From the NCBI RefSeq assembly GCF_004168625.1, contig NZ_SDWW01000025.1, positions 1 through 64,000 of the forward strand: a stretch of DNA of 64,000 nt, given 5' to 3'. Made by a program: the position numbers and the translations under genes. This document shows positions 1-64,000 of the stretch, piece after piece. Each line of letters starts with the position of its first letter. Within the stretch, counting starts at the first letter, position 1. The DNA comes from Pengzhenrongella frigida. GTDB taxonomy: Bacteria; Actinomycetota; Actinomycetes; Actinomycetales; Cellulomonadaceae. The notes beneath the pieces are model-generated. The model saw only the letters and a list, made by a program, of their open reading frames with translations. It was not told the DNA's origin and ran no database searches.

Positions 1-2
1 AC

Positions 3-77
3 GCCGACACCATCCTCGCCAAAGCAACCCGCCCCAAGCCCACGAACACACAAGACGCGTCAGTTACACGCCACTAG
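3..77 (+). CDS. C-terminal tail of an unidentified protein (5' end outside window)
   Basis: An open frame enters from the left edge and stops at TAG 75-77, giving 24 residues rich in Thr, Lys and Pro. The codons have the high GC third positions expected here. Too little is visible to assign a family. A second frame is also open from the edge to a TAG at 122-124, so the choice of frame is uncertain. Nothing recognisable lies between this stop and the Dps gene, which ends at 180 on the other strand. Confidence 0.25.
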   Translation, partial: ADTILAKATRPKPTNTQDASVTRH

Positions 78-179
78 GCCTGGACCATACGTTCGACGAA
101 ACAATCGCAACGATGGCGTCCTAGACCGGGCATGCCCCAATTCTTCCGGACCGGCCAACGGGGTAGTTCGTTCGGACTC

Positions 180-749
180 TTACGATTCTCGAGGGCTGGC
201 TTCGCGTGCGGCGCCCTGTTCCGTCGTCGCACCTTCGGTGCTCAGCGTGCCGGTCGAGGATTCCAGGTGCGCGCGCACGAACCACTGGAAGAGTTCCAAC
301 TCGTGCAGGTGCCCGATCAGGAGATCGTTGGTGACCGGGTCGTTCTCCTCGGTGTCTGCGGCCGCTGCGCGATGTGCGGTGATCACGCCGCCGTAAACCT
401 CGTCGAGCGCGCCGAGGTGCTCGATGGCACCTGCGCGGCCGATCGAGTAGTCGTCCCAGGTGCGCTCGGCTACCAGGGCGCCCGGAGTGCCGACCGGCGA
501 GGCACCAAGGGTGGCGATGCGCTCAGCTGTGGCGTCCACCATCACGCGGACCGCATCGACCTGCGGATCGAGCATCTGGTGAACCGCGATGAAGTGCGGC
601 CCCACGACGTTCCAATGGATGTGCTTGAGCGTCAGGGCGAGATCGTTCAGCGCATTGAGCCGCTCTTGCAGCGTTCGCGCCACCCTGGCCCCGTCCTGCA
701 ACGACATCGACGGGACGGTGAACTTCGGCAGATTTGTCGCGCGGGCCAT
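180..749 (-). CDS. dps: Dps-family ferritin-like DNA protection protein
   Basis: The 189-residue protein is a Dps mini-ferritin, which forms a dodecamer, oxidises Fe(II) with peroxide at inter-subunit ferroxidase sites and protects DNA in stationary phase. The canonical ligands are visible with exact family spacing: H45 in HWN, H57, D61, D72 and E76 in AER. I chose ATG 749, preceded by a GAAGGGAA ribosome site, rather than the longer in-frame start at 854, because the extra 35 residues are Arg/Gly rich and unlike the family. The tail after residue 165 is Ser/Thr/Glu rich and may contact DNA or be disordered. It is a monocistronic neighbour of the ECF sigma factor cluster, so control by general stress is plausible but not shown. 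Confidence 0.93.
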   Translation of the reverse strand: MARATNLPKFTVPSMSLQDGARVARTLQERLNALNDLALTLKHIHWNVVGPHFIAVHQMLDPQVDAVRVMVDATAERIATLGASPVGTPGALVAERTWDDYSIGRAGAIEHLGALDEVYGGVITAHRAAAADTEENDPVTNDLLIGHLHELELFQWFVRAHLESSTGTLSTEGATTEQGAAREASPRES

Positions 750-912
750 GGAGGTTCCCTTCTCAGTCCTGGTGCTGAAGGCGCCGAACATAGGCGGTCG
801 TTCACCCCCTACGCAACCGAGACCACGTGCGTGGTCCCGCCGGCTCATTGCCAACCCGGGTCCGCAAAGGCCCGGCCGGACGGCCCTTTACGCCGCGTGG
901 ACGTCCACGCGG

Positions 913-1392
913 CTACGCCTCAAGAACATCGTCGATGTGGACCTCCATCGTGGTCACGGTGACGGGCGGGGTGATGTCGCCGAGCAGGTCACGCAGCCGC
1001 GCTGCGGCCAGGTCGCGCATTGCGTCGGCGATGGGCAGCAATGGCTCGCCGTAGCGTGCACTGATGGCCACGGTGATGCCGGCGTAGGCATCCTGGGCCC
1101 CGACGGCGATGATGATGTCGTCCACCCGTGCGCCCGGCACGGCGGTCAGCGCGTCGCGCAGGTAGGTGATGAGGACTTGTTCGCTGACGTGGACCGGGCC
1201 GCTGGGCGCCTGCGCCGTGATGGGCAGGGACCTGCGGGTGACACGCAGTGCCCGGGCGCGCATCCGATCAGAGATCTCCACCCAACGGGCATCGGTGTGC
1301 GCGCGGCTGGCGGTGATCGCGGCTGCCCAGCGGGCATCGGAAACCAGAGCCGTACCGGCCTCGTTCGATTCGTGGGCGTTCTGGGGGGTCAT
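913..1392 (-). CDS. Asp23/Gls24-like envelope stress protein coupled to ECF sigma factor
   Basis: 159 residues. The C-terminal half (about 68-159) has the Asp23/Gls24 alkaline-shock fold: a VHVSEQVL start, a VPGARV turn, alternating strands of the V-V-I type and a closing V-x-V-x-DV motif. The N-terminal 65 residues hold a conserved-looking helical segment (DARWVEISDRMRARAL) not present in classic Asp23. ATG 1392 overlaps the TGA of the upstream sigma gene in an ATGA, so the two are translationally coupled. The longer in-frame start at 1524 lies inside the sigma gene and is rejected. Position directly after a sigma gene suggests a role as its regulator or anti-sigma factor, but this is inference. 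No zinc-binding HxxxCxxC motif is present. Confidence 0.72.
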   Translation of the reverse strand: MTPQNAHESNEAGTALVSDARWAAAITASRAHTDARWVEISDRMRARALRVTRRSLPITAQAPSGPVHVSEQVLITYLRDALTAVPGARVDDIIIAVGAQDAYAGITVAISARYGEPLLPIADAMRDLAAARLRDLLGDITPPVTVTTMEVHIDDVLEA

Positions 1393-1949
1393 CGCCACTG
1401 CACCATCCTGACAGCCAAGGTTCCTCGCGCGCGGTGCAGTTGTCCGCGGACAACTGCCGGGCTGGTCTGAAGGACGTCGGCGATCTCGTCGTAGGACAGT
1501 CCCTCCATCTCGCGCAGCAGCCACGCTGCTCGCTGCCGCCAGGGCAGCTCGGTGAGCGCGAGCTCTAGTGCGGCCCGCAGCTCGGCGTGCTCGACCTGGT
1601 GGACCGGTCCGGTCTCAGCCAAGGCTGGCAGGGCTGTGAGGAGTTCGTCGTCAACGGCGATCGGGCGCCGCCGACGCCGCGCGGACAGAACGACGTTGGC
1701 CGTGATCCGGAACAACCAGGTCCGCAGCTGTGCCTCGCCGCGAAAGCCCGGCAGCTTCGACCACGCTCGCTCCAGGGCGTCCTGGACGGCGTCCTCGGCG
1801 GCGTCGAGGTCGCCGTCGAGCATGTTCACGGCGTAGCGGAACATCGCCGCGGCGTGTCGGTCGAAGATCGTTGCGAATGCCGCCCGGTCCCCCATCCCGG
1901 CGCTACGGGCCAGCACCAGGTCAGAGACGTCATCGACGGACTCATCCAC
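1389..1949 (-). CDS. ECF-type RNA polymerase sigma factor
   Basis: 186 residues with the two-domain sigma-70 family architecture. Region 2 spans about 26-95 (DRHAAAMFRYAV, then the DAVQDALERAW segment and a region 2.3-2.4-like WLFRITANVV). Region 4 spans about 132-180 (LPWRQRAAWLLREMEGLSYDEIADVL with a helix-turn-helix ending RGQLHRARG). There is no region 1 or 3, so it belongs to the ECF class. It is transcribed away from the Asp23 operon, separated by a 219-bp divergent intergenic region, and coupled to the Asp23-like gene at 913-1392. Its likely targets include the neighbouring envelope-stress operon, by analogy with other ECF loci; no promoter motif proves this. Confidence 0.93.
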   Translation of the reverse strand: MDESVDDVSDLVLARSAGMGDRAAFATIFDRHAAAMFRYAVNMLDGDLDAAEDAVQDALERAWSKLPGFRGEAQLRTWLFRITANVVLSARRRRRPIAVDDELLTALPALAETGPVHQVEHAELRAALELALTELPWRQRAAWLLREMEGLSYDEIADVLQTSPAVVRGQLHRARGTLAVRMVQWR

Positions 1950-2071
1950 CGGTTCACTCCGTGGCGGTTCGCCAAGGGCGTTGGTCGGGGCGATGACGAC
2001 TCCACCTGTCCGAAGGACTCACCAGGCACCGGCAAGGTGTCGGGCCCGGCGGTGACATTACCCGATCAGTG

Positions 2072-2091
2072 AGTGTGACCCACGTCACACT
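2072..2091. promoter_or_regulatory. CRP/GlxR-like palindromic operator
   Basis: The perfect inverted repeat AGTGTGA-N6-TCACACT lies in the divergent region between the sigma gene (starts 1949, minus) and the Asp23 operon (starts 2169, plus). Its core TGTGA-N6-TCACA is the consensus of CRP-family regulators, including actinobacterial GlxR and Crp. The site is about 80 bp upstream of the Asp23 start and 120 bp upstream of the sigma start, so it could control either or both. Confidence 0.5.
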
Positions 2092-2168
2092 GAGGGGACC
2101 GTGACGTTTTCGGTGGAGCGGCGTCTAACTCTGTGTAGAAGTCAACTTTTCGATGTCAGGAGACCCAT

Positions 2169-2654
2169 GTGAGTGACACCACGATCAACAAGCCGGCCAC
2201 CTCCCTGACGGCCAACCCGTCCAGCGCGGTCGCGACGGCGCCCGCAAGTTTGCTCGTCACCGAGCACGGCAAGACGACCATCTCCGACGCGGTCGTGGCG
2301 AAGATCGCCGGGATCGCGACCCGTGAGGTCTCTGGCGTACATGCCCTGGGCGGCAGCACTGCTCGCGCCGTGGGCGCGCTGCGCGAGCGGATCCCGGGCG
2401 GGCGCATCAACCACTCCCAGGGGGTCTCGGTCGAGGTCGGCGAACGGGAGGCGGCCGTGGACCTCGAGCTCGTTGCGGAGTACGGGGTGTCGATCACGGA
2501 CCTGTCTGCCGGGATCCGCCGCAACGTCATCCTCGCCATCGAGCGGATGACGGGGCTGGCCGTGACCGAGGTGAACATCGTCATCCAGGACGTCTACCTG
2601 CCCGCCGACGACGAGGACGGCGACGACACCGGCGACGCCCCGCGCGTCCAGTGA
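2169..2654 (+). CDS. Asp23/Gls24 family envelope stress response protein
   Basis: 161 residues and first gene of the plus-strand operon. After a 45-residue flexible Thr/Ser/Ala leader the Asp23 domain (about 38-145) is clear: GKTTISDAVVAKIAGIATREVSGV is the classic N-terminal helix and turn, followed by the V-S-V-E-V strands and a YGVSITDLSAGIRRNV helix, ending in V-N-I-V-I-QDV. The family is cytoplasmic and in firmicutes is tethered to the membrane by AmaP. The start is GTG 2169, preceded by TCAGGAGA; the nearby ATG at 2167 is followed at once by TGA. The stop overlaps the next start in GTGA. Confidence 0.88.
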   Translation: MSDTTINKPATSLTANPSSAVATAPASLLVTEHGKTTISDAVVAKIAGIATREVSGVHALGGSTARAVGALRERIPGGRINHSQGVSVEVGEREAAVDLELVAEYGVSITDLSAGIRRNVILAIERMTGLAVTEVNIVIQDVYLPADDEDGDDTGDAPRVQ

Positions 2655-3067
2655 ATGCACCGGGTGAGGCCGCCGCGACGAACGCCGACGTCCACCACCC
2701 CGTCATCGAGCAGCCCGCCACGGCGGACCAAGGCAGGCTCGCTGACGCGGTAGCGAACGCGGCTCGCGCCGTGCCGGGGGTCGTCGGCCTGCACACCGGC
2801 ACGTTCGGTGAGATCGCCACCTATCTGGCCGGACGCCGGGTGGAGGGCGTACAGATTCGCCCCGATGGCTGCGCCGTCCACCTCGTCTTGGCCTGGGGAG
2901 CGCCCGTGCTCGCCACTGCGGACCTGGTCCGCGCCGTGGTCGCACCACTGGTGGGAACCCCGGTCGACATCAGCATCGAGGACGTCCTCGACCCGTCCTT
3001 TCACTCGTCGGAGCCGTCGACGGTGTCGTCGCCGGGATCAGGGGGACGGCATGACCGCGCATCCTGA
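2651..3067 (+). CDS. Divergent Asp23-like protein
   Basis: 138 residues. The middle (about 25-118) follows the Asp23 pattern in weaker form: a helix ending NAARAVPGVVGLHTG, a V-x-I strand pair, a helix LVRAVVAPLVG and a closing V-D-I-S-I-EDV. The last 20 residues are a Ser/Gly/Pro-rich tail. GTG 2651 overlaps the previous stop by four bases, so translation is coupled. It most likely forms mixed assemblies with the other Asp23 paralogues in this operon. The assignment rests on the fold pattern and context, not on a strong motif. Confidence 0.65.
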   Translation: MNAPGEAAATNADVHHPVIEQPATADQGRLADAVANAARAVPGVVGLHTGTFGEIATYLAGRRVEGVQIRPDGCAVHLVLAWGAPVLATADLVRAVVAPLVGTPVDISIEDVLDPSFHSSEPSTVSSPGSGGRHDRAS

Positions 3068-3380
3068 CCTGGGTGTTCAGGTGGCGTGGCGCGCTGAGAG
3101 GCGTCACGCGGCCCGGAGCCACCACCCGGATCTCGGCGGGGACGCCCAGGAGTACCTGCGCGTGATCGCCGCGATCGATGCGAGGTACGGGCTGTGCGTT
3201 GATCCGGGCGGCCGCCCATCGGGCCGCACCTACGCACGGGCCGCTGCCGAGGCCGATCTGCTCACCGCGGCCCGGCGCACGGTGCGCCGTTGGGCGCGCC
3301 GCGCCCGCCGGCTGACCCGGACGCTCCGCACGCGGCTGCCACGCTCGATCCCCGGCGCGCGCCGCTACATCGAGCTGTGA
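3051..3380 (+). CDS. Small protein with a truncated J-domain (HPD motif)
   Basis: 109 residues. Residues 10-46 match helices II and III of a DnaJ J-domain: VAWRAERRHAARSHHPDLGG followed by DAQEYLRVIAAIDARYG, with the diagnostic HPD tripeptide at 25-27. Helix I and any substrate-binding domain are missing; after residue 60 the protein is an Arg-rich basic helix (RRTVRRWARRARRLTR) ending at residue 109. J-domains stimulate the Hsp70 ATPase, so it may recruit DnaK to the Asp23 assembly or the membrane. The ATG at 3051 has an AGGGGGA ribosome site and overlaps the preceding gene by 17 bp. An alternative start at 2808 is only a shadow of the upstream gene. Confidence 0.6.
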   Translation: MTAHPDLGVQVAWRAERRHAARSHHPDLGGDAQEYLRVIAAIDARYGLCVDPGGRPSGRTYARAAAEADLLTAARRTVRRWARRARRLTRTLRTRLPRSIPGARRYIEL

Positions 3381-3432
3381 CCGGGCTCCACGACGACCCT
3401 CAACTGCTGCACCTCACATGGAGGAGATCCTC

Positions 3433-3612
3433 ATGACCACGTCCACCATTGGCCTGATCGCTGGTCTGCTGCTGGGGGTCGCCGCTGCTGCCGGAGGTTT
3501 CAGCGGGTTCCTCATCGCGCTGGTCATCGGGGTCGTCGGCTACGCCGTGGGCGGGCACCTCGATGGCGAGTTCGACCTCACCCATCTCCTGGGCGGGCGT
3601 CGCCGTGGCTGA
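3433..3612 (+). CDS. Small glycine-rich membrane protein (DUF2273-like)
   Basis: 59 residues with one long hydrophobic segment or helical hairpin (about 6-42; LIAGLLLGVAAAAGG then FLIALVIGVVGYAVGG) and a short charged tail ending GGRRRG. Size, glycine-rich hairpin and position in an Asp23 operon fit the DUF2273-type small integral membrane proteins that accompany Asp23 and AmaP in other Gram-positives. I chose ATG 3433 because GGAGGAG lies 8-13 bases upstream; the in-frame ATG at 3418 would sit upstream of that site. The 3' end overlaps the next gene by 8 bp. Confidence 0.72.
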   Translation: MTTSTIGLIAGLLLGVAAAAGGFSGFLIALVIGVVGYAVGGHLDGEFDLTHLLGGRRRG

Positions 3613-3982
3613 GGACACACAGCTCACGCGCGCGGCGCCGAGCGAGCGCGGTGACCTGGAGATCGCCGTCCGCGTGGTCCAGAAGGTCGCGAGAATCGCG
3701 GCCGGTGAGGTGCGCGGGGTCGCGAGCACCGGGTCGGGGCTCGACCACCTCCTCGGGCACCAGTACCCGAGCGCGGACGCCACCGTCGCCGGCGCACACG
3801 CCAGCATCCGCGTGGACGTCGCGGTCCTGTGGCCCTACCCGCTCGCACTAATCGGCGCGCAGGTCCGCGACCACGTCCGCGCCCGCGTGAACGAGCTGGT
3901 CGGCCTGAACGTCGACGCCGTCGACGTGACGGTCTCCAAGGTCGTGCTCGCATCCCAGCCCGAGACGCGGAGGGTCCAATGA
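3605..3982 (+). CDS. Asp23/Gls24 family envelope stress response protein
   Basis: 125 residues. The Asp23 domain spans almost the whole chain: DLEIAVRVVQKVARIAAGEV and RGVAST at the N-terminal helix and turn, then S-I-R-V-D-V-A-V-L-W strands, a LALIGAQVRDHVRARVNELVG helix and a closing VDAVDVTV strand. GTG 3605 overlaps the end of the previous gene. The longer ATG at 3563 lies wholly within that gene and is rejected. This is the most compact Asp23 paralogue of the cluster. Its stop overlaps the next start in ATGA. Confidence 0.82.
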   Translation: MAEDTQLTRAAPSERGDLEIAVRVVQKVARIAAGEVRGVASTGSGLDHLLGHQYPSADATVAGAHASIRVDVAVLWPYPLALIGAQVRDHVRARVNELVGLNVDAVDVTVSKVVLASQPETRRVQ

Positions 3983-4572
3983 CCACCATCGCGCAGCCCA
4001 CCGGCGACGCGCAGCCCGGCGCAGGCGCCCGGCTGGAGCCGTTGGCGGCCGCCAAGGCCCCCGTGGGTCCCGGCAAGATCACCGCCGTGGGAGTCGTCCT
4101 GGCACTGGGGCTCCTCAGCCTCGGCGTCATCGCCCTCCACGACGCCCTGATCCCCTCGGGACTTGTGGCCGGCCCCTCGTGGATCGACTCGGGGCTCACC
4201 ACCCTTCACGGATCGGAGCCAGCGCCGTGGATGGTCCCCTCCGGTCTCCTCATGGCGACCGTCGGCGTGTGGGCATTGGTCACCGCGCTGCGACCCAGGC
4301 CCAGCACGGCGATCGCGTTGACAGCCCGCACCGGGGTGTATCTGCGCCCCCGGGACGTCGCGCGCATCGCTCGCACGGCCACCGAGAACGTCGACGGCGT
4401 CACGTCCGCCACGGCGAACGCCACCCGGCGCACCGTCACCGTGTCCGTGCGCGCCATCGCGCCCGGACAGATCGCCGCGGACGTGCAACAGGCGGTTGCC
4501 CACGCGCTGGACGCCCTGGCCGCCGCACCCAGGATCCGCGTCCGAGTCACCCCCGAGCGGGGCCCACGATGA
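3979..4572 (+). CDS. DUF6286-type membrane protein
   Basis: 197 residues. Two hydrophobic segments (about 34-53, ITAVGVVLALGLLSLGVIAL, and 84-104) are followed by a soluble C-terminal domain (about 115-195) with helix-strand alternation that resembles an Asp23-type fold: YLRPRDVARIARTATENVDGV, then V-T-V-S-V. This arrangement matches the DUF6286 proteins that accompany Asp23 and AmaP in actinobacteria. The N-terminus faces the cytoplasm by the positive-inside rule, with the soluble domain also cytoplasmic. It is coupled to both neighbours by ATGA overlaps. It is likely a second membrane anchor for the Asp23 proteins. Confidence 0.7.
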   Translation: MTTIAQPTGDAQPGAGARLEPLAAAKAPVGPGKITAVGVVLALGLLSLGVIALHDALIPSGLVAGPSWIDSGLTTLHGSEPAPWMVPSGLLMATVGVWALVTALRPRPSTAIALTARTGVYLRPRDVARIARTATENVDGVTSATANATRRTVTVSVRAIAPGQIAADVQQAVAHALDALAAAPRIRVRVTPERGPR

Positions 4573-5138
4573 GCCGGGCCACCATCGCGGCCGATCGGGT
4601 CGCCACGTTCGTCGTCGCCGTCATCCTGATCGGCGTCGGCGTGACCGCGATCGCCTGGTGGCTCGACCTGTTCACATGGATGCCCGCCCGGCTCGACCTG
4701 ACCGCGGCGTTGGACCTCGTTTACCAGTCCTGGTGGCCGTGGGCCGCCGGTGTCGCGGGCTTGGTCGCGGTACTCGTGGGGCTGCGATGGCTGATCGCCC
4801 ACGTACCCGACCGCGGTGTGGGCGACCTCAAGCTGGCTGGCTCCGGCCCTGGCGGCAAGCTCCGGGCAGCCGCCAGCCCCGTCGCTGAGGCTGCCGCCCA
4901 GGTGCTGGCTGGCGCCCCCGGCGTCCGCTCCGCCTCCGGCAAGGTCCTGCACGAGCGGGGCCAGCTCGTGGCCCGCCTGACCGGGACCATCGAGACCGGT
5001 GCCGACCTGCACGCCATCGCGCAAGCCGCCGACAAGGTCGCGGCCGAGCTCGGCGCGGTCCTGGGACGCAACGACCTTCTCTGCCAGGTCCAGCTCAAGA
5101 CGGCCACCCGCACCCGGGTCCAGCCCCGCGTCAGGTAG
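4569..5138 (+). CDS. amaP: Alkaline shock response membrane anchor protein AmaP-like
   Basis: 189 residues. Two transmembrane segments (about 11-32 and 56-77) separated by a short loop with Trp pairs are followed by a cytoplasmic domain of about 110 residues (DLKLAGSGPGGKL and following) with helix-strand pattern. Firmicute AmaP has the same two-helix N-terminus and recruits Asp23 to the membrane. ATG 4569 overlaps the previous TGA. It closes the coupled Asp23 operon; 100 bp separate it from the CsbD gene, with no strong terminator between, so read-through is possible. Confidence 0.75.
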   Translation: MSRATIAADRVATFVVAVILIGVGVTAIAWWLDLFTWMPARLDLTAALDLVYQSWWPWAAGVAGLVAVLVGLRWLIAHVPDRGVGDLKLAGSGPGGKLRAAASPVAEAAAQVLAGAPGVRSASGKVLHERGQLVARLTGTIETGADLHAIAQAADKVAAELGAVLGRNDLLCQVQLKTATRTRVQPRVR

Positions 5139-5238
5139 CACTCCCGCCCGACTCGCACCCCCGCCCGCGACCGGGTTGGGGCCACCTTCCCGCGGACGCC
5201 ACCCGGCGGCCGCTTGCCCACCGCACCGAGGAGCAACC

Positions 5239-5412
5239 ATGAGCGCCACCGACAAGATCAAGAACACCGCCGAAGACCTCGCCGGTCACGCAAAAGAAGC
5301 CGTTGGCAGCGCCACCGGCAATGACCGGCTCGAGGCCGAAGGCCGCGCCGACCAGACCAAGGCCGACCTGAAGAAGGCCGGCGAGAACGTCAAGGACGCC
5401 CTCACCGACTGA
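5239..5412 (+). CDS. CsbD family stress protein
   Basis: 57 residues, nearly all charged or small, with the CsbD pattern: DKIKNTAEDLAGHAKEAVG, then GNDRLEAEGRADQTKADLKK and a short acidic end. CsbD proteins are general-stress proteins of unknown mechanism, induced by SigB in Bacillus. The ATG at 5239 is preceded by GAGGAGC. Context with Asp23 and GlsB genes supports a general-stress role. Confidence 0.9.
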   Translation: MSATDKIKNTAEDLAGHAKEAVGSATGNDRLEAEGRADQTKADLKKAGENVKDALTD

Positions 5413-5479
5413 CCACACCCCTCGGGCCCCGGCGCCCACCCGGCACACCTCAACAGCACCGACACAAGGAGCCACACCC

Positions 5480-5752
5480 ATGATTTCGACCATCATCTCC
5501 GCGATCATCGTCGGCGCGATCATCGGCGCCCTCGGGCGCCTGGTCGTGCGCGGCCGCCAGAACATCTCGATCCTGGCCACCATCGTCATCGGCATCATTG
5601 CCGCCCTCATCGGCACGTTCATCGCGAACGCCCTCAATGTCGGCGCCACCGACGGCATCGACTGGATCGAGGTCGTCATCCAGGTCGTCCTCGCCGCAGT
5701 CGGCGTGGCCCTCTACACCGGCACCCGCACCCGCAGCCGAGTGCACTCCTGA
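5480..5752 (+). CDS. GlsB/YeaQ/YmgE family stress membrane protein
   Basis: 90 residues with three hydrophobic helices (about 3-20, 29-50 and 62-80). The first contains the family's glycine pattern IIVGAIIGALGRLVV, followed by a short basic loop RGRQ. The family is small transglycosylase-associated-type inner membrane proteins linked to stress. The family's usual GWW-type third segment is changed here to IDWIEVVIQVVLAAVGVAL. An AAGGAGC ribosome site precedes ATG 5480. A strong hairpin follows at 5780-5819. Confidence 0.85.
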   Translation: MISTIISAIIVGAIIGALGRLVVRGRQNISILATIVIGIIAALIGTFIANALNVGATDGIDWIEVVIQVVLAAVGVALYTGTRTRSRVHS

Positions 5753-5779
5753 CCCACCCACCACCACGCAACACCTCAT

Positions 5780-5819
5780 GCGTCGGGGACCGATCGCACC
5801 GTCGACCGGTCCCCGACGC
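5780..5819 (+). terminator. Hairpin terminator after the GlsB-like gene
   Basis: A 13-bp perfect stem (5780-5792 with 5807-5819; arm GCGTCGGGGACCG) encloses a 14-base loop 28 bp after the stop at 5752. There is no T-run, as is common in actinobacterial terminators. It probably ends the Asp23-CsbD-GlsB transcript before the DUF4235 gene. Confidence 0.6.
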
Positions 5820-5940
5820 TGGCGGGCCAGCGCGCCCGGGTCAGCCTCCACGCGCAGCCTCCGTCACGCTCGACAACCGCCTGAGAACCAGTCCCGACAC
5901 GCGCTTTCGCCCGAGGTCACCACACGAGGGAAACCAACCC

Positions 5941-6225
5941 ATGACGACGCAAGAAGAGACCAACACGTCCGCGAAGCTCCTGTACCGACCCGTCGGAATG
6001 GCCAGCTCGATCGTCGGTGGACTCCTCGCCTCGGTGATCTTCCGAAAGATCTGGCAGCACGCCGCGCCCGGCGACCAGTCCGCCCCTCCCACAGCGCTGA
6101 CCACCGAGTACCCCGTCCGGCAGATCCTGCTCGCCGCCGTTGTCCAAGGCGCGCTGTACTCGCTGGTCAAGACCGTCATCGACCGCACCGGAGCACGGGT
6201 GTTCCAGCGGTGGACCGGAGAATGA
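5941..6225 (+). CDS. DUF4235 domain membrane protein
   Basis: 94 residues. The DUF4235 pattern is visible: KLLYRPVGMASSIVGGLLASVIFRKIW, then a variable stretch and PVRQILLAAVVQGALYSLVKTVIDRTGARVF. Two amphipathic or transmembrane segments are predicted at about 16-34 and 63-83. The function of the family is not known; it is common in actinobacteria and often near stress genes. The start at 5941 follows a GAGGGAAAC ribosome site. Confidence 0.85.
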   Translation: MTTQEETNTSAKLLYRPVGMASSIVGGLLASVIFRKIWQHAAPGDQSAPPTALTTEYPVRQILLAAVVQGALYSLVKTVIDRTGARVFQRWTGE

Positions 6226-6313
6226 CCGGGCAACTAGCTGCCAGCTGTCCGCATGGCTTCCGCATCCGTGATCGCGAACGACTCCTGCCACCCCTCGTGC
6301 CGAAGGATCCACC

Positions 6314-7294
6314 GTGACGTCAACCTCGACCGCTCCCGGCGCCACCCCGCGTTCACCTCGCGGCCCGCTCCGATCGGCAGTGGTCTTCAACCCCGTACGG
6401 GTGGAGGACATGCCAGCGCGGCGTGAGGTCATCGAGTCCGTCCTCACCGACGCGGGCTGGCCGAGCCCTGCGTGGCTCGAGACCACCGAGCAGGACCCCG
6501 GCGCCGCCCAGGCCCGCCAGGCGATCAAGAACGGTGCCGAGCTCGTGTTCGCCTGCGGCGGCGACGGGACCGTGCGCTCCTGCATCGAGGGGCTCGCCGG
6601 TACCGGCATCGCCCTGGCGATCCTGCCCGCCGGGACCGGGAACCTGCTGGCGACCAATCTCGGCGTGCCACTCGATACCGCAGCGGGCGTGCGCCTGGCC
6701 ACCGCCGGTGGCCGCCACCGCATCGACATCGGCGAGGTGGAGGGGCGCGCGTTCGCGGTCATGGCGGGGGTCGGCTTTGACGCCGCCCTGCTCGGGGACG
6801 CCTCCTCGACGCTGAAGGCCCGCATCGGCGCCCCCGCGTACGTCCTGTCCGCGCTGCGCCACCTGCGCGACCGCCCCATGAGCCTGCAGATCCGCATCGA
6901 CCAGGAGCCCACCCGCAAACGTCAGGCGCGCACGGTCGTGATCGGCAACGTCGGACGACTCCAAGGTGGGGTCGACCTCCTGCCGGACGCGTCACCCGAC
7001 AACGGGCAGTTCGATGTGGCGATCCTCGCGCCCCGCAGCCTGGGCCATTGGGTCGCGCTCGCCTGGGGAGTGGTGCTCCGCCACCGGCGCGTCCAACACC
7101 GGGAGGTCCTTCGCGGCTCCCGCATCACCGTGACCAGCGACCGCGACCAACCCCGCCAGCTCGACGGCGACATCATCGACCCCGGGCGCAGCCTGACCGT
7201 TGACGTGCGGCCCGGCGCACTCGAGGTCTGCGTACCGCTGCCCAACGGCGGCTCCGATCCGTCCGCCCGCACGAGGTCCCCCGCAGGTGACTGA
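6314..7294 (+). CDS. Diacylglycerol kinase-family lipid kinase
   Basis: 326 residues. The diacylglycerol-kinase catalytic domain is clear: an FNPV start at 25-28, the nucleotide-binding GGDGT at 82-86 and PAGTGN at 105-110. The C-terminal half (about 145-310) is the beta-sandwich of YegS/DgkB-type kinases (VGFDAALL, RQLDGD). Members phosphorylate diacylglycerol, sphingosine or related lipids; the exact substrate cannot be read from sequence. Start is GTG 6314 after AAGGAT. Next to DUF4235 and the redox pair it fits a membrane-stress neighbourhood. Confidence 0.85.
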   Translation: MTSTSTAPGATPRSPRGPLRSAVVFNPVRVEDMPARREVIESVLTDAGWPSPAWLETTEQDPGAAQARQAIKNGAELVFACGGDGTVRSCIEGLAGTGIALAILPAGTGNLLATNLGVPLDTAAGVRLATAGGRHRIDIGEVEGRAFAVMAGVGFDAALLGDASSTLKARIGAPAYVLSALRHLRDRPMSLQIRIDQEPTRKRQARTVVIGNVGRLQGGVDLLPDASPDNGQFDVAILAPRSLGHWVALAWGVVLRHRRVQHREVLRGSRITVTSDRDQPRQLDGDIIDPGRSLTVDVRPGALEVCVPLPNGGSDPSARTRSPAGD

Positions 7295-7333
7295 CGCGGA
7301 GCGACCAGACCCGTTACCCCACTGGAGGTTCTT

Positions 7334-8374
7334 GTGAAGATGCCCGACGCGCGCGGCGAGGCGAGCGCAGCAGTCATCTCTGCTCTTCTTTCACCGTCCG
7401 GATCCGGTGACGTCGGTCCCGCCGCGGCCGCGGTCGACGCGGCGCTGCGGCAGTGCCACGACCTGCTGCACGACGAGGACCTGCAGCTCGCGTTGCTGGT
7501 GCTCTACGAGCTGCACTATCAGGGCCTGCGCGGCGTCGACGAGCGGTGGGAGTGGAACCCCGACCTGCTCAAGGTGCGAGCCCAGATCGAAGGCGCCTTC
7601 GAGGACACGCTCCGCCGCCACACGCAGGTCCCGGTCGGCGTCGGACCCCACGGCGAAGACGTCGCCGGTGCCCTGTTCGCGCTGGCGGCCAAGGACACCG
7701 GACCAGGGCTCTCTGCGTACATCGCCAAACGTGCCACAGACCAACAGCTGCACGAGCTGCTCATCCACCGGTCGGTGTACCAGCTCAAGGAGGCAGACCC
7801 GCACACCTGGGCTATCCCCCGGCTGGCGGGGGCACCGAAGGCCGCCCTGGTCGAGATCCAGGCCGACGAATACGGCGGCGGCGATCCGGAGCGGATGCAC
7901 TCGACACTCTTCGGCCGAACGATGCGCGGCCTGGGCCTGGACGACACCTACGGCGCCTACGTCGACCTCGCCCCGGCCCTCACACTGGCCTCGGTGAACA
8001 TGATGTCGATGTTCGGCCTGCACCGGCGCCTGCGGGGGGCCATCGCCGGCCACCTCGCCGCATTCGAGATGACCTCGTCCATCCCCAACCGTCTCTACGG
8101 GAACGGATTCCGACGGCACGGATATGGGGAGGATGTGACCTGGTACTTCGACGAGCACGTCGAGGCGGATGCGGTGCACGAGCAGATCGCCGGCCGGGAC
8201 CTGGCCGGGAAGCTCGCCGAGCAGGAACCCGGACTGCACGACGACGTCCTGTTCGGAGCTGCCGCCTGCCTCTACGTCGACGGACTGGTCGGCTCGTGGC
8301 TCGTCGAGCACTGGCAGCGCGACGAGACCAGCCTGCGCACCACGACCCGACCCGCCGCTCTGGTCGCACGATGA
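7334..8374 (+). CDS. Iron-containing redox enzyme family protein (heme-oxygenase-like fold)
   Basis: 346 residues, almost wholly helical. The C-terminal two thirds match the diiron heme-oxygenase-like fold. Candidate metal ligands are E174 and D178-E179 in EIQADEYGGG, H189, and the H275-x3-D279-x2-H282 cluster near YFDEHVEADAVHE. Members of the superfamily oxidise or cleave small substrates with a non-heme iron pair; the substrate here is unknown. ATG is 6 bases past an in-frame region with GGAGGTTCTTGTG, so GTG 7334 is the first good start. The stop overlaps the CDGSH gene start in ATGA, arguing for a two-protein redox unit. Confidence 0.75.
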   Translation: MKMPDARGEASAAVISALLSPSGSGDVGPAAAAVDAALRQCHDLLHDEDLQLALLVLYELHYQGLRGVDERWEWNPDLLKVRAQIEGAFEDTLRRHTQVPVGVGPHGEDVAGALFALAAKDTGPGLSAYIAKRATDQQLHELLIHRSVYQLKEADPHTWAIPRLAGAPKAALVEIQADEYGGGDPERMHSTLFGRTMRGLGLDDTYGAYVDLAPALTLASVNMMSMFGLHRRLRGAIAGHLAAFEMTSSIPNRLYGNGFRRHGYGEDVTWYFDEHVEADAVHEQIAGRDLAGKLAEQEPGLHDDVLFGAAACLYVDGLVGSWLVEHWQRDETSLRTTTRPAALVAR

Positions 8375-8622
8375 ACCCAGACGCGGCAGCGAGTCCCCAC
8401 GCCGTGGCGCCCGCCGACGGCGCACCGCCCCGAGCGACCGTGATCGTCCCGTGTCCCGACGGCCCCTTGCTCATCCGCGGACCAGTGGAGCTCCGCACCC
8501 CGTCAGGCGAACTCATCCCTCGACGGCGACGCACCGTGGCGCTGTGCCGGTGCGGCGCAACCGGCATCCCGCCGTTCTGCGACGGCTCGCACAAGGCGGT
8601 CGGCTTCCAGAGCGCGCGATGA
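8371..8622 (+). CDS. CDGSH iron-sulfur domain protein
   Basis: 83 residues. The CDGSH motif that binds a labile 2Fe-2S cluster through three Cys and one His is complete near the C-terminus: CRCGATG, IPPFCDGSH. The preceding segment (LLIRGPVELRTPSGELI) is the usual beta domain of single-CDGSH actinobacterial proteins. The ATG overlaps the stop of the iron enzyme gene, so the protein is likely an electron donor or cluster partner for it. The pair recurs in actinobacteria to my knowledge, but its reaction is not established. Confidence 0.9.
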   Translation: MNPDAAASPHAVAPADGAPPRATVIVPCPDGPLLIRGPVELRTPSGELIPRRRRTVALCRCGATGIPPFCDGSHKAVGFQSAR

Positions 8623-8755
8623 TGCCGAAAATGGCGCCATCGCTCTCGAACCGGGCGGCCGCTGACCCTTGGTGGAGCGCGCCCCCGGTCGTGCGTGCGC
8701 GCAGGAGTCTCGCCACCGGCACCCGATAGCGGTACCGGCGTCTACCATCCGTCAA

Positions 8756-8776
8756 GTCGCTCCAGGGGGGAGCGAC
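8756..8776 (+). other. Leader hairpin upstream of the 8795 gene
   Basis: An 8-bp perfect stem (GTCGCTCC at 8756-8763, GGAGCGAC at 8769-8776) with a 5-base G-rich loop sits 18 bp upstream of ATG 8795, just before the AGGGGAAA ribosome site. A TACCAT (8743-8748) just before it is a candidate -10 box. The hairpin may be at the 5' end of the mRNA and affect its stability or translation. Confidence 0.4.
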
Positions 8777-8794
8777 CTTAGCCAGGGGAAACCG

Positions 8795-9283
8795 ATGCTC
8801 TACCTGCTCCGCCCGCACCAGGGGATCCGTTGGATCGACATGCTGAGCTACATACGTGCCGCCGCTGGCGAGCGCAGGGTCGACCTCGACGGCCTCGACT
8901 GGCTGGAGGACGACGCCACCACCGAGGGCACGACCCTCCTACGACTGCGCCTCGCGCTCCGGCACGGCACGGCGACCCGGACTGGGATCGTCGTCGACGC
9001 CGGAGAGTTGGTCGCGTTGTCCCGCTGTGAGCAGATTCGGTCCGACTACGAGGACCTGGTCGCCACCCGACCGAACTACCGCAAGTCGCTGGCCGAACTC
9101 GAGGCTGTCATGCCCGGCACGATCGCTGACGAGGACGAGTCGGACGCCTTGCTCGATGAGGAAATGGTCGAGACGTTGGCCGCGTCCGATGCCGATCTCG
9201 TCGCCGCGCTCGAAGTCACTGCCGACCCCGTACTGGTGAACCACTGGCGGTCCTTGGGTGGGTCGGTCCCGGACCCGGTGTAG
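8795..9283 (+). CDS. Unrecognised hypothetical protein
   Basis: 162 residues that I cannot place in a family. It is a mixed, soluble, acidic protein without signal peptide or transmembrane segment. Visible features are an N-terminal LYLLRPHQGIRWIDML, a strand-rich centre (LLRLRLALRHG, TGIVVDAGELVAL) and an acidic C-terminal part with ADEDESDALLDEEMVETLA. ATG 8795 has a good AGGGGAAA ribosome site, so I reject the longer start at 8669. Coding bias is typical of the genome. It stands alone at the edge of the stress cluster; no operon partner is evident. Confidence 0.55.
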   Translation: MLYLLRPHQGIRWIDMLSYIRAAAGERRVDLDGLDWLEDDATTEGTTLLRLRLALRHGTATRTGIVVDAGELVALSRCEQIRSDYEDLVATRPNYRKSLAELEAVMPGTIADEDESDALLDEEMVETLAASDADLVAALEVTADPVLVNHWRSLGGSVPDPV

Positions 9284-9821
9284 CCGCACCGCCACAGCGA
9301 GCCTTGACCGACCGCTCCTGAGTCTCGCGGGCGGAATCGGTGAGATGGCCGACGGCGGTGGCTCTTCCGCCACGTCGATCGCTCCATGCGCGTGATGGCG
9401 GCGGCCCTGCGGTCCGGCGGCGACGCCCACGCGGTGATGGACTGGTACCTGCTCAGCGACGAGCTTTTCGCCCCACGACCGGAACCAGTTGGGCACTCGG
9501 TGCTCGACGACGCCGAACGAGGAAGAACGACTTTGAACTGGGCTACAACGAGTCAAGGGCTCGATGACCGCTGCCCCTCGCCGTCGATGCTGCCCCTTGG
9601 CGACCTGCGGATGGCGCAACTTGATCAAGTCCCCTACCCCGAACGTCGCTCTGACCTGCCTACTCGCCACCGGGCCGAGGATTTGAACCTGCGAATCCCC
9701 ATCGTCTCAACAAGAGTCTCGACACTCATCGCGTCGCTCCGCGAGCCTCTCACCTGCACAAACGCGCCAAGGACGTTGCGACCACGCAGCGTTTGTGCCC
9801 CGTTCTTGCCCCGTGACACGA
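9284..9821. other. Non-coding stretch with degraded remnants
   Basis: No convincing intact gene is present in this 538-bp stretch before the tRNA-Pro terminator. A plus-strand frame from 9386 to about 9580 looks partly protein-like (DWYLLSDELFAP, LDDAERGRTTLNW) but has no ribosome site and runs on into tRNA-derived sequence, so it is probably a fragment. The rest, 9600-9820, contains a tRNA T-arm-like piece and nothing else recognised. Confidence 0.45.
9671..9700 (-). other. tRNA 3'-end-like fragment, possible old attachment site
   Basis: On the minus strand this reads like a T-arm and acceptor end (GCAGGTTCAAATCC then CTCGGCCCG). It shares 17 consecutive bases (AGGATTTGAACCTGCGA, plus strand) with the tRNA-Pro 3' end at 9861-9903. 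The T-stem does not pair fully and there is no upstream tRNA body, so it is not a functional tRNA. It may be a worn attachment site of an earlier integration beside the present one. Confidence 0.35.
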
Positions 9822-9825
9822 AAAG

Positions 9826-9856
9826 GCCCAGGTCAGAAATTGCTTCTGACCTGGGC
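9826..9856. terminator. Bidirectional intrinsic terminator, original tRNA-Pro terminator
   Basis: A 13-bp perfect stem (GCCCAGGTCAGAA at 9826-9838, complement 9844-9856) with a 5-base loop is flanked by AAAA on the left and TTTT on the right, so it can act in both directions. It lies 4 bp from the tRNA-Pro 3' fragment at 9861. In the ancestral chromosome it would have been directly downstream of tRNA-Pro; the 16 kb insertion has now separated them. Confidence 0.8.
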
Positions 9857-9860
9857 TTTT

Positions 9861-9903
9861 GTCGGGCTGACAGGATTTGAACCTGCGACCCCCTGACCCC
9901 CAG
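9861..9903. repeat. Left attachment site (tRNA-Pro 3' fragment, 43-bp direct repeat)
   Basis: These 43 bases are identical to 26047-26089 and correspond to the tRNA-Pro(GGG) gene from the anticodon loop to just past the discriminator base. The sequence diverges on both sides of the match. No 5' half of a tRNA is attached here, so it is the non-functional copy made by site-specific integration. Confidence 0.92.
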
Positions 9904-10080
9904 AATCATTCTTTGCGCTCAGAGACCTGCATTGATCTAAGCGTTTGCGCAGGTCAGGGGTCCACTCGCGTCCACCCCAATCCAGGCTTGCCCGAGGCGC
10001 TTTTTGGGGGCTAGGCTCCGTGTTATGGCACATTCTTGACCCCCTGAAGAATCGGCACAACAATGGCGAGAGGGGCTGGC

Positions 10081-11436
10081 ATGCCCAGGACACGAAGAGA
10101 CCGCGGCGATGGAACCTTGTACTTCGACGACCACACCCAACGGTGGGTCGGGCAACTGGACCTCGGTCGTGACTACACCGGCAAACGGCACCGCCCGAAG
10201 GTGTCCGGGCGCACCCGGGCCGAGGCGCGCATCAAGCTGTTGGACCTGCGCGCCAAGCACGAGGCCGGCGTCGACCTCAGCTCCCGATCCTGGAACTTCG
10301 CCGACCTCACCGCGGCCTGGCTCGAGCGGGGCTTGCCCGCGGACCTGTTCGAGAACGCCCGCTCGAACTACGAACGGATGCTCACCCTGCACGTCGTGCC
10401 GGTCCTGGGGGACATCAAGCTGCTCGAGCTGAAGTCCGACCACGTCGAGGCGATGCTCGACGAGATGGCCGAACAGAACCTGGCCGCCTCCTCCATGCGC
10501 CACGCCCTGAACCTCACCCGCCGCGTGCTGCGCTTCGCGATGCTGCGCGACCTCGTCATCCGCAACGTCGCCGAACCCGTCCAGACCCGCCGCGGCCCCA
10601 AAGCCCAACGCTTCGGCCTGACCGTCGACCAAGCCAAAGGCCTCCTCGCCGCCGCCGCAACCGACCGCCTGGCGAACATGCTCACCCTGTGTCTGCTCCT
10701 CGGGCTGCGCCCCGGCGAGGCCTCGGCCCTGACGTGGCCGCACGTGAAGACCGACGGCGACCGGCCCACCATCACCATCGCGGCGAGCCTGCGCCGCACT
10801 CCCCTGGGCGAACTGGTCCTCGTGCCACCCAAGACGTTCACCAGCCGGCGCACCCTGGAAATCCCACCACCCGTGGTGGACGCGTTGAACAAGCAGCGCA
10901 AACTGCAGGCCGCCGACGCCGCCACGGCCGGACAGGCGTGGTCCAACATCCACGACCTCGTGTTCAGCACCGAGGTCGGCACACCGCTGGACCCGTCCAA
11001 CGTGCGCCGGACCTACAACCGCATCGCCAAAGAAGCCGGCATCGTCCACCTGCACCCGCACATGCTCCGCCACGCCGCGGCCAGCTTGCTTTCCGCCGCC
11101 GGTGTGCCGATCGAAGACATCTCCGACACCCTCGGCCACCGCTCGGTCGCGGTGACCGCCGAGATCTACCGCCACCCGATCGCGCCCATCCGCTCCGGAC
11201 ACATGATCGCCATGAACCAACTCTTCGACGCCCCACCCGAACCCAAGAAGGCTCAGCCGAAACGAGCCAAGCCCGCGCCGACGAAAACGAAGGCCCAGCC
11301 CACGAAGCCGAGAAGGCCCAAGCCGGACGGCGGTGTCTCCGACAACGGTGACCGACAGCCCCCGGCGCCGGTGGCCAAGGCGCGATCCACATCGATCAAC
11401 AACGCATCCCCGACAAGTTGGACCGAACCGAGCTGA
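10081..11436 (+). CDS. Tyrosine site-specific integrase of the island
   Basis: 451 residues from ATG 10081. It has an N-terminal arm-type DNA-binding region (about 1-65), a SAM-like core-binding domain (about 70-165) and a catalytic domain (about 180-375). All catalytic residues are visible: R210 in GLRPGE, K251, H327-x2-R330 in HMLRH, H353 in LGHRS and nucleophile Y363. The C-terminal 80 residues are a Lys/Pro/Ala-rich tail, longer than usual. I prefer ATG 10081, which has GAGAGGGG just upstream, over ATG 10063, which has no close ribosome site. Its gene is 177 bp inside the left attachment site, the usual place for the enzyme that recombines that site. Confidence 0.92.
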   Translation: MPRTRRDRGDGTLYFDDHTQRWVGQLDLGRDYTGKRHRPKVSGRTRAEARIKLLDLRAKHEAGVDLSSRSWNFADLTAAWLERGLPADLFENARSNYERMLTLHVVPVLGDIKLLELKSDHVEAMLDEMAEQNLAASSMRHALNLTRRVLRFAMLRDLVIRNVAEPVQTRRGPKAQRFGLTVDQAKGLLAAAATDRLANMLTLCLLLGLRPGEASALTWPHVKTDGDRPTITIAASLRRTPLGELVLVPPKTFTSRRTLEIPPPVVDALNKQRKLQAADAATAGQAWSNIHDLVFSTEVGTPLDPSNVRRTYNRIAKEAGIVHLHPHMLRHAAASLLSAAGVPIEDISDTLGHRSVAVTAEIYRHPIAPIRSGHMIAMNQLFDAPPEPKKAQPKRAKPAPTKTKAQPTKPRRPKPDGGVSDNGDRQPPAPVAKARSTSINNASPTSWTEPS

Positions 11437-11763
11437 CAACCATCCGGCCGCAGGCACGCGCGCGGACAATGTCAGGGCATTGCCCTGACCGTGCCCGTCA
11501 AGGCGGTCCCGTCATTCGCCTTCGCCCCCCTTCACTTTGAAAAGTGCACGCCCCACCGCACCCTTGCCAACGCGCCTCTGGAGGTCCCGCACGGGGTCGA
11601 CCTCAGCCACCAACCTGTTCGATCAGCTCCTGCGCAACCCGCCCCGCCGTGCCTGGCGGCCGTGAGGTGGCGCGGTGGGTACGTCGACCGTCCCCCGATT
11701 CGGCGCGAACCCTTTACACTAGATGCGTTGGTGTTGAGGTTTCCCGACCTTGGAGGTGTGGTC
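11437..11763. promoter_or_regulatory. Intergenic region between integrase and abiE
   Basis: This 327-bp stretch has no convincing gene. It holds an inverted repeat GTCAGGG-N5-CCCTGAC at 11471-11489, which may terminate or regulate the integrase transcript. A likely promoter for abiE lies near 11710-11722 (TTTACACTAGAT region), with a GGAGGTG ribosome site at 11753-11759 ahead of ATG 11764. Confidence 0.5.
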
Positions 11764-12348
11764 ATGGCTCCGACGAGTGATGAACTGCTCGCCAGTCTGC
11801 CCGAAACCTTTCGCTCATCGGAGGCCCTCGACCACGTCAGCGAGCGTCAGTTCCGCCGCCTCAAGGACGAGGGCAGAATTGCCGCGCTTTCCCGCGGCCT
11901 GTACCGCAAGAGTGACTGGCTGGGCGATGAGGACCTGATCGAGATCGCCGCCAAGTCGCCCCAGGCCACGCTCTGCCTGCGCTCGGCCCTCGCTCGCCAT
12001 GAGTTGATCGACGACATCCCGGTCGAGATCGACATCGCTATCCCGCGCGGATCGTGGACCCCGCAGACCGCTGCCCCGGTCAGGTGGCGCCACTTCGACC
12101 CAGACACCTTCTCCATCGGCCGCAGGCAGCTGAACACCGACGGTGGACGCAACATCGGCCTCTACTCCGCCGAGCGAAGCATCATCGACGCCTTCCGGAT
12201 GCGCCAACTCGAGGGTCCCGATCTCGCCAACGAGGCACTCAAGCGATGGCTTCGTCGTGGCGGTCAGCCCTCGGAGCTTCTGGCTTTGGCCAAGTCGTTC
12301 CCGCGCGCCCGGACCGCGCTGCGCAAGACGCTGGAGATCCTGCTGTGA
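11764..12348 (+). CDS. abiEi: AbiEi-type antitoxin / transcriptional repressor
   Basis: 194 residues. The N-terminal 60 residues form the winged-helix AbiEi antitoxin domain (FRSSEALDHVSERQFRRLKDEG, then IAALSRGLYRKSDW). The C-terminal domain (about 70-190) is the AbiEi family type (LCLRSALARHELIDDIP, YSAERSIIDAFRMRQLEG). AbiEi represses its own operon and neutralises AbiEii without stable protein contact (type IV toxin-antitoxin). ATG 11764 follows GGAGGTG; the upstream in-frame start at 11491 lacks support. The stop overlaps abiEii in GTGA. Confidence 0.88.
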   Translation: MAPTSDELLASLPETFRSSEALDHVSERQFRRLKDEGRIAALSRGLYRKSDWLGDEDLIEIAAKSPQATLCLRSALARHELIDDIPVEIDIAIPRGSWTPQTAAPVRWRHFDPDTFSIGRRQLNTDGGRNIGLYSAERSIIDAFRMRQLEGPDLANEALKRWLRRGGQPSELLALAKSFPRARTALRKTLEILL

Positions 12349-13241
12349 GCCGCGTGACAAGGGGTACGCCGTCTGGCGACGCCCACCTCGACCTACAGAA
12401 CGAGGCTCGCCGCACCGGGCGCCCGACCCAAGAGTTGCTTCAGCTCTACGTGCTCGAAGGGTTCCTCGCCCGCCTCGCGGTCAGCGAGGTTCGCCAGAGC
12501 TTCGTCCTCAAGGGCGGTGTCCTGCTGGCCGCCTTCGACTCGCGGCGACCGACCAAGGACGTCGACCTGGCCGCCATCGACCTTGCAGGCGACACCCAGA
12601 CGATTCTGGAGCTGGTGCGCCGAGTGCTGGTAGCCGAGCCGCCCGGCGATGACGGCGTCGAGTTCGTCGGCGACACGGCGACCGCTGAAATCATCCGCGA
12701 GGACGACGAGTATTCCGGAGTGCGTGTGCACATTGAAGCGCACCTTGCCAGCGCCAAGCTCCCGTTCCATGTCGACGTAAACGAGGGTGATCCAATCTGG
12801 CCCGAGCCGACAACCGTTGCCGTGCCCCGGCTTCGAGGTGGCGACCCGATCGAGCTGCCGGGCTACCCGATGCACATGGTTCACGCCGAGAAGATCGTGA
12901 CTGCCATCCAGCGCGGTATCGCGAACACGCGGTGGCGCGACTTCGGCGACATCTGGAGCCTCTCGCGCCGGCACCCGATCAGCGCGAGCGACCTGGCGAG
13001 CGCGATCGGTGAGGTCGCCCGTCACCGCAAGGCGAGCATCCGGCCACTGGCCGAGGTTCTCGACGGGTACGCCGAACTCGGGCAGGCACGGTGGGCTGCC
13101 TGGCGCCGCCGCAGCAACTCCGCCCGGCTGCCCGAACAGTTTGCGTCAGTCCTCGAAGAAGTCGTCGCGTTCGCAGACCCTGTGCTCTCCGGCTTCGTCG
13201 CCAGCGAGACGTGGAACCCGAACGGTGGCGATTGGGAGTAA
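12345..13241 (+). CDS. abiEii: AbiEii-type nucleotidyltransferase toxin
   Basis: 298 residues. The AbiEii/MenA nucleotidyltransferase signature is visible: FVLKGGVLLAAF (KGG at 56-58) followed by RRPTKDVDLAA with catalytic Asp pair D72 and D74. A conserved MVHAEKIVTAIQRG segment follows at about 190, and a helical C-terminal region (about 215-290). Members transfer nucleotides to tRNA or other targets and give abortive phage immunity. GTG 12345 overlaps the antitoxin stop; GTG 12354 is an alternative. The operon order antitoxin-toxin is canonical. Confidence 0.87.
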   Translation: MSRVTRGTPSGDAHLDLQNEARRTGRPTQELLQLYVLEGFLARLAVSEVRQSFVLKGGVLLAAFDSRRPTKDVDLAAIDLAGDTQTILELVRRVLVAEPPGDDGVEFVGDTATAEIIREDDEYSGVRVHIEAHLASAKLPFHVDVNEGDPIWPEPTTVAVPRLRGGDPIELPGYPMHMVHAEKIVTAIQRGIANTRWRDFGDIWSLSRRHPISASDLASAIGEVARHRKASIRPLAEVLDGYAELGQARWAAWRRRSNSARLPEQFASVLEEVVAFADPVLSGFVASETWNPNGGDWE

Positions 13242-13267
13242 CGACGCCGACAGCATCTGCCCGGACA

Positions 13268-13627
13268 CTAACCTGCTCGGCTGCCGCAAGAACCGCAGCG
13301 GCGAACTGCTCCGGCTCGCCCGTCCCGACGCAAAGACCGCGGCACGCACGCGACGGCCAACAAGCGCGTCGCTGCGGGACGCTCCTTCGTCGGGTTGCGA
13401 CCGCAGTGGCTGACGGAGGTGGCGACAATCGCCACTGCCATGCCCGTGAACGCCCCCGCCACGACCCGCGAGCCCACGCTCGGCGGGGTCGAAGGCGTCA
13501 CAGAGAATATCGCCATGGGCCCAGCGAAAAGCGTTGCCGGCACCGCCCAGAACGTCGATGCCCTCCTCGCCAAGACCCATGCGGAGCCCGTTACCAGACC
13601 CGCGGCGATTGCCAGAATGACCGTCAA
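13268..13627 (-). CDS. Possible small membrane protein (unrecognised)
   Basis: A 119-residue frame with TTG start at 13627, preceded by GGAGAGGG. Residues 1-80 contain three hydrophobic stretches (LTVILAIAAGLVTG, STFWAVPATLFAGPM, VVAGAFTGMAVAIVA), and the C-terminus is Arg/Cys rich. The hydrophobic N-terminal part looks coding; the tail may be read-through after a frameshift. It lies between abiEii and the broken toxin and would be part of the island's cargo. I do not recognise a family. Confidence 0.35.
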   Translation of the reverse strand: MTVILAIAAGLVTGSAWVLARRASTFWAVPATLFAGPMAIFSVTPSTPPSVGSRVVAGAFTGMAVAIVATSVSHCGRNPTKERPAATRLLAVACVPRSLRRDGRAGAVRRCGSCGSRAG

Positions 13628-13855
13628 CTCGCCCTCTCCGGTGTTGCTCGGAACCCGACGCACGACTGTCCGCTCGTCTCGTGGTCCACGCCCGTAGGTC
13701 CCCGCCAACTTGCCCGGACCCAAGTGGGAGCCACTTGCTGCCAGATGATTCTGCCGACCGGCGCTCTCACCCCAAAGTGAAGGAAGGTGCCTTCGAGAAG
13801 ACGACCCTGCCGCGTTGACGAAGGTAGGAGCGTCGAGACGCCGTTCGCTCCGCGC

Positions 13856-14300
13856 CTATCCGGGCTCGTCAGTGGGCGGCGTCGACCAGATCGTCGCCAT
13901 TCTCGTCGCGGCCTCGTCCACCGCCGTCCTGGCGATCTCCGCCTCCGCAACCCCTGCGTTAATGAGCTGCCGCACAAGGCCAACTGGCAACGAGGGCAAC
14001 ACGACGTCGGGCCGGCTGCGCTGCGGCAGCACGCCGTCGCGCACGCACGCCCAGAACGCATCGGCGTCGACGGCCAGCTGATCACGCAGGATGTGGGCCC
14101 ACATCGACGGCGCATACGAAGTGCGGTCGACAGGATGGGAGATCCGCGTGCGAAGCACCGAACGATTCGCCAGTCGCAGCTCGTACTTGACGTTGCCCTG
14201 CCCGGGCTTGTCGCGCGAGCTGACGCACGTCCCAGCCCTCGTGTTCGCAGAAGGCGCGATGGTGGTGACGATCCGCTGGCGGGTACGGGTCCCCGGTCAC
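13856..14300 (-). pseudogene. Frameshifted cytotoxic translational repressor-type toxin
   Basis: Two frames together rebuild one 147-residue protein. The first frame starts at GTG 14300 and reads MTGDPYPPADRHHHRAFCEH then EGWDVRQLA. The second continues DKPGQGNVKYELRLANRSV and then LRTRISHPVDRTSYAPSMW, HILRDQLAVDADAFWACV, to the stop at 13856. This is the layout of the actinobacterial 'cytotoxic translational repressor of toxin-antitoxin stability system' family. The switch needs one base to be skipped in the GCGCG run near 14213-14217, so a one-base insertion inactivates it. A sequencing error is possible and would restore a full toxin. Its GTG overlaps the antitoxin stop, as in an intact operon. 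Confidence 0.75.
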
Positions 14301-14710
14301 TGGTCAGCGAGCAACCACGCGCGCAGCTGGTCGTCGTCGGACAGGCGCATCAGGTTCACCAGGCCCCAGTTCTCGGCGTGGTTCGGCGCGTCCGCGAGGT
14401 GAGAGTCCCAGTCCTGGGCGTAGTCCCGAAGCCCCTCGAGCGTCTCGGTGATCGCCTCCTCGAACGTCGACGCTTCGGCGGCAACCGCGAGCCCCGGGAT
14501 GAACACGACGCAGGCGCCGTCCTCGAACACGACCCGAGCACGGGAAGCCACCGTGGCCGCGAGGAACTGGCGAAGCCGGACCGCAGAGACGACCGCGGAC
14601 ACATCCGGGCCACGGGTCACGGTCACCAGGCGGCCAGCGCGCGCGGTGTCCAGGATCGCCTTCAAGTTCGTGCGCGCCACAGTGAAGCCGTCGTACGACG
14701 TCACGCTCAT
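14297..14710 (-). CDS. Phd/YefM-like antitoxin (prevent-host-death family)
   Basis: 137 residues. The N-terminal half (about 1-75) is Phd-like: VTSYDGFTVARTNLKAIL then DTARAGRLVTVTRGPDVSAVVS, with a strand-helix-strand DNA-binding pattern. The C-terminal part (about 80-137; EEAITETLEGLRDYAQDW) is the toxin-binding region seen with this toxin family. ATG 14710 has GGGGGAG upstream; the huge in-frame ORF starting at 15628 is antisense to jetA and rejected. Its toxin partner is frameshifted. The protein probably binds the GTACG array upstream of its own gene, which is shared with jetA. Confidence 0.82.
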   Translation of the reverse strand: MSVTSYDGFTVARTNLKAILDTARAGRLVTVTRGPDVSAVVSAVRLRQFLAATVASRARVVFEDGACVVFIPGLAVAAEASTFEEAITETLEGLRDYAQDWDSHLADAPNHAENWGLVNLMRLSDDDQLRAWLLADQ

Positions 14711-14749
14711 GGGACTCCCCCGTGAGAACCAGAAACCCACTCTCCTGAC

Positions 14750-14781
14750 GTACGGAACGTACGCGGCGTACGCCGCGTACG
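14750..14781. promoter_or_regulatory. Four-copy GTACG operator array with 22-bp palindrome
   Basis: GTACG occurs at 14750, 14759, 14768 and 14777, exactly every 9 bp. Positions 14759-14780 form a perfect 22-bp palindrome with half-site GTACGCGGCGT. It lies 40-70 bp upstream of the antitoxin start (minus strand) and about 150 bp upstream of jetA (plus strand). This layout is typical of a toxin-antitoxin autoregulatory operator where antitoxin dimers bind cooperatively. Confidence 0.65.
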
Positions 14782-14926
14782 CCAGGGGCGAAGCGCCAGC
14801 GACGCGTGCACGAGCAATGGGCTCGACGAGAGCAGGCGTCGACGTGATTAGTGCCAAGGACGATGCTGCCGCGCCCAAGCGTCCGGAGGCACACAAGCTC
14901 GCCGTCGGCGTGGAAAACTGACCACC

Positions 14927-16543
14927 GTGACCGAGACCGTGGAGCAGCCGAACGGGGCATATGCCCCGTTCGCGTACGCGACGGCTCCGAACTCGGCCCT
15001 CTACCGACGCATCATGCACACCTTCGTGCGCGCCAAGGAGCGCTTCACCGTGCACCTTCGCCCCGAGGACATCCGGTCGGCCCTCGAGGATGACGGCGGC
15101 ATCTCGGTCACGGACGCGGCCGTCGCAGCCGCGCTGGACTCGCTCGCGGCGCCCACGTGGGGCAACCTCGTCGCCTTTCCTGATTCGAGCCGGGTCACCG
15201 CCATCGAGGACTTCTACCGACGACGAATGCTCTACCAGTTGTCGCACGCTGGCGAGGCGGCCGAGCGCGCGCTTCGCCAGTTCGACGACTCGCTCGGCGC
15301 CCGCGGGGCGCTCCAGGCGGTCGCCCTCGAGGACATCGCCATCCTGCTCCGGTCGCTGGTCAGCCTGGGGAAACCCGGGGAACAGCCGATCGACGAGGCG
15401 CGCATCCATCAGGACCTGCGCTCGCTGCGGGACCGGTTCACCGAGCTGGCCGACAACGCGGTGCTCTTCATGGGTTCGGTGCAGCGCTCGATCGACCTCC
15501 AAGCCGCTGACCTCGACGCATTCCTTGCATACAAGGACAGCCTGATCGGCTACCTCGAACGATTCATCGCGGACCTCGTCACCCGCGGCGCGCAGATCAG
15601 CGCGCTCCTGCGGCGATTCTCCAGCCACGACGTGCAGCGTCTGTGCACCATCGCCGCCCGACGTGAAGCTCAGGATGCCGCTCCCGGCCTGATCTCCGCC
15701 GGCGCCAGCCTTGAGGCACCTCCGGTGCCCGAGCGGACCGACGCGAGCGTGCCCGATCCCCTGGCCGATCTCACCGTCATGTGGCTGCGACGCTGGGAGG
15801 GCCTGACGGACTGGTTCGTCGCCACCCCCGCGCGTGAGAGTGAGGCCAAGCTCCTACGCGCCCGAGCACGGTCAGCCATCCCCGCCCTGCTCGCGGTCGT
15901 GGCCACCTTGCACGACCGGCATTCGGGGCGTTCGGACCGGTCAGCGGACTTCCTCACCCTGGCGTCGTGGTTCTCCGCCCTGCCCGACGACGAAGCCCGG
16001 CATCGGCTGTGGCGCGGCGCGTTCGGGCTCGCCCCCGCACGCCACCTGTCGACCAACCCCGAGACCGAGGAAGCCTGGGAGCATGCCCGCGTCGGACCGT
16101 CGACGCAGTGGGCCGAATCACCCGGAATGCAGATCAGCAGCCAGCTACGCCGGACCGGTACCTACGAGCGCCGCGGCCGGCAAAACAGGGTGACGGACCG
16201 CACGGGAGCCAAGGCGCTGCTGGCCGACCGGGCCCGCGAGCAGTCCGAGCAGACCGCTGCGGCCCGGCGGCGCATCCTCACCGACGGCCCAGTTCGGCTG
16301 TCGACCTTCGCCGTCCTCGACCGCCAGTCCTTCCACCTCTTCCTCGCCCTGCTCGGCGACGGCCTGGCGGCGCTGCGCCCCGATCTGGACCACGCGGAGA
16401 TCTATACGTCCGACGGCGGGTTGCGCCTGACCATCACCCGGCTGCCTGGCGCACCCCCGATGCGACTCGAGACGGTCGACGGGGCACTGAGCGGTCCCGA
16501 CCACCTGGTCGACATCGGCCTGGTGGGGCTGGCCGCCGTATGA
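14927..16543 (+). CDS. jetA: Wadjet protein JetA (TIGR02677 / DUF2397)
   Basis: 538 residues, the normal length for TIGR02677. The family-typical N-terminus is present (FAYATAPNSALYRRIM then AKERFTVHLRPEDI), followed by winged-helix and helical regions resembling a kleisin-type subunit. JetA, JetB and JetC form an SMC-like complex that extrudes DNA loops and, with the JetD nuclease, cleaves circular plasmids. GTG 14927 is chosen because the conserved N-terminus starts by residue 15; the next ATG is 15013. The first 15 codons carry a 20-bp palindrome. The stop overlaps jetB in ATGA. Confidence 0.9.
   Translation: MTETVEQPNGAYAPFAYATAPNSALYRRIMHTFVRAKERFTVHLRPEDIRSALEDDGGISVTDAAVAAALDSLAAPTWGNLVAFPDSSRVTAIEDFYRRRMLYQLSHAGEAAERALRQFDDSLGARGALQAVALEDIAILLRSLVSLGKPGEQPIDEARIHQDLRSLRDRFTELADNAVLFMGSVQRSIDLQAADLDAFLAYKDSLIGYLERFIADLVTRGAQISALLRRFSSHDVQRLCTIAARREAQDAAPGLISAGASLEAPPVPERTDASVPDPLADLTVMWLRRWEGLTDWFVATPARESEAKLLRARARSAIPALLAVVATLHDRHSGRSDRSADFLTLASWFSALPDDEARHRLWRGAFGLAPARHLSTNPETEEAWEHARVGPSTQWAESPGMQISSQLRRTGTYERRGRQNRVTDRTGAKALLADRAREQSEQTAAARRRILTDGPVRLSTFAVLDRQSFHLFLALLGDGLAALRPDLDHAEIYTSDGGLRLTITRLPGAPPMRLETVDGALSGPDHLVDIGLVGLAAV
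14951..14970. promoter_or_regulatory. 20-bp perfect palindrome over the first jetA codons
   Basis: AACGGGGCAT and its exact complement run without a spacer from 14951 to 14970. They are followed directly by a 12-bp palindrome TCGCGTACGCGA (14970-14981). Both lie at codons 9-19 of jetA. They may be an operator, or an mRNA hairpin that limits jetA translation. Confidence 0.45.
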
Positions 16544-17826
16544 CCGACGCCCGGCACGTGGACGGCATCGCACCGCGCATCGCGACCGTCCTTGAAGAGC
16601 GGGATCGGGACGAACAGATCCGCGCCGCGCGGGCTCTGCTGGGCAGCCCGCTGCTGCGGGCCGATTCCGATCCGGAGGCGTTCCGCCTCGCCCGACGCCA
16701 CAGCGACCACCTGCGCCGGTGGTTCGAGCAGAACACCGGCTGGCGTCTGGTGGTCGATGCGCGGGTCGTGCGTCTGCTCAAGGCACCCAGCTTGAGCGGC
16801 CCCGCATCGTTGGCGATCGCCGGGAGCCACTCGGCGCGGGCGCGCCGCGGGGACCCGCCGTTCACCCGACGGCGATACGTGCTGCTCTGCCTGGCCCTGG
16901 CGTCGCTCGAACGGTCAGATCCGCAGGTCTCCCTGGGCCGGCTTGCCGAGAACGTCGTGCTCCTGTCCAGGCAGACCCCGCTCGAGGGTGTCGAGTTCGC
17001 CCTCGCCACCCGCGACGAGAGGTCCGACCTGGCCGCAGCGATCCGCCTCCTGCTGGGGCTCGGGGTCTTGACCCGGGTTGCCGGGGACGAGGAGTCGTTT
17101 GTTCAGTCGGGCGGTGACGCGCTCTACGACGTCGACCGCCGGGTGCTGTCCCGGCTGCTCGTGGTGCGCCACGGCCCGTCGGTCATCGTCAACACGCCGG
17201 GCTTCGACTCCGGCGAGCTCGAGATCAGCCAGCTCGAAGGCGCACTGTTCGCCGAGCCACCCGCCTTCACCGACGACGAGACGAACCGCCGCGTGCGGCA
17301 TGCGCTGACCAGCCGGCTGCTCGAAGACCCGGTCGTCTACTACGACGAGCTGGACGAGGCCGAGCGCGTCTACCTCACCCGCCAGCGAGCAGCGATCACG
17401 CGGCGCATCACCGAGTTCACGGGCCTGACCGCCGAGATGCGCGCCGAGGGGATCGCCATGGTCGACCCGCTCGACCAGCTGACCGACCTGCGGATGCCCG
17501 AGTCAGGCACCGACGGGCATGCCACGCTGCTGATTGCGGAGCACCTGGCCGGATCCGGCTCGACCGAGATCGAGCAGCTACGTCACCTCGTGCGCAAGCT
17601 CGCGGGCGAATACTCGACCTACTGGCGGCGCACCGCGCAGCAGCCGGGCGCCGAGAACGCCATCGTCGCGGACGCCGTCGGGCGCCTTGCGGGCCTTGGC
17701 CTGGTACGCATCGCGGGCACGACCGTCACCCCCCGACCGGCACTGCACCGCTTCTCCATCGGCGCACCCACGATCCGCGCAGCAGTGCTCAGCGCACCGG
17801 ACACCAGCAGAGGAACCCATCGATGA
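16540..17826 (+). CDS. jetB: Wadjet protein JetB (TIGR02678 / DUF2398)
   Basis: 428 residues, typical for TIGR02678. The family's N-terminal helical part (IRAARALLGSPLLRA) is followed by a winged-helix segment (FTRRRYVLLCLALASLERSD) and the mid-region YDVDRRVLSRLLVVRHGPS. The C-terminal motif DAVGRLAGLGLVRIAG is a second winged-helix. JetB acts like the MukE/KITE subunit of the Wadjet SMC complex. ATG 16540 overlaps the jetA stop; the longer in-frame ORF start at 15967 is a shadow inside jetA. The gene overlaps jetC by four bases. Confidence 0.9.
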   Translation: MTDARHVDGIAPRIATVLEERDRDEQIRAARALLGSPLLRADSDPEAFRLARRHSDHLRRWFEQNTGWRLVVDARVVRLLKAPSLSGPASLAIAGSHSARARRGDPPFTRRRYVLLCLALASLERSDPQVSLGRLAENVVLLSRQTPLEGVEFALATRDERSDLAAAIRLLLGLGVLTRVAGDEESFVQSGGDALYDVDRRVLSRLLVVRHGPSVIVNTPGFDSGELEISQLEGALFAEPPAFTDDETNRRVRHALTSRLLEDPVVYYDELDEAERVYLTRQRAAITRRITEFTGLTAEMRAEGIAMVDPLDQLTDLRMPESGTDGHATLLIAEHLAGSGSTEIEQLRHLVRKLAGEYSTYWRRTAQQPGAENAIVADAVGRLAGLGLVRIAGTTVTPRPALHRFSIGAPTIRAAVLSAPDTSRGTHR

Positions 17827-20800
17827 ACCAGGACTCCCCGGCACCTCGGCCTACGACCCGCCGCTGGCAGCCGCTTCGCCTCGGCCTCGTCGACCTCTTC
17901 TACTACGACGATGAGCAGTTCTGGTTCCACGACGGCAGGCTCCTGCTGCGGGGCAACAACGGCACGGGCAAGTCCAAAGTCCTGGCGCTCACGTTGCCGT
18001 TCCTGCTTGACGGGTCCCTGGCCGCGCAGCGGGTCGAGCCCGACGCCGACCCGAAGAAGCGGATGGAGTGGAACCTGCTGCTCGGTGGGGACCACCCGAA
18101 CAGCGAGCGGCTCGGGTACACCTGGGTCGAGTTCGGCCGCGTCGACGACGACGGCATCGAGCACTTCACCACGCTGGGTTGTGGCCTGAAGGCCGTGACC
18201 GGTCGCGGGATCTCCCGGCACTGGTTCTTCGTCACGGACCGCCGGATCGGCGACCTGCGGCTCGTGGACGCGAACGGCGTCGCCCTGGCGCGCGAACGGC
18301 TGCGCGATGAGCTCGAGGACCGGGGTCGCGTCTACGACACACGCGAGGAGTACCGCCACGCGGTGGACGAGGCGCTTTTCGGGCTCGGCCCGAGCCGGTA
18401 CAGCGCACTTGTCGATCTGCTCATCCAGCTTCGTCAGCCGCAGCTGTCGAAACGACCGGACGCACGCGCACTGTCCGGGGCGCTCACCGAGGCGCTCGCA
18501 CCTCTTGACCAAGCCGTGATCGCCGACGTCGCCGAGTCGTTCCGCAGTCTCGAGGAGGACCGGAGCCGGCTGCTGGAGGCCGAATCGACGCACGACGCCG
18601 CTGCGGCCTTCCTGCGCCACTACGCCGAGTACGCGCGCGTGGCCTCGCGCCGCGCTGCGAAGGGCGTGCGAACCACGCAGAGCGAGTACGAGCACCTTGG
18701 CCGCGAACAAGGCGTCGCCGACGAGAAGCTCGCCCTCGCGCTGGCCGAACTCGATCGAGTGACCGGCGCCGAAACACAGCTCGCCCTGGATCGCAGCGGC
18801 CTGCTCGGCACCCAGGAGGCCTTGCGCACCAGTCCGGAGATGGATGCGGCCCGCGAGCTCGAGGAGGCGGGGAAGGCTGCCGCAGTGTCGCAGGCAGCCG
18901 CGGCTCTCGCCCTCGGCGACGTCCAACAGGCAGAGAAGCGCCGTGGAGCGACGGCGGCCGAACTCGAAACGGCGACGCGGGCTGACGGCGACGCGCGGGA
19001 GCACTTCGGCCGGCTCGACAGCAACGCCGCCGATCGCTTCGTCGCGGCGGGGCTCGGCGCGACCCACGGCGCCCTGCTCACCGACGACGGGACAGCCCGG
19101 GAGGCAGTGTCCCGGCGCCGCGACCAGCTCGACCACGTCGGGAGGCTAGTCACCACCGCGGACCAGGCACACCGGCACGCCGAGCAGCAGCGACAGGCGT
19201 TCGACGACGCACAGGCCAGGGCAGCCCAACGCAGCGAGCAGGCCGCGGCGAGCGACCGAGTCCTCGAGGACGCAATCACCGGGTACGCGGTCAGGCTCGG
19301 TGACTACGTCCGGTCGCTGACCGTCCTGGTGGTCGAGGACCACGACGACGTGCTCGACCTCAGTGCCCGCTGGGCGGTCGCCCAGGATGGTCCAGCACCC
19401 GCGCGCCGGGCGGTCGAACGGGCCGCTGCGGAGGCGACCAGCCAGATCGCGGCGAGCCGCGCACGGAGCGAGAACGAGAAATCCGAGCTGAGCGCTGAGC
19501 TCACAGAGGTACGCGCGCGGCTGGCCGAGCTCGACCAGGGCGAGACACCGCAGCCAGCCGGCCTGCCGACCCGCGACACCCGGGTGCGCGCGAGCGCACC
19601 CGGGGCGCCGTTATGGCGGCTGACCGACTTCGCGGAGAACCTCGATGCCACCGATCGAGCCGGCCTCGAGGCCGCGCTCGAAGCTGCCGGGCTGCTCGAC
19701 GCCTGGGTGCGACCCGACGGCTCGGTCACGCGAGTCGCGACGGGCGATCTCGTCCTCGGCGCGGCGCCCGACGGCGGCGACGGCGACGAAACCCCACCAC
19801 TACCCGCACCTGACTCCCTCGCCGCCGCCCTGAAACCATCCGTCGCCCCGGGCGGTGCGGGCCCGGACGCGACCCCGGCGGTCAGCGACGCCGTCGTACA
19901 GGGAGTAATCGCGCGGATCGGCTGGGGCAAGGACTCCGGGGCGCCGGTCTGGGTCGATCGCGACGGCAACTTCGCGCTCGGACCCGCGCGCGGCGCGTGG
20001 TCGAAGTCGCACGCGCAGTTCATCGGAGCCAGTGCACGGGAAGCCAACCGGCGCGCGGCGATCGAGCTGCAGCAGGCGCGAGCACGTGAGCTTGAGGCGC
20101 TCCTCGAGGCGTTGCTCGGCGAACTCGCTGCGCTCGAGGTACGTCGTCACGCAGCCGAGGTCGAGCAGGGCAAGTATCCGCAGGAGAGCGAAACGCTCTT
20201 GGTGCGCGCCCACGCCGCCGTGGAGGCCGCAGTCCGCGAGGTCGACGGTGCCCGCGCCGACGCCCTGGAGTCCGACCAGGCCTGGCAGGCCGCGCTGCGG
20301 GCCGCGACCCACTGCCGTGAGCTGGCCGCCGAGGCTGCCGCCGACGTCGGATCCGCCCACACAGCCGACGGGCTGCGCACGAACCGAGACGACCTGGACG
20401 AGTACGCAGCGGCGCTGCGGCTCGCCCGGGAGGGCCGCGATGCTGCCGCCCGCGCGGGGCGGGACCTCGCGGCCGCCGTCGTGCGGGCACAGGACGCTGC
20501 GGCCGACCACACCGATCGGCAAGGCCGGCACCTCGCCGCCGGCCGGGAGAACACGCTCGCGACCGCCCGGCACGCGACCCTGCTCGGTGCCGTCGGCAAG
20601 GCCGTTGCGGAGCTCCAGGAGGACCTCGCCCGGATCCGAACGGCGCTCAGCGACCTCGACGGCCTGGCCACCAGGCTGGTGCGCGAGCGAGACAGCGCGA
20701 GCCGTCTGCTCGGTATCGCCGAGGAGCGCATCGCTGGCCTCGCCCGAGAACGCGAGGCCGCCACCGGCCGTCGGGCCGACGCCATCACGGTCCTGCGCCG

Positions 20801-21953
20801 GTTCGCTTCCACCCAGCTCTTGCACATCGCCCTGCCCGGCATCGACACGCCCGGCGCGGAGCCGGCCTGGACAGCACGTGCGGCAACCACGCTGGCCCGG
20901 GAGGTCGAGGCCGCCCTCGTGGACGTCGCGATGGACACCGACGCGTGGGACCGGGTCCAGCAACGCACGTCCAACGCGTTCACGGAGCTGAGCGCCCAGA
21001 TGAGCCGGCAGGGTCACACCGCAATCTCCGAGCAGCACGAGGAAGGGATGACCGTCCGCGTCGCCTTCCAGTCGCAGGAGCTCGCCATCGACGCCCTGGT
21101 GGACACGCTCGCCAAGGACATCGAGATCCGCCAACAGATCCTCAGCGCACGCGAGCGGGAGATCCTCGAGAACCACCTCGTCACCGATGTCGCGGGCCAC
21201 CTGTCGGACCTGTTGGGTCAGGCCCAGGGCCAGGTGGACGACCTGAACCGCGAGCTGTCCGGGCGAAAGACGTCGACCGGAATGCAGCTGCGGGTGCTCT
21301 GGCGCCCCCGCCCCGACGGACCGTCCGGATTCGCGGTCGCGCGGGGCCTTCTGCTGCGCTCCGCGGATGTCTGGAACGCAGCCGATCGCGCGGCGATCGG
21401 AGACTTCCTGCAGGCCCAGATCTCGGCTGCGAGGCTCGCGGATCCCACCGCCGGCTGGGCAGAACAGCTCCAGATCGCCCTGGACTACCGGACCTGGCAC
21501 GACTTCGCGGTAGAACGACAGCAGAACGGGCAGTGGCGACCCGCAACGGGCCCAGCCTCGGGCGGCGAGCGGGTACTGACGGTCTCGATCCCGCTGTTCG
21601 CGGCGGCGTCCTCGCACTACCACTCCGCCAGCAACCCCTTCGCGCCGCGCCTCATCCTTCTCGACGAGGCGTTCGCGGGCGTGGACGACGACTCGCGCGC
21701 CAAGTCCCTCGGACTGCTCGCAACGTTCGACCTCGACGTAGTGATGACCAGCGAGCGTGAGTGGGGCTGCTACCCGCAGGTTCCCGGACTAGCTATCGCC
21801 CAGCTATCCCGGGTTGAGGGCGTCGACGCCGTCGGGGTCACGCGGTGGCGGTGGGACGGCAGGAACCGCACCCTCGACGCCAGCCCCGGCCAGAGCGCCG
21901 CCGCGGGCGAACCCCGCACCAGCGAGGTCGACGCCGGAAGCCTGTTCGACTGA
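17823..21953 (+). CDS. jetC: Wadjet SMC-like ATPase JetC (TIGR02680)
   Basis: 1376 residues. An N-terminal ABC half-domain carries Walker A RGNNGTGKSK (about 43-52). A very long Ala/Arg/Glu-rich coiled coil (about 240-1180) is broken by a hinge-like region near 580-720. The C-terminal half-domain has the signature ASGGERVLT (about 1244) and Walker B RLILLDEAF (about 1275). This is the MukB/SMC-like motor of Wadjet, which folds plasmid DNA. All ATPase motifs appear intact. It is coupled to jetB by ATGA and to jetD by TGATG, so the four proteins come from one mRNA. Confidence 0.93.
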   Translation: MNQDSPAPRPTTRRWQPLRLGLVDLFYYDDEQFWFHDGRLLLRGNNGTGKSKVLALTLPFLLDGSLAAQRVEPDADPKKRMEWNLLLGGDHPNSERLGYTWVEFGRVDDDGIEHFTTLGCGLKAVTGRGISRHWFFVTDRRIGDLRLVDANGVALARERLRDELEDRGRVYDTREEYRHAVDEALFGLGPSRYSALVDLLIQLRQPQLSKRPDARALSGALTEALAPLDQAVIADVAESFRSLEEDRSRLLEAESTHDAAAAFLRHYAEYARVASRRAAKGVRTTQSEYEHLGREQGVADEKLALALAELDRVTGAETQLALDRSGLLGTQEALRTSPEMDAARELEEAGKAAAVSQAAAALALGDVQQAEKRRGATAAELETATRADGDAREHFGRLDSNAADRFVAAGLGATHGALLTDDGTAREAVSRRRDQLDHVGRLVTTADQAHRHAEQQRQAFDDAQARAAQRSEQAAASDRVLEDAITGYAVRLGDYVRSLTVLVVEDHDDVLDLSARWAVAQDGPAPARRAVERAAAEATSQIAASRARSENEKSELSAELTEVRARLAELDQGETPQPAGLPTRDTRVRASAPGAPLWRLTDFAENLDATDRAGLEAALEAAGLLDAWVRPDGSVTRVATGDLVLGAAPDGGDGDETPPLPAPDSLAAALKPSVAPGGAGPDATPAVSDAVVQGVIARIGWGKDSGAPVWVDRDGNFALGPARGAWSKSHAQFIGASAREANRRAAIELQQARARELEALLEALLGELAALEVRRHAAEVEQGKYPQESETLLVRAHAAVEAAVREVDGARADALESDQAWQAALRAATHCRELAAEAAADVGSAHTADGLRTNRDDLDEYAAALRLAREGRDAAARAGRDLAAAVVRAQDAAADHTDRQGRHLAAGRENTLATARHATLLGAVGKAVAELQEDLARIRTALSDLDGLATRLVRERDSASRLLGIAEERIAGLAREREAATGRRADAITVLRRFASTQLLHIALPGIDTPGAEPAWTARAATTLAREVEAALVDVAMDTDAWDRVQQRTSNAFTELSAQMSRQGHTAISEQHEEGMTVRVAFQSQELAIDALVDTLAKDIEIRQQILSAREREILENHLVTDVAGHLSDLLGQAQGQVDDLNRELSGRKTSTGMQLRVLWRPRPDGPSGFAVARGLLLRSADVWNAADRAAIGDFLQAQISAARLADPTAGWAEQLQIALDYRTWHDFAVERQQNGQWRPATGPASGGERVLTVSIPLFAAASSHYHSASNPFAPRLILLDEAFAGVDDDSRAKSLGLLATFDLDVVMTSEREWGCYPQVPGLAIAQLSRVEGVDAVGVTRWRWDGRNRTLDASPGQSAAAGEPRTSEVDAGSLFD

Positions 21954-23341
21954 TGCAGGCCAACGACGACGTCGTACGCCTTCAACGGCTCCTGGGCGGG
22001 CCCGAAACCGCATGGCTTGTTCGGCGGGTACGCGCACGCCTGGGACAAGGCCACACGGGGCCGTTGACTGGGTCGGTCCAGCTCCGCGAACCGAGCGCTG
22101 ACCAACGCGCGGCCATCATGCGCATCGTCGGGGCGCCGCGACGACCGGGCGCCACCTTGCGGGTGGACCTCGGCGAACTCGAGGACCTGCTACGCCGAGG
22201 TGTCTGGCCCAACGGTTTGGCCGACGCCGTCGCGGTGCTCACCGGGCCGATCCCGAACCGGCCGCGAGAACGCGCAACCGCCGACGCCGCGTGGGCCGAC
22301 GCACAGGACGCCTTCAACCCCGCAATCCTGGTTCACCCGACGCTGGCCGACTGGTGGCAGCAATGGTGCACGGCCGGGCACCTCAAGCGAGCGGCACGCT
22401 CCGACCCCAGCGTCGCGCGCCGGCTCGCCGTCGACGCAGCCACCTGCCTATGCGCCCTGCCGAGCACGGGCGAACCGCTGGCCGTGTTCGCCCGCCGCAC
22501 CACAGGCGACGCGCACGGATTGGACCGCACACGCCCGCTGGGCCGTGTGGTCTTGGCCGCGGTCGGAGCACTGGGCGAGGTTGATGCGAAATCCGCTGCC
22601 GACGACGCACTGGGACCTCGTGAGATCTGGGCGAGCGTCGGAGTCCTTGTCTCGGCGGTGTCCTCAACGGTGCTGTGCCTGGGCGTGCCCGGAGAACCGT
22701 CCGCTGAAACCGGCGGGACGGCTGGCGCGCGCGCCACCGCGATCGCCCTGCGCGAATGGCGGAGCGCCGGGCTACCCGTCGTTCTCACTCTTGAGCAAGT
22801 GCGCTCTGGAGGCATCGGCGTCGTTCCGGCAGGCGAGGTGATCCACGCGTGTGAGAACCCCAGCGTGGTCGAGGTTGTCGCGGATGAATTGACGCGGCGC
22901 GGCGGGCCCGAAGCGGCGTCCATGGTCCCGCCCGTTCTGATCTGCACCTATGGTCAACCCGGTGCCGCCGTCCTGGAACTGCTCGACCACCTCACCGCTG
23001 CAGGGGCGGGCGTGCGTTACCACGGCGACTTCGACTGGGCCGGGCTGCGCATCGCCTCGACGCTCGCGGCCCACACCCCGTGGGAGCCGTGGCGGTTTCG
23101 CGCGCCGGACTACGCCTCGGCTGTTCACGGACTCGATTCGCAGCCGCCCGAACTCACCACCGAGCGGGAGCGACTCCCCCTGCGCGGAGCCCCTGCGGCA
23201 TCGGCCTGGGACCCCGCACTGGCCGACGCCATGCGTGCGACCGGCATCGCGATCGAGGAAGAGGAGGTCATCGCTCTACTCGTCGCCGACCTCGTACCTG
23301 CACCACTCCAGAAGCGCGAACCACACTCCCCCGATCGATAA
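21953..23341 (+). CDS. jetD: Wadjet nuclease JetD (TIGR02679 / DUF2399)
   Basis: 462 residues. The N-terminal part (about 1-200) is the DUF3323-type domain. The C-terminal DUF2399 domain is Toprim-like: the acidic ENPSVVEVVADEL segment (about 302-315) supplies a candidate catalytic Glu, and GDFDWAGLRIA (about 357-367) supplies the DxD pair. JetD cleaves DNA stalled in the JetABC complex. ATG 21953 shares a base with the jetC stop. After it come 118 bp and a decayed transposase, so the Wadjet operon ends here. I see no truncation or missing motif. Confidence 0.9.
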   Translation: MQANDDVVRLQRLLGGPETAWLVRRVRARLGQGHTGPLTGSVQLREPSADQRAAIMRIVGAPRRPGATLRVDLGELEDLLRRGVWPNGLADAVAVLTGPIPNRPRERATADAAWADAQDAFNPAILVHPTLADWWQQWCTAGHLKRAARSDPSVARRLAVDAATCLCALPSTGEPLAVFARRTTGDAHGLDRTRPLGRVVLAAVGALGEVDAKSAADDALGPREIWASVGVLVSAVSSTVLCLGVPGEPSAETGGTAGARATAIALREWRSAGLPVVLTLEQVRSGGIGVVPAGEVIHACENPSVVEVVADELTRRGGPEAASMVPPVLICTYGQPGAAVLELLDHLTAAGAGVRYHGDFDWAGLRIASTLAAHTPWEPWRFRAPDYASAVHGLDSQPPELTTERERLPLRGAPAASAWDPALADAMRATGIAIEEEEVIALLVADLVPAPLQKREPHSPDR

Positions 23342-23370
23342 CCAACGAACGAGGTCTTGCCGGTAAAACC

Positions 23371-23733
23371 GCTCTTCGCAGTTAGCCGGGCAGCGGGCGG
23401 GCCCGTCGTTGAGGTAGTAGGCCCGTGACCTCGGTGATTATGGCTGTAACGAGCAGATCATGGTTTCAAATCGAGGTCACGGGCTTGGTTCAGCGTCCGT
23501 AGTTCAGGTGGTTCCCGAGAGCGGCATCTCGGCTGTGTCGCGACTGTTGGATCTGCAGGGGTTGGAGGTCCGGGACGTCACCACGGACCGGCACGGTGGT
23601 CGTGTGGTCCATATGGTGACCGCCGATCTGCCCGCGTCGGTGTCCTTCGCGCGGGGAGTTCTCGACCTCGGCGAATGGCCAAGTCACGACGGCGCCGCGG
23701 GATATCCCGTACGGGGTACGGCTACTATGGTAG
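23371..23733 (+). pseudogene. Decayed ISL3-like insertion sequence / transposase fragment
   Basis: A frame from 23460 reads SAVSRLLDLQGLEVRDVTTD and GGRVVHMVTADLPAS, like the start of ISL3-family transposases. The match then continues in the next frame as CPSRGEFSTSANGQ and VTTAPRDIPYG, ending at TAG 23731. The zinc-ribbon pattern CPxCG is damaged (second Cys replaced by Arg). The catalytic domain is missing. GCTCTTCGCAGTT at 23371-23383 resembles an ISL3 terminal repeat and may be the left end. It is a dead 5' fragment lying between the Wadjet operon and HipBA. Confidence 0.6.
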
Positions 23734-23765
23734 ACACAGCGCTCATTAAAGCTGACAGTGGTTGA

Positions 23766-23780
23766 TTTACGTACCGTAAA
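23766..23780. promoter_or_regulatory. Candidate HipB operator
   Basis: TTTAC-N5-GTAAA, an inverted repeat, lies 11 bp upstream of ATG 23792 and next to the AAAAAGGA ribosome site. HipB homologues bind such short inverted repeats with a variable spacer to repress hipBA. The assignment rests only on position and symmetry. Confidence 0.4.
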
Positions 23781-23791
23781 AAGGACTCGAG

Positions 23792-24094
23792 ATGGCCACA
23801 AGGCCGCTGCCGGTGAAGGTCAGTCACGCCGCGACCACCCTGGGCGAACAAGTGTCGACCTGGCGCAAGCTTCAGGGACTGACCGCTGAGCAACTCGCCC
23901 AGCGCGCAGGCATCACCCGGGGCACGCTGAGCCGGCTCGAGCACGGCGATCCCGGCGTCGGGCTGGGTGTGTTTCTCTCGGTCGCCCAGGCGCTGGGGCA
24001 GATGGAAGGCGTCGTCAAGGCACTAGACCCGTACGAGACCGACCTGGGCCGCGCCCGCGCGGACTGGAACCTCCCGCGCCGGGTGCGTCCATGA
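23792..24094 (+). CDS. hipB: HipB-like XRE-family antitoxin
   Basis: 100 residues. A helix-turn-helix of the XRE type spans about 17-70: LGEQVSTWRKLQGLTAEQLA then QRAGITRGTLSRLEHGDPGV. The C-terminal tail (about 75-100) is Arg-rich and probably contacts HipA. It forms a dimer that represses its promoter and neutralises the HipA kinase. ATG 23792 follows AAAAAGGA. The stop overlaps hipA in ATGA. Confidence 0.88.
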   Translation: MATRPLPVKVSHAATTLGEQVSTWRKLQGLTAEQLAQRAGITRGTLSRLEHGDPGVGLGVFLSVAQALGQMEGVVKALDPYETDLGRARADWNLPRRVRP

Positions 24095-25317
24095 CGGGGG
24101 CCGACGCGACCCAGGTCTCGGTCGCGCTGCGCATCGGCGAGCAGGACGTGCACGCCGGAACCGCCTTCATCCAAGAGCGTCGGGGTGCGCTCTCCACGAC
24201 CTTCACCTACACCCCGGCGTTCCAGTCCGACACCCGCGGGTTCTCGATCAGCCCCGACCTGCCACTGACCGCAGGCCGACACCACCTCACGGGCCTGCCC
24301 GGAGTTTTCGCCGACAGCGCCCCCGACCGGTGGGGCCACAATCTGATCGCCAAACGGGTCCGCGGCGAGGCCCGCCACGACGGCCGACCGGTCCCCACCG
24401 TCCTGGAGGTCGACAACCTCCTGGGGGTCAGCGACCTGACCCGCCAGGGAGCGCTGCGGTTCCGCCTCGACGACGGGCCGTTCCTGGCCGCAGATTCGCA
24501 CGTGCCCACCCTGATCGAGCTACCCAAGCTGCTGCGAGCCGCGGACGCGATCTCCACCGGCAACGAGGGCGACACCCTGGCCGCGGTCAAGGTGCTCCTG
24601 GACGCGGGGACCGGCTCGCTCGGCGGGGCCCGACCCAAAGCCTCCGTGCGAGACGGGGAGCGACTGCTGATCGCCAAGTTCCCCCACCCCGGCGACCAGT
24701 GGGACGTCATGGCGTGGGAGAAGACCGTTCTGGACCTCGCCGAACGCGTAGGGATCGCCGTGCCCCGCAGGCGCCTGGTCAGCATCGACGGACGACACGC
24801 GCTGCTGCTCGACAGATTCGACCGGATAGGTGCGCAGCGGGTGCACTACCTCAGCGCGATGTCCCTGGTCGGCGGCCACGACGGGACCACGTACGACTAC
24901 CTCGAGGTCGCCGAAGCGCTCGCCAGGCACGGCGCCACCGTCGCTGCCGACCTCGCTCAGCTGTGGCTGCGCATCGCGTTCTTCCTCGCGGTGAACAACA
25001 CCGACGACCACCTGCGCAACCACGGGTTCCTGCGCGCACGGGCCGGGTGGTCACTGGCACCCGCCTTCGACGTCAACCCCAACCCGGACCCGCGGGCCCA
25101 GCCCGTGACCTCCATCGGGTTCGCGTCCGGCTCACGCGCCGTGCGCCGGCAGGCGCTGCTGGCCTGCGCCGGCGACTTCGGCCTCAGCCCCCAGGTCGCG
25201 AAAGAGAAGCTCGCGACCGTGACAGCGAGCGTGAACAACTGGCGTCAGGTCGCGGCAAGCAACGACATCCAAGCGGGCGAGCAAGACCTGTTCACCGACT
25301 GCTTTCAAGCCGAATGA
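24091..25317 (+). CDS. hipA: HipA-family serine/threonine kinase toxin
   Basis: 408 residues, a normal full-length HipA. The N-terminal subdomain (about 10-110) contains LPGVFADSAPDRWG. Kinase motifs follow: the P-loop-like GSLGGARPKAS (about 176-186), LLDRFDR (about 247-253), the catalytic NNTDDHLRNHG (about 302-312) and the metal-binding APAFDVNP (about 327-334). E. coli HipA phosphorylates glutamyl-tRNA synthetase and causes persistence; the target here is unknown. All catalytic residues appear present, so the toxin is likely active and held by HipB. Confidence 0.9.
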   Translation: MTGADATQVSVALRIGEQDVHAGTAFIQERRGALSTTFTYTPAFQSDTRGFSISPDLPLTAGRHHLTGLPGVFADSAPDRWGHNLIAKRVRGEARHDGRPVPTVLEVDNLLGVSDLTRQGALRFRLDDGPFLAADSHVPTLIELPKLLRAADAISTGNEGDTLAAVKVLLDAGTGSLGGARPKASVRDGERLLIAKFPHPGDQWDVMAWEKTVLDLAERVGIAVPRRRLVSIDGRHALLLDRFDRIGAQRVHYLSAMSLVGGHDGTTYDYLEVAEALARHGATVAADLAQLWLRIAFFLAVNNTDDHLRNHGFLRARAGWSLAPAFDVNPNPDPRAQPVTSIGFASGSRAVRRQALLACAGDFGLSPQVAKEKLATVTASVNNWRQVAASNDIQAGEQDLFTDCFQAE

Positions 25318-25566
25318 AGGCACCGCCACGGGCGGCCGGCGAACGGAGGTAACCCCGAGCATCTCAGCGGTCAGCCGCACGTTGGCCGCGCCCGATGCCG
25401 AGCCCCGCGCGAGAACCGGCCTTCGCCCCGGCGGCCGGGAGTTCTGACAGGATCGGGCGATAACCAGCACAGGGCTCTCTCGCGGGCGGCCGGACGAGTT
25501 GCGGGAGGGGTACGCAATGGCCGAGGTTGGCGCGATCCTCGAGCCCGCGTTAACGAGGCTTGGCTC

Positions 25567-25803
25567 GTGACCACGAACAACTTGGCCAACGCTGTCCTTC
25601 CGCTGGTTCGCACCCGCGCCGACCTGCACCGCTGGGGCGCCGCGAACGAGCACGACCGTCAGATGCACGAGGCCGTCGACATCCTGCAAGCTGCCATCCC
25701 GTCCACAGATCCGTCCGAGGCCCATGCCGTGACCCACAAGGCGCTTGCTTCCGCGATCACGGTCATCGCCCGGGCCGACGACTCCAGCAGATCGACTGCA
25801 TGA
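25567..25803 (+). CDS. Small hypothetical protein at the island's right end
   Basis: 78 residues that I do not recognise. It is soluble and helical (NNLANAVLPLVRTRADLHRW, then MHEAVDILQAAI and HKALASAITVIARAD) with no membrane segment. Start is GTG 25567; a weak purine-rich site lies upstream. The 249 bp between hipA and this gene contain nothing else I can support. It is the last cargo gene before the right attachment site and could be an accessory of excision or regulation; that is speculation. Confidence 0.5.
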   Translation: MTTNNLANAVLPLVRTRADLHRWGAANEHDRQMHEAVDILQAAIPSTDPSEAHAVTHKALASAITVIARADDSSRSTA

Positions 25804-26046
25804 CAAGGGGTAGCTCCACACTCGAGAATACAAGAATTTCACCCAGAAATCGACCGCCTCAATGTGTCACAACGGCAAAATCACGATTCGACGGCGCGAA
25901 TTCTGCTCACTTTTTCGGGGTTACCGAAACAATGTCACCGAACCGTCAATCTATCGACGATCACTGCGTAGGCACCCCAGAGTGCCTATGCACAGGTCGG
26001 AGCCGATCCGCTGATGCGACCCGGCCCTCTGACCTGCTGTTATACC
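25804..26046. other. Non-coding right end of the island
   Basis: These 243 bp are richer in A and T than the rest of the window and carry no gene. A 10-base near-perfect inverted repeat (GCGTAGGCAC at 25966-25975, GTGCCTATGC at 25982-25991) lies about 55 bp inside the right repeat. It may be a terminator or an integrase arm-binding site. Confidence 0.4.
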
Positions 26047-26089
26047 GTCGGGCTGACAGGATTTGAACCTGCGACCCCCTGACCCCCAG
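26047..26089. repeat. Right attachment site (43-bp direct repeat within tRNA-Pro)
   Basis: Identical to 9861-9903 over 43 bases and identical to the 3' part of the functional tRNA-Pro gene. Integration here leaves the tRNA intact because the element brings the same 3' end. Confidence 0.92.
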
Positions 26090-26121
26090 TCAGGTGCGCT
26101 ACCAAGCTGCGCTACAGCCCG
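26048..26121 (-). tRNA. tRNA-Pro (anticodon GGG)
   Basis: The minus strand folds into a canonical cloverleaf: acceptor CGGGCTG with CAGCCCG, D-arm GCGC/GCGC, anticodon stem CCTGA/TCAGG with loop CTGGGGG (anticodon GGG), and T-arm CAGG-TTCAAAT-CCTG. The discriminator is A and CCA is not encoded. The 3' portion doubles as the integration site of the 16 kb island, and its original terminator is now at 9826-9856. Confidence 0.96.
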
Positions 26122-26147
26122 CCGGCCCCGGAGGGCCAGCGGAAACA

Positions 26148-27239
26148 CTACCTCACCGGGGCCCCGGTTCCAGACCCTCGCCCGGCGGCCCGCATCACGT
26201 TCAGCTCCGCCCCCACCACCCCGAGCACCGCGAGGTCCACGACAACCCCCGCCATCGCCGCCCACTGGTCGAGCCGGAACACCGCGACCTGCGTCACCAG
26301 CAGCGAGACCAGCACCGCCCGCCGGAACCACACGTACCCCACCAGCCGGTCCCCGCGCACCCGTGCAGCCCCGATCATCACGAACAAGACTGACACTCCC
26401 CCGCTGACCACCAGCGCGCCCACGACCCAACCAGGCACCGCACTCCCGCCGACCCACACAACCAGCCCGCGCCCGACGGTCGCCACCCCGGCCAGCGAGA
26501 GCACCCCCACCGCAACCCACGGCGCCCACCGCGCCCGCACCACGAGCCTCGTCGCCCGCACCACCCACGACGCCACCGCCCCGATCGGATCGGGCAGTTC
26601 GTCGGCGTCGGACTCGACCACGTCCAGCAGCGCCCGCACCTCCCCCGCCCCGGCCACGGGCCCAGCCGAGGAGACCAGGTCGCGCGCGCGACGTCGGGCA
26701 CGCGTGCTGAAGCCGCCCGCAACCCCCGCCACAGCCAGGTCCACGGCCCCAGCAAGCGCCTCGGAGGCGTGCGGCGGTCGACGCCCCTGCACACCCTCGG
26801 AGACGAGCAGCAGAGCGACCACCACGAGGTAGATCAGCGACGCCGTCGGCTCGTAGAAGTAGTCGTTGTCCGACGTGACGAACTTGCCGATCTCGTCGAT
26901 GAACAGCCCGAACCCGACCCCGCCCACGAGTGCCCCGACCGGCCGCACCACGGGCCCCGCGAACGACAGCAGCAGCACGAACGCGAGCGCCATCAGCAGC
27001 CCGCCCCACAGCACGTGCGCCACGTGCAGCCCGCCGCCCCCGAGCTGCGGGTACCCCAGCGCAGCCAGCGACAAACGAACCAGCAGCACCGTGACAACAG
27101 CAGAGACGAAGAACCCCGCCACGTGCCGCCCGCCGGCCTCGTCCCGCGGCAGCCCCCAGCGCAGCAGCAGGCCCCGGCGCCGAACCCCGTCGGGTCCGGC
27201 CACCGGGGCCGCGTCGCTAGCTGAAGAGGACGAGCTCAA
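26148..27239 (-). CDS. Multi-pass membrane protein, function unknown
   Basis: 363 residues from TTG 27239, which overlaps the der stop (TTGA), so it is coupled to der. About eight or nine hydrophobic segments are visible (for example [53 protein letters not shown]). A conserved-looking [13 protein letters not shown] segment with two acidic residues and a Lys lies between helices near residue 120. I do not recognise a named family; similar proteins occur in actinobacteria beside integral-membrane or TIGR-type unknowns. The longer ORF start at 27590 lies inside der and is rejected. Confidence 0.65.
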
Positions 27240-28774
27240 CGCCGGCGCTTCTCCCGCACCCGCACCGAGATCGAGATCGGCGTGCCCTCGAACCCGAAGG
27301 TCTCGCGCAGCATCCGCTCGATGTACCGCCGGTACCCCGCCTCGAGGAACCCGGTGGTGAACAGCACGAACCGCGGCGGGCAGGTGGCCGCCTGGGTCGC
27401 GAACAGGATCCGCGGCTGCTTGCCACCGCGCAGCGGGTGCGGGTGCGAGGCCACGAGCTCGCCGAGGAACGCGTTGAGCTTCCCGGTCGAGATCCGGGTC
27501 TCCCACGATGCGAGCGCGCGCTCCAGCGCCGGAACCATCCGGTCGGTGTGCCAGCCGGTCTTCGCGGAGAAGTTGATCCGCGGGGCCCACTGCACCTGCA
27601 CGAGGTCCTGGTCGATCTCACGCTCGAGGAACGAGCGACGGTCCTCGTCCATCAGGTCCCACTTGTTGTACGCGATCACCAGCGCGCGCCCGGCCTCGAC
27701 GACCTGGGAGATCACGCGGGTGTCCTGCTCGGTCATCTTGACCGAGGCGTCCACCAGCACGACGGCGACCTCCGCCTTCTCGATCGCGGCCTGCGTGCGC
27801 AGCGAGGCGTAGAAGTCGGCGCCCGAGGTCTGGTGCACGCGGCGGCGGATGCCGGCGGTGTCGACGAACCACCACGGCTTGCCCTTGAGCATGACGAGCT
27901 CGTCGACCGGGTCGCGGGTGGTGCCGGCGACGTCGTCGACCACGACGCGCTGCGAGCCGAGCACCTTGTTCAGCAGCGAGGACTTGCCGACGTTCGGCCG
28001 GCCGACGAGGGCCACCCGGCGCGGGCCGCCCACGGGGATCGCGGCGCCGTGCGCGGAGATGGTCGGCAGCGCCTTCATGGCGGCGTCGAGCAGGTCGCCC
28101 GTGCCGCGCCCGTGCAGGGCGGAGACGGGGTGCGGCTCGCCGAGCCCGAGGCTCCACAGGTCGGTGGCGTCGGACTCGGTGCGCGGGCCGTCGACCTTGT
28201 TGGCGCACAGCACGACCGGCTTGCCGGCCTTGCGCAGCAGCTTCACGACGCGCTCGTCGGTCGCCGTCGGGCCCACCTGGGCGTCGACGACGAACAGCAC
28301 GGCGTCGGCCAGCGAGATCGCGATCTCGGCCTGCTCGGCCACGCGCGCGGCGATGCCCTTGGCGTCGACCTCCCAGCCACCGGTGTCGATGACGGTGAAG
28401 TGCCGGCCCGCCCACTCGGCGCGGTAGTTCACCCGGTCGCGGGTGACGCCGGGCTTGTCCTCGACGACGGCCTCGCGGCGGCCGAGGATGCGGTTCACCA
28501 GCGTCGACTTGCCCACGTTGGGGCGGCCGACGACGGCGAGCACGGGCAGCGGCGCGGATCCGGGCTCGCCGGCCTCGTCGGCGAACTCGCCGTTGAGGAG
28601 CTCCTCGTCGTCGTCCTCGAGCTCGTAGTCGGCCATCCCGGCGCGCAGCGCGCGCTCACGGGCAGCATCGAGTTCAGTTTCGTCCGCGGCCTCGGCAGCG
28701 GTTTTCTCGGCCACGACGGGTGCCGTCACGTCCGGCACTAGCTCGTCGGGCAGGGTCTGGTCGGTTCCACTCAT
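27236..28774 (-). CDS. der: Ribosome biogenesis GTPase Der (EngA)
   Basis: 512 residues. Two tandem Era-like GTPase domains are present: G1 motifs GRPNVGKST (83-91) and GRPNVGKSS (about 256-264), each with DTGG/DTAG-type G3 and NKVD/NKWD-type G4 motifs. A C-terminal KH-like domain ends in RVREKRRR. Der binds the 50S subunit and is needed for its assembly. An acidic N-terminal extension of about 75 residues is normal for actinobacteria. The gene lies 26 bp after the acyltransferase gene and overlaps the membrane protein gene. Confidence 0.96.
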
Positions 28775-28800
28775 ACCCCTATCCTCCCAGCCCGCGGGCC

Positions 28801-29559
28801 TTACTTCGAACCGCGCCCCGATCGCAGCGGGTCATCGGTCGGCAGAGGGAGCCGGGTGCGCGCCGCCGCGGACGTCACCAGGTCCGCCAGCGCGACCCGG
28901 ATCGCCTCGTTCGCGCGCTCGAGCGCGACCCGCCCGGACGTGCCGGGCGTGCGCTCCAGCTCCAGCGGCCGGCCGAACTCGACGGCCAGGCACCGGCCCA
29001 GCCCGGGCACCCGCGCGACGCCGTCGCCGGTGCGCCGGATCCCGAGCATCGCGACCGGGACGACGACGGCCGGCGCGTTCAGCGCGAGCCACGCGACCCC
29101 GGCCTGCGCGCTGGTCGCGTCGCCGCGGCCGCGGGTGCCCTCGGGGAACACCCCGACCACTCCCCCGCGCCGCAGCACCGCGAGGGCGCTGACCAGCGCA
29201 CCGCGGCCGCCGTCCTTCTCGACCGGGATCGACCCGGAGGCGCGCAGCAGCACGCCGCTGGGGCCGGTGAAGCTCTCGGCCTTGACGAGCAGGTGGACCG
29301 GGCGCGGGGTGACGCCGACGATCACAGGACCGTCCATCGCGCTGGTGTGGTTGGCGGCGAACAGCACCGGGCCGCTCGTCGGCACGTTGCCGATCCCGGT
29401 CACCCGGGTGTCCCACACCCCGTACGCGAGGAAGTGACCGACCCAGTGCGACCAGCGCGGCCCCCACACCGACGGGCCCACCCGCCCACCGGTCGCCTGC
29501 CCGACGGCGGCCTGCTCGCGTCCGGCATCGGCGCGGCCGAACCCGCGGGGTCGGGTCAT
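28801..29559 (-). CDS. 1-acyl-glycerol-3-phosphate acyltransferase (PlsC-like)
   Basis: 252 residues. The acyltransferase motifs are complete: NHTSAMD with catalytic H71-x4-D76, and FPEGTRG at 138-144. A hydrophobic segment near 40-48 may associate with the membrane. The enzyme would acylate lysophosphatidic acid in phospholipid synthesis, although this subfamily next to cmk-der is often annotated only generally. ATG 29559 overlaps the cmk stop in ATGA; the longer ORF from 30135 is a shadow. Confidence 0.88.
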
Positions 29560-30296
29560 GCAGCGCGCCCGGTGACCGTGGCGACCACGTCGAGCACCGC
29601 CTGGACGGTCTGCTCGAGATCGAGGTCGGAGGAGTCGACGGTGACGACGCCGTCGGCCGCGACGTGGAACTGCACCACGGTGGAGTCGTCGGCGTCGCGG
29701 CGCAGCACCTGGTCGCGGGTGGCGAGCATCGCGGCCGCGTCGGCGGTGCCGTGCACGTCCAGGGCGCGCCGGGCGAGCCGGGCGTCCTCGCTCGCGGTGA
29801 GCAGGATGCGCGCGTCGGCGTCGGGCGCCACGACGGTGGTGATGTCGCGGCCCTCGGCGAGCACGCCGCGCCCGCCCGAGAACGAGTCGGGGAGCCCCTG
29901 GGCGGCGATGGCCGCGCGCTGCAGCCGGACCAGCTCGGCCCGCACGGCGAGGTTGGTGGCGACCGCGCTGACGGCCGTCGAGATGCGGGTGTCCCGGATT
30001 GCCTCGGCGACGTCCACGCCGCCCACGTGCACGGTCGGGGCCTGCGGGTCCACGCCCATCACCAGCGGGAGCGCGGCCACCTCGGCGGCGACCGCGTCGG
30101 CGTCGTCCAACGGCACGCCGCGCTCGAGGCACCACCAGGTCGCCGCGCGGTACATCGCGCCGGTGTCGAGGTAGGCGAGCCCGAGCCGGGTCGCGACCCG
30201 TTTGGACACCGACGACTTGCCGGACCCGGACGGTCCGTCGATCGCGATCACCAGCGGAGTGGAGGGGGTCGTGCCGGGCATGTGTGCGGTTCCCAT
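29556..30296 (-). CDS. cmk: Cytidylate kinase
   Basis: 246 residues. Walker A GPSGSGKSS (21-29) is followed by the CMP-binding YLDTGAMYRA and a typical GRDITTVVAPDADARILLTA segment. It phosphorylates CMP and dCMP for nucleotide recycling. The ATG at 30296 shares a base with the upstream tyrA stop (TGATG); ATG 30281 (MPGTT) is an alternative start with GATGGGAA ahead of it. The order tyrA-cmk-plsC-der is a known conserved actinobacterial string. Confidence 0.94.
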   Translation of the reverse strand: MGTAHMPGTTPSTPLVIAIDGPSGSGKSSVSKRVATRLGLAYLDTGAMYRAATWWCLERGVPLDDADAVAAEVAALPLVMGVDPQAPTVHVGGVDVAEAIRDTRISTAVSAVATNLAVRAELVRLQRAAIAAQGLPDSFSGGRGVLAEGRDITTVVAPDADARILLTASEDARLARRALDVHGTADAAAMLATRDQVLRRDADDSTVVQFHVAADGVVTVDSSDLDLEQTVQAVLDVVATVTGRAA

Positions 30297-31423
30297 CAGC
30301 TTGCGAGCCGCCAGCCGCGCGCGGTCAGTTCGGTCTGGAGGTGCTCGGCCCGGCCGGGCAGCACCGAGATGGCCGCCATGCCCACGGGTCGGCCCGAGGA
30401 GTGCTCGAGCTGCAGGTCCTCGAGGTTGACGCCGGCCGCGCCGACGTCGGTGAGCAGGCGGGCGAGCTCGCCGGGCGCGTCGGGCACGAGGACGGTGACC
30501 ACGGCGTAGACGCTGGGCGTCCCACCGTGCTTGCCGGGGATCCGGGCGACCCCCGCGTTGCCGCCCGCGAGGGTGCGCGCGAGCACGCCGAGCGCGCCGG
30601 GGACGGTCTCCGGCCCGGCGCCGGGCTGGGCCGCCTGGTCGAGCGCATCGATGAGCAGGTCCAGGTCCGCGCGCATCGCGACCAGCACGGCAGCGACGGC
30701 CTCGGCGTTCGCGGCCAGGATCGACGTCCACAGCGTGGGGTCGCTCGCAGCGACCCGCGTGACGTCGCGCAGGCCCTGACCGGACAGGTCGAGGGCCGCG
30801 TGGGGTGCGTCGCGCAGGCGCATCGCCACCAGGCTCGCGGCGACCTGCGGCACGTGCGAGACGACCGCGACGGCGTCGTCGTGCGCGCGCGGGTCCATCG
30901 AGCGGGGCACCGCGCCGAGGTCGGCGGCCAGGTCGCGCACGGCGAGCAGCGCGTCCCGGGACGACTCGCCCGAGTCGGTGATCACCCAGGGGCGACCGAC
31001 GAACAGGTCGGGCAGGGCCGCGGCCGGGCCGGTCTTCTCCCGGCCGGCCATCGGGTGCGAACCGACGTACCGGGTCAGGTCCGCCCCCGCGGCGCGCAGC
31101 GAGTCCAGCACGTGCCCCTTGATGCTGGCGAGGTCCGTGACGACGGCGGTCGGGTGCGCGGCCAGCTCGGCCAGCACGACGTCGGCGGTCACGTCAGGCG
31201 GCGCGGCCACGACCACGAGGGTCACCGGGGCGTCGTCGGGCGCGGGCAGGCGACCGGCCCCGACGTCGCGCGCCAGGGCGAGCGCGGTGCGCGAGGGATC
31301 CCACAGCACGACGTCGACCCCGCGGGTGGACAGGCCGAGGCCGACGCTCGCGCCGAGCAGGCCCGTGCCGACGACCCGGACCGGGCCACGCGTGGCGACC
31401 GGAGCCGAGTCGTCCAGGCTCAC
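30296..31423 (-). CDS. tyrA: Prephenate dehydrogenase
   Basis: 375 residues. The NAD(P)-binding GTGLLGASVG starts near residue 19. The prephenate dehydrogenase core follows, with SHPMAGREKTG (catalytic His region, about 141-151). A C-terminal ACT-like domain (about 300-375; YAVVTVLVPDAPGELARLL) suggests feedback control by tyrosine. It converts prephenate to 4-hydroxyphenylpyruvate. It sits 7 bp after rluB. Confidence 0.93.
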   Translation of the reverse strand: MSLDDSAPVATRGPVRVVGTGLLGASVGLGLSTRGVDVVLWDPSRTALALARDVGAGRLPAPDDAPVTLVVVAAPPDVTADVVLAELAAHPTAVVTDLASIKGHVLDSLRAAGADLTRYVGSHPMAGREKTGPAAALPDLFVGRPWVITDSGESSRDALLAVRDLAADLGAVPRSMDPRAHDDAVAVVSHVPQVAASLVAMRLRDAPHAALDLSGQGLRDVTRVAASDPTLWTSILAANAEAVAAVLVAMRADLDLLIDALDQAAQPGAGPETVPGALGVLARTLAGGNAGVARIPGKHGGTPSVYAVVTVLVPDAPGELARLLTDVGAAGVNLEDLQLEHSSGRPVGMAAISVLPGRAEHLQTELTARGWRLAS

Positions 31424-31430
31424 GCCGCGG

Positions 31431-32306
31431 TCACATCCCGACCGTGGTCATCAGCGAGCCGACCTCGGGCTGGCTGAGCACCCGAGTCGTGCCCGAGCGC
31501 AGGTCGCCGAGCCGGATCGGGCCGATCTGGGTGCGCACGAGGCGGTTGACCGGGTGGCCGACCTCCTCGAACAGGCGGCGCACGATGCGGTTGCGGCCCT
31601 CGTGCAGCACGATCTCGACCAGCGCGGCCTGCGGCGTGGAGTCGACGATGTGGTACCGGTCGACCTTGGCGATGCCGTCCTCGAGCATGATGCCGTGCAG
31701 CATCTTGTTGGCGACGTTCGAGGCCACGCGGCCCTCGACGTACGCGAGGTAGGTCTTGGGCACCACGTGCGACGGGTGCGCGAGGCGGTTGGCCAGCTCG
31801 CCGTCGTTCGTGAGCAGCAGCAGCCCCTCGGTCTCGGCGTCGAGCCGGCCGATGTGGAACAGGCGCTCGTCGCGGTCCGCGACGAACCGGGCGAGCGACG
31901 GGCGCCCCTCCGGGTCGTGCATCGTGGACACGACGCCGAGCGGCTTGTTCAGCGCGATCGTCACCAGCGAGGTGTCGAGCTGGACGCGCATCCCGTCGAG
32001 GTGGATGATCGCCGTCGTCGGGTCGACCCGCACGCCGAGCTCACGCATCTGGACGCCGTCGACCGTGACCCGGCCGGAGGCGATGAGGTCCTCGCACGCG
32101 CGCCGCGAGCCGAGGCCCGCCGTGGCCAGGACCTTCTGCAGCCGGATGCCGTCGGCGACGTGCACGTCGCGCTCGGGCTCGGGCGGGGTCACGGGCCGGG
32201 CGGGCCGGCCCAGCGTCGGGCGCTGACGCGCGGGCGCTCCGCCGGAGCTGCGACCGGCTCCCCGCTGTCCGCGTTCCGGGCGGTTGCCACCAGTGCTCGT
32301 GCTCAC
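31431..32306 (-). CDS. rluB: Ribosomal large-subunit pseudouridine synthase (RluB/RsuA family)
   Basis: 291 residues. An N-terminal S4 RNA-binding domain (about 54-95; RLQKVLATAGLGSRRACEDL) is followed by the pseudouridine synthase domain with catalytic D156 in GRLDAETEGLLLL and the motif EGRNRIVRRLFEEVGHPV. A 45-residue Gly/Arg/Pro-rich leader is common in actinobacteria. The start ATG 32306 overlaps the scpB stop, a conserved scpA-scpB-rluB order. Confidence 0.94.
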   Translation of the reverse strand: MSTSTGGNRPERGQRGAGRSSGGAPARQRPTLGRPARPVTPPEPERDVHVADGIRLQKVLATAGLGSRRACEDLIASGRVTVDGVQMRELGVRVDPTTAIIHLDGMRVQLDTSLVTIALNKPLGVVSTMHDPEGRPSLARFVADRDERLFHIGRLDAETEGLLLLTNDGELANRLAHPSHVVPKTYLAYVEGRVASNVANKMLHGIMLEDGIAKVDRYHIVDSTPQAALVEIVLHEGRNRIVRRLFEEVGHPVNRLVRTQIGPIRLGDLRSGTTRVLSQPEVGSLMTTVGM

Positions 32307-32977
32307 GTGTCATCTCCTGCTACATCGTCTACGCCCTCGAAGGCGTCGAAATCTGGAAGGTACGGTGCCAGGGGCGGCATCTCATCGAGCGAACCGAGCC
32401 CCATCCGCTCCAAGAAGTATCCCGTAGTCCCGTACAGGACCGCGCCGCTCGACGGATCGGTGCCGATCTCCGCGACCAGGCCGCGGGAGGTGAGGGTGCG
32501 CACGACGCCGTCGACGTTGACCCCGCGTACCGCCGAGACCTGCCCGCGGGTGGCCGGCTGGCGGTACGCGATCACCGCGAGGGTCTCGAGCGCGGCCTGG
32601 GTCAGGCGCGCGGTCTGGCCCTCCAGGACGAAGCGGCCGACGACGTCCGCGTACGCCGGCGCCGAGTAGATCCGCCACCCGTTGCCGGCCCGGCGCAGGT
32701 CGAACCCGCGGGGTCGCGCGCCGGTGGGCCGGCCGTCGACGAGGCCGCGGTACTCGGCCGCGAGCTCGGCGCACAGCTCCTCGACGACGGCCGTCGGCAG
32801 CGCGAGCACGCTCGCCAGCTGCACGGCGGGGATCGGCTCGTCGGCGACCATGAGCACGGCCTCGAGCGCGGCGAGCGCGCCGCCGGGCAGGTCGGCGACG
32901 TCGAACGCCAGCTCGTCGGCCGCGACGTCGGGCGTGCTGGCCACGCCGTTCACCGGGCCTGCGTCGGACTCGGTCAT
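32303..32977 (-). CDS. scpB: Segregation and condensation protein B
   Basis: 224 residues. Two winged-helix domains are recognisable (GALAALEAVLMVADEPIPAV, and LTQAALETLAVIAYRQPATR with the following GVNVDGVVRTLTSRGL). ScpB is the KITE subunit of the Smc-ScpAB condensin. The Smc gene is not in this window. ATG 32977 overlaps the scpA stop; the larger ORF from 33613 is a shadow of scpA. The acidic C-terminus is normal for actinobacteria. Confidence 0.94.
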   Translation of the reverse strand: MTESDAGPVNGVASTPDVAADELAFDVADLPGGALAALEAVLMVADEPIPAVQLASVLALPTAVVEELCAELAAEYRGLVDGRPTGARPRGFDLRRAGNGWRIYSAPAYADVVGRFVLEGQTARLTQAALETLAVIAYRQPATRGQVSAVRGVNVDGVVRTLTSRGLVAEIGTDPSSGAVLYGTTGYFLERMGLGSLDEMPPLAPYLPDFDAFEGVDDVAGDDT

Positions 32978-33849
32978 GTGGTCTCCCCCACGTCGTCGTA
33001 GTCGTCGACGACCTCGATCTCGCCGTCGTCGGTCCCGGTCCACCGCACGGTCAGCTCCCCGAGCGGGGTCACCTGCTCGAACCCGACCGCGCCCTCGCGG
33101 AACAGCTCGAGCAGCGCGAGGAAGCGGACCACCACGACGAGCGGGGTGTCGGCGTCGGCCACGAGGGTCCGGAACGACGAGGCCCCGCCCCGGCGCAGCC
33201 GCTCGACCAGGATGGCGGCCTGCTCGCGCACGCTGACGACCGGCGCGTAGACATGGCTGAGGTCGACCCCGGGCGGGGCGGGACGCGGGGCGATCGCCCG
33301 GGCGGCGAGGGCCGCGAGCTGTTCCGGGCCGACCTGCCAGACGAGCTCGGGCAGCAGCGCCGCGAGCTGCGGCTCGAGCGAGACGGTCCGCGGGTAGCGC
33401 CGGCCCTCCGCCGCGAGCCGGACCGCGATCGCCGCGGCCACCTCCTTGTAGGCGCGGTACTGCAGCAGCCGGGCGAACAGCAGGTCGCGCGCCTCGAGCA
33501 GCTCGAGGTCCTCGGCGTCCTCGACGGCGCCCGCGGGCAGCAGCCGGGCGGCCTTGAGGTCGAGCAGGGTCGCGGCGATCACGAGGAACTCGCTCGCGGT
33601 GCCCAGGTCCCACTTCGGCCCGCCGGCGGCGTCGGAGGCGCGCAGGTACCCGATGAACTCGTCGGTCACCTCGGCCAGCGCCACCTCGGTGATGTCGAGC
33701 TTGTGCTTGGAGATCAGCCCGAGGAGCAGGTCGAACGGGCCGGAGAAGTTCTCGAGGTGGACCTCGAACGCCGAGGTGCCGACCGGGCCGGTCGCGGGTG
33801 GAGCCGTCGGCGCTGCGCTCCCGAGCGGGGCCTCAGGCCGCGTCGCCAC
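32974..33849 (-). CDS. scpA: Segregation and condensation protein A
   Basis: 291 residues. The kleisin N-terminal motif FEVHLENFSGPFDLLLGLI (about 28-46) and ISKHKLDITEVALAEVTDEF are classic ScpA. The C-terminal winged helix (about 205-275) contains the ScpA segment FLALLELFREGAVGFEQV. Start is GTG 33849, inside the last 17 bp of parA. ScpA bridges Smc heads with ScpB for chromosome segregation, consistent with the parA neighbour. Confidence 0.94.
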   Translation of the reverse strand: MATRPEAPLGSAAPTAPPATGPVGTSAFEVHLENFSGPFDLLLGLISKHKLDITEVALAEVTDEFIGYLRASDAAGGPKWDLGTASEFLVIAATLLDLKAARLLPAGAVEDAEDLELLEARDLLFARLLQYRAYKEVAAAIAVRLAAEGRRYPRTVSLEPQLAALLPELVWQVGPEQLAALAARAIAPRPAPPGVDLSHVYAPVVSVREQAAILVERLRRGGASSFRTLVADADTPLVVVVRFLALLELFREGAVGFEQVTPLGELTVRWTGTDDGEIEVVDDYDDVGETT

Positions 33850-34720
33850 GGGCGACGAGCTCTCGAGCCAGCTGGCGGTAGGCGATGGCGCCCGAGTGGG
33901 TCGGCGCGTAGGTCGTGATCGGCTCGGCCGCGATGGAGGAGTCGGGGAACTTCACCGTACGTCCGACGACCGTGTGCAGGAGGGTGTCGCCGAACGCCTC
34001 CTTCACCCGGTTGATGACCTCGCGCGAGTGCAGCGTGCGCGGGTCGTACATGGTGGCGAGGATGCCGTCGACCTCGAGGCGCGGGTTGAGCCGGTCGCGC
34101 ACCTTCTCGATGGTCTCGACGAGCAGGGCGACCCCGCGCAGCGCGAAGAACTCGCACTCGAGCGGGATGAGCACGCCGTGCGCCGCCGTCAGGGCGTTGA
34201 CGGTGAGCAGCCCGAGCGACGGCTGGCAGTCGACCAGGATGACGTCGTAGTCGTCGAGCACCGGTCGCAGCACGCGGCTGAGCGCGGACTCCCGGGCCAC
34301 CTCCCCCACGAGCTGCACCTCCGCCGCGGACAGGTCGATGTTCGCCGGCAGCAGGTCGAGGTTCTCGATCCCGGTGCTGCACACGACGTCGGTGATGGAC
34401 GCGGAGCGCTCCATCAGCAGGTTGTAGATGGTCAGGTCCAGCTCGTGCGGGCTGACTCCCAGGCCGACCGACGCCGCACCCTGCGGGTCGAGGTCGACCA
34501 CGAGCACCCGCCGGCCGTACTCGGCCAGGGCCGCGGCGAGGTTGATCGTGGTGGTCGTCTTGCCGACGCCACCCTTCTGGTTGCACAGGGCGATGATGCG
34601 CGCCGGACCGTGCGACGACAGCAGGGCGGGGATCGGGAAGTGCGGCAGGAGCCGGCCAACCGGGTCGAGAAGAGCAGCTTCCGCTACGGCGGACGTTCCG
34701 GAACTGGGCTGGCTGCTCAC
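33833..34720 (-). CDS. parA: ParA-family ATPase
   Basis: 295 residues. The deviant Walker A KGGVGKTT (49-56) identifies a ParA/Soj-type ATPase; DLDPQGAASVGLGV and the VDCQPSLGLLTVNAL Walker B region follow. A 40-residue leader precedes the domain. This is the ParA paralogue that is conserved next to scpAB in actinobacteria, distinct from the oriC-proximal parAB locus; no parB is present here. The intergenic gap to xerD is 83 bp. Confidence 0.9.
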   Translation of the reverse strand: MSSQPSSGTSAVAEAALLDPVGRLLPHFPIPALLSSHGPARIIALCNQKGGVGKTTTTINLAAALAEYGRRVLVVDLDPQGAASVGLGVSPHELDLTIYNLLMERSASITDVVCSTGIENLDLLPANIDLSAAEVQLVGEVARESALSRVLRPVLDDYDVILVDCQPSLGLLTVNALTAAHGVLIPLECEFFALRGVALLVETIEKVRDRLNPRLEVDGILATMYDPRTLHSREVINRVKEAFGDTLLHTVVGRTVKFPDSSIAAEPITTYAPTHSGAIAYRQLARELVARGDAA

Positions 34721-34803
34721 GGACTCAAGTTACCCCAGCACCTCGGCGGGTCGACGCACAACGCGCCGCGCGCGCCGGGCCGCCGTGGGCGAGGGCTCGG
34801 AAC

Positions 34804-35790
34804 TCAGCCCAGGGCCCGCGGGTGGGACGCCGCGTACACCTCGCGCAGGGTGTCCGGCGTGACCAACGTGTAGATCTGGGTCGTGGTCACCGACGCGTGC
34901 CCGAGCAGCTCCTGCACCACCCGCACGTCCGCGCCGCCGGCCAGCAGGTGCGTCGCGAACGAGTGCCGCAGGGTGTGCGGGGAGATGTGGTCGGCGCCGG
35001 GGAGTTGCGCGCGGTTCGCGGCGGCCCGCAGCACGGCCCACGCGCTCTGCCGGCTCAGGCGGGCGCCGCGGGTGTTGAGGAACATCGCCGGCGTGCCGAT
35101 ACCGCCGGACGCGAGCACCGGCCGAGCCCGCACGAGGTAGGCCTCGGCCGCCTGCACCGCATAGGAGCCGACCGGGACCACCCGCTCCTTGCGCCCCTTG
35201 CCGAACAGCCGGACCGAGGCGCGGCCGGGGGTCAGGTCGAGGTCGTCGACGTCGAGCCCGATCGCCTCGGAGATCCGGGCCCCGGTGGAGTAGAGCAGCT
35301 CGAGCAGCGCGCGGTCGCGGAGCGGACCGGGGCCGTCGCCCACGCTCGCCGCCTCGAGCAGGCGTTCGACGTCGGACGTCGAGATCGCCTTGGGCAGCCG
35401 CTTGGGCCGTGCGGGCGGGTGCACCGCACTGGCGGGGTCGACGGCGACCAGGCCCTCGAGCGCGCAGAACTTGTGCCACCCGCGCACGGCCACCACGGTG
35501 CGCGCGGTGGACGACGCCGAGAGGACCGCGCCGCCGTCGGACCCGGTGCGCAGCGCGGTGACGAACTCCTCGACGTCGGCCGCGGTGATCTCGGCCGGCG
35601 TCGTGCGCCCGCGGGCCACGAGGTGCGCCACGTACCGGTCGAGGTCGCGGCGGTAGGCCGCCAGGGTGTTCGCGGACAGGCCGCGCTCGACGGTGAGGTG
35701 CGCGAGGTACTCCTGCACGACGCCGACCACCGCGGGAGCGGTCGCCGTCGGGCGCGATGGCACCCCGAGGACCACGGTCGGATCAGGCAC
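34804..35790 (-). CDS. xerD: Tyrosine recombinase XerD
   Basis: 328 residues. SAM-like N-terminal domain (about 20-115; [20 protein letters not shown]) and catalytic domain with R172 (TGARISEA), K199, H272-x2-R275 (HTLRH), H298 (LGHAS) and nucleophile Y307. It resolves chromosome dimers at dif with XerC. The 18-residue N-terminal leader may be shorter in vivo. Its place before parA-scpA-scpB is the standard actinobacterial arrangement, so I treat it as the chromosomal XerD and not as an integrase. It starts three bases after the ctaB stop. Confidence 0.94.
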
Positions 35791-35793
35791 GGG

Positions 35794-36795
35794 TCAGATC
35801 GGCAGGAACGGGTCGACGGCCACTGCGAGGAACAGCAGCGTCAGGTAGGTGATCGACAGGTGGAACAGCCGCATCTCGCCGAGCTTGACGACTCCCGGCT
35901 GCCGGGCGCGCCGGTACAGCCCGATGCACGCCGCGAGGAACCACAGGCCCAGGGCCGCCGCCACGACGGCGTAGACCCAGGTCATCGAGGCCAGCGGGAC
36001 GAGCGCGAGGGAGCTGGCGATCATCGCGACCGCGTAGGCCATCACCTCGGCCGCGACCCGCCGGTCCCCCGCGACGACCGGCAGCATCGGCACGCCGGCT
36101 GCGGCGTACTCCTTCTTGAACTTCATCGACAGCGGCCAGTAGTGCGGCGGGGTCCAGAAGAAGATCACCCCGAACAGCGCGACCGGCGCCCAGCTGAGCG
36201 AACCGGTGACGGCCGACCAGCCGATCAGCACCGGCATGCACCCGGCGATCCCGCCCCAGACGATGTTCTGCGGCGTGCGGCGCTTGAGGATCATCGTGTA
36301 GCCGACGATGTAGATCGCGAGCGCACCCGCGGTCAGCGCGGCCGACACGAGGTTGACCAGCAGCGCGAACCACAGCAGCGAGGCCGCCCCGAGCACGAAC
36401 CCGAAGATCAGCGCGTTGCGCGGCGAGATCTCGCCCGTCACCAGCGGGCGCCGCTTGGTGCGGTTCATCAGCTGGTCGATGTCGCGGTCGAGGTAGCAGT
36501 TCAGGACGCCGGCCGACCCGGCCGCGGCGGCGCCGCCGACCAGGGTCGCGAGCACCAGGGCGATCGACGGGAAGCCCTGCTCGGCGAGGATCATCGTCGG
36601 CACGGTGGTCACGAGCAGCAACTCGATGATGCGCGGCTTGGTCAGCGCGATGTAGGCCCCGACGCGCTCGCGCGCCCGGGCCAGCCCGACGGCCCCCGTC
36701 CCGGCTCGCGCAGTCCGGTTCGCGGGCGTGCGCCCATCCACCGCCCCGGGCTCGCCGGAGGTGCTGTCGATCGGGATCGGGCTCGAGAGTCGCAC
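35794..36795 (-). CDS. ctaB: Protoheme IX farnesyltransferase
   Basis: 333 residues. A UbiA-type polyprenyltransferase with about nine transmembrane helices. The Asp-rich prenyl-diphosphate site is N99-x3-D103-x3-D107 in [16 protein letters not shown], and the first loop carries [14 protein letters not shown]. It makes heme O for cytochrome oxidase. Start is GTG 36795, with a 45-residue hydrophilic leader typical of actinobacteria. It is divergent from tkt, a classic linkage. Confidence 0.95.
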
Positions 36796-37071
36796 GCGCG
36801 TGGATTCTTCCGTTCATCGGCCGGTGGAGGTGACGGGGGCGGACGGAGGCAATGCTACGGCTCAACGCGCGCTCGCGAACCCCTCCGTGACGCACAATCG
36901 TGTGACTTTGGTCCCGGATCGCCTCGCGGTGTCCAACCGACGGGCCCAGCACCCCCGCGACGCCCAGGTCGGTAGGCTCATTGCGGATCACCCCGGCCCT
37001 GGGGCGCTCCGAGTACCGATTGCGTTTCGTGACGTCCCGGGTCGTGCAGACCTGGACAGGGAAGAGGTTCG
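36796..37071. promoter_or_regulatory. Divergent promoter region of ctaB and tkt
   Basis: This 276-bp region must hold both promoters. A GAAGAGG ribosome site precedes tkt GTG 37072. I see no strong palindrome or riboswitch in it and cannot place the -35/-10 boxes with confidence. Confidence 0.5.
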
Positions 37072-39231
37072 GTGAACGTGTTCGCCCCGGCCAGCCAGGT
37101 CAAATGGTCCGATCTCGATCGAAAGGCCGTGGACACCGTTCGCGTCCTGGCGGCCGACGCCGTCGAGAAGGTCGGCAACGGCCATCCCGGTACCGCGATC
37201 AGTCTGGCCCCGGTCGCCTATCTGCTGTACCAGAACCGCATGCGGCTGGACCCGTCGGACCCGACCTGGCTCGGGCGCGACCGCTTCGTGCTGTCGGCCG
37301 GGCACTCGTCCCTGACGCAGTACATCCAGCTGTTCCTCGCCGGCTACGGCCTCGAGCTCGAGGACCTGGAGGCGCTGCGCACCTGGGGCTCGAAGACCCC
37401 CGGCCACCCGGAGTTCCGGCACACCGCCGGCGTCGAGATCACCACCGGTCCGCTCGGGCAGGGCATCGCGTCCGCCGTCGGCATGGCCATGGCGTCCCGC
37501 CGCGAGCGCGGGCTGCTCGACCCCGCGGCGGCGCCGGGCACGAGCCCGTTCGACCACTCGATCTTCGTCATCGCCTCCGACGGTGACCTGCAGGAAGGCG
37601 TCTCCGCGGAGGCGTCCTCGATCGCGGGCACGCAGGAGCTCGGCAACCTGACCGTCATCTGGGACGACAACCACATCTCGATCGAGGGCGACACCGACAT
37701 CGCCTTCACCGAGGACGTCCTGGCGCGGTACGCCGCCTACGGCTGGCACGTGCAGCGAGTGGACTGGACCAACGGCGGGACGCAGTACGCCGAGGACATC
37801 GACGCGCTCAACGCCGCCCTCGACGCCGCCGCGGCCGACCCGCGGCCCTCGATCGTCGGGCTGCGCACGATCATCGCCTGGCCCGCGCCGACCAAGCAGA
37901 ACACCCACGGCTCGCACGGCTCGAAGCTGGGCACGGCCGAGGTGCGGGGCCTGAAGGAGGCCGTCGGCTTCAACCCCGACACCGCGTTCGACGTCGACCC
38001 GGCCGTCCTGGCGCACACCCGCGCCGTCGGCGAGCGGGGTGCGGCTGCCCGCGCCGAGTGGACCCTCGGCTACGAGGCCTGGCGCACGGCCAACCCGGAC
38101 CGCGCCGCGCTGCTCGACCGGCTCCGGGCCGGCGAGCTGCCCGCCGACTGGGACGCGGCCCTGCCGGTGTTCGCGCCGGGCAAGGCCATCGCCACCCGCG
38201 CGGCCTCGGGCGAGATCCTCTCGGCCCTGGCCGACGTGCTGCCCGAGCTGTGGGGCGGCTCGGCCGACCTCGCCGGCTCGAACAACACGACCATGAAGGG
38301 CGAGCCGTCCTTCATCCCGGCGCGCCGCTCCACGTCGGAGTTCGCGGGCGACGAGTACGGCCGCACGCTGCACTTCGGCATCCGCGAGCACGCCATGGGC
38401 GCGATCCTGTCCGGCATCTCGCTGCACGGCCTGACCCGCCCGTACGGCGGCACGTTCTTCACGTTCAGCGACTACATGCGCGGCGCGGTGCGCCTGGCGT
38501 CCCTGATGGGGATCCCGGTCACCTACGTGTGGACGCACGACTCGATCGGCCTCGGCGAGGACGGCCCCACCCACCAGCCGGTCGAGCACCTGACCGCGCT
38601 GCGCGCCATCCCGGGCCTCGCGATCGTGCGGCCGGCGGACGCCAACGAGACCGCCCAGGCCTGGAAGGCGCTCCTCGAGCGCAACTCCGGCCCGGTCGGC
38701 CTGATCCTCACCCGCCAGAACGTGCCCACGTTCCCGCGCGGCACCGAGGGCTTCGCGTCCGCGGTCGGCGTCGACAAGGGCGCGTACGTGCTCCTCGAGG
38801 CGTCCGGCGGCATCCCGGCCGTCATCCTCATCGGTACCGGTTCCGAGGTCCAGCTCGCCGTCGAGGCGCGCACGCTCCTCGAGGCCGAGGGCATCGCCAC
38901 CCGCGTGGTGTCCATGCCGAGCCAGGAGTGGTTCGCCGAGCAGCCCGACTCCTACCGCGAGTTCGTGCTCCCGTCCACCGTGAAGGCCCGCGTCTCGGTC
39001 GAGGCCGGCATCGCGATGTCGTGGCACAAGCTGGTCGGCGACGCCGGCCGGTCGGTGTCCCTCGAGCACTACGGGGCGTCGGCTGCCGCCGAGACCCTCT
39101 TCGAGGAGTTCGGCATCACCACCGCCGCGGTCGTGTCCGCCGCCAAGGAGTCGATCGCCGCCAGCAGCGATGCTGCGGCGTCGAGCACCCCGGCGGCCCC
39201 GACCCAGGCCAAGGCCGGCGACCAGCTCTGA
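37072..39231 (+). CDS. tkt: Transketolase
   Basis: 719 residues. TPP-dependent transketolase with H38 in GNGHPGTA, the TPP motif [13 protein letters not shown] (about 168-180), the pyrimidine domain start ADLAGSNNT and the [15 protein letters not shown] catalytic segment (about 486-500). The last 25 residues are an Ala/Ser/Pro-rich tail. It starts at GTG 37072. First gene of the pentose-phosphate operon. Confidence 0.97.
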
Positions 39232-39284
39232 CGACGGGCGCCGCGCAGCACTGAGTTCCCGGGCGCCCACCCGCACGACAAGGG

Positions 39285-39319
39285 GGACGTCCCCGCGGTC
39301 CATCGCCGCGGGGACGTCC
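39285..39319 (+). other. Intercistronic hairpin between tkt and tal
   Basis: A perfect 14-bp stem (GGACGTCCCCGCGG at 39285-39298 with 39306-39319) and 7-base loop, with no T-run, lies between tkt and the tal ribosome site AGGAGGA. It may partly terminate the transcript or protect the upstream mRNA. Confidence 0.6.
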
Positions 39320-39352
39320 GTTCCGGAAGGCACTACGAGAAGGAGGACGGTC

Positions 39353-40513
39353 ATGACCGAGAACCCATCCGCTCCGACGCTGGACGCCCTGGCCCACGCG
39401 GGGGTCGCCATCTGGCTCGACGACCTGTCCCGGGACCGCTTGCGGACCGGAAACCTCGAGAACCTGATCACCTCGCGCCGGGTCGTGGGGGTGACCACCA
39501 ACCCGACGATCTTCGCGGGGGCGCTCGCCGGCGGCGACGCGTACGACGCCCAGCTCGCCGAGCTCGCCGCGGCCGGGATGCCCGCCGAGCGCGCCGTCTG
39601 GGCGATCACGACCGACGACGTCCGGGCCGCGGCCGACGTGCTGGCCCCCCAGTACGCCGCCTCCGACGGCATCGACGGACGGGTGTCGATCGAGGTCGAC
39701 CCCCGCCTGGCCCGCGACACCGCCGCCACCATCGACCAGGCCCGCGAGCTGTGGGCGCGGGTGGACCGGCCGAACGTGTTCATCAAGATCCCGGCCACCG
39801 CCGAGGGCCTGCCGGCCATCTCGCAGGCGCTCGCCGACGGGATCAGCGTCAACGTGACGCTGATCTTCTCGCTCGACCGCTACCGCCAGGTGCTGGATGC
39901 GTTCCAGTCCGGGCTCGAGCGCGCCCACGCTTCCGGGCGCGACCTGGTCCCGATCGGGTCGGTCGCCTCGTTCTTCGTCTCCCGCGTCGACTCCGCGGTC
40001 GACGCCCGGCTCGACGCTCTCGGCACCCCGGCGGCCACGGCCCTGCGTGGTCGGGCCGCGATCGCCAACGCGCGGCTCGCCTTCGAGGTGTACCAGCGCG
40101 CGCTGGCCGGCGAGCGCTGGCAGCGTCTCGCGGTGGTCGGGGCCCGACCGCAGCGCCCGCTGTGGGCGTCGACCGGGGTCAAGGACCCGAGCTTCTCGGA
40201 CACCCGGTACGTCGACGAGCTCGTCACCGCCGGGGTCGTGAACACCATGCCCGAGGCCACGCTCGCGGCCGTGGCCGACCATGGGAACCTGCACGGCGAC
40301 ACCATCGCCGGCACCTACGACGAGGCCCGCGGCGTGCTCGCCGGACTTGCCGAGCTCGGGATCGCGATCGACGACGTCACCACGGCGCTCGAGGACGAGG
40401 GCGTGCTCAAGTTCGAGAAGAGCTGGGACGACCTGCTCGCGACGATCGCCGCCGGGCTCGCGCGCGCCGCCGGCGCACGGCGCCCCGTGCACACGGGAGA
40501 AGCCGGCCGGTGA
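39353..40513 (+). CDS. tal: Transaldolase
   Basis: 386 residues, the long actinobacterial type. Conserved [12 protein letters not shown] (about 45-56), the Schiff-base Lys in FIKIPAT (about residue 144) and [11 protein letters not shown] (about 165-175) are present. ATG 39353 has AGGAGGA upstream; the in-frame ORF from 39170 is not needed. The stop overlaps the pgi start in GTGA. Confidence 0.96.
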
Positions 40514-42393
40514 GCACGGACGAGGGGCGTCTCAAGGCCCCCGCACCCCAGTCCCCCACCCCGCCCTCCCCCGATCCCCGGCACCCCGACCGCAGGGCGA
40601 GCGACCGTCGCTCGACCGAGCGCCGGACCGCCGGTCGGCGGGTCTCCGACACCACGGCCGCCGACAGCGCACCCGCCGACCACACCGACGGCGACAGCGG
40701 CTGGGTGATGTCCTGGGTCGGCGACGGCGACGACCCCCTGCTCGAGGTCACCGCCGGGGGTGCCGCCGCGGCCGCCGTCGGGCAGCACGCGGACCGCCTC
40801 GCCACCGACAAGATCGCCTCCCGGATCGCCGCGGGCGACGCCGGCCTGTGGGGTCCGGCCGCCGAGGCCGACTCGGCGATCCGGCTGGGTTGGACCGGCC
40901 TGCACGCGACCACCCGTGCGATCCTGCCCGCGCTCGCCGAGCTGCGGACCGCCCTGGCCGCCGACGGCATCGACCGCGTCGTGCTGGCCGGGATGGGCGG
41001 CTCGTCCCTCGCCCCCGAGGTCATCACCCAGACGGCCGGCGTCCCGCTCGTGGTGCTCGACTCGACCGACCCCGAGCAGGTCCGGGCCGCGCTCGCCGGC
41101 GACCTCGCCCGGACGGTGCTCGTCGTGGCGAGCAAGTCCGGCGACACCGTCGAGACGGATGCGCAGCGGCGGGTCTTCGAGGCCGCCTTCGCGGTCGCGG
41201 GCCTGGACGCCGGGCGGCACCTCGTGGCCGTGACCGACGCGGGTTCGCCGCTCGAGGCCACGGCCCGCGCCGCCGGCTACCGGGCCGTCTTCCTCGCCGA
41301 CCCGACCGTGGGGGGCCGGTTCTCGGCCCTCTCGGCGTTCGGCGTCGTGCCGTCCGCCCTCGCCGGCGTCGACGTCGTGCGGCTGCTCGACCAGGCGGCC
41401 GCGGTCGCGGACATCCTCACCGAGGATGCCGACTCGAACCCCGCGCTCGTGCTCGCCGCGGCGATCGCCGGCACGTCCCCGCTGCGCGACAAGCTCATGC
41501 TCGTCGACGAGGGCTCCGGCCTGATCGGCCTCGCCGACTGGGTCGAGCAGCTCGTCGCGGAGTCCACCGGCAAGGCCGGGCGCGGTCTGCTCCCGGTCGC
41601 CACGAACAGCCCCGCAGGTGAGCCGCCCGAGCTCTCCTCGCCCGCCACCGATGTGCTCGCGGTGCGCTTCGTCGCACTCGTCGACGACGTGGACGACCCG
41701 GCCGCCGAGGTCTCGATCCCGGGGGACGAGGTCACCGTGGCCGGTGAGCTCGGGGCGCAGTTCCTCCTCTGGGAGTACGCGACGGTGGTGGCCGCGCACC
41801 TGCTCGGGGTCAACCCGTTCGACCAGCCCGAGGTCGAGACCGCCAAGGATGCGGCGCGCCACCTGGGCGCGGCGCCCCCGGACCGGGAGCCGGCCGCGTT
41901 CGTCGACGGAGGGATCGAGGTCCGCGCCACCCCCGACCTGCTGCTCGACCCGGACGGCGTCCGGATCGAGGACGCCGCGGGGGTCATCGACGCGCTGCTC
42001 CTGAGCGTGCCCGACGACGGCTACCTCGCCGTCACGGCGTTCCTCGACCGCGCGGAGAACGTCGACCTCGCCCAGGTGCGGGACGCGCTGGCGATCCGGA
42101 CCGGGCGTCCGGTCACGTTCGGGTGGGGCCCGCGCTTCCTGCACTCGACCGGCCAGCTGCACAAGGGCGGGCCCCCGGTGGGGGTCTTCCTGCAGCTCAC
42201 CGGCGCTCCGGCGGTGGACTTCCCCGTCCCCGGCCGGCCCTTCACCTTCGGTCAGCTGATCGCGGCCCAGGCCGCGGACGACGCCGCAGCCCTGGCTGCG
42301 CACGGCCGACCGATCCTGCGCCTGCACCTCACCGACCGGGCCGCGCTCGCGCACGTGACCCATCTGCTCCGCTCGAGAAGAGTCCCCGCATGA
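40510..42393 (+). CDS. pgi: Glucose-6-phosphate isomerase, actinobacterial PPP-operon type
   Basis: 627 residues. The SIS-fold core (about 85-610) has [33 protein letters not shown] and the C-terminal [18 protein letters not shown]. These match the divergent pgi variant found in actinobacterial pentose-phosphate operons. The first 75 residues are a Pro/Arg/Asp-rich extension ([18 protein letters not shown]) not needed for the fold. GTG 40510 overlaps the tal stop; a shorter start near 40702 (GTG in WVMSW) is possible. The gene overlaps zwf by four bases. Confidence 0.88.
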
Positions 42394-43943
42394 GCCCTCG
42401 CACGAACCCTCACAAGGTCACCGCCGACGACAACCCGCTGCGTGATCCACGGGACCGCCGCCTGCCCCGGATCGCCGGCCCGTCCGGGCTGGTCATCTTC
42501 GGCGTCACCGGCGACCTCGCCCGCAAGAAGCTCCTGCCCGCGGTGTACGACCTGACCAACCGCGGCCTGCTCCCGCCCGGTTTCGGGCTGACCGGGTTCG
42601 CACGGCGGGACTGGGAGACGCAGGACTTCGCCCAGATCGTGCACGACTCCGTGAAGAAGTACGCCCGGACGCCGTTCCGGGAGGCGACCTGGCGCCAGCT
42701 CGCCGAGGGGATCCGCTTCGTGCAGGGCGAGTTCGACGACCCGGAGGCGTTCGAGCGGCTGGCCACGACCGTGCACGACCTCGACGTCGAACGCGGCACC
42801 GGCGGCAACCACGCGTTCTACCTCTCGGTCCCCCCGAGCGCGTTCCCGATCGTGTGCCGCCAGCTCGCGAAGTCCGGGCTGTCGAAGTCGCGCGAGGGCT
42901 CGTGGCGCCGGGTGGTCATCGAGAAGCCGTTCGGGCACGACCTGGAGAGCGCCCGGGCGCTCAACGACGTGGTCTCGGAGGTCTTCGAGCCGGACGACGT
43001 GTTCCGCATCGACCACTACCTCGGCAAGGAGACGGTCCAGAACCTGCTGGTGCTGCGGTTCGCGAACCAGATGTTCGAACCGATCTGGAACGCGCACTAC
43101 GTCGACCACGTGCAGATCACCATGGCCGAGGACATCGGCATCGGTGGCCGCGCCGGGTACTACGACGGCATCGGTGCGGCCCGGGACGTGATCCAGAACC
43201 ACCTCATCCAGCTGCTCGCCCTGACGGCGATGGAGGAGCCGGTCTCGTTCTCGCCCGAGGACCTGCGGGCCGAGAAGATCAAGGTCCTGTCCGCGGTGCG
43301 CGTGCCGCGCGACCTGGCCAAGCACACCGCGCGCGGGCAGTACTCCGCCGGCTGGCAGGGCGGTGAGGAGGTCGTCGGGTACCTCGAGGAGCAGGGGATC
43401 CCCGCGGAGTCGACCACCGAGACGTTCGCCGCCATCCGGGTCGACATCGACACCCGGCGCTGGGCCGGGGTGCCGTTCTACCTGCGCACCGGCAAGCGGC
43501 TGGGGCACCGCGTGACCGAGATCGCGGTCGTGTTCAAGCGCGCACCCCACCTTCCGTTCGAGTCCACGGCCACCCAGGAGCTCGGCAACAACGCCCTGGT
43601 CATCCGGGTGCAGCCCGACGAGGGCGTGACCCTGCGGTTCGGCGCCAAGGTCCCGGGCACGGCCATGGAGGTGCGCGACGTCACCATGGACTTCGGCTAC
43701 GGGCATGCGTTCACCGAGTCCTCCCCGGAGGCGTACGAGCGGCTCATCCTCGACGTGCTGCTGGGCGACCCGCCGCTGTTCCCGCGGCACGAGGAGGTCG
43801 AGCTCTCCTGGAAGATCCTCGACCCGATCACCAAGAGCTGGGCCGCCAAGGGCAAGCCCGAGCCGTACCGCTCGGGCACCTGGGGACCCGCGTCCGCCGA
43901 GGCCATGATGGCCCGCGACGGCCGGACCTGGCGCGCCCCGTGA
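42390..43943 (+). CDS. zwf: Glucose-6-phosphate 1-dehydrogenase
   Basis: 517 residues. NADP-binding GVTGDLARKK (38-47), catalytic RIDHYLGKE (about 206-214) and the EKPFGHDL segment are all intact. It catalyses the first, NADPH-producing step of the pentose-phosphate pathway. ATG 42390 overlaps the pgi stop. OpcA follows 70 bp later and is needed for full activity in actinobacteria. Confidence 0.97.
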   Translation: MSPRTNPHKVTADDNPLRDPRDRRLPRIAGPSGLVIFGVTGDLARKKLLPAVYDLTNRGLLPPGFGLTGFARRDWETQDFAQIVHDSVKKYARTPFREATWRQLAEGIRFVQGEFDDPEAFERLATTVHDLDVERGTGGNHAFYLSVPPSAFPIVCRQLAKSGLSKSREGSWRRVVIEKPFGHDLESARALNDVVSEVFEPDDVFRIDHYLGKETVQNLLVLRFANQMFEPIWNAHYVDHVQITMAEDIGIGGRAGYYDGIGAARDVIQNHLIQLLALTAMEEPVSFSPEDLRAEKIKVLSAVRVPRDLAKHTARGQYSAGWQGGEEVVGYLEEQGIPAESTTETFAAIRVDIDTRRWAGVPFYLRTGKRLGHRVTEIAVVFKRAPHLPFESTATQELGNNALVIRVQPDEGVTLRFGAKVPGTAMEVRDVTMDFGYGHAFTESSPEAYERLILDVLLGDPPLFPRHEEVELSWKILDPITKSWAAKGKPEPYRSGTWGPASAEAMMARDGRTWRAP

Positions 43944-44013
43944 CCCCCACCCGCACCGTCCCACCCACCCGCTCCTGTACCTGTACCCGCATCCGGACGA
44001 GGAGGCCCTCCCT

Positions 44014-44925
44014 GTGATCATCGAGATGCCGAGCACCACCACGAACGACGTGAACAAGCGCCTCGTCAAGCTCCGCGACGAGGGCGGAGCGGTGGCCCTG
44101 GGCCGCGTGCTCACGCTCGTGATCGACGTCGGCGACCACGGGGTCGAGGCGGCCATCGAGGCCGCCAACTTCGCCAGTCGCGAGCACCCGTGCCGCGTCA
44201 TCGTCATCGCGCCGAACAACGACCGCGAGAGCAACGAGCTCGACGCCCAGATCCGCATCGGCGGCGACGCCGGCGCGAGCGAGGTCATCGTGCTGCACCC
44301 CTCCGGCGAGCTGCGCGGGCACGGCGACACGCTCGTGATCCCGCTGCTGCTGCCGGACGCGCCGATCGTCGCCTGGTGGCCGTACGAGCCGCCGGCCAAC
44401 CCGGCGGCCGACCCGATCGGCCGGATGGCGCAGCGGCGCATCACCGACTCGACCGAGTGCAGCCAGTCCCTGCAGACCCTGCAGCGGCTGAGCACCGTCT
44501 ACAGCCCGGGCGACACCGACCTCGCCTGGACCCGGATCACCCTCTGGCGGGGGCTGCTGGCCGCCGCCCTGGACCAGCCGCCGTACGAGTCGGTGACCCG
44601 CGCGGTGGTGGCGGGCAACAGCACGCACCCGAGCGTCGACCTGATCGCGGCCTGGCTCGCGCAGGAGCTGCGCTGCCCCGTCGAGATCGAGCGCCAGCCC
44701 GACGCCCCGGCGATCACCCTGGTCAGCCTCGAGCGCAAGTCGGGCCCGATCGTGCTGGACCGCCCGGACGGCAAGACCGCCGCGCTGCGCCAGCCGGACC
44801 AGCCCGAGCACCGCATCGCGCTGCCCATCCGGCAGCTGTCGGAGTGCCTCGCCGAGGAGCTGCGGCGCCTCGACGCGGACGAGGTCTACGCGGACGTGCT
44901 GACCAAGGGGCTGGCGAGGCTCTGA
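44014..44925 (+). CDS. opcA: Glucose-6-phosphate dehydrogenase assembly protein OpcA
   Basis: 303 residues, full length for OpcA. Conserved segments include RVIVIAPNNDRESNELDAQI, DAPIVAWWPYEPPANPAADP and RRITDSTEC. OpcA activates or assembles Zwf in actinobacteria and cyanobacteria. GTG 44014 is chosen with GAGGAGG upstream. Its TGA shares a base with the pgl ATG. Confidence 0.95.
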   Translation: MIIEMPSTTTNDVNKRLVKLRDEGGAVALGRVLTLVIDVGDHGVEAAIEAANFASREHPCRVIVIAPNNDRESNELDAQIRIGGDAGASEVIVLHPSGELRGHGDTLVIPLLLPDAPIVAWWPYEPPANPAADPIGRMAQRRITDSTECSQSLQTLQRLSTVYSPGDTDLAWTRITLWRGLLAAALDQPPYESVTRAVVAGNSTHPSVDLIAAWLAQELRCPVEIERQPDAPAITLVSLERKSGPIVLDRPDGKTAALRQPDQPEHRIALPIRQLSECLAEELRRLDADEVYADVLTKGLARL

Positions 44926-45692
44926 TGGGCCCGCGCGAGGTGATCGTGCACCCGGACGCGGTCGTGCTCGCGCAGGCCGTCGCTGCGCGGCTGCTGACCC
45001 GGCTGGTCGATGTGCAGTCGGTCCGGCGCCCCGCGCACGTCGGCGTCACCGGCGGCACGGTCGGGATCGAGATCCTCGCCGCGGTCGCCGCGAGCCCGCT
45101 CCGCGACGCCGTCGACTGGAGCGGCGTGCACCTCTGGTGGGGCGACGAGCGCTTCCTGCCCGACGGCGACCCCGAGCGCAACGAGACCCAGGCGCGCCGG
45201 GCGCTGCTGGACCCCCTCGCCGGGGCGCTGCCGGCCGGGAACGTCCACCCGATGCTCCCGTCCGACGCGCCGGGGATCGCCTCCCCCGAGGACTCCGCGG
45301 CGGCATATGCGCGCGAGCTCGCCGCCTTCACCGGAGGGCCCGACGACGGCTCCGGCGCCAGGGTGCCCGCGTTCGACGTCCTGATGTTCGGGATGGGCCC
45401 GGACGGCCACGTCGCGTCCCTGTTCCCCGGCCACCCGGCACTCGGTGCCGCGGGCACGTCGACGGTCGGGGTGCACGGCGCCCCCAAGCCGCCGCCGGAG
45501 CGCGTCTCGTTCACCTTCGAGGCGATCCGGGCCGCACGGGAGGTGTGGGTGGTCGCCGCAGGTGCTGCCAAGAGCGCAGCGATCGCAGCCGCGCTGGGCG
45601 GCGCGTCGGTCGAGCAGATGCCGGTGGTGGGCGCCGTCGGGCAGGAGCGCACGCTCTGGCTGCTCGACGCGGCCGCGACCCCGGCCGCCTGA
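44925..45692 (+). CDS. pgl: 6-phosphogluconolactonase
   Basis: 255 residues. The NagB/pgl-type core shows HVGVTGGTVG (about 37-46), WSGVHLWWGDERFLP and GMGPDGHVASLFPGHPAL, the family signature. It hydrolyses 6-phosphogluconolactone, the Zwf product. It ends the operon, followed by a strong bidirectional hairpin. Confidence 0.96.
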   Translation: MGPREVIVHPDAVVLAQAVAARLLTRLVDVQSVRRPAHVGVTGGTVGIEILAAVAASPLRDAVDWSGVHLWWGDERFLPDGDPERNETQARRALLDPLAGALPAGNVHPMLPSDAPGIASPEDSAAAYARELAAFTGGPDDGSGARVPAFDVLMFGMGPDGHVASLFPGHPALGAAGTSTVGVHGAPKPPPERVSFTFEAIRAAREVWVVAAGAAKSAAIAAALGGASVEQMPVVGAVGQERTLWLLDAAATPAA

Positions 45693-45728
45693 CCGGCGGT
45701 CCTGTCCGGACGAACGAGACCTGACGGC

Positions 45729-45760
45729 GCGTCAGGGTGGCCACGTTGCCACCCTGACGC
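45729..45760. terminator. Bidirectional terminator between pgl and rbpA
   Basis: A perfect 13-bp stem (GCGTCAGGGTGGC at 45729-45741 with 45748-45760) and 6-base loop between two convergent genes, 36 bp after pgl and 12 bp after rbpA. It lacks a T-run but is well placed to end both transcripts. Confidence 0.75.
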
Positions 45761-45772
45761 GGGACTGCTGGG

Positions 45773-46123
45773 TCAGGCGCCGCCGCGACGCAGGCGAAGG
45801 GCGGCCAGCGCCTCGTCGAGGATCGCTTCGCCGTCCTCGTCCGTGCGACGTTCCTTCACGTAGGCGAGGTGCGTCTTGTACGGCTCGTTCTTGACCGGCG
45901 CCGGCGGGTTGGCCTGGTCCTGGCCGGCGGGGAAGCCGCACCGCGGGCAGTCCCAGGTCACCGGGGCCGCGAGGCCAGCCTCTTCGGCGAAGCTCGGCCG
46001 CGTCTCGTGGCCGTTCGCGCACCAGTAGGAGATCCAGACCCGCGGCGCGCTGTCGCCCCGCTCGGCCTCCCCCATCGGTCCCGCACCCACTCTGGAACCA
46101 CGGATCGCACTACCACTCGCCAC
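45773..46123 (-). CDS. rbpA: RNA polymerase-binding protein RbpA
   Basis: 116 residues. The RbpA pattern is complete: MASGSAIRGSRVGAGPMGEA, the zinc-binding core C35-x3-H39 and C59-x2-C62 (YWCANGHE, WDCPRCG), and a C-terminal sigma-interacting helix EAILDEALAALRLRR. RbpA stabilises the sigma-A/B open complex in actinobacteria. The start is GTG 46123. Confidence 0.97.
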   Translation of the reverse strand: MASGSAIRGSRVGAGPMGEAERGDSAPRVWISYWCANGHETRPSFAEEAGLAAPVTWDCPRCGFPAGQDQANPPAPVKNEPYKTHLAYVKERRTDEDGEAILDEALAALRLRRGGA

Positions 46124-46169
46124 GATCGACCTCCGATGTCGTTGGGTGACTTCTCGCTGGTGAGGTGCG

Positions 46170-46415
46170 TCAGTTGGTGACGCGCTGGATGAGACCCAGC
46201 AGCACGATCACGATCGCCCAGGTGACGGCGATCATGATGGTGAGCCGGTTGAGGTTGCGCTCGGCCACGCCGGAGCTGCCGATGCTGCTCGAGACACCAC
46301 CGCCGAACATGTCGGACAGGCCGCCACCCTTGCCCTTGTGGAGCAGCACGAGCGGGATGAGCAGTCCGCTGGTGATGACCAGCAGCAGCTGGAGAGAGAT
46401 ACGCAGGGCATCCAC
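46170..46415 (-). CDS. secG: Preprotein translocase subunit SecG
   Basis: 81 residues with two transmembrane segments (about 5-24 and 58-76) and the SecG linker LVLLHKGKGGGLSDMFGGG. It supports SecYEG translocation. GTG 46415 is the start. The gene is downstream of tpiA, a conserved tpiA-secG order, with a hairpin between. Confidence 0.95.
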   Translation of the reverse strand: MDALRISLQLLLVITSGLLIPLVLLHKGKGGGLSDMFGGGVSSSIGSSGVAERNLNRLTIMIAVTWAIVIVLLGLIQRVTN

Positions 46416-46494
46416 GGTGGCGGGTCGCTTCCTGAAGGTTCGGTGGGCGCCGCCGTCGGGCGCCGGGTCAAGGGTAGGCGACGAGCGCCCGTTA

Positions 46495-46526
46495 CGGCGA
46501 CGTCCCGCGCAGGCGGGACGTCGCCG
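46495..46526. terminator. Hairpin between tpiA and secG
   Basis: A 14-bp perfect stem (CGGCGACGTCCCGC at 46495-46508 with 46513-46526) with a 4-base loop, 26 bp after the tpiA stop on the minus strand. No T-run. It probably attenuates the gap-pgk-tpiA transcript before secG. Confidence 0.65.
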
Positions 46527-46551
46527 TGTCGATCAGATCGAGCTCAGGGGA

Positions 46552-47349
46552 CTACAGGCCCACCGAGTGCGACTGGTAGCGCACGATCTTGGCGAACTCC
46601 TCGGCGTCCAGGCTCGCGCCACCGATCAGCGCGCCGTCGACGTCGGGCTTGGCCATGATCGATGCCACGTTGCCGGACTTCACCGAACCGCCGTAGAGCA
46701 CGCGCACGGCGGCCGCGACGGCGTCGGTGTAGAGCTCGGCGAGCTTGCCGCGAATGGCGCCGCAGACCTCCTGCGCGTCCTCCGGGGTGGCGACCTCGCC
46801 GGTGCCGATGGCCCAGACGGGCTCATAGGCGATGACGACCTGCGCGGCCTCTTCCTCGGTCAGGCCCGCGATCGAGCCCTCGAGCTGCGCGAGGGTGTAC
46901 GCGACCTGGTCGCCGGCCTTGCGGACGTCGAGGCCCTCGCCGACGCAGACGATCGGCACGACGCCCTGGCTGAAGGCCGACTTGGCCTTGGCCGCGACGA
47001 GCGCGTCGTCCTCGTGGTGGTACTGGCGACGCTCGGAGTGGCCGACGGCGACATAGGTCGCGCCGAGCTTCGCGAGGAAGACCGGGGAGATCTCCCCGGT
47101 GTACGCGCCCGACAGGTGCGCCGAGACGTCCTGGGCGCCGTAGACGAGCTCGAGCTTGTCGGCGTCGACCAGCGTCTGCACGCTGCGCAGGTCCGTGAAC
47201 GGCGGCAGCACGGCGACCTCGACGGCCGAGAAGTCGTGCTTGGCGTCCTTGAGCGTCCAGGCGAGCTTCTGCACGAAGTGCGTGGCTGCGTGGTGGTCGA
47301 GGTTCATCTTCCAGTTTCCCGCCATCAGCGGGGTGCGTGCGGTGGCCAC
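46552..47349 (-). CDS. tpiA: Triosephosphate isomerase
   Basis: 265 residues. Catalytic residues are K14 (GNWKMN), H104 (VGHSERR) and E176 ([11 protein letters not shown]); the phosphate-binding YGGSVK lies near 225. GTG 47349 is the start. It links to pgk by a 44-bp gap. Confidence 0.97.
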
Positions 47350-47393
47350 GAGGGGCTCCTTCAGTTCGGTGATGAGTGGTCGGATGAGGTGGA

Positions 47394-48593
47394 TCAGGCG
47401 TCGAGGACGGCGATCCCGGGCAGCGTCTTGCCCTCGAGGAACTCGAGGCTCGCGCCGCCACCGGTGGAGATGTGCCCGAACTTGCTCTCGTCGAAGCCGA
47501 GCAGCCGCACGGCCGCGGCCGAGTCACCACCGCCGACGATCGAGAACGCGCCCTGCTCGCCCGCGTCCACCATGGCCTGCGCGAGGCCGCGCGTGCCGGC
47601 GGAGAACGCCTCGAACTCGAACACGCCCATCGGGCCGTTCCAGACGATCGTCTTGGCATCGAGCAGCTTGCTGCGGAACAGCGCGATCGAGTCCGGACCG
47701 ATATCCAGGCCCATGCGCTCGTCCGGGATCTGGGTCGAGGGCACGACGTCGTGCGGCGAGTCGGGCGCGAAGCCGTCGGCGACGACCGTGTCGGACGGCA
47801 GGACGATCTCGACGCCGCGCTCGGCGGCCAGGGCGAGGTAACCCTTGACGGTCTCGACCTGGTCCTGCTCGAGCAGCGACTTGCCCACGGTGTAGCCCTG
47901 GGCGGCGAGGAACGTGTACGCCATGCCGCCGCCGATGAGCAGCCGGTCGGCCTTGCCCAGCAGGTTCGCGATGACGCCGAGCTTGTCGGAGACCTTCGAG
48001 CCGCCGAGGACGACGACGTACGGGCGCTCGGTGTTCTCGGTCGCCTTGCGCAGCGCCTCGACCTCCTTCAGCACGAGCCCGCCGACGGCGGACGGGAGCT
48101 TCAGGGCGATGTCGTAGACCGACGCCTGCTTGCGGTGCACGACGCCGAAGCCGTCGGACACGTAGAAGTCCGCGAGCGTGGCGAGGTCGTCGGCGAGGGC
48201 CGCGCGTGCGGCGTCGTCCTTGGACGTCTCGCGCGGGTCGAACCGGATGTTCTCGAGCAGCGCCACCTGGCCGTCGGCGAGGGCGCCGACCGTGGCCGTG
48301 GCGGACTCACCGATGGTGTCGGCCGCGAGGTGCACGTCGGCACCGAGCAGCTCGCCCAGGCGCGCGGCGACGGGGGCGAGGGAGTACTTCGCCTCCGGGG
48401 CACCCTTCGGGCGACCGAGGTGCGCGGCCACGACGACCTTCGCACCGGCGTCGATCAGCTTCTTGAGCGTCGGGACGGCCGCGCGGACGCGCCCGTCGTC
48501 GGTGATCGTCGTTCCGTCGAGGGGGACGTTCAGGTCGCAGCGGACCAGCACGCGCTTGCCGCGCAGGTCGCCGAGGTCGTCAATGGTCTTCAT
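47394..48593 (-). CDS. pgk: Phosphoglycerate kinase
   Basis: 399 residues. Substrate site [14 protein letters not shown] (about 14-27), [11 protein letters not shown] and the nucleotide-binding end [19 protein letters not shown] are present. I chose ATG 48593, with CGGAGTG upstream; the in-frame start at 48614 adds only seven residues. It makes 3-phosphoglycerate and ATP. Confidence 0.96.
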
Positions 48594-48633
48594 ATCGCAC
48601 TCCGAGGTTCGCAATGGGGGTCGGGACGCAACA

Positions 48634-48683
48634 GCGTCCGCGTGCTTCGCGCGACCCGAGGGTGGTGCGAAGCACGCGGACGC
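48634..48683. terminator. Hairpin between gap and pgk
   Basis: A 17-bp perfect stem (48634-48650 with 48667-48683; arm includes GTCCGCGTGCTTCGC) with a 16-base loop in the 116-bp gap-pgk spacer. It may set the ratio of gap to pgk expression or end part of the gap transcript. Confidence 0.6.
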
Positions 48684-48709
48684 ATGTCAGCTGCTCAGAT
48701 CAGGCTGCG

Positions 48710-49945
<1,236 letters not shown>

Positions 49946-50926
49946 CTACAGATCGAGCTGGTCGGGACTGAGCCCGGACTCCGTGTCGCCGATCCCCAGC
50001 TCGCCCGCGCGCTTGTCCGCAGTGGCCAGCAGCCGCCGGATCCGACCGGCCACGGCGTCCTTGGTGAGCGCGGGCTCGGCCAGCTTGCCCAGCTCCTCGA
50101 GCGAGGCGTGCTTGTGCGCCAGGCGGAGCTCGCCGGCCTCGCGCAGATGGTCGGGCAGCTCGGCGCCGAGGATCTCGAAGGCCCGTTCGACCCGTGCGCC
50201 GGCGGCGACGGCCGCGCGGGCGGACCGGCGCAGGTTCGCGTCGTCGAAGTTGGCCAGCCGGTTCGCCGTGCCGCGCACCTCGCGGCGCATCCGGCGCTCC
50301 TCCCAGACCATCATCGCGTCGTGCGCGCCGAGGCGGACCAGCATCGCGCTGATCGCGTCGCCGTCCCGGATGACGACCCGGTCGACACCGCGCACCTCGC
50401 GTGCCTTCGCGGTGATCCCCAGCCGGCGAGCGGCGCCGACGAGCGCGAGCGCGGCCTCCGGTCCGGGGCAGGTCACCTCGAGCGAGGCGGACCGGCCCGG
50501 TTCGGTGAGCGAACCGTGCGCGAGGAACGCACCTCGCCAGGCCGCCTCGGCCTCGCCGATGCCGCCGGAGACCACCTGCGGGGGCAGGCCGCGGACGGGT
50601 CGACCCCGGTTGTCCAGCAGCCCGGTCTGCCGCGCGAGCGACTCGCCGTCCTTGACCACGCGCACCACGTACCGGCTGCCACGCCGGATGCCGCCGGCCG
50701 ACACGACGATGACGTCGCTCTTGTGGCCGTAGACCTCCGCGATCGCCTGCCGCAGCCGGCGTGCGGCCACCCCGGTGTCGAGCTCGGCCTCGATGACGAT
50801 CCGGCCCGAGATGATGTGCAGCCCGCCGGCGAACCGCAGGGTTGCCGAGACCTCCGCCTTGCGGCAGGAGGTCTTGTCGACGTGGAGCCGAGCGAGCTCA
50901 TCTTTCACCTGTGCCGTCAGCGCCAT
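49946..50926 (-). CDS. whiA: WhiA, sporulation/cell-division regulator
   Basis: 326 residues. The N-terminal homing-endonuclease-like fold (about 1-215; [35 protein letters not shown]) is followed by a C-terminal helix-turn-helix (about 235-310; [22 protein letters not shown]). ATG 50926 matches the family start; the longer ORF start at 51040 falls in yvcK. WhiA activates division and sporulation genes in Streptomyces; its role in non-sporulating relatives is probably in cell division. Confidence 0.95.
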
Positions 50927-50942
50927 GGCGTCATCCTGCCAT

Positions 50943-51941
50943 CTACCGTGTCGCTGTTCCGACGTCTCCGAGGAAGTCGTCGAAGACATCGCGATATGCC
51001 GCCGCGAGCCGGAGCGGATCGTGCCGGGCCGTCCCGTCACCGGTCCCGACCTGACGAAGCAGCAGGCGAGCGCCCATTTCGGCCGCGGCCGCCTCCAGCG
51101 GCGCGACGTCCTCGACCGCGCGGGGATCGGCGATCACGGCGTCGACCCGGAGGTCGGGTGCGTGCTGGTGGAGCACCCGCAGGTGTGCGGTCGCGGACAT
51201 GCCGTCGGTCTCGCGATCCTTCTCCGGGGAGAGGTTCAGCGTCACGCAGCGCCGGGCGGGCGTGTCGTGCAGCGCCGCCGCCAGCTCGGGCACGAGCAGG
51301 TGCGGCAGCACCGAGGTGTACCAGGAGCCCGGCCCCAGGACCACCCAGTCGGCGTCGTTGATGGCGGCGATCGCCTCCGGGCAGGCCGGCGGGTCCGCGG
51401 GCACGATCCGGATCTGCTCGATCGTCCCCTGCGCCACCGCGACCGCGCTCTGCCCGTGCACGACGCGGCGGGTCAGGACCGGCCCGTCCGGCCCCGGCAG
51501 CAGGCGGGCGACGTCGGCCTCGATCGCGAGCGGGACGGCCGCCATCGGCAGCACGCGGCCCTGCGCGTTGAGCAGGCGACCGACCCAGTCGAGGCCGGCG
51601 ACGGTGTCTCCGAGCTGTTCCCACAGCGCGACGATGAGCAGGTTCCCGACCGCGTGCTGGTCGAGGCCGCCCGCGGAGGTGAACCGGTGCTGCAGGAGCC
51701 CGCTCCAGGTGCGACCCCACTCGGAGTCGTCGCACAGCGCGCTCAGCGCCATCCGCAGGTCGCCCGGCGGGAGCACCCCGAGCTCGTTGCGGAGCCGACC
51801 GGACGAGCCGCCGTCGTCCGCGACCGTGACGACCGCGGTGAGGTGGTCCGACATCAGCCGCAGCGCCCGGAGGGTGGCCGCCAGCCCGTGACCGCCACCG
51901 AGCGCGACGACGACGGGTCCCGCAGCGCGGGCAGCACTCAC
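50943..51941 (-). CDS. yvcK: YvcK/CofD-like gluconeogenesis factor
   Basis: 332 residues. The CofD-like fold has [14 protein letters not shown] (15-28), [16 protein letters not shown] (about 40-55), [11 protein letters not shown] and [18 protein letters not shown]. The family binds UDP-sugars and supports cell-wall synthesis on gluconeogenic carbon sources. It lies between rapZ (4-bp gap) and whiA (16-bp gap). Confidence 0.95.
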
Positions 51942-51945
51942 GCGG

Positions 51946-52890
51946 CTACTCCTTACCGAGGTCGCGGGCGCCGACCGTCACCTGCTGGCCGAGCGCGCGC
52001 AACTCCCCCGCGATGGCGTTGCTGATCGCGACCGACCGATGCTTGCCCCCCGTGCAACCGACCGCGATCGTGACGTAGCGCTTCTCTTCCTTGAGGTACC
52101 CCGCGAGCACCGGCTCGAGCGCGGCGACATACCGCTCGACGAACACGCGCGCCCCGGGCAGGCCCAGCACGTAGTCCCGGACCGGGGCGTCCTGGCCGGT
52201 CAGGTGGCGCAGCTCCGTGACCCAGTACGGGTTGGCGAGGAACCGCACGTCGACCACGTGGTCCGCGTCCAGCGGGATCCCGTACTTGAAGCCGAACGAG
52301 ATGATGTTGATCCGCAGCACGTCGTCGGCCGTCCCCGCGACGGCGGAGCGCACCTCGCGTGCCAGGTCGTGCACGTTGAGCTCAGAGGTGTCGATGATGA
52401 CGTCGGCCCGCTCGCGCAGGTCCGACAGGAGCGCCCGTTCCGCGCTGATCCCGTCCAGCACTCCCCCGGCGCCCTGCAGCGGGTGCGGCCGACGGACCTG
52501 CTCGTAGCGGCGCACGAGAACCGCGTCGGACGCATCGAGGAACAGGATCCGGTACTCGATCCCCAGCTCGCGCAGCGTCTCCAGCACCTGCGCGAGGTCC
52601 ACGAAGAACTCACCGCCCCGGGCGTCGACCACGGCCGCGAGCCGCTGGACCCCGACGCCGGGTGCGCCGCGGTTCATCATCCCGATGAGCGGTGCGAGCA
52701 TCTGCGCCGGCAGGTTGTCCACGACGTACCAGTCGAGGTCCTGGAGCACGGCGGCAGCCTTGGTGCGCCCGGCACCGGACATGCCCGTGATGATCAGCAC
52801 CTGTGCGGCGTTCAGCCGAGGTGAGGGGGTCGCCGCGTCCAAAGCAGGAATGCCGAAGGGGACGGTGATCGGATCTGGTTCGCCGGTCAT
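51946..52890 (-). CDS. rapZ: RapZ-family nucleotide-binding protein
   Basis: 314 residues. P-loop GMSGAGRT (36-43), DNLPAQML, and the C-terminal RNase-adaptor-like domain with [19 protein letters not shown] and [12 protein letters not shown]. In E. coli RapZ controls GlmS through small RNA decay; in actinobacteria its partner is unknown. The P-loop Lys is replaced by Arg, as often seen in this family. ATG 52890 overlaps the uvrC stop. Confidence 0.94.
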
Positions 52891-55151
52891 GCGTCCAGCA
52901 TGCCAGCCCGATCGCCCATCGCCCGCGGGCTCGCCGGGTCGGGGGCGGCCGACTCGGTCACGTCCGCCGAGCCGGCCCCGGCCCGCGGGTCGTCGTCGGC
53001 CGCCACGTCGTCGTCGGCCGCCACCGCGTTGTCGGCTGCCACTGCGTCATCGGCCGCCACCGCGGGGATCGCGGCGCGCGCCGTCGCGGCCAGCGCCTCG
53101 ACGACCGCGGCCGCGGTCCGCTCCCCCATCCCCGGCACGGACGCGATCTCCTCGACGGAGGCCATCCGCAGCCGCTTGAGCGAGCCGAAGTGCTTGAGCA
53201 GCGCGTTCGACCGGGCGGGCCCGAGCCCGGGCACGTCGTCGAGCACGGAGACCGTCATCCCCTTGCCGCGGCGCTTGCGGTGCGCGGTGATGGCGAACCG
53301 GTGCGCCTCGTCGCGGACGCGCTGCAGCAGGTACAGCCCCTCCGAGCTGCGTTCGAGGATGACGGGGTAGTCCTCCCCCGGCATCCAGACCTCCTCGAGG
53401 CGCTTGGCGAGCCCGCACAGGGCGACGTCGTCGATGCCGAGCTCGGCCAGGGCGCGGGCGGCCGCGGCGACCTGAGGCAGGCCGCCGTCCACCACCACCA
53501 GGTTCGGCGGGTAGGCGAACCGCGCCCGCTTGGCTGGGACCTCGGCCCCGACCTCGCCGCTGATCCCCGCGCCGTGCACGGCCAGGCTGCCGGGCCCCTC
53601 GGGTCCGACGGCGGTCCTGGGCGCGCCGGGTGGGGCGTCCTCGTCGACGCCGAGCTCGAGCTCCACGTCGCCGGACTGGGAGCGCTCCGCCAGGTAACGC
53701 CGGAACCGGCGGGTGATCACCTCGTGCATCGCGGCGGTGTCGTCGCGCGCGCCGTCGCCGTCGGGCCCGCGGAGCGCGAACGTGCGGTACTCGCTCTTGC
53801 GCGCCACCCCGTCCTCGAACACGACCATCGAGGCCATCTGGTAGGTGCCCTGCGTGTGCGAGATGTCGTAGCACTCGATGCGCAACGGCGCCGTCGACAG
53901 GTCCAGCCCCTCTTGGATCTCGCGCAACGCCTGGCTCCGCGTGGTCAGGTCGCCGGCGCGCTTGGTGCGGTGCAGCGCGAGGGCGTGCTCGGCGTTGCGC
54001 CGCACCGTCTCGGCCAGCTCGCGCTTGTCGCCGCGCTGCGGGACCCGGACGTCGACCCGGCTGCCGCGCAGCCCGGCGAGCCAGGCGGAGACCTGGGCCG
54101 GGTCGGGCGGCAGCACCGGGACGAGGACCTCCCGCGGCACGGCCCCCGCCGCGGCCCGGACCGCAGGAGCCGGCTCGCCGCGGGACCGCGAGCCCGAGCC
54201 GATGAACGCCAGCTCCTCGGCGCCGTAGACCTGCTGCAGCAGGTGCTCGACGAGCTCGGCGTCGGTGACGTCCTCGACCTTCTCCACGATCCAGCCGCGC
54301 TGGCCCCGGATCCGGCCGTCGCGCACGTGGAACACCTGCACCGCGGCCTCGAGGTCGTCGCCCACGAGCGCGAAGATGTCGGCGTCCGTGCCGTCCTGCA
54401 GCACGACGGCGTTCTTCTCGGTCGCCCGCTCGAGCGCCCCGATGTCGTCCCGGAGCCGGCCGGCCTGCTCGTAGTCCTGGATCGCTGCCGCCTCCTGCAT
54501 GCGCTCGGTCAGCCGCCGGATGAACTTGGCGGTGTCACCGGCCATGAACGCGCAGAAGTCCTCGGCCAGCGCGTGGTGGTCGGCCGGGCTGATGCGGCCG
54601 ACGCAGGGCGCCGCGCACTTGTCGATGTAGCCGAGCAGGCAGGGCCGGCCCTGCTGGTTCGCGCGCTTGTAGACGCCGGCCGAGCACGTGCGCACCGGGA
54701 AGACCCGCAGCAGCAGGTCGACGGTCTCGCGGATCGCCCACGCGTGCGCGAACGGGCCGAAGTAGCGGGTGCCGGGCCGCTTGGCGCCGCGCATCACCTG
54801 CACGCGCGGGATCTTGTCCGCGAGCGTGACCGCCAGGTACGGGTAGGACTTGTCGTCGCGGTACTTGACGTTGAACCGCGGGTCGAACTCCTTGATCCAG
54901 GAGTACTCGAGCGAGAGCGCCTCGACCTCGGTGCCGACGACCGTCCATTCGACGGAGGCGGCGGTCGTCACCATCGACTGGGTCCGCGGGTGCAGCGCGG
55001 ACAGGTCCTGGAAGTAGTTCGCCAGCCGTGAGCGCAGGCTGTTCGCCTTGCCCACGTAGATCACGCGGCCGTGCTCGTCGCGGAACCGGTACACGCCCGG
55101 TGAGTCCGGCACCTGCCCCGGGGCGGGGCGGTACGTCGCGGGATCAGCCAT
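52887..55151 (-). CDS. uvrC: Excinuclease ABC subunit C
   Basis: 754 residues, long for UvrC. GIY-YIG domain about 18-95 ([18 protein letters not shown]), UVR motif about 205-240, RNase-H-like 3' nuclease domain about 400-600 ([30 protein letters not shown]) and C-terminal HhH pair about 620-680 ([32 protein letters not shown]). Two inserts and an Ala/Asp repeat tail (residues about 690-725) account for the extra length. ATG 55151 is chosen; the longer frame start at 55724 overlaps osmC in antisense. Confidence 0.96.
52984..53060. repeat. 18-bp tandem repeat in the 3' end of uvrC
   Basis: Roughly four units of 18 bp encode the 6-residue period [23 protein letters not shown] in the tail of UvrC. 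The DNA reads GTCGTCGTCGGCCGCCAC-like units with small changes. Such a coding minisatellite can change length by slippage without breaking the frame. Confidence 0.7.
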
Positions 55152-55286
55152 GTCGGTGAGCGTAGTTCGTCCTTCTGACAGCCCCCACAGCCCCGTCACC
55201 CCCCACCGCCCCGGCGGACCAACCCCGGCACGCCCGGCAAAGCAGGGCATTCGCCCCGGCCCGCCGCACACCGATAGCGTTCCTAG

Positions 55287-55793
55287 ATGACCGCCACCCA
55301 CACGTACACCGTCGACGTCACCTGGACCGGGGCCGGCCACACCGGCACCACGAGCTACACGGCCTACAGCCGGGACCATGACATCTCGATCCCCGGTCGG
55401 CCGGTGCTGCTGGGGTCCGCCGACCCCGCGTTCCGGGGCGACCCGGCGCGGTACAGCCCGGAGCAGCTCTTCGTGGCGTCGTTGTCCGAGTGCCACATGC
55501 TGTGGTTCCTCCACCTCGCGGCGCGCGACGGCGTCGTCGTCGTCGGCTACGAGGACGAGGCCGTGGGCACGATGCGGGTCGAGTCGGCGGGTGCCGGCCA
55601 GTTCATCAACGTCGTGCTGCGTCCGCGCGTCACGGTGCGGCTGCCCGCGGCGGACGACCCGACCTCGACCCGCCCGGTGACCGACGCCCGGCTCGCGGCC
55701 GTGCACGAGCTCGCGCACGAGCACTGCTTCGTGTCGCGGTCGGTCAACTTCCCGGTCCTGATCGAGCCCGCCCGGCTGACCACCGCGGACTGA
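55287..55793 (+). CDS. OsmC-like peroxidase family protein
   Basis: 168 residues. The OsmC fold carries the two redox cysteines: C in [20 protein letters not shown] (about residue 70) and C in [15 protein letters not shown] (about 149). Members reduce organic hydroperoxides. It is divergent from uvrC, and the 135-bp region between must hold both promoters. The C-terminal NFPV is family typical. Confidence 0.9.
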
Positions 55794-55817
55794 CCCGGCT
55801 CCGCGGGCCGACCCCGG

Positions 55818-58814
55818 TCAGCTCGCCTTGGCTGCGGCCCGGGCCTTGGCGCTGCGCGCCGGCGCCTTCCGTTTCGCGGCCTTCGCCGGTGCGGTGACCT
55901 TCGCCGGACCGCCGGCGCCGAGCGCGCTCGTGGCCAGCAGGACGCTCGCGGGCGCGACCGCCGGACCCGCGGCGAGCGTCGCAGCGAGGAACTGGCCCGT
56001 GTAGCTGCCGGCCACCGAGGCCACGTGCTCGGGGGTGCCCTCGGCCACGACCATCCCGCCGCCGCTGCCACCCTCGGGGCCCATGTCGATGACCCAGTCG
56101 GCGTTCTTGATCACGTCCAGGTTGTGCTCGATGACCAGGACGCTGTTGCCCTTGTCGACCAGCGACTGCAGCACCCCGAGCAGCTTGCGGATGTCCTCGA
56201 AGTGCAGGCCGGTGGTCGGCTCGTCGAGCACGTAGATCGTCCGGCCGGTGGACCGCTTCTGCAGCTCGGCCGCGAGCTTCACGCGCTGCGCCTCACCGCC
56301 CGAGAGGGTCGGTGCAGGCTGGCCGAGCCGGACGTACCCGAGGCCGACGTCGACCAGCGTGCGCAGGTGCCGAGCGATCGCGGGGACGGCGGCGAAGAAG
56401 TCGGCGGCCTCCTCGATCGGCATGTTGAGCACGTCGGCGACGGTCTTGCCCTTGAAGTGCACCTCGAGCGTCTCGCGGTTGTACCGCGCGGAGTGGCACA
56501 CCTCGCACGGCACGTACACGTCCGGCAGGAAGTTCATCTCAATCTTCAGCGTGCCGTCGCCCGAGCACGCCTCGCAGCGTCCCCCCTTGACGTTGAACGA
56601 GAACCGGCCGGGCGCGTAGCCGCGGACCTTCGCCTCGGTCGTCTCGGCGAACAGCCGGCGCACGTGGTCCCAGACGCCGGTGTACGTGGCCGGGTTCGAC
56701 CGCGGCGTGCGACCGATCGGACCCTGGTCGACGTGCACCACCTTGTCCAGGTGCTCGAGGCCGGTGACGCGCTTGTGCCGACCGGCCACCTGCCGCGCCC
56801 CGTTGAGCTCGTTGGCCAGCACCGTGTACAGGATCGTGTTGACCAGGGTCGACTTGCCCGAGCCCGAGACGCCGGTGATCGCGACCAGCGCGCCGAGCGG
56901 GAAGGACACGTCGATCCCGGTGAGGTTGTGCTCGCGCGCACCGACCACCGTGAGCATCCGGTCCGGATCGATCGGCCGACGCTCGCTGGGCATCGGGATC
57001 GACCGGCGGCCGGAGAGGTAGGCCCCCGTGACGGAGTCCTGCGCTGCGAGCAGCCCCGCGAGGTCGCCGGAGTGCACCACCCGACCACCGTGCTCGCCCG
57101 CCCCCGGGCCGATGTCGACGATCCAGTCCGCCGAGCGGATGGTGTCCTCGTCGTGCTCGACGACGATCAGGCTGTTGCCCAGGTCACGCAGGCGCGTGAG
57201 CGTCTCGATGAGCCGGCGGTTGTCCCGCTGGTGCAGGCCGATGCTCGGCTCGTCGAGCACGTAGAGCACGCCGACGAGGCCCGAGCCGATCTGGGTGGCG
57301 AGCCGGATGCGCTGCGCCTCCCCACCGGACAGGGTCCCGGCCGGTCGCTCGAGCGAGAGGTAGTCGAGCCCGACGTCGAGCAGGAAGCCCAGCCGCGCCT
57401 GGATCTCCTTGAGCACCTGGGCCGCGATGGCCTTCTCGCGCTCCCCGAGCTCGAGCGCGTCGAGGAAGTCCCGCGCCTCGCGCAGCGGCAACGCGCAGAC
57501 CTCGGCGATCGAGGCGCCGCCGACCTTGACGGCGAGCACCTCGGGCTTGAGCCGCGCACCCCCGCAGGCCGGGCACGGCACCTGGCGCATGAACGCCTCG
57601 TACTTCTCCTTGCTCCAGTCCGACTCGGTCTCGCCGTGCCGGCGCTCGAGGAACGTCATCACGCCCTCGAACCCGGTCGAGTACTGCCGCTCGCGACCCC
57701 AGCGGTTCTTGTACTTGACCTTGACCTCGTGGTTCTCGCCGAAGAGCACCGCGTCCTTCGCGCGCTGCGGCAGCGCACGCCAGGGCATGTCCATCGAGAA
57801 GCCGAGGTCGCTCGCCAGGGCGGAGAGCACCCGCGCGAAGTACTCCGAGGAGATCTGCGCCCAGGGCGCGACCGCGCCGTCGGCCAGCGACAGGTCCTCG
57901 TCCGGGACGACGAGCTCGGGGTCGACCTCGAGCCGGCTGCCGATCCCGGTGCACTCGGCGCACGCGCCGTAGGGAGCGTTGAACGAGAACGTGCGCGGCT
58001 CGATCTCCTCGAGCGCGAGCTGGTGGTCGTTGGGGCAGGCCCGGTGCTCGGAGAACCGGCGCTCGCGCTCCGGGTCGTCCACGTCGGCGTCGACGAGCTC
58101 GACGACGAGCAGCCCGCCGGCCAGGCCGAGCGCGGTCTCGACGGAGTCCGTCAGCCGACGGCGCACGCCCTCCTTGGACACGAGCCGGTCGATGACCACC
58201 TCGATGTCGTGCTTGAGCTTCTTCTCGAGCGTGGGCGGCTCGGTGAGCTGGACGACGACGCCGTCGACCCGGGCCCGCGCGAAGCCCTTGGCCTGCAGCT
58301 CCTTGAACAGCTCGGCGTACTCGCCCTTGCGGCCGCGCACCACGGGCGCGAGCACCTGGTACCGCACCCCCTCGGGCAGCTCGAGCAGCCGGTCGACGAT
58401 CTGCTGGGGGGTCTGCTTGCTGACCTGCTCGCCGCACTGCGGGCAGAACTGGGTCCCGGCACGTGCGAACAGCAGCCGCAGGTAGTCGTACACCTCGGTG
58501 ATCGTGCCGACGGTCGACCGCGGGTTGCGGTTGGTCGACTTCTGGTCGATCGAGACCGCCGGCGACAGGCCCTCGATGAAGTCGACGTCGGGCTTGTCCA
58601 TCTGCCCGAGGAACTGGCGCGCGTACGCGGACAGCGACTCGACGTACCGGCGCTGCCCCTCCGCGAAGATGGTGTCGAACGCGAGGGACGACTTGCCCGA
58701 ACCCGACAAACCGGTGAAGACGATGAGCTTGTCCCGCGGGAGATCAAGGTCGACGTTGCGGAGGTTGTGCTCGCGAGCACCCTGGACTACGAGTCGGTCG
58801 TTCACGTCGACCAT
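55818..58814 (-). CDS. uvrA: Excinuclease ABC subunit A
   Basis: 998 residues. Two ABC modules with Walker [10 protein letters not shown] (about 35-43) and GVSGSGKST (about 660-668), signature [18 protein letters not shown] and zinc modules ([15 protein letters not shown] with a second Cys pair). I chose ATG 58814; the upstream 48 codons of the longer frame are Arg-rich. The tail (about 955-998) is Ala/Lys-rich. UvrA loads UvrB at lesions; uvrB is at the right edge and uvrC in the same region. Confidence 0.97.
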
Positions 58815-58834
58815 GCTACGGCGAAATCCTCGAT

Positions 58835-58850
58835 CCGTACACCTGTTCGA
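58835..58850 (-). promoter_or_regulatory. Imperfect LexA (SOS) box upstream of uvrA
   Basis: CCGTAC-ACCT-GTTCGA lies 21-36 bp upstream of uvrA. The actinobacterial SOS consensus is TCGAAC-N4-GTTCGA; this site matches one half perfectly and 4 of 6 bases of the other. The same 86-bp region carries the divergent promoter of the GH15 gene. Confidence 0.5.
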
Positions 58851-58900
58851 AGACGAGCGGTCGCCGGGACGCCGCGCCTCGCCAGCGGCAGACTGGCACC

Positions 58901-60811
58901 GTGCCCCGTCCCGCGCCCGTCGCCCCGGATCTGCCGCCGCGCGCGGCCCGGCACGCACCGGGGCGCCCGTCCACCCCGATCGAGGAGTACGCGGTCCTCG
59001 GCGACGGCCGGACGGCCGCGCTCGTCTCCCGGCGCGGCTCGGTCGACTGGCTCTGCCTGCCCCGCTTCGACTCCCCCGCGTGCTTCGCGGCCCTGCTGGG
59101 CGGGCCGGACCACGGCCGCTGGTTGCTCACGGTGCCCGACGCCGTCCGCGTCACCCGCCGGTACGACGGCGACTCGTTCGTGCTGGTGACGACCTACGAG
59201 TCGCCGTCGGGCACCGCCGTGGTGCACGAGGCGATGCCGGTCGAGGACGGGCGGGCCGACCTCGTGCGCCGGATCGAGGTGGTGCGCGGGACGGTGACCG
59301 TCGCGCACGAGTGGATCGTCCGGTTCGGCTACGGCGCGTTCGTCCCGTGGGTGCGGCGGGTCACCGACCCGGACGGCCGCAGCGCCATCCGCGCGATCGC
59401 CGGCCCGGACTCGCTGCTGCTGCGCGGCGACCGGCTCCCGGTCGCGGCCGACCGCCGTCATCGCGACGTGTTCCAGCTGTCGGTCGGCGAACGGGTCGAG
59501 CTCTCCGCGACCTGGTCGCGGTCGTGGGAGCCCGTCCCGCGGGTGCGGTCGATCGCCGACGCGATCGACCGCACCCGCGTCCAGTGGAGCCGGTGGGCGC
59601 GCAGCTGCGCGTACCAGGGGCCGCACCGGGCCGCGGTGGTCCGCTCGCTCCTCGTGCTGCGGATGCTCACCGACAACCAGACGGGCGGGATCGTCGCGGC
59701 GCCGACGACGTCGCTCCCCGAGGATCCGGGCGGCGTGCGCAACTGGGACTACCGGTTCTGCTGGCTGCGGGACGCCGCGCTGACGCTCGAGGCGCTGCTC
59801 GAGTTCGGGTACCGCGCGGAGGCGACCGGTTGGCGGGACTGGTTGCTGCGCGCCGTCGCGGGGAGCCCCCAGGACCTGCAGATCATGTACGGCGCGGACG
59901 GCCGCCGGGACCTGCCCGAGCGTGCGCTCGACCACCTGCCCGGCTACGCCGGGTCGCGCCCGGTCCGGATCGGGAACGCCGCGGTGGGTCAGCTGCAGAA
60001 CGACGTGCTCGGCGAGGTGATGTGTGCGCTGCACCTGGCCCGGCACGCGGGGCTCGAGGACACGGCGGACAGCTGGGCGCTGCAGCGACGCCTGGTCAAC
60101 CACCTCGAGCTGGTGTGGCGCGAACCCGACCGGGGGATCTGGGAGGTCCGGGGCGAGGCGCGACATTTCACGCACTCCAAGGTGATGGCGTGGGCCGCGT
60201 TCGACCGGGCGGTCCTCGCGGTCGAGCACCACGGGCTGACCGGTCCGAGCACCCGCTGGCGGGCAGCCCGCGACGAGATCCACGCCGACGTGCTCGCCCA
60301 CGGGTACGACGCCGACCGGGGCACCTTCGTGCAGTACTACGGCGCACGCCACACGGACGCGGCGCTGCTGCAGATCGCGCAGGTCGGCTTCCTGCCCGCG
60401 GACGACCCGCGGTTCGTCGGCACCGTGGCCGCGATCCGGGCCGAGCTCGAGGTCGACGACGGGCTCGTCCACCGCTACCGGACCGAGCTGGCCGCCGACG
60501 GCCTGCCCGGCGGCGAGCACCCGTTCCTCGCGTGCAGCTTCTGGCTCGCCGACGCCCTGGCGCGATCGGGTGACGTCACGGAGTCCGGTCGCCTGCTGGC
60601 CCGGCTCGTCGGGCTGGTGAACGACGTCGGCCTGCTCGCCGAGGAGTACGACGTCGCAGGTGGGCGGATGGTGGGAAACTTCCCGCAGGCCCTGTCGCAC
60701 CTCGCCCTGGTGCGCGCGGTCTACAGCCATGACTGTGCGGTGCGCCGCGCGGCCCGAGAGACGCGGCCCACCGCAGAACGGCAGGAGAGCACCCATGCCC
60801 TACACCGGTGA
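58901..60811 (+). CDS. Glycoside hydrolase family 15 protein (glucoamylase/trehalase-like)
   Basis: 636 residues. An N-terminal beta domain (about 25-230; [20 protein letters not shown] and [13 protein letters not shown]) is followed by the alpha/alpha-barrel. The catalytic acid/base regions include [13 protein letters not shown] (about 280-292), and a C-terminal acidic LLAEEYD (about 577-583) is followed by [13 protein letters not shown]. Members hydrolyse trehalose or alpha-glucans; trehalase is the most common role in actinobacteria. Start is GTG 58901. No signal peptide, so it is cytoplasmic. Confidence 0.92.
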
Positions 60812-61502
60812 GGTCGTTCGCGGCGGGCCGACCGCCGTCCGGGAGCTCAGCGAGCTGATCGTGCGCAAGGCAGCGGTCGGCCCCCTCAGCAACAACGCCT
60901 ACCTGTTGACCTGCCGGGCCAGCGGTGCCCAGCTGCTCATCGACGCCGCCGACGAGCCCGACCGGCTGCTCGATCTCGTGCGCGAGGGCTCCCGGGGGGC
61001 GCGCCTCGACCTGGTCGTGACCACCCACCGGCACGCCGATCACCACCAGGGGCTCGAGTCGATCGTCACGATCACGAGCGCGCTGACCGCTGCCGGGGCC
61101 GACGACGCCGCCGGGATCGAGGTCCCGACCAACCGCCGGCTGCGGCACGGCGACGCCATCGCCGTCGGGCACCTCACCCTCGAGGTGATCGCCCTGCGCG
61201 GGCACACCCCCGGGTCGATCGCGCTCGCCTACCGCGAGCCCACGCACGGAGCGTCCTTGCCACCCGCGGCCGACGACGTCGTGCCGGGCCGGGTGCACCT
61301 GTTCACCGGGGACTCCCTGTTCCCCGGCGGCCCGGGCAAGACCGCCGGTCCGGCGCAGTTCGCGCAGCTCCTGGGTGATCTGGAGTCCCGCGTGTTCGCC
61401 CGGTTCGACGACACCACCTGGGTGTACCCGGGGCACGGCGCCGACACGACCGTCGGGGCCGAGCGCCCGCACCTCGCCGAGTGGCGTGCGCGCGGCTGGT
61501 GA
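60795..61502 (+). CDS. MBL-fold metallo-hydrolase
   Basis: 235 residues. The metal site H78-x-H80-x-D82-H83 (THRHADHHQ), a second His in LRGHTPGSIAL, and FTGDSLFPGGPGKTAG and YPGHGADTT near the end make it a glyoxalase-II-like beta-lactamase-fold enzyme. The substrate is unknown. It starts 17 bp before the end of the GH15 gene, so the two are translationally linked. Confidence 0.9.
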   Translation: MPYTGEVVRGGPTAVRELSELIVRKAAVGPLSNNAYLLTCRASGAQLLIDAADEPDRLLDLVREGSRGARLDLVVTTHRHADHHQGLESIVTITSALTAAGADDAAGIEVPTNRRLRHGDAIAVGHLTLEVIALRGHTPGSIALAYREPTHGASLPPAADDVVPGRVHLFTGDSLFPGGPGKTAGPAQFAQLLGDLESRVFARFDDTTWVYPGHGADTTVGAERPHLAEWRARGW

Positions 61503-61583
61503 ACGCGAGGCTGGTGAACGCGGCCGGTCGCGGGCTGGCCTACGCTCGTTGCCCGACGCATCGCGACCCGCTTGGAGACCGCC

Positions 61584-62000
61584 GTGACATCCGCCCCTGG
61601 TCCCGCCCTCGACCCCGACGAGACCGGACCGCAGCACTGGTGGCAGGGCGAGCGCTGGTCGCGGGCGCTCACCGCGGTGGGGTCGCAGCTGCGCCCGCCC
61701 GCCGAGGAACCGCTCGCCGACGCGATCCCCGCGGCGACCGGAGCGGGCTTCCCGTTCACCCGGCCCTGGCGGCGCGACTGGGTCTTCTGGTGGGCGATGA
61801 CGCTCACGGCGGTCCTGCTCGTGGGGTTCGCCGTCGACGTGACGAACCGCTATGCCGGGTTCAACCTGTCGGCGTGGCTGATCGACAGCGCGATCGGGCT
61901 GCCGCTGGTCTTCGTCGTGCTCGTGCTCCCGGTCGCCGTGATCCGCGCCCTGGTCCGCGCGCAGCGCACCCGGTCCGCGAACCGGCGCGCCGGGCTCTGA
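61584..62000 (+). CDS. Small two-helix membrane protein, unknown function
   Basis: 138 residues. Hydrophilic N-terminus (about 1-65), then two transmembrane helices (about 70-92, WVFWWAMTLTAVLLVGFAV, and about 105-130). GTG 61584 follows TTGGAGACC; TTG 61572 is possible. Actinobacterial proteins of this form are common but unnamed. No operon partner is clear. Confidence 0.7.
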   Translation: MTSAPGPALDPDETGPQHWWQGERWSRALTAVGSQLRPPAEEPLADAIPAATGAGFPFTRPWRRDWVFWWAMTLTAVLLVGFAVDVTNRYAGFNLSAWLIDSAIGLPLVFVVLVLPVAVIRALVRAQRTRSANRRAGL

Positions 62001-62060
62001 GCCGCCCGGCCGCACGGGTCGAGGACGGTCGGCGGCCCGGGCTGCGGCAGGATGGCCGCC

Positions 62061-62351
62061 ATGACCACCTTCGCTGTGCAGTACACCTATGACGACCGCG
62101 CCGACCGCCGGGACGAGGTCCGCCCCGCCCATCGCGCGTTCCTGGCCGGCCTGTACGGCACCGGTGCCCTGCTGGCCTCGGGCCCCTTGGCCGACGACGA
62201 CGGCGCGCCCGGCGCGCTCCTCATCGTCGCGGCGACCTCCGATCAGGAGGCCGCCGAGCTGCTCGACGCCGACCCGTTCGCCCACGATGGCCTGATCGCC
62301 GCGCGCGTGATCCGCGGCTGGGTGCAGGTCTACGGGCCCTGGACCGACTGA
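62061..62351 (+). CDS. YciI-like protein
   Basis: 96 residues with the YCII-related fold: FAVQYTYDDRADRRDEVRPA, HRAFLAGLYGTGALLASGPL and DADPFAHDGLIAARVI, the family's dimeric alpha/beta ferredoxin-like pattern with a conserved Asp and His. Function is unknown. ATG 62061 has GGCAGGATG upstream. It is convergent with terC, overlapping it by 22 bp. Confidence 0.88.
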   Translation: MTTFAVQYTYDDRADRRDEVRPAHRAFLAGLYGTGALLASGPLADDDGAPGALLIVAATSDQEAAELLDADPFAHDGLIAARVIRGWVQVYGPWTD

Positions 62352-63343
62352 ACGGCGGCGCGGGCGGCCCGCCGGTCGTCCCGACGGACCTTCGCCAGGC
62401 TGAACACCGTGGTGAGGGCGAGCGTCACCACGATCATCCCGAGGGAGACGCCGATGGACAGCTGAGGCGCCCACCCGACCGGCTCCCCGCCGTTGATGAA
62501 CGGGAGCTCGTTCTCGTGCAGCGCGTTGAGCAGCAGCTTGACCCCGATGAAGCCGAGCAGCACGGCCAGCCCGACGTTGAGGTAGACGAGCCGGGTCAGC
62601 AGCTCGCCGAGCAGGAAGTACAGCTGGCGCAGCCCCATCAGCGCGAAGATGTTGGCCATCAGGATGAGGTACGGCTCGCTCGTCAACCCGAAGATCGCCG
62701 GGATCGAGTCGAACGCGAACAGCAGGTCGGTCGCGCCGAGCGCCACCAGGACGAGGAGCATCGGCGTCACCAGACGCTTGCCCCCTTCGCGGACGGTGAG
62801 GTTCACGCCGTGCCAGTCCGGGGTCGAGGGCAGCACCCGCTGCAGCCAGCGCAGCACGAGCGGCGGGTGGAACTCGTCGTCCTCGAGCTCCCCCTCGCGG
62901 CCGACCTTGATGGCCGTCCAGATCAAGAACGCGCCGAACAGGTAGAACACCCAGGAGAAGTTCGAGATCGCGGCCGCGCCGAGCGCGATGAAGATCCCGC
63001 GGAACACGAGCGCGAGGATGATCCCGACGAGCAACGCGGACTGCTGCAGCGGTCGCGGTACGCCGAACTTGGCCATGATCAGCAAGAACACGAAGAGGTT
63101 GTCGACCGACAGCGAGTACTCGGTCAGCCAGCCGGCGTAGTACTCCCCTGCGTACTGGCCGCCGCTCGTCGCCCAGACCCCGAGTCCGAAGACCACGGCC
63201 AGACCCACGTACAGCCCCAGGTAGCGCAGGCACTCGGCGGTCGACGGCACGTGCGGGCGCCGCCCGACGACGACGACATCGACCACGAGCAGCGTCACGG
63301 CGAGGCCGAGCGTGACCAACCAGACGAGCGGGGACACATCCAC
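62330..63343 (-). CDS. TerC family integral membrane protein
   Basis: 337 residues, about nine transmembrane helices. The TerC signatures are visible: SVDNLFVFLLIMAKFGVP (about 80-97), ATDLLFAFDSIPAIFGL (about 203-219) and NIFALMGLRQLYFLLG. Actinobacterial TerC proteins are manganese exporters or load exported enzymes with Mn. GTG 63343 follows CCGGAGG; longer starts reach into the riboswitch. Its expression is likely controlled by the upstream riboswitch. Confidence 0.95.
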   Translation of the reverse strand: MDVSPLVWLVTLGLAVTLLVVDVVVVGRRPHVPSTAECLRYLGLYVGLAVVFGLGVWATSGGQYAGEYYAGWLTEYSLSVDNLFVFLLIMAKFGVPRPLQQSALLVGIILALVFRGIFIALGAAAISNFSWVFYLFGAFLIWTAIKVGREGELEDDEFHPPLVLRWLQRVLPSTPDWHGVNLTVREGGKRLVTPMLLVLVALGATDLLFAFDSIPAIFGLTSEPYLILMANIFALMGLRQLYFLLGELLTRLVYLNVGLAVLLGFIGVKLLLNALHENELPFINGGEPVGWAPQLSIGVSLGMIVVTLALTTVFSLAKVRRDDRRAARAAVQSVQGP

Positions 63344-63369
63344 GAAGCAAACCTCCGGTGCGAAGACTG

Positions 63370-63484
63370 ACGGGGACCGAAGGTCTCCTCCGCCCGGTCG
63401 CGAACGACCTGGACCGATGGCACCGGGACGACCTCTCAGTCGGCCGTGCTGACGACGCCACCGCGCGGGAGTACTCCCCAACGA
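63370..63484 (-). promoter_or_regulatory. yybP-ykoY-type manganese riboswitch upstream of TerC
   Basis: The minus strand between 63484 and 63370 carries the conserved blocks of this riboswitch: GGGGAGTA with a CTCCC partner (63472-63479), CGTCAGCACG in the central region, and GAGACCTT (63380-63387) that forms the second Mn-binding loop, followed by CGGTCCCC. The spacing and order match the family, and it sits directly upstream of a TerC-type Mn exporter, its usual gene. The aptamer probably turns on expression when Mn is high. Confidence 0.8.
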
Positions 63485-63567
63485 CGCCCCACCCTATGCC
63501 CTCGGCTCGATGCCCTCACGCTCGGGCCCGCCCCGCCGGTGGCGTCGCGACGGTCAGGCCGTAACGG

Positions 63568-64000
63568 TCAGGCCGTGGCGGCGTGCATCTGCCGCAGCTC
63601 CTTCTTGAGCCCCGAGATCTCGTCCCGCAGCCTGGCCGCCAGCTCGAACTGGAGCTCGGCGGCGGCGGCGTGCATCTGGTCGCTGAGCTCCTGGATGAGC
63701 TCGGCCAGCTCCCCCGCGGCGATCCCCGCGAGGCCGACCCGGGACCCGACCGGCGCGGCGCCCCGGCCGGTCACCGCGGCCCTGCCCCGGGGGTCCTTGC
63801 GGTACCCGCCGGCGAGCAGCTCCGCGGTGTCGACGTCCTCCCGGTTGAGCATGTCGGTGATGTCGCCGATCTTCTTGCGCAGCGGCGTCGGGTCGATGCC
63901 GTGCTCCAGGTTGTAGGCCACCTGCTTCGCGCGCCGACGCGTCGTCTCGTCGATGGCCTTCTCCATGGCAGCCGTGATCTTGTCGGCGTACATGTGCACC
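63568..64000 (-). CDS. uvrB: Excinuclease ABC subunit B, C-terminal part (gene continues off window)
   Basis: The visible 143 residues are the UvrB C-terminus: [20 protein letters not shown] then [14 protein letters not shown], the linker, and the UVR motif [20 protein letters not shown] then [19 protein letters not shown] that binds UvrC. The 5' part, including the helicase domains, is beyond 64000. An ATG near 63999 is internal, not the start. It lies next to uvrA and uvrC, so all three excinuclease genes are within about 11 kb. Confidence 0.94.

Follow-up and report, generated by a model that had tools for sequence, protein, structure and literature searches.

The Wadjet operon and its island

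The window analyzed here is a stretch of 64,000 nucleotides from Pengzhenrongella frigida (contig NZ_SDWW01000025.1). It contains a jetA-jetB-jetC-jetD operon, which lies between two copies of the 3′ end of a tRNA-Pro(ggg) gene together with genes for a tyrosine integrase, an AbiE-type pair, a PHD-like antitoxin, and a HipBA-like pair (Table 1).

Table 1. Features of the island in tRNA-Pro(ggg), numbered from the first nucleotide of the window
Feature	Coordinates	Strand	Details
Left attachment site, 43-bp copy of tRNA-Pro 3′ end	9861..9903	.	exact direct repeat of 26047-26089
Tyrosine integrase	10063..11436	+	PF00589 82.9 bits; phrog_1 integrase 215.1 bits
AbiEi-type antitoxin	11764..12348	+	PADLOC AbiEi 167 bits; Pfam AbiEi_4 20.7 bits, below cut-off 25
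AbiEii nucleotidyltransferase toxin	12354..13241	+	PF08843 106.3 bits; PADLOC AbiEii 269.1 bits
PHD-like antitoxin, divergent from jetA	14297..14710	-	PF12910 31.3 bits, cut-off 27
Candidate operator: four CGTACG palindromes, exact 9-bp spacing, between PHD-like gene and jetA	14749..14782	.	
JetA (DUF2397), type II	14927..16543	+	538 aa, GTG start; TIGR02677, PADLOC JetA2, PDB 9qe0
JetB (DUF2398), type II	16540..17826	+	428 aa; TIGR02678, PADLOC JetB2
JetC, SMC/MukB-like ATPase, type II	17823..21953	+	1376 aa; TIGR02680, PADLOC JetC2, PDB 9qe0
JetD (DUF3323+DUF2399), Toprim / topoisomerase VI-A-like nuclease, type II	21953..23341	+	462 aa; TIGR02679, PADLOC JetD2
Short frame	23460..23765	+	zero matches in Pfam, NCBIfam, PADLOC, PHROGs
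XRE/HipB-like regulator	23792..24094	+	HTH_3 39.5 bits; couple_hipB 37.7 bits, below cut-off 71.65
HipA-type kinase toxin	24091..25317	+	PF07804 141.3 bits
tRNA-Pro(ggg)	26047..26121	-	ARAGORN; 3′ 43 nt (26047-26089) = right attachment site

The four jet genes are uninterrupted frames that overlap by 4, 4, and 1 bp, and their order is a hallmark of Wadjet systems. Each product scored above the cut-off of its NCBIfam family (JetA, 478.9 bits to TIGR02677, cut-off 165.85; JetB, 337.5 bits to TIGR02678, cut-off 124.65; JetC, 1128.4 bits to TIGR02680, cut-off 462.85; JetD, 281 bits to TIGR02679, cut-off 196), and all four profiles were covered almost end to end. The JetB and JetD queries in the NCBIfam, PADLOC, and Pfam searches each carried one extra upstream codon. 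Pfam matches across the operon were DUF2397, DUF2398, SbcC_Walker_B, and DUF3323+DUF2399. JetA is presumably a kleisin-like subunit, and we take JetB to be a KITE/MukE-like one. The ATPase motifs of JetC are complete, comprising Walker A (GNNGTGKS at 44), the signature (SGGE at 1246), and Walker B (LILLDEAF at 1277). JetD contains ENP at 301 and HGDFDW at 357, in which E301, N302, P303, D359, and D361 are invariant in 44/44 aligned JetD proteins. A sequence-only reading of this DNA had described a complete DUF2397/DUF2398/SMC/DUF2399 operon of four intact genes overlapping by 1-4 bp, with the three JetC motifs and Toprim-like residues in JetD, and had proposed TIGR02677-TIGR02680 as the profiles to search; this description is borne out in full.

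The same reading placed the operon inside an island, which agrees with the exact direct repeats and the integrase found around it. The repeats at the two ends are identical at 43/43 positions and lie 16,186 bp apart, and an exact repeat of at least 22 bp appeared in 0/100 mononucleotide shuffles of window positions 1-30000. The similarity of the two ends continues imperfectly beyond the exact copies (89% identity between 9845-9903 and 26028-26089). The integrase is intact, adjoins the left repeat copy, and contains GLR at 214, HMLRH at 333, GH at 358, and Y369, which we take to be its catalytic residues. In a genome of the same genus (G004, locus L031), window positions 9817-9903 are joined to 26047-26161 without an insert (95% and 93% identity), and an insert-free join of the same segments occurs at 86% identity in a genome of the same family (G023, locus L033). 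The unique left flank in these two comparisons is only ~30 bp because the ends share the imperfect repeat extension, and G004 is rearranged, with the far side of the tRNA ~35 kb off in the opposite orientation. The bounded 16.2-kb integrative element in tRNA-Pro(ggg) is real.

All called genes of the island were searched against protein families, and no replication initiator or FtsK-like transfer gene of the kind that marks an AICE was found among them. The mobility of the element is uncertain because no excisionase was recognized; the small frames in the gaps were mostly read by eye, with family searches of 25567-25800 and 23460-23762, and an excisionase may have been missed. The short frame downstream of jetD presumably resembles the start of an ISL3-type transposase. 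By eye, the frame adjoining the PHD-like antitoxin appears broken.

Subtype of the system and fold of JetD

For Wadjet, Doron 2018 is reportedly the defining paper. The sequence-only reading had labeled the operon type III, and a check with the profiles of a defense-finding tool had been proposed with it. In PADLOC, Wadjet models matched all four subunits and the best model was of type II in 4/4 cases (JetA2, 578.3 bits; JetB2, 438.2 bits; JetC2, 1317.1 bits; JetD2, 404.7 bits). Type I models matched weakly, with 21 bits for JetB1 and 36.5 bits for JetC1, and no model named type III was among the PADLOC matches at E<=0.001, in a library that may contain no type III models. Among solved structures, 9qe0/9qe1 was the sole match of JetC at E<=0.01 (E=1.8e-71); JetA also matched the JetA of 9qe0 (E=1e-20), and the match of JetB to its JetB was weak (E=0.03). 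Since type II models were the best for all four subunits and 9qe0 is the nearest solved complex, the system is assigned to type II, and the type III label, for which only the sequence-only reading speaks, is highly improbable.

The PDB listing for 9qe0/9qe1 names chains only; from the title of a reference in the accessible part of PMC12647877, we infer that these entries represent the Neobacillus vireti complex (nvJET). In that part of the paper, nvJET is called Wadjet-II with citation of its structure paper, and type II nvJET is described as cutting naked circular DNA (PMC12647877). The island system thus shares JetC and JetA homology with nvJET, whereas the sequences as a whole are distant, as the JetB value illustrates. 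A closer relative is found in another type II Wadjet of the same family (L039 in G013; JetC 53% and JetD 52% identity over the alignment), which occupies a different place in its genome and has no integrase in its 19.9-kb stretch. Among the matches listed, two fragmentary loci are partly closer still, with 71% identity over JetC 8-289 (L115, a Pseudonocardia MAG) and 61% identity over JetC 687-1376 (L060).

An AlphaFold model of JetD built with 44 sequences had a mean pLDDT of 92.9 and a pTM of 0.82. Foldseek ranked the P. aeruginosa JetD (7til_B, E=6.4e-5) and the C. glutamicum nuclease (8b7f_A, E=9e-5) on top, followed by topoisomerase VI-A, with low whole-chain TM-scores of 0.27-0.28 (query length) and rmsd of 12-15. 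A second aligner matched the model to topoisomerase VI-A 1d3y_B (Z 14.1, rmsd 6.0, 237 aligned), Spo11 8urq_A (Z 13.1, rmsd 3.1, 173 aligned), 8b7f_A (Z 13.0, rmsd 10.2, 247 aligned), and 7til_A (Z 10.7, rmsd 10.3, 298 aligned). The predicted fold therefore matches the JetD / MksG / topoisomerase VI-A type. Wadjet type I systems (P. aeruginosa JetABCD and C. glutamicum MksBEFG) would be alike in the fold of this subunit, although their profile models score far lower here. When the JetD sequence was searched against solved structures, three RecA-fusion chains matched residues 141/142-176 (E 3.5e-9 to 1.1e-6) with no single stretch passing alone, and these matches were set aside as a likely artefact; a six-row JetD profile gave zero matches in the same structures.

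The tRNA-Pro site and the distribution of type II Wadjet

Further copies resembling the 43 bp occur near tRNA-Pro in four genomes (G002, G003, G008, and G023), and the site is a hotspot used by other integrating elements. In the same-genus genome G002, genes for RepSA, HTH_17, and an integrase adjoin the same tRNA-Pro. Such genes make up integrating elements of the pSAM2 type, which replicate in circular form, and thus the Wadjet island lies at a landing site of circular rivals. Genome G008 carries an integrase, AbiEi, and AbiEii at the tRNA-Pro site (AbiEii 47% identical) and gave no TIGR02680 match anywhere in the genome.

The distribution of the system is patchy: TIGR02680 matched above its cut-off in 6/200 genomes of the family and in 6/59 relatives, the own genome being counted in both, and in 0/4 same-genus relatives. 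According to the available portion of PMC10482375, some Wadjet is encoded by 42% of actinobacterial genomes, so that a Wadjet is ordinary for the phylum. The system described here is accordingly another example of known machinery, and its setting on a small element is what merits a test. Carriage of Wadjet by integrating elements is itself already known, as the available part of PMC12375680 mentions type I Wadjet systems of Fervidacidithiobacillus caldus that lie inside its ICEs or between them. A literature search covering part of the journals met no small tRNA island that carries a type II Wadjet.

The association with integrases was surveyed with a home-made tyrosine integrase profile in 85 further type II loci, made up of the 80 best among 366 and 5 relatives; in 11/85, at least one of jetA, jetB, and jetD was not found in the stretch examined, and these loci were retained in the count. 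An integrase was found in 4/85 of these loci (L055, L078, L100, and L106), the integrase domain of L100 being a partial match, and in 3/42 of those flanked on each side by more than 5 kb. Integrase proximity is therefore a minority arrangement among the sampled type II loci, as counted for the tyrosine type and without a random-window control.

Proposed function and fate of the excised circle

Restriction of small circular plasmids by the island system would be expected from its family membership. By homology, JetABC would extrude DNA loops, and the Toprim nuclease JetD would cut circular DNA after full extrusion. As fully extruded circles would be cut, the system may destroy small plasmids that enter the cell and the circular intermediates that other elements form, whereas linear DNA and DNA the size of a chromosome would escape. 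The element might benefit in that its host is protected and circular rivals are excluded, and the AbiE and HipBA-like pairs are likely stabilizers of the element. Most Wadjet work, as far as the accessible literature goes, concerns type I. In Clostridium cellulovorans, deletion of the native jetABCD led to strongly higher plasmid uptake by conjugation, according to the accessible text of PMC12287153.

With a probability of roughly 90%, we consider that a complete type II Wadjet (JetABCD) is cargo of the 16.2-kb integrative element in tRNA-Pro(ggg). The gene content, intactness, motifs, predicted JetD fold, and element boundaries are shown by the sequence, as is the insert-free join in a relative; we infer the expression of the operon, plasmid cleavage, excision of the element, and any effect on its own circle. 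Two other explanations were weighed. The Wadjet might be complete yet silent or inactive, and be retained in the island by hitchhiking. Signs of decay in the island would fit this explanation, such as the broken-looking frame (by eye) beside the PHD-like antitoxin and the short transposase-like frame at 23460, and the PHD-like gene and candidate operator immediately 5′ of jetA could repress the operon. The four open frames, the invariant catalytic residues, and the overlapping starts speak against silence, and we consider it unlikely. The operon might otherwise encode a housekeeping MksBEF-like condensin instead of a defense nuclease, considering that SMC, kleisin-like, and KITE-like parts are common to chromosome condensins. 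The patchy distribution, the island setting, and the intact nuclease residues of JetD make such a housekeeping role scarcely credible.

A bounded 16.2-kb element bears on how Wadjet carriers escape self-cutting. The published size threshold for Wadjet targets is 100 kb, and the predicted circle of 16.2 kb falls inside it. The claim of the sequence-only reading that the element must tolerate the Wadjet as a circle can fairly be drawn from this predicted circle. Besides being tolerated, the circle might also be cut, or it may form rarely or never. In the available part of PMC11062541, the antitoxin AbiEi limits excision of ICESsuHN105 in Streptococcus suis. AbiE can thus limit ICE excision (PMC11062541), and in the island the circle may be kept from forming before Wadjet comes into play. 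ICESsuHN105 resembles the island in carrying AbiE on an integrating element, but it is described in that text as conjugative (PMC11062541), in contrast to the island, which has no recognized transfer gene. A bolder reading is that the Wadjet turns against the element that carries it: the excised 16.2-kb circle would be a Wadjet substrate and be cut, so that the cargo would lock the element into the chromosome, and circular rivals at the same site would be cleared. Were this so, a nuclease would be used by a mobile element for self-immobilization and site exclusion, which seems to us decidedly doubtful. With its integrase and its type II Wadjet both intact, the sharply bounded element would provide a clean test because its size, topology, and integration state can each be varied.

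Plasmid carriage also bears on self-restriction. A review, in its accessible part, states that circular plasmids, variable in size, can encode Wadjet operons and that types II and III still need study (PMC10586767). Type II JetC was found on 20/72,556 plasmid records, and a Mesorhizobium JetC query returned the same 20. Counted regardless of jet-gene intactness, 19/20 of these records are at least 148,985 bp long, one of the 19 being a chromosome-like record of 11.85 Mb. The lone shorter record is linear (72,694 bp), with jetC annotated as a C-terminal piece and jetD in two pieces. Topology was read for 7/20 records, of which four are circular (148,985; 578,456; 850,061; 1,081,311 bp) and three are linear (72,694; 376,733; 451,593 bp). 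Carriage by phages was also considered and rejected, as none of 50,697 phage records matched type II JetC and 0/166 pattern matches in viral contigs encode a relative. Self-restriction would predict such carriage, with no phage records and a sole short plasmid that is linear and has its jetC and jetD in pieces. As plasmid controls, 60 records each were taken at even ranking steps for HipA (701 records) and AbiEii (624 records). Records shorter than 148,985 bp made up 23/60 of the HipA and 21/60 of the AbiEii controls (Fisher p = 0.004 versus JetC, with the threshold taken from the data), whereas at the published 100 kb the difference was not significant (JetC, 1/20 below the threshold; controls, 26/120; p = 0.12). 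The contrast in plasmid size is suggestive at most because taxa and gene length also differ between these sets. The pattern of plasmid carriage is compatible with self-restriction.

Region upstream of jetA

Between the gene for the PHD-like antitoxin and jetA, the palindrome CGTACG occurs four times with an exact 9-bp spacing. This array, which we take to resemble a Phd/YefM operator, may influence jet expression. The frame adjoining the antitoxin gene, presumably toxin-like, appears by eye to be split into pieces, the larger of which found no match in NCBIfam and PHROGs searches and reached no more than 15.8 bits in PADLOC.

The tRNA-Pro site and its surroundings

A stretch of ~270 bp, which has the 3′ half of tRNA-Pro at its end, recurs in three more genomic copies (75-79% identity) on two other P. 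frigida contigs, C87 and C88, and the two copies in C88 are separated by 10.4 kb. These copies may be scars of additional tRNA-Pro integrations or a tRNA-derived repeat. Among the same-genus relatives, G002 carries RepSA, HTH_17, integrase and FtsK-like genes adjoining the same tRNA-Pro as the island, which mark a pSAM2-type integrating element. In G004 (stretches L031 and L032), the matches to tRNA-Pro and to its far flank, on the side of der, lie in opposite orientations with ~35 kb between them, and an inversion with one break next to tRNA-Pro is suggested. Left of the island are several small frames, presumably alkaline-shock-like (Asp23-type), and two further frames, assumed to be sigma-factor-like and Dps-like companions.

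Coordinates of the features described
Feature	Sequence	Positions	Strand
Small frames and companions	window	180-5138	
~270-bp tRNA-Pro stretch	window	9623-9895	
Further copy	C87	11014-11270	
Further copy	C88	770-1054	
Further copy	C88	11145-11429	
Split frame	window	13859-14300	-
CGTACG array	window	14749-14782	
G002 element	L036	357-3351	
G002 element	L035	18484-19899	
79-nt direct repeat	L055	6936-7014	
79-nt direct repeat	L055	16647-16725	

Other type II Wadjet loci

In Streptomyces purpureus (L055), the type II Wadjet operon is flanked by 79-nt direct repeats, which are 90% identical and 9.7 kb apart. On a circular plasmid of Alicyclobacillus dauci (L149; 148,985 bp), a PemK/MazF toxin gene adjoins the type II Wadjet locus, as does a cas12b-annotated gene in two pieces.
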